Shown here piece by piece: positions 1 to 21,606 of a DNA stretch of 21,606 nucleotides. Origin of the DNA: a virus. Numbering within the stretch: the first letter of the stretch is position 1; each line of letters opens with the position of its first letter. The notes under the pieces were generated by a model. It did not search any database and was not told the DNA's origin. It saw only the letters and a program-made list of their open reading frames with translations. The stretch lies in the IMG/VR virus record IMGVR_UViG_3300020205_001179, positions 1-21,606 of that record; one strand, given 5' to 3'. A program made the translations under genes and the position numbers.

Positions 1-732
1 ATCAACTGACGCTTCAAACATTTCCTTCATAACCTTAAGCTCAATCTCTGTTGGCTTCTTAGGTAGGAAGTCGTTTAAATTAAACAAACCATGTGTCTTA
101 ATAGCGGCTTGTTCTTCATCATTTAATGGACGCTCACGACGACCCCATGATGAAGTTGAGTAATCAGCGTAACCGCCTTTTGAACCTTTCTTCATACGAT
201 AGTCAATACCGTGTACGTAATCTGTTGGCAAGTCTTCCAATTCTGGATCAACCAATGCCGCGCGGATTGATGTAAAGATCTGAGGACCGATAATAAATCT
301 ACGGATTGGGTTTGCTGGTGTTTCTTTTTCTTTTAGTCCGTCTTCAACAACAAAACCTTGGAAAATGTAACTACGTTTCTTCCAATACTTACGACCCATA
401 TCTTCTAGCGCAGGGTCTTTAAACCACGCACGAACTTCTGAAAGAATAGGACAAGTATCGCCATACATTTCTACGCATGGTACTTGAACAATAGTTGGTT
501 TGCTTTCTGATTCACCTTTGATTCCGGCGAATGGCAATTTAATCATTGCACGTTCAACCCAGAAAAATGTGTTATCAGCGTTACCATCTGGTAAGAATCT
601 AAGTGTAGATTCATCGCCTTCTTTTAAATTCCAGAACGCATAAATGGAATTGTCTCCACCGGTTCTGTTATTGTCTGATCCTTTATTTTCGGATGCCTTA
701 AGTTTTGCTCTAATTTCTGCCAAAGTTGCCAT
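1..732 (-). CDS. 32: gp32-like single-stranded DNA-binding protein (partial, C-terminus beyond left edge)
   Basis: The frame is open from the ATG at 732 to the window edge, giving 244 residues without a stop. The protein resembles T4 gp32, which coats ssDNA during replication, recombination and repair. Seen directly: an early stretch FWNLKEGDESTLRFLPDG (compare [20 protein letters not shown] in T4), a Cys pair in PCVEMYGDTCPIL in the zinc-ribbon region, then basic/aromatic KYWKKRSYIFQGFVVED matching the OB-fold strand that in T4 reads SYWANILVVKD. The start is supported by AAGGAG about 8 bases upstream. Only two of the four zinc ligands of T4 gp32 are obvious, so zinc binding may be reduced or absent. 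It follows the Ala/Pro-rich gene but is separated from it by a terminator and has its own candidate promoter and leader structure. Confidence 0.85.
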   Translation of the reverse strand, partial: MATLAEIRAKLKASENKGSDNNRTGGDNSIYAFWNLKEGDESTLRFLPDGNADNTFFWVERAMIKLPFAGIKGESESKPTIVQVPCVEMYGDTCPILSEVRAWFKDPALEDMGRKYWKKRSYIFQGFVVEDGLKEKETPANPIRRFIIGPQIFTSIRAALVDPELEDLPTDYVHGIDYRMKKGSKGGYADYSTSSWGRRERPLNDEEQAAIKTHGLFNLNDFLPKKPTEIELKVMKEMFEASVD

Positions 733-786
733 AATAGTTCTCCTTTATATATGCCTTTGTTTACTGCTCTTTATTTGCCTAATATT

Positions 787-807
787 GCTTTAAGATCTAC
801 TTAAAGC
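787..807 (-). promoter_or_regulatory. gp32 leader hairpin, candidate autogenous operator
   Basis: A perfect 8-bp inverted repeat (GCTTTAAG / CTTAAAGC, 5-base loop TAGAT) lies 55-75 bases upstream of the gp32 ATG. The following 50 bases to the Shine-Dalgarno are A-rich with no evident structure. In T4, gp32 represses its own translation by binding a pseudoknot some 40-70 bases upstream and then coating the unstructured leader; the geometry here is the same. I do not see a clear downstream complement to the loop, so a true pseudoknot is not demonstrated. Confidence 0.5.
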
Positions 808-808
808 A

Positions 809-840
809 AAAAGCGCATACAAGTAATTGTACACGCTTTT
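809..840 (-). terminator. Rho-independent terminator after the Ala/Pro-rich gene
   Basis: The minus-strand RNA can form a 13-bp stem with a 6-base loop (arms 840-828 and 821-809), followed by a run of five U. Two positions are G-U pairs on the minus-strand RNA but would be A-C mismatches on the plus strand, so the stem is specifically suited to minus-strand transcription. It lies about 50 bases past the stop of the 656-residue gene. Confidence 0.75.
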
Positions 841-844
841 ATTT

Positions 845-853
845 AGTATAGCA
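845..853 (-). promoter_or_regulatory. Candidate extended -10 promoter for gp32
   Basis: The minus strand reads TGCTATACT, an extended -10 (TGnTATAAT-type) element. The -35 region is weak (TTTAAG with a 16-base spacer). The element partly overlaps CTAAATA (846-840), the variant seen before gp18. Transcription would begin close to the top of the terminator hairpin. The same TATACT hexamer is the -10 of the much clearer gp1 promoter. Confidence 0.35.
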
Positions 854-891
854 AGAAGAATCTTGCCTTAAATGTGGTATTTTTACGCCAA

Positions 892-2862
892 TTATCTTAG
901 CCCAGCAATAGTTAACATTTTTTCTAAAAGTGCTCTGTCCGAACGACTCATAGTTTCTTGTAATGGTTTGCCAGTTCTTGGATCGTGTGTTGCGCCATAA
1001 TCTCTTTGCCATGCGGCTGCTTCGCTCTGTTTTCTTGTTGGACGAGGACCTGGATTAACTGCTGGTGTAGTTGTTGCCGCTGGTCGTGCGCCTTGATTAA
1101 CTCCGTCAGCCGCATCGGCCGCTGGAGCAGTTGCAGTTGGCTTTGCTCCTTGCCAGCGTGGATCATCAGGAGTCAATCCTGCATTTGGATTGCGAGCAGT
1201 TGCGGCTGCTCCTGGTGTTGTTGATCCATCATTTGCTGATAACAGATCAGCGGCAACTGCTTTTTCTGCGGCAGTTTGTGTAGTTGTGGCCGGTGGTGTT
1301 CCTGTTGTGGCCGGTGGTGTTCCTGTTGTGGCTGGTGGTGTTCCTGTTGTAGCCGGTGGTTTTCCTGATTGCCCTGATGTTCCTGCCGGTGCCTCTTGTC
1401 CTGCAATCTTTTTCATTAATGCTAAATCTCCGGCGCCAAGGAATGGGTTAGCTGCATGATCGGCAAGATTTGCTTTTGCGTTTGCAATTTCTTTAGGTGT
1501 ATATATAGCATTCTTACCTATGCCGCTGGCCGGCCCATCTGTTGGAAGAGGTTCACCGGTAGGCTGTAATTGTGTTGCGTTTGCACGCGCACTGTTAGCA
1601 TCGACTGTACCTTGGGCTAATCCCCGTTGAACAGCCTGTACTGCCGGAGTGTCTGAAGCTTTAGGAGTAGTATCTTTAAGCGCGGTAAACGGGGTTTTAC
1701 CAGGTGCTGCCAAGTTTGTATTAGTTGGTTCTGGGAGGGGCTTACCCGCTGGTCGTGCGCCTTGATTAACTCCGTCAGCCGCATCGGCCGCCGCGTTTGG
1801 TCCAGGTGCCATCTTATCGTGTGCAGCTCTAGTAATAGGACCGTATGCGCCATCTGGTGTAACTTTTAGTTTGTTCTGTAGAGCAATAACTGCTTGCTTA
1901 GTAGCTGGACCAAATTTTCCGTCGTCTGTAATGCCCAATCTCTTCTGTAGTGCTTTAACTTCTGGACCTTGACTACCTACCCCAAGAATACCAGGTTTCC
2001 CGCCTCCAGCTGCCGGTGCTGTCGGATTTCCTGCTTGTCCTGCTGCCGCCGGTGCTTGTTTTTTTAGTGTGTTATACTGATTAATTAACGCTGATAATTC
2101 TGGATTTGCTTCCGCACCTTGTTGACCTAATTCAGTAGCCAACCCGTCTAATTCTTTTTGTTCTTCGGGAGTTAGTGCTTCGTTTAATTTACTTTCTAAC
2201 AATCTCATTTTATTCATTAAACGACTCATTGTTTCGTTTATGCTTTCGCCTGTAAAACTACCTAAACTTTTAGCATGATCAATTTCAGCTTGTGTACGTT
2301 TTTCTCCAGATGCCGGTGCTGGAGCAGTTGCTGGTGCTGCAGCTGGAGTAGTTGCCGCAGGTGTAGTTGCTGGAGCAGTTGCCGCAGGTGCGCCTGCTTT
2401 AGCAATTAGTTCTTTGAATCTTGCAATCTTTGTAGCCTCAGGTCCCGGTGCTGCAGGAGCCGCTGCTGCAGGAGCCGCTGCTGCAGGAGCCGCTGCCGCA
2501 GGTGCTGCCGCTGGTGCTGCCGCTGGTGCTGCCGCTGGTTTACCTTTATTTGGAGCACGGGCTAAAATATACTTATCGGTAGGATCAGCCCCGCCTAACC
2601 ACTTTTGATCTTCTGGGCTCATGGCCTTCCACGCGGCATCTTTAGCAGGATCGTTTGGCCATGGACTGACTGGTGCTGCCGCAGGTGCTGCCGCTGCCGG
2701 TGCTGCCGCAGGTGCTGCCGCTGCCGGTGCTGCCGCTGGAGCAGGTTGCCCGGTTAATCTATTAACATTTGGGTCTTGCCCCGGAACTACTCGTTCTGAT
2801 AATTGATTCTGCTCATTTACTAAATTAATATATTTTCTTAATAATCCGTTCAATTGTGACAT
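892..2862 (-). CDS. Ala/Pro-rich protein with peptidoglycan-binding domain
   Basis: 656 residues. A helical N-terminus (residues 1-25) leads into long low-complexity Ala/Pro linkers (about 40-65, 108-140, 155-185). One PG_binding_1-type domain occupies about residues 291-351, with the typical pattern GSQGPEVKALQKRLGI, DGKFGPATKQAV and DGAYGPITRAA. A (GTPPATT)n repeat lies near residues 500-527, and the last residues are a short helix. No lysozyme, amidase or peptidase catalytic motif is visible, so this is a binder or scaffold rather than a complete endolysin. It may be a virion or ejected protein that contacts the cell wall, but that is inference. AAGGA 9 bases upstream supports the ATG at 2862. 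The gene lies 25 bases after the 850-residue gene, with no terminator between them, so the two are probably co-transcribed. The only recognised family member is the cell-wall-binding domain. Confidence 0.7.
   Translation of the reverse strand: MSQLNGLLRKYINLVNEQNQLSERVVPGQDPNVNRLTGQPAPAAAPAAAAPAAAPAAAAPAAAPVSPWPNDPAKDAAWKAMSPEDQKWLGGADPTDKYILARAPNKGKPAAAPAAAPAAAPAAAAPAAAAPAAAAPAAPGPEATKIARFKELIAKAGAPAATAPATTPAATTPAAAPATAPAPASGEKRTQAEIDHAKSLGSFTGESINETMSRLMNKMRLLESKLNEALTPEEQKELDGLATELGQQGAEANPELSALINQYNTLKKQAPAAAGQAGNPTAPAAGGGKPGILGVGSQGPEVKALQKRLGITDDGKFGPATKQAVIALQNKLKVTPDGAYGPITRAAHDKMAPGPNAAADAADGVNQGARPAGKPLPEPTNTNLAAPGKTPFTALKDTTPKASDTPAVQAVQRGLAQGTVDANSARANATQLQPTGEPLPTDGPASGIGKNAIYTPKEIANAKANLADHAANPFLGAGDLALMKKIAGQEAPAGTSGQSGKPPATTGTPPATTGTPPATTGTPPATTTQTAAEKAVAADLLSANDGSTTPGAAATARNPNAGLTPDDPRWQGAKPTATAPAADAADGVNQGARPAATTTPAVNPGPRPTRKQSEAAAWQRDYGATHDPRTGKPLQETMSRSDRALLEKMLTIAGLR
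1077..1122. repeat. 46-bp direct repeat, copy 1
   Basis: This stretch is identical over 46 bases to 1746-1791. The offset of 669 bases is a multiple of three, so both copies encode the same peptide (ADAADGVNQGARPA) within the Ala/Pro-rich gene. Identity includes all third-codon positions. Confidence 0.9.
1282..1365. repeat. 21-bp tandem repeat, four units
   Basis: Four consecutive 21-base units, with a few substitutions in the outer ones, encode (GTPPATT)n in the Ala/Pro-rich protein. The period is exactly seven codons, so copy-number change would keep the frame. Confidence 0.85.
1746..1791. repeat. 46-bp direct repeat, copy 2
   Basis: Second copy of the exact in-frame repeat at 1077-1122. 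It lies just after (C-terminal to) the peptidoglycan-binding domain in the protein. Confidence 0.9.
2447..2539. repeat. Ala/Pro codon microsatellite-like tract
   Basis: Near-repeats of GGAGCCGCTGCTGCA and GGTGCTGCCGCT on the plus strand encode PAAA-type linkers of the minus-strand gene. They are much richer in GC than the surroundings. A similar tract lies at 2671-2745 and a looser one near 2311-2394. Confidence 0.75.
2671..2745. repeat. Ala/Pro codon microsatellite-like tract
   Basis: Repeats of GGTGCTGCCGC with short spacers encode the first (APAAAPAAA)-type linker, just after the N-terminal helix of the Ala/Pro-rich protein. Confidence 0.75.
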
Positions 2863-2887
2863 AATGCGTTATCCTTTTTTTTGTTTA

Positions 2888-5440
2888 TTAATTTTTTGGC
2901 ATCAATGACAAGATATGTTTCATCATATCTTGTGGATTAAACTGGCCACTACCGCCCGGTAGTTGTACAGGTTTGTTAGGTACTTGTCCAATGGCTCCGC
3001 CAAGTACCCCACTAATCCCTTTTTGTAATTGTTGACCGATTTGATCTGGGTTATCTAATCCAAATTCTTGATCGCCAACTTTTAGTTTAGCATTTTTAAA
3101 TTGGCTGATTAGCTTTTCTAAATCTTGAAACTGCTTCATATCCATTGGATTAGAATTAGTCGGAGTTGTAGAAGAAGCCATAGGATTAAACATTGAAGGA
3201 TGATCACCTTCTTCATCCACTGTACGATCATTGTGTGATACACCAGCTAGTCGTAAAATAGCGTGTTGCTCGTGATGGGCGTTGCCCGCACCCGGATCTT
3301 TCATATCAATAAACTTTAATACTTTTCCTAGTTCGTCTTCAGCTACATCACCAAATGCGCCATCTTCGGCTGCTTTCTTTAATTTAATTTTAATACGCAT
3401 TGCGCCTAAAGGAAATGCTCCAGATTCTTTATCATAGAATCCGCTAATAAATTTGATCATTTCTTCAGTACCATTTACTTCTGGCTCTAATCCAAACTCT
3501 CTTGGATCCATGCCACATTCTTCGATTGCATCATGTAATTTGATTTCTCTTGAACCTAAATCCATAGTGTGGTCGCCGGTTGCGCCTTTGCTAATTGCTC
3601 GATGGATTAATGCTTTCAAACGGTCTTTTTCGCCACCTGGTTTCATTGGCTTTTTAAATGTATTTTTTGGAGTATCGTGCGGAGTATGCTTGTGCCATGG
3701 CGCATCATCGTCTTCACCTTCAGCAATTGGTGCTGGGGGTACTTCTGGAGGGATTTCTTCCGGAGGTAATGGTTCTGCTGGAGCACCTGCTGGTGGAATT
3801 GCTTCTGGTGCTGGAGGAGCGGCTGGAGGAGCTTCTGGGGCCGCCGCTGGTGCTGCAGCTGCCGGTGGAGTTGCTGGAACATCGGTTCCGCCCACTTCGC
3901 CACTATCACCGCCAAAGTTAATTAATCCGTTTTGTAAAATTTCAGCAAGTTCTTCGTTGTCTTGTGCTAATTCTGTTAAGATAACTTCAATAGCAGTTGT
4001 CACATCTTTATCAGTACTGTCTTTTGTGATTTGTTTTAGTTCTTCAATCTTAGCAATAAACGCAGGTAATGGAATTAACTTAGTTAACTCTTCTAGATTA
4101 ATGCCAGCAACACCGGCAGTTAATTTGTCAGCGGAAAATATTTGATTTACTTTTTTTAAGTTAGATTGTTTAACATCTGGATTATGATCAAAAATTCCTT
4201 GCCCGTATTCGTCATTGTCGTCTTCAGTTACAATCGAATCCATAAAAGATTCGAATGCTAGTTCTGGATCTAGACTTTCGTCTTTTTTCAACCTGTTATC
4301 ATTTTCAGCCGACTTTAGTAAAGCGGCACGGTCAGCATAGCTACCACGCTTGACATCTTTGGCAGCGTCTTTCTCGCCTTTAGTAGGATCTTTAACGTGC
4401 TTTAACGGATTAAACTTAGGAGCCTCATCTAAAATATCGTCAACATTGACTTCTAATACTGGCAGTTCTGATTCGTCAACAAATTTATAAATGTACGGGA
4501 ACACTGCTTTTAAATCTTCGTTGAATGTGCGAATTGTTAAACGATTAATTAAATCATTACTAACTTCTTCTGGAATCATTAACTCTTCTTGTTCTTCAAA
4601 TGATTCTACAAATGACTCGTAGTATGCTGGGCGTTGTAATTTGTGTATAGTTTCTTTAATTTGGTCAATACGCTCTAGTACACGATCAGTAACATTGCCC
4701 ATTGCTTCGCTAACTTGTGCTTGACGACCAACATAACCTTTAAATTTACGTAGACTTGCTAATTCTTCACTTAAACTGCTAATGTGTTTACCAATAGCAT
4801 CATAAGGGGTGCCGCCGTGTTTGATATGCTCTGCTAGCGCACGAGCACCGTTTAAATGTTTGTAAGGATAACGGAATCGTTCGCCTTGCGCATTTTCAAT
4901 GTAAATGCTGTCAATGTGCATTGTGCGGCCAGCAGCCAAATCTAAATTAACTGGTTGACTATGTTTAACAACTAGCCTTGCTTCACCTAGGTCTTGATAA
5001 CTCATGCGAGCATTACCATACATCTTATTTTCCATTATAGGAGCTTGTGGCATAACTGGTTCTTCCTTGGGCTTTGATTGATAATGGTAATCACGCTTGT
5101 CTAAGCTGTCCTTACCTATGTTTTGTTCATCATATTTTAATAGACGTTTCTTAGCAAATATTCTAAGACCTTTTAAAAATTTGGCGCAACGTGGGTGTTT
5201 TTTGTCAACTAAATCACCGGCAAGTTGTACTACAATACCGTCATCTTCATCAAGGGAAATTGTAATAGTGCCTAATGATTCACCGTCTTCTTTGTATTCG
5301 AATTCAAAGAATCGACCCTGATTCATTTCTGTTTTTCTGGTAATGACGTCCCCGGATTTGTTCCCAACTTGTATGTTAGGAAAGCGGGTTTGTATTTTAC
5401 CGTAGAGGTCAAGCGCAATTTTGTCTAAATTAGATTCCAT
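2888..5440 (-). CDS. Conserved uncharacterised phage protein (850 aa)
   Basis: I place the start at the ATG at 5440 (protein begins MESNLDKIALDLYGKIQTRF). The ten-residue extension to 5470 would overlap the terminase stop and has no ribosome site. The first 330 or so residues (for example SYQDLGEARLVVKHSQPVN, AAGRTMHIDSIYIENAQGE, RYPYKHLNGARALAEHIKHG) resemble a large protein found in many marine T4-like phages with no assigned function. Around residues 515-580 is a Pro/Ala/Glu-rich linker, and the C-terminal part is acidic and helical, ending MMKHILSLMPKN. No catalytic motif, signal peptide or membrane segment is apparent. It directly follows gp17 and has an ATAAATA element just upstream of the ATG. 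A role in head assembly or packaging is suggested only by position. Confidence 0.7.
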   Translation of the reverse strand: MESNLDKIALDLYGKIQTRFPNIQVGNKSGDVITRKTEMNQGRFFEFEYKEDGESLGTITISLDEDDGIVVQLAGDLVDKKHPRCAKFLKGLRIFAKKRLLKYDEQNIGKDSLDKRDYHYQSKPKEEPVMPQAPIMENKMYGNARMSYQDLGEARLVVKHSQPVNLDLAAGRTMHIDSIYIENAQGERFRYPYKHLNGARALAEHIKHGGTPYDAIGKHISSLSEELASLRKFKGYVGRQAQVSEAMGNVTDRVLERIDQIKETIHKLQRPAYYESFVESFEEQEELMIPEEVSNDLINRLTIRTFNEDLKAVFPYIYKFVDESELPVLEVNVDDILDEAPKFNPLKHVKDPTKGEKDAAKDVKRGSYADRAALLKSAENDNRLKKDESLDPELAFESFMDSIVTEDDNDEYGQGIFDHNPDVKQSNLKKVNQIFSADKLTAGVAGINLEELTKLIPLPAFIAKIEELKQITKDSTDKDVTTAIEVILTELAQDNEELAEILQNGLINFGGDSGEVGGTDVPATPPAAAAPAAAPEAPPAAPPAPEAIPPAGAPAEPLPPEEIPPEVPPAPIAEGEDDDAPWHKHTPHDTPKNTFKKPMKPGGEKDRLKALIHRAISKGATGDHTMDLGSREIKLHDAIEECGMDPREFGLEPEVNGTEEMIKFISGFYDKESGAFPLGAMRIKIKLKKAAEDGAFGDVAEDELGKVLKFIDMKDPGAGNAHHEQHAILRLAGVSHNDRTVDEEGDHPSMFNPMASSTTPTNSNPMDMKQFQDLEKLISQFKNAKLKVGDQEFGLDNPDQIGQQLQKGISGVLGGAIGQVPNKPVQLPGGSGQFNPQDMMKHILSLMPKN

Positions 5441-5444
5441 AGTA

Positions 5445-5451
5445 TATTTAT
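5445..5451 (-). promoter_or_regulatory. Late-promoter-like ATAAATA before the 850-aa gene
   Basis: The minus strand reads TGATAAATATACT directly before the ATG at 5440, with four bases between ATAAATA and ATG. It overlaps the TGA stop of gp17. There is no Shine-Dalgarno sequence. The element resembles the T4 late promoter TATAAATA. Confidence 0.5.
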
Positions 5452-7046
5452 CAGATGTTTGAGGAAACAAATATAGGCAAGGGTGCTTGCCAATCTTCGT
5501 CTAATGAGGATTCTATTGCTAGTTTCTCAAATACCGCAGGATCCCAATCTGCTAGTACTACAGTCATACGTACGATTAGCAATAATGCTGATACTAAGTC
5601 GTCATGTTGTCCTGTTTTTGCTTTAAATGTTACACCTGCTGCAATAAACGTTTTTAGTTCACTTAACAAGGCTTTACTGTTAATCTTCATTTGATCTTGT
5701 TCAATAAAGTATTTTAATCGACTACACGCTGATATTTTACTGCCGTGTGTAGTGTTAAATCCTTTACGGAATTTACGTACATGCCCTTTTTTAACTGGCT
5801 CGCTAAGGAATAATCCCGGAAAAGTGTCTTCGCCTAAATTAGCAATTACCACTAGTGCGGCTTCACCTAAGGTATTATTTTCAACACTCCAGTAAATGCT
5901 GTTAGAATAATCTTGGCTTATTTCGTCTTGAATATATCTAATTACATCTCTAAAGATTTTAACTTGATCCTGTATAATAGTTAAATTATGTTGCCATTCA
6001 GCACATTGTACCATACTAGGCAATTCAAATACTTGTATACCTGCGTAGTCGCCACCTGTGCCTAAACTAGGATCTAATCCTACCAAGTAAGTATTGCCCG
6101 GTGTTGGCTTTTTATACCAACGCACTTGACCCATCTTAAATTGTGGCTCTTTGCCCATCATTTCTGCTAGTTTAATACTGTTGATAAGTGTTTCGTCAAA
6201 TACTAAAAACTCGCATCCATACTCTCGACGGAATCGTTCTTCGCCAATCCGGCCCATCTCAACAGACTTCCATTTTTCATCACGGTCTGGGTGTTCATGC
6301 CATTCTGCTCGAAATCCGTGGAACCCGTTACGTCCTAAATTATCTGCTCGTTCACTGCCAAACTCGTCAAATAGGTCTTGTGACTCTTTCCAAATATTGG
6401 CGAACGTATCTTCGTCTGAGTTTGGCGTACTTGTTATAATTGCACGTCCACCAGTTGCTAGTGTCGGGGATATTGAAGTCCAAAACTCAGTGGCGATATT
6501 TGGTTGAACGAATGCAAACTCATCGCAATACAGTAGGGAAATTGACATACCACGACCAGTGTTGCCAGTTGTAGTAGCCGATACAATTCTTGATCCATTA
6601 TCAAACTCCATTGACCCTTTGTTATAGTTTACAACACCGCTACGAATATAATCAGGGCATAATTCATATCCGTATCTAATACGCTGCATAATTTCCTGCG
6701 AGCCTGTATATTTGTGTGCGGCAACTAGAATAGTTTGATCCGGGTGAAACATAGCAAACCAAAGCAGATATGCTGACGCACACGTAGTCTTACCACTTTG
6801 CCGCGGCAGCATGTTTACATTAAAGCGATAATCGTGATAACTGTGTAGCAATCCTTCTTGATATTCAAAAGGTTGGAATAACATCTTGCCTTTAACAGGA
6901 TGTTGTATATAAAAGAAATGTTTAGCAAAATATAAGTAACCATTTTCAGGGTCAGCGCACGCCAGCAGATGTTTAATCTGCTCTTCCGAGAATCGTTCAG
7001 TAGTGTGCGCTTTTTTGGTTAGTACGCCATCGAGTGATTTTGCCAT
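5451..7046 (-). CDS. 17: Terminase large subunit (gp17)
   Basis: 531 residues from the ATG at 7046 (MAKSLDGVLTKKAH). This is the ATPase/nuclease motor that cuts concatemeric DNA and packages it through the portal. Visible motifs: adenine-binding FQPFEYQ (57-63), Walker A PRQSGKTT (81-88), Walker B LLYCDE (171-176), coupling motif TSTPN (205-209), and a C-terminal RNase H-type nuclease with GLDPSLGTGGD (first Asp at 325), a candidate acidic residue in SVENN (389) and HDD (481-483). T4 gp17 is 610 residues, so this one is somewhat short, but all motifs are present. The in-frame extension to 7103 is rejected because it would translate through the terminator at 7061-7088. The ATG has no ribosome site but lies five bases after a GTAAATA element. 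The stop overlaps the promoter-like element of the next gene. Confidence 0.95.
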   Translation of the reverse strand: MAKSLDGVLTKKAHTTERFSEEQIKHLLACADPENGYLYFAKHFFYIQHPVKGKMLFQPFEYQEGLLHSYHDYRFNVNMLPRQSGKTTCASAYLLWFAMFHPDQTILVAAHKYTGSQEIMQRIRYGYELCPDYIRSGVVNYNKGSMEFDNGSRIVSATTTGNTGRGMSISLLYCDEFAFVQPNIATEFWTSISPTLATGGRAIITSTPNSDEDTFANIWKESQDLFDEFGSERADNLGRNGFHGFRAEWHEHPDRDEKWKSVEMGRIGEERFRREYGCEFLVFDETLINSIKLAEMMGKEPQFKMGQVRWYKKPTPGNTYLVGLDPSLGTGGDYAGIQVFELPSMVQCAEWQHNLTIIQDQVKIFRDVIRYIQDEISQDYSNSIYWSVENNTLGEAALVVIANLGEDTFPGLFLSEPVKKGHVRKFRKGFNTTHGSKISACSRLKYFIEQDQMKINSKALLSELKTFIAAGVTFKAKTGQHDDLVSALLLIVRMTVVLADWDPAVFEKLAIESSLDEDWQAPLPIFVSSNI

Positions 7047-7051
7047 ATGTT

Positions 7052-7058
7052 TATTTAC
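7052..7058 (-). promoter_or_regulatory. Late-promoter-like GTAAATA before gp17
   Basis: On the minus strand GTAAATA is followed by AACAT and then ATG. With T4-like spacing, transcription would begin at or next to the A of the start codon. It lies directly after the terminator of the preceding gene, so gp17 forms its own transcription unit. Confidence 0.55.
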
Positions 7059-7060
7059 AC

Positions 7061-7088
7061 AAAAAAAAGGGGCTATTACGCCCCTTTT
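7061..7088 (-). terminator. Rho-independent terminator between the 343-aa gene and gp17
   Basis: The minus strand has a 9-bp stem AAAAGGGGC / GCCCCTTTT with a 6-base loop and a run of eight T. It begins 19 bases after the stop of the 343-residue gene. Confidence 0.9.
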
Positions 7089-7107
7089 GATTACTGCTGA
7101 CAAATAC

Positions 7108-8139
7108 TTATCTGTTGAGCATTTTACTTAAGGCAACTATATCTGTTGATTCCTTGATTGGAAATGATTTTTCATCTTGTTGTTTTGATCCGCCTAATCT
7201 ATTGTTATTAGCTGGATTTTGCTGATCGTATCGATTGGCTTGATAGCTTACTGGTTGTGCTGGCTGTCCTGTAACTGCTCCCTTAATAGAATTCTTTGCT
7301 TTTTCTAACCACTGTGCTACTGATAAATTGTTATTATCTCTGTTGTAACGTTGTACAAAATTGTACATATCATTATGTTGATGGCCCTTTAACACATTTG
7401 ACCAGCTGTTGTGTTCTTTATAATCTGTTGGTTTTGGATATTGCTGTTGAAATGCGCTCGTTTCGATATAATCGGTAGGTTTCATTTGTGCAATAATTGC
7501 CTTTACTTCTGGGCTTTGAGAAATGTTAGCACCAAACCCACGGTTAAACTCAGCACTAGCTGGTTGGTATAACTTAACATCAAACTCATTTAGGCTTTCA
7601 CCTTTAATACTCTCGTAATGTCTAGTTAGTTGTTTAACTAGGCCTTCTTGAACCTGTGGGTTGCCCATAGGTAATCCAGCTTGGCGTGGGCGATGATCAC
7701 CTTGATTACTGTGCATATCACTGCCTCTTGGAAATATTGAATTAATATTTAATGTAGTTTCATCTGGATTAGTAGTAGATGTGCCAAAGCCGCCATCATT
7801 AATACTTTCTTCTTCATATGACTCTTCAGGTTCTCCGATCAATATGTCGTGAGTATCATCGTCATCGTGCGGTACATCATGCTCTGATCCGTCTTGAATG
7901 TCTTTAAGAACATTTAATAAATCACGAATACCACCTGCGCCGCTGCCGTTCATGCTGACATTCATTGTAACTGAATCGGTTTGTTTTGGGGCTGGCATAC
8001 GTCCCATTGGCATCATATCCATTCCACATTCTTCAACAGAAGTTTCAACTGGTGGTTCTGAAGCAACTGTGCCGTCCGCCGGTACCATATCTTCCTCATC
8101 GAGTCGTTTCATTGTTGCTAATAAATCTTGAAAGTTCAT
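7108..8139 (-). CDS. Uncharacterised acidic phage protein (343 aa)
   Basis: The ATG at 8139 (MNFQDLLATMKRLDEED) is chosen over the longer frame to 8181. It is preceded by AAGGAAAA and follows the TAA of the upstream gene by one base (TAATATG), which suggests translational coupling. The N-terminal third contains VTMNVSMNGSGAGGIRDLLN at about residues 60-80, followed by a strongly acidic stretch (DVPHDDDDTHD). The C-terminal half is Gln/Asn-rich, and the protein ends IKESTDIVALSKMLNR. This end resembles the C-terminus of the 656-residue protein. I do not recognise a family. The position between gp16 and gp17, ahead of a terminator, suggests a head or packaging role, but no function can be assigned. 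Confidence 0.65.
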   Translation of the reverse strand: MNFQDLLATMKRLDEEDMVPADGTVASEPPVETSVEECGMDMMPMGRMPAPKQTDSVTMNVSMNGSGAGGIRDLLNVLKDIQDGSEHDVPHDDDDTHDILIGEPEESYEEESINDGGFGTSTTNPDETTLNINSIFPRGSDMHSNQGDHRPRQAGLPMGNPQVQEGLVKQLTRHYESIKGESLNEFDVKLYQPASAEFNRGFGANISQSPEVKAIIAQMKPTDYIETSAFQQQYPKPTDYKEHNSWSNVLKGHQHNDMYNFVQRYNRDNNNLSVAQWLEKAKNSIKGAVTGQPAQPVSYQANRYDQQNPANNNRLGGSKQQDEKSFPIKESTDIVALSKMLNR

Positions 8140-8140
8140 A

Positions 8141-8749
8141 TTATTTTCCTTTTCTTGGATCTGGATTTGAAACCTTACCAAGCGGACTCTTAGCAGATGC
8201 TACTTTTTCTGCTTTAACAGGTTTTTCACTCGGGGCTTTCTTTGCTAAAATCTTTTCGTTAACACCTTTATATTGTGTTAATTTCTTTGTATGTGTGCCA
8301 AGTTCTTTAAGTAAGCTCATTACTTGTTTGTCACCAACTAATTTTTGACCATCTACATCTTCAAGAGGTTTTTCTAATAGTGACTCTCCTGTTGGCGTAT
8401 CGTTAGCGTGATTTAATTCTTCTTCTTCTTGTTCTAGTAAGTTGCGTACTTTAATTTTAGCAAGGGCAACACTACAGTGATCTGCTACTAAGTCGCGAAT
8501 TTGTAGGCTTGTTGCTGGATATGCTGTAGTAACATCATATACTGTAACACCAATATTCTTTTGATCTGGGAAATCAACTTGAGTTTCTTGAATAGGTGTG
8601 CTTTTCCCCTCTGAGCATGATTCTACTTTGAATTGTGCTAGAGCTTGTTTAATTTTTGTAACGCTGTCTTTTGGACAGTCGCCGGCAATTTTTACTTTAA
8701 ATTCGTAAACTTGTTTGCCTTCCATAACGTATTGTTTAAATGATTTCAT
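8141..8749 (-). CDS. Uncharacterised phage protein (202 aa)
   Basis: The N-terminus MKSFKQYVMEG is of a kind common in T4-like phage proteins. Residues about 13-105 look like a small alpha/beta domain (VYEFKVKIAGDCPKDSVTKI, VTVYDVTTAYPATSLQIRDL) that could be ferredoxin-like. The remainder is charged, with a Lys-rich C-terminus (PVKAEKVASAKSPLGK). Three Cys residues (about 25, 45 and 91) do not form an obvious metal site. A late-type ATAAATA ends 18 bases upstream and a GGGA-type ribosome site lies between it and the ATG. It shares a stop/start junction with the 343-residue gene. Function unknown; similar proteins seem to occur beside terminase genes in other T4-like phages, but this is from memory. 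Confidence 0.6.
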   Translation of the reverse strand: MKSFKQYVMEGKQVYEFKVKIAGDCPKDSVTKIKQALAQFKVESCSEGKSTPIQETQVDFPDQKNIGVTVYDVTTAYPATSLQIRDLVADHCSVALAKIKVRNLLEQEEEELNHANDTPTGESLLEKPLEDVDGQKLVGDKQVMSLLKELGTHTKKLTQYKGVNEKILAKKAPSEKPVKAEKVASAKSPLGKVSNPDPRKGK

Positions 8750-8767
8750 TGTGTAATCCCAGTATTG

Positions 8768-8774
8768 TATTTAT
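8768..8774 (-). promoter_or_regulatory. Late-promoter-like ATAAATA before the 202-aa gene
   Basis: The element overlaps the stop codon of gp16. With T4-like spacing the transcript would start near 8762, giving a leader of about 13 bases (CTGGGATTACACA) that includes a weak ribosome site. Confidence 0.45.
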
Positions 8775-9259
8775 TTCATATTCTTTAATCTTTCGATCAA
8801 ACTGTTGCGATCTGCTACAATAAAGCCATCACCTTGAATATTAACACTGTTGTCTTCTTGATTAGCATCTTGATCAAGTTTAGCTTTCTTTAGCTGTAGT
8901 TCGATCATTTTAAGTTTTTTGTCTATTTTTGCGGCTTTGGCGTCAATGGCATTTTTAAGCATTCCGCCAGCAACTTCAAATATACGTCCGCTATAACGTG
9001 CTTCTACGTTCATACCTAGATCCATTAAGTCGTCATACGCATCAGTAGCACGTTGTGCAAGTGCGTCAAACTCTGAATCTGCGGCATCGCCTAACCCTTT
9101 AACTTGGGGCAAACTAGCTGAAATTTTGTCAAACTCTTCCATGCTACGAAGGAACGTGTCTGGTTTTTCGTTCACAGCTTTTTGTTTCTTTTTTTCTTCT
9201 GCTTTGATAAGTTCCTTACTAGCAGGCAAATTTAACAGTTCTTCAAGTTTTTTTGTCAT
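8771..9259 (-). CDS. 16: Terminase small subunit (gp16-like)
   Basis: 162 residues, close to T4 gp16 (164). Mostly helical and highly charged: a Lys-rich N-terminus (IKAEEKKKQKAVNEK), then a central region with YDDLMDLGMNVEARYSGRIF and EVAGGMLKNAIDAKAAKIDK, which matches the R-x-x-EVA...LIK pattern of T4-like gp16 central helices. A short beta tail (VNIQGDGFIVADRNSLIERL) recalls the C-terminal segment of T4 gp16 ([20 protein letters not shown]). The protein forms rings that recognise DNA and stimulate gp17. GGAG lies about 13 bases upstream. It follows gp4 by 7 bases and is separated from gp17 by two unknown genes, unlike T4, where 16 and 17 are adjacent. Confidence 0.75.
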   Translation of the reverse strand: MTKKLEELLNLPASKELIKAEEKKKQKAVNEKPDTFLRSMEEFDKISASLPQVKGLGDAADSEFDALAQRATDAYDDLMDLGMNVEARYSGRIFEVAGGMLKNAIDAKAAKIDKKLKMIELQLKKAKLDQDANQEDNSVNIQGDGFIVADRNSLIERLKNMK

Positions 9260-9266
9260 ACTTTAC

Positions 9267-9704
9267 TTATGCTCCGCCTTGATGAAATAAATCATTTTCA
9301 TTGACAATACGAAACTTTATCCCTTGTTGTTTACACCACATTGTTGCCGCGGCCCACTTGGCTTGATTCTTAACAAACTGTGCTTGGTTATATTTGTTTT
9401 TACCCACACGCTCAATTAGTGTTTGGCTTGCAGGTTTAATTTCAATAAGTTCAACAATCATGCGATTTTTCTTATCTACGTATTGTATAAAAAAATCAGG
9501 TACATATACTGTTTGACGACCGGTTAACGGATCTCTGTAGGGAATTTGTATAGCTTCACTTGCCCATTTTTGAACACTGTTGTTAGTATCGCAAAATCGC
9601 ATAAAACTCCATTCCCAACTACTACGGTATACAGGAGTTTTAAGACCAACATATTTGCCGGGGTTTTCCATAGTAAACTTACCACGTGCAAATTTGCTAG
9701 CCAT
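9267..9704 (-). CDS. 4: Head completion protein / nuclease-fold (gp4-like)
   Basis: 145 residues, like T4 gp4 (about 150). The T4 family pattern is clear: PVYRSSWEWSFMRFCDTN (25-42), VQKWASEAIQIPYRDP (44-59), VYVPDFF (67-72) and ELIEIKP (85-91). D70, E88 and K90 form a PD-(D/E)xK-like arrangement, consistent with the TnsA-like endonuclease fold proposed for this family. gp4 acts late in head assembly, before tail joining. The ATG follows the preceding gene's TAA by one base (TAATATG) and has no Shine-Dalgarno sequence, so translation is probably coupled. Confidence 0.85.
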   Translation of the reverse strand: MASKFARGKFTMENPGKYVGLKTPVYRSSWEWSFMRFCDTNNSVQKWASEAIQIPYRDPLTGRQTVYVPDFFIQYVDKKNRMIVELIEIKPASQTLIERVGKNKYNQAQFVKNQAKWAAATMWCKQQGIKFRIVNENDLFHQGGA

Positions 9705-9705
9705 A

Positions 9706-10074
9706 TTAAACTAAAATGTTGCGCGATTCGTAATTATCAGCAATAGGCGCAGTGCGGTATCCTAACAGACTAATCTTTTCTCTGTATGCGTTTAAAACTT
9801 GGGCAACAACTTGGCTTAATTGAATTTCAGTTAATTTCTTTAATGTATCGACTAATTCAAATACATTAATATTATCTGCCCTTGCTTGATTTAAAAGGAC
9901 AATACTAGTATTTCTGGCGCTATCAGGATCAAATCCGTGTTTTAAAAAGAATCCTACTACTGCGTCAATCTGATTGCTTGGAAAACTTATTTGATTAATA
10001 AAAAATTTATCAAAGAATTGACGTACTTCAACTCCGCTGTCACTGGCTTGTAGTGATGGTAAATTTGTAGCCAT
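9706..10074 (-). CDS. Small conserved T4-like phage protein, possibly structural (122 aa)
   Basis: The protein begins MATNLPSLQASDSGVEVRQF and has a helical core (IDAVVGFFLKHGFD, SARNTSIVLLNQA, LTEIQLSQVVAQVLNAYR). I recall similar proteins beside the tail-tube genes of marine T4-like phages, without an established function. It is packed between the tube-like gene (TAACATG junction, one base between stop and ATG) and gp4. No catalytic motif is visible. Confidence 0.6.
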   Translation of the reverse strand: MATNLPSLQASDSGVEVRQFFDKFFINQISFPSNQIDAVVGFFLKHGFDPDSARNTSIVLLNQARADNINVFELVDTLKKLTEIQLSQVVAQVLNAYREKISLLGYRTAPIADNYESRNILV

Positions 10075-10075
10075 G

Positions 10076-11071
10076 TTATATACCTAGAATAGATTTAGTT
10101 GCGGTTATTGTATTGCTAACAGCATTTGCTACTGGAAATGCTATTCCTTGAATTCCGCTGACACCTTGTTGAACAGTGTTTACAATACTGCTTAATTTTC
10201 CGCCTTGGGTTGCTGCCGGAATATTTTGTGAATTTTGATAACCGTTAACTGTAGTAGTTAAATTATTAACAAATGATTGTGCGTTACCTTGGACATTGAC
10301 ATTAGATACAAAACTCGGACTTGCAGTACCTTGAGTTCCTCCGCTCAATGTGCTTGGAGATTGGTCGTAATGTTCTGACCCAAATCCAGGCGGGTCATCT
10401 GTTGTGACCATGCCATTTCCATAAGAAACTGCTTCAAACATAATAGTAGCACTGTTATCGTGTGAAGCTTGATTTGTATAATCTAATGCCCCGTGATTCC
10501 AACTAGCTATAATAGGCGAGTGTAATGTGTAACTTACATACTCATGTCGGGCCATTTGATAAATTGTTATTGAATTAAAAAACGGTAATATACTGCCGTT
10601 GTCAAAACCGTATGGTGTTTTAACATAATCAAATCCCTTAGTAGCTGTTCTGTTGTACGCTCCTGCTGATTGAGCAGACACACTATCGGCAAAATAATAT
10701 GCATAATAGTTTTGCCACAGCTGATTAATTAATCCCATGTTATCATCATGAAATTTAATATTTGCTGCAGTATATTTGTGACCAGTTACTACGTTCTTTT
10801 TTCTATTATACTGATTAAGTATTTCTGTATTAATAGTAAAGTTTGGAAGATCTACACTTTTAACTAGCATGTTGATTTCGTTTCTGTGTCGTTGAACTAG
10901 GTCAATACTTTTTAATGCCGCTTCGTTAACACTAAATGACACATGATATAAAAACTTTGTTTTTGGTAGCAATCTAAATTGATCGTCTACAAACAGTCGT
11001 GCGGCATGCTGATAATCTTTTAGATTAAAATCAGGAGTACTATTTAAAGATTGAGTAGGAGTAAAGGCCAT
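10076..11071 (-). CDS. Tail-tube-like / baseplate-associated protein (331 aa)
   Basis: The segment from about residue 35 to 215 has the layout of the gp19/gp54 tube fold: LPKTKFLYHVSFSVN, then MLVKSVDLPNFTINTEIL, YNRKKNVVTGHKYTAANIKF, an excursion containing MGLINQLWQNYYAYYFAD, and a closing strand pair around ITIYQMARHEYVSYTLHSP and ATIMFEAVSYGNGMV. The last 100 residues are Gln/Ser/Asn-rich. Family knowledge: gp19 polymerises as the tail tube, and gp54 caps the baseplate and starts the tube. At 331 residues this is closer in size to gp54 (320), but a second tube-like protein is equally possible. It has its own late-type element five bases before the ATG, no ribosome site, and a terminator separating it from gp19. 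Confidence 0.55.
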   Translation of the reverse strand: MAFTPTQSLNSTPDFNLKDYQHAARLFVDDQFRLLPKTKFLYHVSFSVNEAALKSIDLVQRHRNEINMLVKSVDLPNFTINTEILNQYNRKKNVVTGHKYTAANIKFHDDNMGLINQLWQNYYAYYFADSVSAQSAGAYNRTATKGFDYVKTPYGFDNGSILPFFNSITIYQMARHEYVSYTLHSPIIASWNHGALDYTNQASHDNSATIMFEAVSYGNGMVTTDDPPGFGSEHYDQSPSTLSGGTQGTASPSFVSNVNVQGNAQSFVNNLTTTVNGYQNSQNIPAATQGGKLSSIVNTVQQGVSGIQGIAFPVANAVSNTITATKSILGI

Positions 11072-11076
11072 AATAA

Positions 11077-11083
11077 TATTTAT
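11077..11083 (-). promoter_or_regulatory. Late-promoter-like ATAAATA before the tube-like gene
   Basis: The minus strand reads ATAAATA, TTATT, then ATG. T4-like spacing puts the transcription start on the A of the start codon. It lies about 37 bases after the gp19 terminator. Confidence 0.6.
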
Positions 11084-11119
11084 TTAAAAAATAAACTACG
11101 TAGTTAACTAGATGCCAAG

Positions 11120-11143
11120 AAAAAACCCACTAGAGTGGGTTTT
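11120..11143 (-). terminator. Rho-independent terminator after gp19
   Basis: A strong stem AAAACCCAC / GTGGGTTTT with a 4-base loop, followed on the minus strand by a run of six T. It starts seven bases after the gp19 stop and ends the gp18-gp19 transcription unit. Confidence 0.92.
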
Positions 11144-11150
11144 ATTTTAC

Positions 11151-11792
11151 TTAACCGCCTAACTGACCACCACCACCGGTAAGGTTAGTACTGCGAGTTT
11201 GTTTAAAGTTAGGTGTTCCTAATCCAGCAGTAGCACCCACTTGAACACAGTTATCTGGCTGGATTGTAATGTCAATCTCTGCCTGTGTTTGTACTGAGTA
11301 ATCTAATGCGTTATAGTTAGCAACTTGAATGTAGCAACCATAACATTCCCAAGTTTCTAATGCGGTTGGAACTGAAGCGCCGTTGCCGCCGTCTAACATT
11401 TCAATACGCATTGTAAACTTATAGTCACCGCCTGAGGCTGCGCTACTTTGTTCAAAGAAGTCGAATTGCTTTTGTAGTTGCTCGCCAACTAACTTGCTAA
11501 CAGCACCAGTTACGTCATCACGTAATTTGATTGCCATTGCGCTCCATACTGGTTTACCAGCGTAGTTAATCTTTGAATTGTATACTTCAATGGTCTGGTT
11601 AGCAAATGTAACAGTCGGTCTAACTGCTGTTGCAACCTGCTTTGTAAGTTCTGTAGTACCAGCAGACACGCCAAAGTTTTCAAACTGAATTCTAAAACGA
11701 TACTTCAGTTTTGGCATCAGCATACCTTGTGAGGCAGCTGATTGTCCTGATGCTAGTGGAACTGTAAATCTTGATAATGATGCGATTGACAT
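11151..11792 (-). CDS. 19: Tail tube protein (gp19-like)
   Basis: 213 residues (T4 gp19 has 163). The tube fold is suggested by MPKLKYRFRIQFENFGVS (26-43), a strand pair around QVATAVRPTVTFANQTIEVY, KINYAGKPVWSAMAIKLRDD, and a closing strand near LETWECYGCYIQVANYNALD, followed by a Gly-rich C-terminus. Hexamers of gp19 stack to form the inner tail tube inside the sheath. GGAG 10-13 bases upstream supports the ATG. It follows gp18 by 20 bases, is probably co-transcribed with it, and is followed by a strong terminator. Confidence 0.85.
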   Translation of the reverse strand: MSIASLSRFTVPLASGQSAASQGMLMPKLKYRFRIQFENFGVSAGTTELTKQVATAVRPTVTFANQTIEVYNSKINYAGKPVWSAMAIKLRDDVTGAVSKLVGEQLQKQFDFFEQSSAASGGDYKFTMRIEMLDGGNGASVPTALETWECYGCYIQVANYNALDYSVQTQAEIDITIQPDNCVQVGATAGLGTPNFKQTRSTNLTGGGGQLGG

Positions 11793-11812
11793 ATTTTTAT
11801 GCTCCGTTTATA

Positions 11813-14800
11813 TTAACCTAGACCCTTGATCTCGCCAGTGTTCTTCAAGCGTAATGGAATGTAAATAAATTCCACTGCTTTTACTGGTTCGATAGCAACG
11901 TCTAGATATAGTTCACTACGATCGATTCTAGCCGGAGTGTTATTACTTGTATCACACACTACTAGATAGTCGTATAGCGCACGTTGTCCTACTAATTCTA
12001 ACAATAGGCTTTCTGCTGCACCCTTAATTTCATTACGTGTAATTGTATCGTTTGGTTCAAATACATATGGTTTTGCTAACTGCGCAAACTGTCTACGTAG
12101 ATAAATTACCAAACGTGCTACGTTAATACGATCTAACGAGCTAGCTGCTCTTGCTCGAGTATATTGACCGTAGTTAACAAGTCCTGTACCTGTAATAAAT
12201 GTTAACGGATTAACTTTAATACTTGCTAGAGTGTCGCGTTGTCCGTTGTTTAATGCTACTGACTGGAACTCGCCTTCGCTAGTAATATAACCAACTGCTG
12301 TTGCGTTAGTGATACCGCCACGACGTGTTCCTGCTGGAGCAAACCAAGGATACGAAACGTTATCGCTTAAAGCAATTGTACGTAACATCATATGACTTGG
12401 TGGAACAACTACGTTGTTACCAATATTGTCGCTGGTAAAACCCCATGGATAGAAGAATCCAAGATATTCATCGCTTGAAACAAGCCCTTGATCATTGTCT
12501 TCTAATGCGCCGTTAACGTTATTACCCCAGTTGCTCAATGAAGTTGCGTCCGGTGTTAAGCGAGCAGGAGTATCAGCAACAACAAATGCTGTTAAACCAC
12601 GATCATAGTTTAAACTAACCATTTCACCTACTAGCTCAGAATACCCTGGGCAAGCAATCAAGTTAAACACACGTGATTCTTCATCACGGATTTGTTGGTT
12701 AGCATTAACAAGTGCTTGTAATGCTTGGATAACAACTTTACGTTGCGCCTTGCGACCAAATGTACCAGAACCGTCTTCCTGGTTACCAGCTTCACTTACC
12801 CAACGATGCGGATAGTATGTGCTCATGGATGGGTTACCAACCATGCGATTGTTGTCAGCTTCGACGTTAATATAATCACGTACAAACCGTTTAACGTTAA
12901 ATCCTGAACGACGTAAATTCCATAGTAACATACCTTTTGGATATAACGCAGGATCCGGAGCATCAAAGTCTAAGAAATTGCTTGTTAATAACTCAATAAT
13001 AGTACTGTCTGTTTGAGTAGCTCCAAGATTGCTGCCGCCGTTGATCCCCCAACGTGCGTCTCGGAATAAAATTCCTTCTTCTGTGCTTTGATCTGAATTA
13101 TCAACTAACACCCATTTTTTAGTAGTAAAATTAAACTTATAAATTCTTGGGAAGTTTTCTAAATCGCTTGTATCAATCCATATATCGCCATTAGCTAAGG
13201 CACTACCGTCGCTTTGTACAGCAGGTCGAGTTGCGCTGACAATTGGGCCAGCTGGATCAGTAGTAGTTCCGCCCGGTGCTTGATTTATAGTGATTGCTGT
13301 AGCGTCTTTATAGCCAACCCAGGTTGTTCCATTATGAATCATAAGATCAACTTCGTCGATCATTGAGTTGTACCATAATTTGCCATCGGCTGGAATAGTC
13401 GAAGGAGCATCAGGGCTAGCACTAGCAAATCCAACACGCTCGCCGTTTGCTGAACTGACTACAGTTGATGACCATAGACTTGCTAGATACTTGGTCGCAG
13501 ATGAAGGATCGCTTGGATCTCTCCATAAATTAAGAGTTGCTACATCAGCGTTGTCTGGATCAGCAATGTACGGTGTAAATAATGCTGACAGTAATCCACC
13601 TGCTGCACTACTGTCAACGATTCTAAAATCGCCACCCTGTCTGTGACTAATTGTAACTTTTCCAGTTGCAGCATCATATTCAGCATTAATGTTAATTAAT
13701 CCTGAACTACCAATTTCTGCTACTAGCGTTTCAGCATCAAGAGTGCCGCCAGCGGCGCCAGCAGTAGTAAACGCAATAGTGACTGGAGCACTTAGCTGTG
13801 AATTGCCTGTTAGACTTTCTTCTATGGTAAATGATACAGCTTTAGCCGCAGTCCACACGCTCGGAGACATATCAACAGACTGAATAGATGTTGCTCCAAC
13901 TCCGGCACGATAAAATAATTTAAAGTTAGCTAGTTGTGGACCGTTATGATTTATTCCGCCTTCGTCTGTATTATATTGAACATAGATTGATTTTAATGCT
14001 AAATTAATTCCACCGCCTGTTGGATCTAAACTAGCTAATGCAGCTTGATTAGTTGAATATAACGGAGCGGCTTTTTCAACCCAAGCGCCCGATGCAGCAT
14101 TGTAATTTTTAACTCTCCAACGTGCGCCGTTATTTGGTTCTGTTGTTTTAATCCAAAGTGATCCAGTTGGGCGAGGACTTGCGTCAAATGTTTTATATTG
14201 CGGAACACTTGTGTGAGGAGAAATAGTTAGTGCTGTTGGAGCATAAGTGCCTGCTGTTAATCCTAATGCGGTTAATCCAGCAGTACCGTTTTGCGCCTCA
14301 ATAAGAATAGCAGTACTGTCACTATATAATGCTAGACAGCCATTTACTATTTCGGCACTAATTCCAAGAGTAGTTAATGGAGCACTTGCGTTAATTGCGG
14401 AAACTAATGCGCTAAGGTTAGCAGGGTCGTCAAACACGTTAGTGTTAATTTTAATAGATTTACCACTACCTAGAGATGGTAAAGCCTGTGTGCCAGTTAC
14501 AGCAGGCCAACTTGCTACCCACTCCGGAGTACCTACTTCAACCCAACTTCCTGAAGAATTTTTAAAGTATAAAGTGTTTACTGTTGTAGTTGCGTCAATT
14601 GCGTAGTCGCCAACATATCCAATACTAGCACGAGGAGCACTGCCTGCGCCATTTGATAATTTGCTTACTAATGTAATAATTGTTGGATATTTAATTGTAA
14701 ATGTTTGACCGCCGGTTGTTCTTGCGCCTGCGCTGTTCCATTCAAAAATACCATATTGTGTTGCTGCAGTGTCAAACCAGTATGTGTTGTCTTCCGGGTC

Positions 14801-15187
14801 GCCTAGCGGAGCATCGGCTAACGCATCTAATTGATTTAGGTCAATATCAGCACGTACAACATACGCACGGTTGCTTACACCTAAATAACTGTATGCCGCT
14901 TGTAGTCCGTATTCGTTCTGTTCACCAGCATGAATAGGATTGTTATTAGCATCAGTTTTAAACACAGGTGTGCCAAATGTGTCTGCTAAATCTTTCTGAC
15001 TTGTTAATAGATAAACTTGGCCAGCGTTAGCGGCAAGTGTACCTCCAGCAATTCCAGTTGCTGATCCGTTTTGCTTGCTTTCAGCAGAGGCAACGATAAT
15101 TAAGGGTGTTGTACCCGGTGCGGCAGGTGTATAGAACGATTCGTCTATTACGGTAACTGCTACGCCTGGTGAACTTAGTTGAGCCAT
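11813..15187 (-). CDS. 18: Tail sheath protein (gp18), greatly enlarged
   Basis: 1124 residues against 659 in T4. The N-terminus (AQLSSPGVAVTVIDESFYTP, then YGLQAAYSYLGVSNRAYVVR near 95-115) and the C-terminal 400 residues are sheath-like: FNVKRFVRDYINVE, QRDTLASIKVNPLTFITGTG, YGQYTRARAASSLDRINVAR, LVIYLRRQFAQLAKPYVFEP and the closing FIYIPLRLKN. Between about residues 130 and 700 lies a large insertion with at least three short modules of the form G-x-(L/I)-W...W (near 336-372, 597-630 and 662-697). In contractile tails the sheath drives injection; insertions normally project outward. GGAG 8 bases upstream supports the ATG, and a CTAAATA element lies farther upstream. The insertion may decorate the tail surface; that is inference. 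Confidence 0.93.
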   Translation of the reverse strand: MAQLSSPGVAVTVIDESFYTPAAPGTTPLIIVASAESKQNGSATGIAGGTLAANAGQVYLLTSQKDLADTFGTPVFKTDANNNPIHAGEQNEYGLQAAYSYLGVSNRAYVVRADIDLNQLDALADAPLGDPEDNTYWFDTAATQYGIFEWNSAGARTTGGQTFTIKYPTIITLVSKLSNGAGSAPRASIGYVGDYAIDATTTVNTLYFKNSSGSWVEVGTPEWVASWPAVTGTQALPSLGSGKSIKINTNVFDDPANLSALVSAINASAPLTTLGISAEIVNGCLALYSDSTAILIEAQNGTAGLTALGLTAGTYAPTALTISPHTSVPQYKTFDASPRPTGSLWIKTTEPNNGARWRVKNYNAASGAWVEKAAPLYSTNQAALASLDPTGGGINLALKSIYVQYNTDEGGINHNGPQLANFKLFYRAGVGATSIQSVDMSPSVWTAAKAVSFTIEESLTGNSQLSAPVTIAFTTAGAAGGTLDAETLVAEIGSSGLININAEYDAATGKVTISHRQGGDFRIVDSSAAGGLLSALFTPYIADPDNADVATLNLWRDPSDPSSATKYLASLWSSTVVSSANGERVGFASASPDAPSTIPADGKLWYNSMIDEVDLMIHNGTTWVGYKDATAITINQAPGGTTTDPAGPIVSATRPAVQSDGSALANGDIWIDTSDLENFPRIYKFNFTTKKWVLVDNSDQSTEEGILFRDARWGINGGSNLGATQTDSTIIELLTSNFLDFDAPDPALYPKGMLLWNLRRSGFNVKRFVRDYINVEADNNRMVGNPSMSTYYPHRWVSEAGNQEDGSGTFGRKAQRKVVIQALQALVNANQQIRDEESRVFNLIACPGYSELVGEMVSLNYDRGLTAFVVADTPARLTPDATSLSNWGNNVNGALEDNDQGLVSSDEYLGFFYPWGFTSDNIGNNVVVPPSHMMLRTIALSDNVSYPWFAPAGTRRGGITNATAVGYITSEGEFQSVALNNGQRDTLASIKVNPLTFITGTGLVNYGQYTRARAASSLDRINVARLVIYLRRQFAQLAKPYVFEPNDTITRNEIKGAAESLLLELVGQRALYDYLVVCDTSNNTPARIDRSELYLDVAIEPVKAVEFIYIPLRLKNTGEIKGLG

Positions 15188-15220
15188 TTTGTGATCTCCA
15201 ATGAATACTATTTCTAATTG

Positions 15221-15227
15221 TATTTAG
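15221..15227 (-). promoter_or_regulatory. Late-promoter-like CTAAATA before gp18
   Basis: The minus strand reads CACTAAATACAA. With T4-like spacing the leader would be about 28 bases and would contain the GGAG ribosome site, a conventional leadered arrangement. Confidence 0.5.
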
Positions 15228-15242
15228 TGGATTTTGGCTTTT

Positions 15243-15257
15243 TGTATATGATATACA
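15243..15257. promoter_or_regulatory. Palindrome in the gp18/HNH divergent region
   Basis: TGTATAT-G-ATATACA is a perfect 7-bp inverted repeat around a single base, flanked by GGCT (15236) and AGCC (15257), which could extend a hairpin with a bulge. It lies between the divergent gp18 and HNH genes, so an operator or hairpin is possible; function unknown. Confidence 0.35.
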
Positions 15258-15281
15258 GCCTAGAAAAGGTTATAAAAAGGC

Positions 15282-15288
15282 TTAAATA
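15282..15288 (+). promoter_or_regulatory. Late-promoter-like TTAAATA before the HNH gene
   Basis: TTAAATA is followed by AAAT and ATG, four bases between element and start codon. An AAGG lies 12 bases before the ATG and could serve as a weak ribosome site if transcription begins farther upstream. Confidence 0.35.
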
Positions 15289-15292
15289 AAAT

Positions 15293-15619
15293 ATGAGACC
15301 ATTATGTGACTGCGGATTACAGCCCGTTGCTGTAAATTACTATAAACTAGGGAAACCTTACTACAGGAGTCAGTGCGGAGCGTGTAGTAGGGGAGTAAAA
15401 TTACCACGTTGGTTTACTAGCGGATACCGTCCTAAGACATCTTGCGATAAATGTGGATTCAAAAGCCCGCATAAAGAAGTTTTTGCAGTGTTCCACGTAG
15501 ATGGAAATTTAAATAATTGTAAGCCCGCAAATTTAAAAACAGTGTGTGCTAATTGTCAGCGGGTTCTACATAAAGAAGGAATTAAGTGGAAGCAAGGTGA
15601 TTTGATACCAGATCTTTAA
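15293..15619 (+). CDS. Small HNH-type zinc-binding protein, probable endonuclease
   Basis: 108 residues. Two metal-binding Cys clusters are visible: C5/C7 with C28/C31, and C51/C54 with C85/C88. Between the second pairs lies VFHVDGNLNN (H68, D70, N72) followed by PANLKTVCANCQRVLH (N80, C85, C88, H93), the pattern of HNH endonucleases with a structural zinc. Similar small proteins occur in marine T4-like phages. They may be homing-type or packaging-associated nucleases; which applies here cannot be decided. It is transcribed opposite to its neighbours gp18 and gp1. Its last 38 bases overlap the end of the convergent gp1 gene. No intron or split gene is seen nearby. Confidence 0.75.
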   Translation: MRPLCDCGLQPVAVNYYKLGKPYYRSQCGACSRGVKLPRWFTSGYRPKTSCDKCGFKSPHKEVFAVFHVDGNLNNCKPANLKTVCANCQRVLHKEGIKWKQGDLIPDL

Positions 15620-16229
15620 CCTGTTCAAATAGGTCATCAATGGTAGTATCATTAGGGATAGTAGCATCAAACTTAGTTCCACACCATGCAGTTTCGCTAG
15701 CGTGAATTTTTAATTTCGACATGCGACTACTTGCTATTGACCAATTCATACAGCGATCACCGGCGTTCATGTCGCAAGCATCATTGTACCATTCAGGATC
15801 ATCACCACGCTTTACACGTATTACAATACCGCCCGCATCTTTGATTGATTTAATTTCGTTAGGAAAACGGCAGTCGCTAATAACAATGTCGTCAGTTGAG
15901 TTGCGTAGTTTGTTTTCTAAGCTGGCAATCCAGATATCGTCGTGAAATGCTTTGCGGCAAACTTCAGTACCCCAGTATTGTAGTACCCATCTAGGAGTTA
16001 AGTTAGGCATGTTAAGTCGTTCTGACCACCACGGATCTACTTGCTCACGCCACTCACGGGCTTGTTTAGTGCGCCCTTCAAGCATAGTGCGATCCCAGCC
16101 AAAAACATGGGCTACTGCGTCTTTTAGACTGTTGGCAAAACTTTCTCTTCTAAAACCGTGAAAGTTAGTTAAGTAATCGGCAATGGTATCTTTGCCCGAA
16201 CCAATAAAACCGCACACACCTATGATCAT
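15582..16229 (-). CDS. 1: Deoxynucleoside monophosphate kinase (gp1-like)
   Basis: 215 residues (T4 gp1 has 241). The P-loop GFIGSGKDT is at residues 7-15, followed by FANSLKDAVAHVFGWDR, LQYWGTEVCRKAF (compare the ALGTD motif of T4 gp1), DDIWIASLENKL and IVISDCRFPNEIKSIKDAGG, which is the substrate/LID-side DxRxxxE segment. The enzyme phosphorylates dNMPs to dNDPs for phage DNA synthesis. AAGG 6 bases upstream of the ATG supports the start. A near-consensus sigma-70 promoter precedes it, so it can be expressed independently of the late structural genes around it. The 3' end overlaps the convergent HNH gene. Confidence 0.85.
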   Translation of the reverse strand: MIIGVCGFIGSGKDTIADYLTNFHGFRRESFANSLKDAVAHVFGWDRTMLEGRTKQAREWREQVDPWWSERLNMPNLTPRWVLQYWGTEVCRKAFHDDIWIASLENKLRNSTDDIVISDCRFPNEIKSIKDAGGIVIRVKRGDDPEWYNDACDMNAGDRCMNWSIASSRMSKLKIHASETAWCGTKFDATIPNDTTIDDLFEQVKDLVSNHLAST

Positions 16230-16234
16230 AAGAA

Positions 16235-16278
16235 ACCTTGTAAAGTACTGCTAGTATATAACAGATCTATTACAAGGT
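16235..16278. repeat. 9-bp inverted repeat bracketing the gp1 promoter
   Basis: ACCTTGTAA (16235-16243) and TTACAAGGT (16270-16278) are perfect inverted repeats, with centres about 35 bases apart. One arm overlaps the -35 box and the other contains the gp1 ribosome site. The expected transcript start (about 16246) lies between the arms, so only one arm is transcribed; this favours a DNA-level operator over an RNA hairpin. Confidence 0.6.
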
Positions 16279-16281
16279 CAA
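16253..16281 (-). promoter_or_regulatory. Sigma-70-type promoter for gp1
   Basis: On the minus strand TTGACC (16281-16276) is followed by exactly 17 bases and TATACT (16258-16253). This is five of six at both the -35 and the -10, with ideal spacing. It begins nine bases after the gp13 stop codon and drives gp1. This promoter would be read by unmodified host RNA polymerase. Confidence 0.8.
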
Positions 16282-16289
16282 ATTATTTG

Positions 16290-17060
16290 TTAGCCAATAA
16301 TAAATGTCATTGGACTACCGCCTGATACAAATTCGGATAATTCTTTGTCTAATTTAGTTAGCTCTTCTTTGCTAGCTGACAATAATGCCGCACCGTTGAG
16401 CGTAATTCCGCCTGATCCCGGGCCAGCAATTGATCCAAATTTGCTACGTGCTTCACCTAATATACCTTTACAAACTGCCAATGTATAATCATATAACCAT
16501 TGTTTGGCATATATGTCTTGTAGCAATATATAATCGGGTCGATAGTTGTGTGTACGCAATAGAATTTGTTCACCTTGCGCAAACGGACGTTGAAGAATTG
16601 TTAATATATGGCTAGTTGGTTTCCATTTAAATTCAATATAACTACCAAACATCTTACCTACTAACTTCTGATAGCCAGCAAATAGTTCGTATGTTGCTAA
16701 TCCACCCATCATGCTACCGCTTAACAAGTAGCTGTTTGTGTATGCTAAATTAAACGGTTCAAACAATGTGCCGCCTGCTCCTAACCCGCTTCGAGAGCCA
16801 ATGGCCCTACGAAATACGCTTTGTACTTCGATGATTTCATTAGGTAATCGATACTCGTTTTGATCCTGAATTAGTTCAAGGAAACTATAGCTTTCTTCTA
16901 CAGCATTGCTACTACGCTGTCTAAAGCGAGTAATAGCAGTATTTAACGCAGTTTCGTAATGCTTTGGATCTAACTCTACTTCAACCATGCCGTCGCCTAG
17001 CATGTTGCGCACGTAGTCAAACACATTATTTCGTTCAATTAAAGATGTAGAATCAGACAT
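16290..17060 (-). CDS. 13: Neck protein (gp13-like)
   Basis: 256 residues from the ATG at 17060 (MSDSTSLIERNNVFDYVRNM). This start has GGAG 8 bases upstream; the in-frame extension to 17111 reads through a promoter-like element and is rejected. T4-like neck/connector features: DPKHYETALNTAITRFRQRS (31-50), YSFLELIQDQNEYRLPNEII and EVQSVFRRAI, then FGSYIEFKWKPTSHILTILQ and an ILLRTHNYRPDY segment. gp13 and gp14 close the filled head and make the tail attachment site. T4 gp13 is 309 residues. The adjacent gp14 and gp15 support the assignment, although here gp14 is on the other strand. Confidence 0.75.
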   Translation of the reverse strand: MSDSTSLIERNNVFDYVRNMLGDGMVEVELDPKHYETALNTAITRFRQRSSNAVEESYSFLELIQDQNEYRLPNEIIEVQSVFRRAIGSRSGLGAGGTLFEPFNLAYTNSYLLSGSMMGGLATYELFAGYQKLVGKMFGSYIEFKWKPTSHILTILQRPFAQGEQILLRTHNYRPDYILLQDIYAKQWLYDYTLAVCKGILGEARSKFGSIAGPGSGGITLNGAALLSASKEELTKLDKELSEFVSGGSPMTFIIG

Positions 17061-17076
17061 ATTAGTTCTCCACTCA

Positions 17077-17083
17077 TATTTAT
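17077..17083 (-). promoter_or_regulatory. Late-promoter-like ATAAATA before gp13
   Basis: The minus strand reads CGATAAATATGAGTGGAGAA. T4-like spacing gives an 11-base leader beginning at GGAG, so the transcript would start with its ribosome site. It forms a perfect 10-bp inverted repeat with the gp14 element (17099-17108). Confidence 0.6.
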
Positions 17084-17100
17084 CGTCAACAGGCAATACG

Positions 17101-17107
17101 ATAAATA
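17101..17107 (+). promoter_or_regulatory. Late-promoter-like ATAAATA before gp14
   Basis: The plus strand reads CGATAAATATCATTATG, with five bases between the element and the ATG and no ribosome site in the preceding 20 bases. The predicted start site coincides with the A of the start codon. Confidence 0.6.
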
Positions 17108-17112
17108 TCATT

Positions 17113-18573
17113 ATGCCACGATTATCACTCTACAAGCCCGAACGAGGGCAGGACTATAAGTTTATAGATCGCCAGATTTCTGAGATGTTTCAGGTAGGAG
17201 CAACTGATGTTTACCTACACAAATACATTGGATCAAATACTAGCGAAGCTAATGCTACGGCCGATCAGCCGCATTATGCTACAACGGCTGTAACTAACAT
17301 ACAAGATTTACTATTTTTAGAAAACAGAGATCGTAAGTATGATTCAGAAATTTACAGAATTCGTGGTCTATACAATGTACAAAATATTGACTTCAATTTA
17401 AGCCAATTTGGTTTATTCATAGATAACGACACGTTGTTTATGACCGTACATATTAACGATTTTATCAAATACATTGGACGCAAACCTATTAGCGGCGATG
17501 TTATGGAATTACCACATTTACGTGACCAGTTTGCCTTAAATGATTTTGAAGTAGGATTGCCGCGTTACTATGTTATTGAAGATGTAGGTCGTGCTAGTGA
17601 AGGATTTAGCAGTACTTGGTATCCACATTTGTATCGGTTGAAACTTAGAAAAGTTACAGACAATCAACAGTTTGCTGATATCTTTAACAAGCCTATGCTT
17701 GATGTTAACGGAGATCCGTTATTAGATAGTAGTGGTAATCTAACTGGTCAAACGTTGCGCGATTTATTAAGCACCCATAATAAAGAATTAGCAGTTAATG
17801 ATATTGTAATTGCTCAAGCAGAAGCAGATACTCCTAAGAGCGGGTATGAAACGAGACAGTTTTACACACTGGCCGTCGATGCTCAAGGTAAGCCTATTTT
17901 AAATACTGCCGATGCAACTGCGATGGATGCTAGCAATGCCACTGTTACCGCACAAGAAAGCAATGCTAGACCAATTAGAACTGGCTACACTGGGTATTTG
18001 GTAGGCGACGGGTTTCCAGTTAACGGGTATGACTTTGGGCATGGAATTCAATTTCCGGAAAGCGCAATGCAGGATGATTTCTTTTTACGCACAGATTTCT
18101 TGCCTAACAGATTATTTAGATACCAAGATAACCGTTGGATTAAAGTTGAAGATGCGGTACGTATGACCCTGACTAACGATAATACTCGCCAGACATTAAA
18201 AACTAGCTTTATTAATAACACTGATGTAATATACAATCAACAAGTAGCTGTTGATGTTGTTCCATTAGAAGCCGGAGACTATATAATTAATACTACTATA
18301 AATTATATAGAAGCACCGTACATAATGCTTAAACAGTCTATTACAGAAATTGGATTTACGGTTTCTGATTATCCTGATCAAGTATTAATTTCAAGTTATC
18401 TAGTAGATACTATTGCTAAAGTTAGAATTACACTACCATTAACTAATTTATTAGATCCAGACACTCAACAGACTATACCATACACAGAAATATGGCAAGT
18501 TGGTCTGTATGATAATAAAGAAGAAGTAAGACAGAGTCTATCAAAAGCTCTTCGACCTAAGGCGGATTTATAA
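17113..18573 (+). CDS. 14: Neck protein (gp14-like), enlarged
   Basis: 486 residues; T4 gp14 has 256. The conserved part is about residues 15-205: ISEMFQVGATDVYLHKYIGS, YDSEIYRIRGLYNVQNIDFN, GLFIDNDTLFMTVHINDFIK, GDVMELPHLRDQF and a YPHLYRLKLRKV strand, parallel to the T4 sequence SNFGMQVQDEVTLSINPGLF, GDLIYFP and FYQLGQN. The remaining 270 residues are additional, with a beta-rich C-terminal domain (for example AVDVVPLEAGDYIINTTINY). gp14 completes the neck with gp13. It starts the plus-strand unit gp14-gp15-Nudix and overlaps gp15 by one base (TAATG). Confidence 0.82.
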   Translation: MPRLSLYKPERGQDYKFIDRQISEMFQVGATDVYLHKYIGSNTSEANATADQPHYATTAVTNIQDLLFLENRDRKYDSEIYRIRGLYNVQNIDFNLSQFGLFIDNDTLFMTVHINDFIKYIGRKPISGDVMELPHLRDQFALNDFEVGLPRYYVIEDVGRASEGFSSTWYPHLYRLKLRKVTDNQQFADIFNKPMLDVNGDPLLDSSGNLTGQTLRDLLSTHNKELAVNDIVIAQAEADTPKSGYETRQFYTLAVDAQGKPILNTADATAMDASNATVTAQESNARPIRTGYTGYLVGDGFPVNGYDFGHGIQFPESAMQDDFFLRTDFLPNRLFRYQDNRWIKVEDAVRMTLTNDNTRQTLKTSFINNTDVIYNQQVAVDVVPLEAGDYIINTTINYIEAPYIMLKQSITEIGFTVSDYPDQVLISSYLVDTIAKVRITLPLTNLLDPDTQQTIPYTEIWQVGLYDNKEEVRQSLSKALRPKADL

Positions 18574-20051
18574 TGCTCCACTTCTATGACGGACAAATTC
18601 GTAGATATTTAACACAGACTATTCGTGTGCTAAGTAATTTTTCTGTAAAATATGGTGATGGCACGTTGGTTCGTATTCCTGTAATGTACGGTGATGCTGA
18701 CAAACAAGTAGCTAATATTATGCGTCAGAATTCAGAAAACGTAGTTAATTCTACTCCTCGTATTAGTATATACATTTCAGCGTTAGATATTGACAGAGCA
18801 AGATTAAGTGACAGCACGTATGTTGGTAAATTGAATTTTAGAGAACGTGACATTGATCAAAGCACATACACTGTAGGTCAAGGTAAAAATTATACTGTTG
18901 AACGTATGATGCCAACTCCGTTTAAATTAACAATGAAATGTGACATATGGTCAGCAAACGCAGATCAAAAATTACAGATACTTGAACAAATTCTTGTGTT
19001 GTTTAATCCAAGTTTAGAACTACAAACAACTGATAATTATATTGATTGGACTAGTTTAACTGTTTTAGAACTTGCTAGTATGTCATGGAGTAGTCGATCG
19101 GTACCAATTGGCACACAAGATGCTCCTATAGATATCGCTACTCTTACCCTTGAAACACCTATATGGATTAGTCCTCCAGCTAAAGTTAAACACCTTGGTG
19201 TTATTACTAGTATTGTTACTAGCATTTACCAAGATAGTACTACCGATTATGGCGGGTATATTGACGGGCTTGGCGCCGACTTAGGAGGCGATACTACTAC
19301 AGTAAGTAACGAATTATCTAAAGATACTGTAACAATTAGTAACTATCATATACAAGTTTATAATAGTCAAGCACTACTACTGGGTAAAAACGAAAATACT
19401 GTTCCTCAAGAACCTACATTAGATATACCAATAAGGCAAGGCGCTATTTTAATATGGGACGAGTTGTTTAGTCAGCATCCCGGAATGTATAAAGCAGGGT
19501 CGAGTAGAATATTTTTAAGCCAGCCTGACGGGTCAACAGTTATTGGTACTATTGCTATTAGTGCAATTGATCCTGCTATACTACAAATAAACTGGGATCC
19601 GGATACATATCCCAAAGATGATTTGTTAACAGAAAATATTTTTAGTAGTTATCAAAGTGTTAGAACCGGTAGTCCGGGCACGTTTGACGCTATTATTGAT
19701 CCAACTACTAAAGGTCCAAGAGGGTCAGGCTTAGTTGATCCAACCACTGGCGTATTAGAACTAGGTGCTGGTACAAGATACTTGTTAGTTGAAGATATTG
19801 GAGCAACTAACAATGATGATGGTCCAGATGCTTGGAAGAATAATGACGGTACAGATTTTATAGCACATGCTAATGATATTATAGAATGGGACGGGGCTGC
19901 TTGGAATATTATTTTTGATGCTCAAGAATCAGGCCAGCATCTTCTTCAAACAAATATATACACTGGCATACAGTACGTGTGGAACAATGTACAGTGGGCA
20001 AAATCATTTGAAGGCGATTACCGAGTCGGGCAATGGAGAATAGAACTGTAA
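18573..20051 (+). CDS. 15: Tail terminator / sheath stabiliser (gp15-like), enlarged
   Basis: 492 residues; T4 gp15 has 272. The N-terminal 210 residues match T4 gp15: FYDGQIRRYLTQTIRVLSNF (T4: FYNSSFRRYATLMGDLFSNI), VRIPVMYGDADKQVANIM, STPRISIYISALDID, PTPFKLTMKCDIWSANADQK, LQILEQILVLFNPSLELQ, and a final strand TLTLETPIWISPP. gp15 forms the ring that caps the tail and joins it to the neck. The C-terminal 270 residues are extra and end in WDGAAWNIIFDAQES and GIQYVWNNVQWAKSFEGDYR, beta segments of a type repeated in large phage structural proteins. AAGGCGG lies 8 bases before the ATG, which overlaps the gp14 stop. Confidence 0.9.
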   Translation: MLHFYDGQIRRYLTQTIRVLSNFSVKYGDGTLVRIPVMYGDADKQVANIMRQNSENVVNSTPRISIYISALDIDRARLSDSTYVGKLNFRERDIDQSTYTVGQGKNYTVERMMPTPFKLTMKCDIWSANADQKLQILEQILVLFNPSLELQTTDNYIDWTSLTVLELASMSWSSRSVPIGTQDAPIDIATLTLETPIWISPPAKVKHLGVITSIVTSIYQDSTTDYGGYIDGLGADLGGDTTTVSNELSKDTVTISNYHIQVYNSQALLLGKNENTVPQEPTLDIPIRQGAILIWDELFSQHPGMYKAGSSRIFLSQPDGSTVIGTIAISAIDPAILQINWDPDTYPKDDLLTENIFSSYQSVRTGSPGTFDAIIDPTTKGPRGSGLVDPTTGVLELGAGTRYLLVEDIGATNNDDGPDAWKNNDGTDFIAHANDIIEWDGAAWNIIFDAQESGQHLLQTNIYTGIQYVWNNVQWAKSFEGDYRVGQWRIEL

Positions 20052-20488
20052 AAGATCGTATTGTATGCAGCGGAGCATTGTTCTACGCTAAATCAACACG
20101 ACGAGTTCTATTGTTACAAAAAGCGCAAGGTAAACATGCCGGAACATGGGGATTAGTAGGCGGCACTAATCTAATTGATGAAAATCCGTGGCAGGGGCTT
20201 CAGCGTGAAGTTAAAGAAGAAATAGGAACTCCCCCTAAGATTCTAAAAACAATTCCTTTAGAAACATTCGTGTCAAACGACAAAGTGTTCAATTTTCACA
20301 CGTACTTGTGCGTAATAGAAAATGAATTTATTCCTATATTAAGTGACGAACATATTGCGTGGGGATGGTCGACTATTGACTACTCACCAAAACCTTTACA
20401 TCAAGGATTGCGCAATAGTTTCAACAGTAAGACAATCCGTAATAAATTACAGACTGTCTTTGATCTCGTTGATATAATAACTCATTAA
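20033..20488 (+). CDS. Nudix (MutT-type) hydrolase
   Basis: 151 residues. The Nudix box G-x5-E-x7-REVxEExG is complete at residues 44-65 (G44, E50, R58, E59, E62, E63, G65); only the following aliphatic position is Thr. Upstream AGTWGLVGG is the usual strand before the box. Nudix enzymes hydrolyse nucleoside diphosphates linked to another group; the substrate (oxidised dNTP, ADP-ribose, capped RNA or other) cannot be read from the sequence. The ATG lies inside the end of gp15 (19-base overlap), so translation is probably coupled. The stop overlaps the stop of the convergent gene in a shared TTAA. Confidence 0.88.
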   Translation: MENRTVKDRIVCSGALFYAKSTRRVLLLQKAQGKHAGTWGLVGGTNLIDENPWQGLQREVKEEIGTPPKILKTIPLETFVSNDKVFNFHTYLCVIENEFIPILSDEHIAWGWSTIDYSPKPLHQGLRNSFNSKTIRNKLQTVFDLVDIITH

Positions 20489-21606
20489 GCCTGCGCTTCA
20501 CCCCAACGAATAACTACGTTTGTTGGTATTGCTGCCCCTGAAGTTTTATACACGTTAATAGCTAACACGTCTGGACCGTTTGGATACGTTCCCCTACCGC
20601 CTAGTGTTGTATTAGTTAATTCTTTCAATTCGCCTAACTCTAGAGTTTGCGCAGTTCCCGGTGCCGCAATAAACGAGAACACTGTTTCGCCTGGTTGCGC
20701 ATATGGTGGTAAACCAAATTGGAATGTGATTGTACTTGCCGCACCAATTGCTAATATTGAACTTTGTGTAAAGTTAACACGATAATATGATGTGCCAGCA
20801 AATGAACTTAATGCGCTAATGTTTGATATCTTAGTGCCCGATGGAAACTTTGTAGGGTCAACAATTTCAGTACCAGTAGTTGCGCCATACGTGCTTGTCA
20901 GTGTTTCCCAGCTTGCTTGTGTAAAATATAAGAAAGATGTATTTGTACTAATAACCGCAGGAGTAAATGCCACAGTTGCGTTTGCTGATATTGTACTTAC
21001 AGAAGTTCTACTTAATAAAATTGTGTAATATTCAATAGTAGTAAATGTTACATTCACTGACGGAGCAATTGCTGCCAACAAGCTAGTGTTAAATGTAACA
21101 GTATAGTAGTTGACGCCAGCAAACGTCCTTAACGCACTAATAGCTTGTATCTGTGTCCCAACAGCAAATTTACCAGCATCGTTTACTGTATTAGTAACAA
21201 CCGCAGAACCAATTGGTAACGCAACCCACGATGCTTGCGTAAAGTTTAGTGTAGTTGCTCCAATAGACGCCTGTCCTGTTACAAAGAACGGAACAGCTCT
21301 GCCTGCGTTGTGTGCGCTCACTGAGTTAGCAGTCATTACAATTTGATAATACGCTATTCCACTAAAAATAGCAGGACCATTTACTTGTTGTACTGTTGTA
21401 CCAGCAGGAAAGTTTGCTGTTCCAAATACCGCAGTACCTACACCGGCATTCAATGCTTGCCACGACGCTTGTGTAACGTTAATGTAGTTAACTCCGGCAC
21501 CTACGTTAAATGCAGCATTATTTGGAACCGTTGCGTTTCCGGTAATTAAGCCTAGCGTAGTAGCAACTGGGGTTGGATTGATAGTAGCAGACACTACCGT
21601 AGTACC
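20485..21606 (-). CDS. Repeat-built virion-type protein (partial, N-terminus beyond right edge)
   Basis: The frame is open to the right edge, so the GTG at 21594 is not a convincing start and the gene continues outside. The visible 374 residues contain three repeats of about 75-80 residues, each with a TQASW motif (codons near 21460-21474, 21226-21240 and 20908-20922) and a (S/A)GxxYYxV strand, plus a truncated repeat with only the YYTILL half. The C-terminal 75 residues (QPGETVFSFIAAPGTAQTLE ... LAINVYKTSGAA ... VIRWGEAQA) form a separate domain that I associate with structural proteins of marine and freshwater T4-like phages. It is Thr/Ser/Ala/Val-rich with very few charges, typical of fibre or surface proteins. 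Role in the virion is inferred. Confidence 0.7.
   Translation of the reverse strand, partial: GTTVVSATINPTPVATTLGLITGNATVPNNAAFNVGAGVNYINVTQASWQALNAGVGTAVFGTANFPAGTTVQQVNGPAIFSGIAYYQIVMTANSVSAHNAGRAVPFFVTGQASIGATTLNFTQASWVALPIGSAVVTNTVNDAGKFAVGTQIQAISALRTFAGVNYYTVTFNTSLLAAIAPSVNVTFTTIEYYTILLSRTSVSTISANATVAFTPAVISTNTSFLYFTQASWETLTSTYGATTGTEIVDPTKFPSGTKISNISALSSFAGTSYYRVNFTQSSILAIGAASTITFQFGLPPYAQPGETVFSFIAAPGTAQTLELGELKELTNTTLGGRGTYPNGPDVLAINVYKTSGAAIPTNVVIRWGEAQA

Follow-up and report, generated by a model that had tools for sequence, protein, structure and literature searches.

The approximately 160 bases upstream of the gp32 gene in the analysed window, a 21.6-kb virus record (21,606 nt, IMGVR_UViG_3300020205_001179), appear to constitute a genuine gp32 control region of a T4-related jumbo phage, the layout of which is found again in approximately 80 close and approximately 80 more distant relatives. 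In the reading that we consider best, to which we assign a probability of about 0.5, the region would provide a gp32-specific leader, composed of a hairpin and a repeat tract, that follows the logic of the T4 autogenous operator using a different element and that is served by a promoter lying within a terminator. This candidate gp32 operator is defined and conserved in a large jumbo-phage clade and poses a clear question, the recognition of the hairpin and GGCA repeats by gp32. The promoter-in-terminator arrangement would represent a compact form of gene insulation, and its evolution can be traced across relatives with and without a U-tract. A preliminary description of this DNA was mostly right in its observations, which are partly confirmed, and its interpretation is partly supported.

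Table 1. Coordinates of features of the gp32 control region in the window
Feature	Position	Strand	Remarks
gp32-type single-strand DNA-binding protein gene	1..732	-	extends past window edge; ATG 732-730
Shine-Dalgarno AAGGAG	740..745	-	sequence
Second AGGCA repeat	752..756	-	at -24
First AGGCA repeat	776..780	-	at -48
Leader hairpin H3, 10 bp, loop TAGAT	785..809	-	arms 809-800/794-785, perfect; -77 to -53
U-tract	812-808	-	after G-C base of H2 stem
Terminator hairpin H2, 13-14 bp	809..840	-	arms 840-827/822-809; two G-U pairs in minus-strand RNA
-10 TACAAT	826..831	-	within H2; predicted start about 820-818
T4-late-like motif ACTAAATA	840..847	-	in sigma-70 spacer; predicted late start about 834
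-35 TTGCTA	849..854	-	TTG invariant in relatives
Small hairpin GCAAGA-TTCT-TCTTGC	851..866	-	overlaps -35; upstream of predicted gp32 start

The minus-strand open reading frame that starts at 732 matches PHROG 1192 (E 3e-54), and its sequence identifies it as a T4-gp32-type single-strand DNA-binding protein of the RaK2/121Q/PA5oct-like jumbo phages. Among the tblastn matches listed, the named gp32 relatives are large phages of the RaK2/121Q/GAP32/PA5oct/Phosso kind, and the better jumbo-phage matches show 43-58% identity. The gene order, terminase large subunit, structural gene and gp32, agrees with that of GAP32, in which UvsX comes after gp32. The upstream gene (892-2862, minus strand) encodes a 656-residue Ala/Pro-rich protein with long low-complexity stretches, residues 292-352 of which match endolysin families and are probably a peptidoglycan-binding domain. 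A megablast search of the region against phage records returned no match, an Rfam scan of it gave only sub-threshold matches (the best, ylbH, at 25 bits versus a cut-off of 50), and a search of the open literature for the gp32 leader of jumbo phages found nothing on it. The intergenic RNA is more stable than its dinucleotide shuffles (z = -3.2, 0 of 200). The leader downstream of the terminator folds no more stably than its shuffles (z = -0.45), so the single sequence is weak evidence and support is supplied by the relatives, which are incomplete contigs. Many of these are closely related; the shuffle counts given below therefore overstate independence, and more weight belongs to the tree counts.

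The promoter within the terminator hairpin

The conserved promoter is composed of the hexamers at 854-849 and 831-826. Across the 77 leaders with a scored promoter, the TTG of the -35 element is invariant, and the two elements are separated by 17 nt in 76, inside the 16-18 nt of a sigma-70 promoter. The hexamer at the 831-826 position reads TACAAT, TATACT, TATAAT, TAGTAT or TATAGT among the leaders, and the -35 element is TTGACA or TTGACT in more distant relatives. Conservation shows a predicted sigma-70 promoter whose -10 element is embedded in the hairpin of an intrinsic terminator. The preliminary description had placed an extended -10 element (TGCTATACT) at 853-845; these letters are present but not conserved, relatives having TTGCAAACAT, TTGCAAGACT and other sequences, and TATACT at 850-845 is not retained. 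It had also proposed that promoter and terminator overlap such that initiation and the full hairpin are mutually exclusive, and both points hold, by way of a different promoter. The small hairpin that it noted at 866-851 is present; the 3' arm contains part of the -35 element, and the hairpin occurs only in close relatives, with little compensatory change as judged by inspection.

H2 agrees with the stem reported earlier at 840-809, with G-U pairs on minus-strand RNA. In a MAFFT alignment that was not fitted to the structure, the 13-bp stem is 99% paired over 40 relatives, with 42 cells changed on both sides; its pairing and double changes were matched by 0 of 500 shuffles, and slid registers are 14-75% paired. 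On a gp32 coding-sequence tree, 49 changes of pair type are counted in H2. The G-U pairs are located on the gp32 strand, which indicates an RNA structure. Similar to other intrinsic terminators, H2 combines a stable stem with a U-tract and lies just past the upstream gene, whereas, unlike ordinary intrinsic terminators, it holds the -10 element of the next gene in its stem and loop.

Start sites in this region are predictions from promoter geometry. The predicted gp32 transcript starts near 819, inside the terminator, and the terminator therefore should be unable to form in gp32-promoter RNA. The mean energy of H2 is -14.0 kcal/mol in read-through RNA, weakens to -7.9 kcal/mol in RNA from the predicted late start and is 0 for transcripts of the sigma-70 start, which indicates a stem that can form in read-through RNA and not in gp32-promoter RNA. 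RNA from the upstream gene would form the full H2 stem and presumably terminate there; RNA from the gp32 promoter would start in the 3' arm of H2, lack the stem and continue, so that gp32 would be insulated from the upstream genes.

The spacer of the sigma-70 promoter carries ATAAATA or CTAAATA in 66 of the 77 leaders. The late-like motif shows a strand bias in front of genes, with 33 sense versus 8 antisense occurrences across the window and four related contigs. From the spacing between motif and start in T4 late promoters, a late-type promoter at the spacer motif would start near 834, and the late transcripts that it contributes would carry a truncated hairpin at their 5' end. CBB, a RaK2-like phage, has ATAAATA in front of structural genes and encodes a gp55-like sigma factor (PMC5259590). 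As in the T4-type late promoters (TATAAATA) predicted in CBB and GAP32, ATAAATA or CTAAATA lies upstream of phage genes, and a gp55-like sigma factor occurs in GAP32 and in two group B contigs, G003 and G004, that carry gp55 homologues; gp55 was not found on the contigs of the close relatives, which are incomplete. Unlike an ordinary T4-type late promoter, the predicted spacer motif sits inside a sigma-70 promoter. CTAAATA is also found in front of a large gene whose start lies at 15187 (about 15187-15230, minus strand; tail-sheath-like by position), and a similar leader in a relative likewise has CTAAATA, as expected of a late promoter. Several early-type leaders of the G001 and G002 contigs (L093-L104) read TATACT-ATAGGC[A/T]..AGTAAAC..AAGGAGCG, so that for some early-type promoters the predicted start coincides with an AGGC motif.

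The leader hairpin and the repeat tract

A stem of 8-13 bp occupies the H3 position in 41 of 41 close leaders, two of which were re-read by hand, as a GGCA inside the stem had ended the automatic search early. At a fixed register, pairing is 100% over 20 distinct arm pairs, compared with 80% when the 3' letters are shuffled; the arms are the best stem of each leader, so the 100% is partly by construction, and the controls are the fixed register, arm swapping, sliding and tree counts. Swapping the arms lowers pairing to 77%, 29 double changes are observed (0 of 500 shuffles as good), and the tree records 49 changes of pair type with no pair ever broken. The pairs include 14 G-U and no A-C. The alignment was anchored by hand, and the divergent leader L022, which MAFFT misaligned, was excluded. 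These patterns of substitution show both H2 and H3 to be RNA structures under selection. The H3 stem has a predicted formation of 0.96 and begins 7-14 nt, in most cases 9, after the predicted 5' end. The perfect hairpin given as 8 bp at 807-787 in the preliminary description is present and perfect, with 10 bp rather than 8 (809-785); the compensatory changes that were to be looked for in it are found among relatives, and promoter geometry places the predicted mRNA start upstream of it, not downstream.

A search for a conserved H-type pseudoknot involving the H3 loop, also suggested at that stage, was negative. No conserved complementarity of the loop to the leader was found in 40 relatives; it extends over 3-4 nt or less in most, at a place that is not conserved. 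With no conserved downstream partner for the loop, a T4-like pseudoknot is not indicated.

The tract between H3 and the Shine-Dalgarno sequence is 37-60 nt long and about 50-52% A. It had been described as an unstructured A-rich leader running to AAGGAG; it is A-rich, and at an unpaired fraction of 0.58 versus 0.61 for shuffles it is no more open than composition predicts, with no sign of selection for an unpaired leader beyond that composition. The tract contains GGC[A/T] repeats, two in the window and 2-4 in relatives, the last of which lies 20-26 nt before the ATG in most leaders. The final 75 nt of the gp32 leader hold at least two GGC[A/T] in 78 of 78 cases in group A/B and in 71 of 77 in group C, as opposed to just 8 of 87 other leaders from the same phages. 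A scan of approximately 600 kb gave 15 candidates, of which, on reading, only those of the four gp32 genes were A-rich non-coding leaders with such an arrangement. T4 gp32 has a site size of 7 nt; no 7-nt periodicity of the GGC[A/T] repeats was found. A weak start-site hairpin, CAAAG/CUUUG (759-721), surrounds the Shine-Dalgarno sequence and the ATG. Relatives have UAAAG/CUUUA and CAUAG/CUAUG at this site, a direction that fits covariation with too few independent changes.

Turnover in more distant relatives

Nearly all group B loci retain a hairpin over the -10 element, commonly of 7-15 bp and in most cases without a U-tract; a distinct upstream terminator is present at several of them. H3 is absent in group B, and the covariation of the 5' stem UGUGC/GCACA in this group is weak (261 of 5000 swaps as good). 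Group C1 displays the order TTGACW, 17 nt, a TATAAT-like element, a 5' hairpin, ATGGCA repeats and the Shine-Dalgarno sequence. The 5' hairpin of group C1 has G-U pairs and compensatory changes, and its sequences are unrelated to that of the window; L132, L147, L150, L163 and L184, for which the automatic search picked the wrong stem, were disregarded. In these comparisons, the leader architecture is retained while the sequence turns over.

Comparison with the T4 operator and competing explanations

In T4 and RB69, a folded element, a repeat tract and the ribosome-binding site follow one another in the gene 32 leader, and gp32 represses (PMC535899, PMC3014915). The folded element of T4, of approximately 28 nt, nucleates gp32 binding; the repeat-bearing stretch after it exceeds 40 nt and runs through the ribosome-binding site, and both are required (PMC535899, PMC3014915). 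The leader described here shares the location in front of gp32, a folded element at approximately -70 and an A-rich repeat tract that extends through the ribosome-binding site. The T4-like distance claimed in the preliminary description is borne out, H3 spanning -77 to -53 and the T4 pseudoknot lying approximately 67 nt upstream (PMC3014915). The T4/RB69 operator is composed of a pseudoknot and UUAAA repeats, whereas a plain 10-bp hairpin and AGGCA repeats are observed here, with promoter and terminator fused just upstream. Since neither an H-type pseudoknot (40 relatives) nor UUAAA/UAAA repeats, in place of which GGC[A/T] occurs, were found, the leader is not assigned to the T4-type operators.

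It is about an even bet that the same autogenous logic operates here as in T4 gene 32, the order, spacing and gene specificity being alike. By analogy, gp32 in excess of single-stranded DNA would load on the hairpin and repeats of its own mRNA and block translation, the covarying hairpin approximately 10 nt from the predicted 5' end and the GGC[A/T] repeats leading to the Shine-Dalgarno sequence acting as the target. A plain hairpin would replace the T4 pseudoknot and GGCA would replace UUAAA. Against such an operator, GGC is not A+U-rich, unlike the UUAAA repeats of T4; the missing pseudoknot, the leader openness expected from composition, the lack of H3 in group B and the single AGGC motifs of some early-type leaders also weigh against it. 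The broader proposal that these leaders represent a second class of autogenous gp32 operator, one that lacks a pseudoknot (hairpin plus GGCA repeats), across the jumbo-phage clade, with the promoter -10 built into the upstream terminator and one inverted repeat serving as -10 site, terminator or 5'-end hairpin according to the start, is tentative and somewhat doubtful.

The main rival is compatible with the autogenous reading, under which the 5' hairpin may additionally shield the mRNA from decay. It holds that the hairpins are 5'-end mRNA stabilisers against RNase E 5'-end-dependent decay, with no self-regulation of gp32 through the leader, and is unlikely, though a serious contender. Similar to bacterial stabilising stem-loops, the hairpin is at or near the predicted 5' end (within approximately 10 nt for groups A and C1), and the base of the upper H2 stem is where the predicted late start falls. 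The T4 gene 32 mRNA, moreover, has unusual stability, and RNase E cleaves it at -71, immediately before the pseudoknot (PMC3014915). Unlike in the bacterial examples, gene-specific GGC[A/T] repeats come after the hairpin, and a stabiliser leaves their position between hairpin and Shine-Dalgarno sequence unexplained. Recognition of the hairpin and repeats by a different RNA-binding protein of phage or host (RegA- or CsrA-like) instead of gp32 would accommodate a GGC motif without the A+U-richness of the T4 gp32 repeats, as well as the single AGGC motifs of some early-type leaders, but the near confinement of repeated motifs to gp32 genes makes this improbable.

H3 could also serve solely to pair the U-tract inherited by starting in the terminator and so to keep it off the Shine-Dalgarno region; in group A leaders, its 5' arm overlaps the last letters of that tract. 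This role is very improbable: penalising H3 in folding barely moves the predicted accessibility of the Shine-Dalgarno sequence (0.75 to 0.70), four group B loci have a U-tract without H3, and a U-tract of this kind is lacking in group C1, whose hairpin covaries. The inverted repeat could instead act at the DNA level, as an operator bound by a repressor, and not as an RNA hairpin. This would suit its centring on the -10/start region and its persistence, minus the U-tract, across most of group B, but is scarcely credible given the frequent G-U pairs in gp32-strand RNA and the compensatory changes at several positions with no fixed site.

Other possible folded elements are seen in the gp32 leaders of named phages. 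A possible H-type pseudoknot lies approximately 75 to 5 nt upstream of gp32 in the PA5oct-like Pseudomonas phage vB_Pa-PAC2 (L083), with the stem AGUUUUGC/GCAAAACU and the loop AGCUAACCCGA, of which UAACCC can pair with a downstream GGGUUUA (-8.0 kcal/mol; 2.3% of shuffles as good). No close PA5oct relatives for assessing covariation were found in IMG/VR (best segment 60%). In Agrobacterium phage Atu_ph07 (L084) and Phosso (L082), the last 80 nt before gp32 contain a small hairpin followed by short direct repeats, AGCACAA-like and GGCTC/GACTC as seen by eye. The hairpin loops are, again by eye, complementary to the repeats, UAAUU with AAUUA and GAGU with [A/G]CUC.

Follow-up and report, generated by a model that had tools for sequence, protein, structure and literature searches.

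A sigma-70-type promoter within a predicted translational lock ahead of a giant-phage nucleotide kinase gene

The closest described systems come from phage T4. For its gene e, the early transcripts are long, fold up and yield ~100-fold less lysozyme, and late transcripts lack the 5′ part of the structure (PMC3014915). For e, soc, 49 and I-TevI alike, PMC3014915 and PMC2988022 describe upstream-initiated RNA that folds and hides the ribosome site, and a second RNA, made from a local promoter, whose start lies within the hairpin, which has no 5′ strand and which is translated; the inner promoter is late, the silenced RNA early or middle. Genes controlled by hairpins of this T4 type are all late, going by PMC2988022. 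According to the same paper, a hairpin likewise covers the ribosome sites of Aeh1 mobE and T4 segB, each lying within a longer transcription unit, but these are homing endonuclease genes, grouped there with the late-promoter cases.

Here we compare these systems with a locus in a 21.6-kb linear IMG/VR fragment of a freshwater giant phage (“the window”, i.e. the whole stretch of DNA analysed). As in the T4 cases, the ribosome site of the controlled gene, gp1, is computed to be paired in upstream-initiated RNA, and RNA from the local promoter lacks the 5′ strand if it begins at the predicted +1; unlike in T4, the inner promoter is of the sigma-70 type, the outer RNA is predicted to be late and the gene encodes a nucleotide enzyme. 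A local late (gp55) promoter, a feature of the T4-type device, is absent from this gap, which holds TTGACC-17-TATACT instead, and we therefore file the locus as a variant of the T4 device rather than a member. In the insertion sequences IS10, IS50 and IS200, transcripts from outside fold so as to cover the transposase start, and internal ones do not; these are transposable elements whose arm comes from the element end rather than from a promoter spacer, and they are not kin by descent. Besides the T4 cases, a literature search covering open PMC papers turned up no lock of this kind with a sigma-70 promoter in it.

We consider it likely that the locus is a promoter-coupled translational lock, that is, a T4-type promoter-in-hairpin filter with its timing reversed; support for this model comes from sequence and computation throughout. 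The DNA of the gp1 promoter would also encode the 5′ half of an RNA hairpin, with the gp1 ribosome site forming the 3′ half. Polymerase at the sigma-70-type promoter would start within this hairpin, at the predicted +1 (16246), and the resulting short mRNA without the 5′ arm would be translated. Read-through RNA from the upstream gene gp13, if made, would hold both arms, fold and hide the gp1 Shine-Dalgarno sequence, lowering translation; late read-through would yield no kinase, which would come from the gene's own promoter, presumably an early or middle one. Were this correct, late transcription would silence an early-type gene without a protein, the position of the promoter in the hairpin selecting the transcript to be read, and the T4 rule of late genes under such hairpins, as given in PMC2988022, would be inverted. 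The model would also explain replication-phase genes within late operons and provide a short, portable insulator against read-through.

A promoter and an inverted repeat in the gp13–gp1 gap

All features of the locus lie on the minus strand. The gp13-like neck gene (16290–17060; PHROG 211, E 5.4e-30), the proposed source of read-through, and the gp1-like deoxynucleoside monophosphate (dNMP) kinase gene (15582–16229; PHROG 139, E 3.2e-53), the proposed target of control, are separated by 60 nt, a gap filled by a promoter and an inverted repeat. The window's proteins have PHROG matches to dNMP kinase, head-tail adaptor and tail sheath. An HNH-endonuclease-like gene on the plus strand (15293–15619) lies between gp1 and the sheath gene, convergent with gp1, whose end its 3′ end overlaps.

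The initial annotation had described a near-consensus promoter, TTGACC-17-TATACT, ahead of gp1, bracketed by a perfect 9-bp repeat with one arm at the −35 box and the other holding the gp1 ribosome site, and the coordinates bear this out (16281–16253 for the promoter). Consensus scanning and comparison with relatives place the −35 hexamer TTGACC at 16276–16281 and the −10 hexamer TATACT, which falls in the hairpin loop region, at 16253–16258, with a 17-nt spacer between them. Complementarity and covariation define the 5′ arm of the outer stem, ACCTTGTAA (16270–16278), which overlaps the −35 box and spacer and is anti-Shine-Dalgarno; its perfect complement over 9 bp, the 3′ arm TTACAAGGT (16235–16243), follows after 26 nt and is further supported by folding. 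Within the 3′ arm lies the gp1 Shine-Dalgarno sequence AAGG (16236–16239), recognised by its sequence and its computed accessibility, which ends 6 nt upstream of the ATG at 16229. Folding and covariation also point to an inner stem between CTGTTA in the promoter spacer (16259–16264) and TAGCAG (16248–16253). The predicted +1 at 16246, the seventh base past the −10 box, was placed by the usual −10 to +1 distance, and the position of the 5′ end was scanned computationally.

The further claim that this is the only strong host-type promoter in the window did not hold up, as a plus-strand site at 11786 outscores it (11/12 vs. 10/12). That site, TTGACA-17-TATATT (11786–11814), is antisense, lies in the gap between the gene at 11151–11792 and the sheath gene, and is probably a chance match. 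Overall, the consensus scan returned matches at shuffle level (40 vs. 41.5 over positions 8000–21606; 15 vs. 18.8 over 1–8000), and counting such matches was dropped as uninformative. Given these counts and the better site at 11786, the promoter string alone proves little; the gp1 promoter is credible because it is conserved among gp1 leaders.

For the outer transcript, we take ATAAATA to be the T4-type late promoter core. A match lies ahead of gp13 at 17077–17083; the longest gp13 ORF begins at 17111, and the ATG at 17060 was chosen on account of this core and a ribosome site there. The window holds five copies of the motif (9.2 expected), all five of them 4–18 nt before an ATG. ATAAATA occurs near the start of 15 of 38 gp13-like genes examined, window included, and in none of the 62 gp1 leaders among the matches listed. 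Two divergent cores at 17076–17108, one for gp13 and one for the gene at 17113, lie between these two genes and together make up an inverted repeat.

To quantify masking, the cost of opening gp1 positions −14 to +3 was computed from RNA energies for read-through RNA and for RNA beginning at the predicted +1. In the window, opening costs 8.5 kcal/mol in read-through RNA vs. 2.7 kcal/mol in own-promoter RNA. The computed unpaired probability of the Shine-Dalgarno sequence is ~0 in the former and, for the first three bases of CAAGGT, 0.83–0.93 in the latter; the predicted +1 comes after the 5′ arm, and the own-promoter RNA is thus predicted to be open. The gp13 stop codon is only 11 nt upstream of the 5′ arm, so that ribosomes terminating there might unfold the stem and make the lock weaker.

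Arm pairing and ribosome-site accessibility among gp1 relatives

At least 80 gp1 loci, on contigs of up to 340 kb, were fetched by means of the gp1 protein, making 81 sequences with the window. Leaders of at least 60 nt numbered 80, 64 of them distinct (L047 was left out as too short). Among the matches listed, 62 of the 64 have a promoter-like pair scoring at least 8/12, with 19–24 nt from the end of the −10 box to the ATG. Two stem layouts accompany this promoter. In type A, that of the window, the −35/spacer region pairs with the ribosome site (ACCTTGTAA/TTACAAGGT, CCCCTGTAA/TTACAGGGG, ACCCCTCA/TGAGGGGT and TCTCCTAG/CTAGGAGA). In type B, the promoter is kept, often nearly letter for letter, and a short stem instead joins the bases right after the −10 box to those right before the ATG, leaving the Shine-Dalgarno sequence in the loop (e.g. 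AGAGC/GCTCT, AGCGT/ACGCT, AGCAT/ATGCT, AGTATC/GATACT). Most gp1 relatives have such a stem of only 5–6 bp with the Shine-Dalgarno sequence looped out.

The arms of type A drift in sequence and stay paired, one of them always lying in the ribosome site. In a MAFFT alignment of 14 rows (13 distinct) and 15 pairs, 85% of cells were paired vs. 73.7% after shuffling, 22 cells were changed on both sides (7.8 shuffled) and the covariation score was 0.386 (0.203 shuffled), each unmatched in 500 shuffles; sliding the partners by 1–3 columns left 35–52% paired. In three leaders (L004, L071, L077) the 5′ arm is misaligned by one base; these rows were kept, which lowers the count. Weaker signals came from the number of pairs with two-sided change (6 vs. 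4.2; 43/500 shuffles) and from further pair types (17 vs. 14.4; 48/500). Several positions of the type-A stems hold G-U pairs, which would be mismatches in DNA.

The computed masking of the ribosome site extends to the relatives. Over the 62 distinct leaders among the matches listed, opening costs averaged 8.1 kcal/mol in read-through and 4.3 kcal/mol in own-promoter RNA, being higher in the former for 58 of 62. Swapping 5′ halves among leaders lowered the read-through mean from 8.10 to 5.5, with none of 20,000 permutations above 6.41, although such permutation counts overstate significance because related leaders are not independent. When the 5′ end was moved downstream in the computation, type-A sites opened as soon as the 5′ arm in the spacer was lost, and the others as soon as the bases after −10 were lost. 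The difference between the two RNAs reaches at least 5 kcal/mol in 15 and at least 2 kcal/mol in 43 of the 62 (matches listed), and the lock effect is modest in many other gp1 relatives. Stem length including G-U pairs separated cognate from swapped halves poorly (stems of at least 8 in 20/62 gp1 leaders vs. 30% of swaps, and in 22/55 leaders of the dsbA set described below vs. 26%), and energy and Watson-Crick-only measures were used alongside.

Leaders without a promoter of their own were also seen. In L016, L018 and L020, gp1 lies 15 nt past another gene and its ribosome site is open (1.7 kcal/mol in L016), as the lock model predicts; contrary to L016, the site of promoterless L028 is closed (6.0 kcal/mol).

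The gene order neck–gp1 kinase–sheath is common to the window, PA5oct, Cassandra, CBB and 121Q. In CBB and 121Q, one additional gene precedes gp1 in an otherwise identical neighbourhood, and in PA5oct and Cassandra 4 nt separate the neck gene from the gp1 start, too few to hold a promoter or lock; the PA5oct annotation lists gp1 as a virion protein on the basis of mass spectrometry. No comparable promoter-in-lock was recognised in the gp1 leaders of named phages (6 records examined out of 515). The gp1 gene of Sinorhizobium phage Phosso (L276, 1430–1492) carries a strong hairpin over its ribosome site (opening cost 15.6 kcal/mol) and no recognisable sigma-70 promoter; it could be the same device with a different promoter type.

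The layout at other genes and its selectivity

A scan of four relative contigs revealed similar structures both at a DsbA-like gene (assigned to PHROG 639, transcriptional regulator; annotated as DsbA in MIJ3) and at an orphan gene for a 116-aa protein (P116). Duplicates, leaders shorter than 60 nt and one promoterless leader per set were dropped. For the 55 distinct dsbA leaders with a promoter, mean opening costs were 9.5 in read-through and 1.25 in own-promoter RNA, vs. 7.3 when permuted (maximum 8.37); for the 17 P116 leaders, the values were 12.8, 2.6 and 8.7 (maximum 11.06). Watson-Crick stems of at least 9 bp occur in 16 of the 55 dsbA leaders (permuted mean 3.8), and 17 of the 55 lack a difference of 5 kcal/mol. 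The arms at both genes are unrelated in sequence to those of gp1, and the layout is the same. Depending on the leader, the anti-Shine-Dalgarno arm of dsbA falls within the spacer or over the −10 box while still pairing with the Shine-Dalgarno sequence, and its location is therefore not fixed by the promoter.

In the cultured Pseudomonas phage PA5oct, dsbA (216266–216541) follows a virion adhesin gene and precedes the DNA polymerase gene. Its leader combines TTGACT-17-TATAAT with the arms TAACTCCGTT and AACGGAGTTA, a 10-bp lock, and its opening costs of 18.5 vs. 2.7 kcal/mol make up the largest difference among 11 promoter sets in that genome. MIJ3 shows the same dsbA layout. The presence of this layout in a cultured phage makes the idea testable now.

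The gene for the late sigma factor, gp55, served as a control. Among 67 distinct leaders, 61 have a promoter; the read-through cost (3.9) resembles the permuted one (4.2), and 2 of 61 reach a difference of at least 5. All 76 loci with sufficient flank have a divergent ORF (at least 150 aa) that begins no more than 130 nt upstream; the automatic neighbour count mostly returned “same strand” from short antisense frames, and the long divergent ORF was taken as the gene. With a divergent neighbour, no read-through is expected from it.

In ten contigs, 13 of 119 promoter-plus-start sets were flagged as locked by a hand tally, comprising 8 of the 15 sets that belong to the three families (gp1, dsbA, orphan) vs. 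5 of the 104 others; one of these five is a gp55 copy (G013), despite its divergent neighbour. A general rule that a co-directional neighbour entails a lock was rejected, since the promoter of the sliding clamp gene (named from reading its protein, the PHROG of which has unknown function) has such a neighbour and no lock. The device thus appears selective, not automatic.

More tentatively, and with somewhat less confidence than doubt, we suggest that self-unlocking promoters are a repeatedly evolved filter in giant phages of this group. The −35/spacer DNA would act as an anti-Shine-Dalgarno sequence in any read-through RNA, so that selected genes among late ones (dNMP kinase, DsbA-like, orphan) would be translated from RNA of host-type promoters only, and late transcription itself would shut them off with no repressor.

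Alternative readings of the repeat

The best-surviving alternative, which we nevertheless regard as unlikely, is an RNA hairpin with another role, such as a translational repressor site, an RNase site that later frees the gp1 ribosome site, or an mRNA stabiliser. The evidence for RNA pairing is compatible with any function of the stem, and type-B stems present the Shine-Dalgarno sequence in a loop; loop and arm sequences are unconserved, however, unlike what a protein site requires, the 5′ arm is absent from own-promoter RNA, and what recurs at dsbA and P116 is the relation to promoter and Shine-Dalgarno sequence.

Less probable still is a DNA operator, at which a phage or host repressor bound to the inverted repeat over the promoter would shut gp1 off. 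The initial annotation had favoured such an operator, one that could switch off the kinase, for instance once late transcription sets in; the geometry does resemble a shut-off device of that direction, but a DNA site bound by a protein is not supported. A perfect 9-bp repeat does bracket the promoter, and dinucleotide shuffling of the 60-nt gap produced such a repeat in 50 of 5000 cases. Yet the same 9-mer pair, expected at other early promoters, occurs nowhere else in the 21.6-kb window, and the repeat is absent from most relatives that keep the promoter, an outcome named beforehand as speaking against an operator; most retain TTGACCTTGTAATAAAACTGTTATATACT or a near form without a 9-bp partner. 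Among TTGAC-18-TATANTA sites in ten relative contigs, none away from gp1 shares the gp1 spacer. The exact 9-mer pair was found in 11 stretches of viral contigs, one of which (L083) is the window's own sequence at the same gap; the other ten were taken, judging by their flanks, to be unrelated places. Arms that drift with pairing kept, G-U pairs included, and a dsbA 5′ arm that shifts relative to the promoter likewise argue against an operator, and we rejected a repressor operator on the grounds that the palindrome sequence is not conserved where the promoter is. An RNA hairpin on read-through mRNA explains the drift under maintained pairing, the G-U pairs, the arm in the ribosome site and the lack of further copies in the window.

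Equally improbable, in our view, is that promoter and repeat are unrelated features brought together by chance. Folding of the single sequence is indeed unremarkable (z = −1.28 against 96-nt shuffles, 25 of 200 of which fold as well), and perfect 9-bp repeats are in excess window-wide (18 positions vs. a shuffle mean of 3.1); against this stand the coordinated changes over relatives and genes, together with the gp55 control. Least probable of all is a weak intrinsic terminator of gp13 overlapping the gp1 promoter: the hairpin does lie in the gap past a gene, with TTTCTT downstream, but its stem is AT-rich, its loop long and a T run missing, a terminator scan passed it over, and in other leaders the 3′ arm reaches the start codon.

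A separate kind of promoter hairpin came to light in the relative contigs. At G003:6937, G004:6904 and 149503, G001:147346, G011:246178, G016:136651 and others, the entire 17-nt promoter spacer consists of a GC-rich hairpin whose loop is tiny (e.g. TTGACAGGACC-TTCG-GGTCCTGTTATAAT), the arms of which vary among contigs while their complementarity stays. These promoters mostly lie ahead of a PHROG 1314 gene, directly past an ATPase gene, and leave the ribosome site uncovered; they possibly represent a terminator fused to a promoter.
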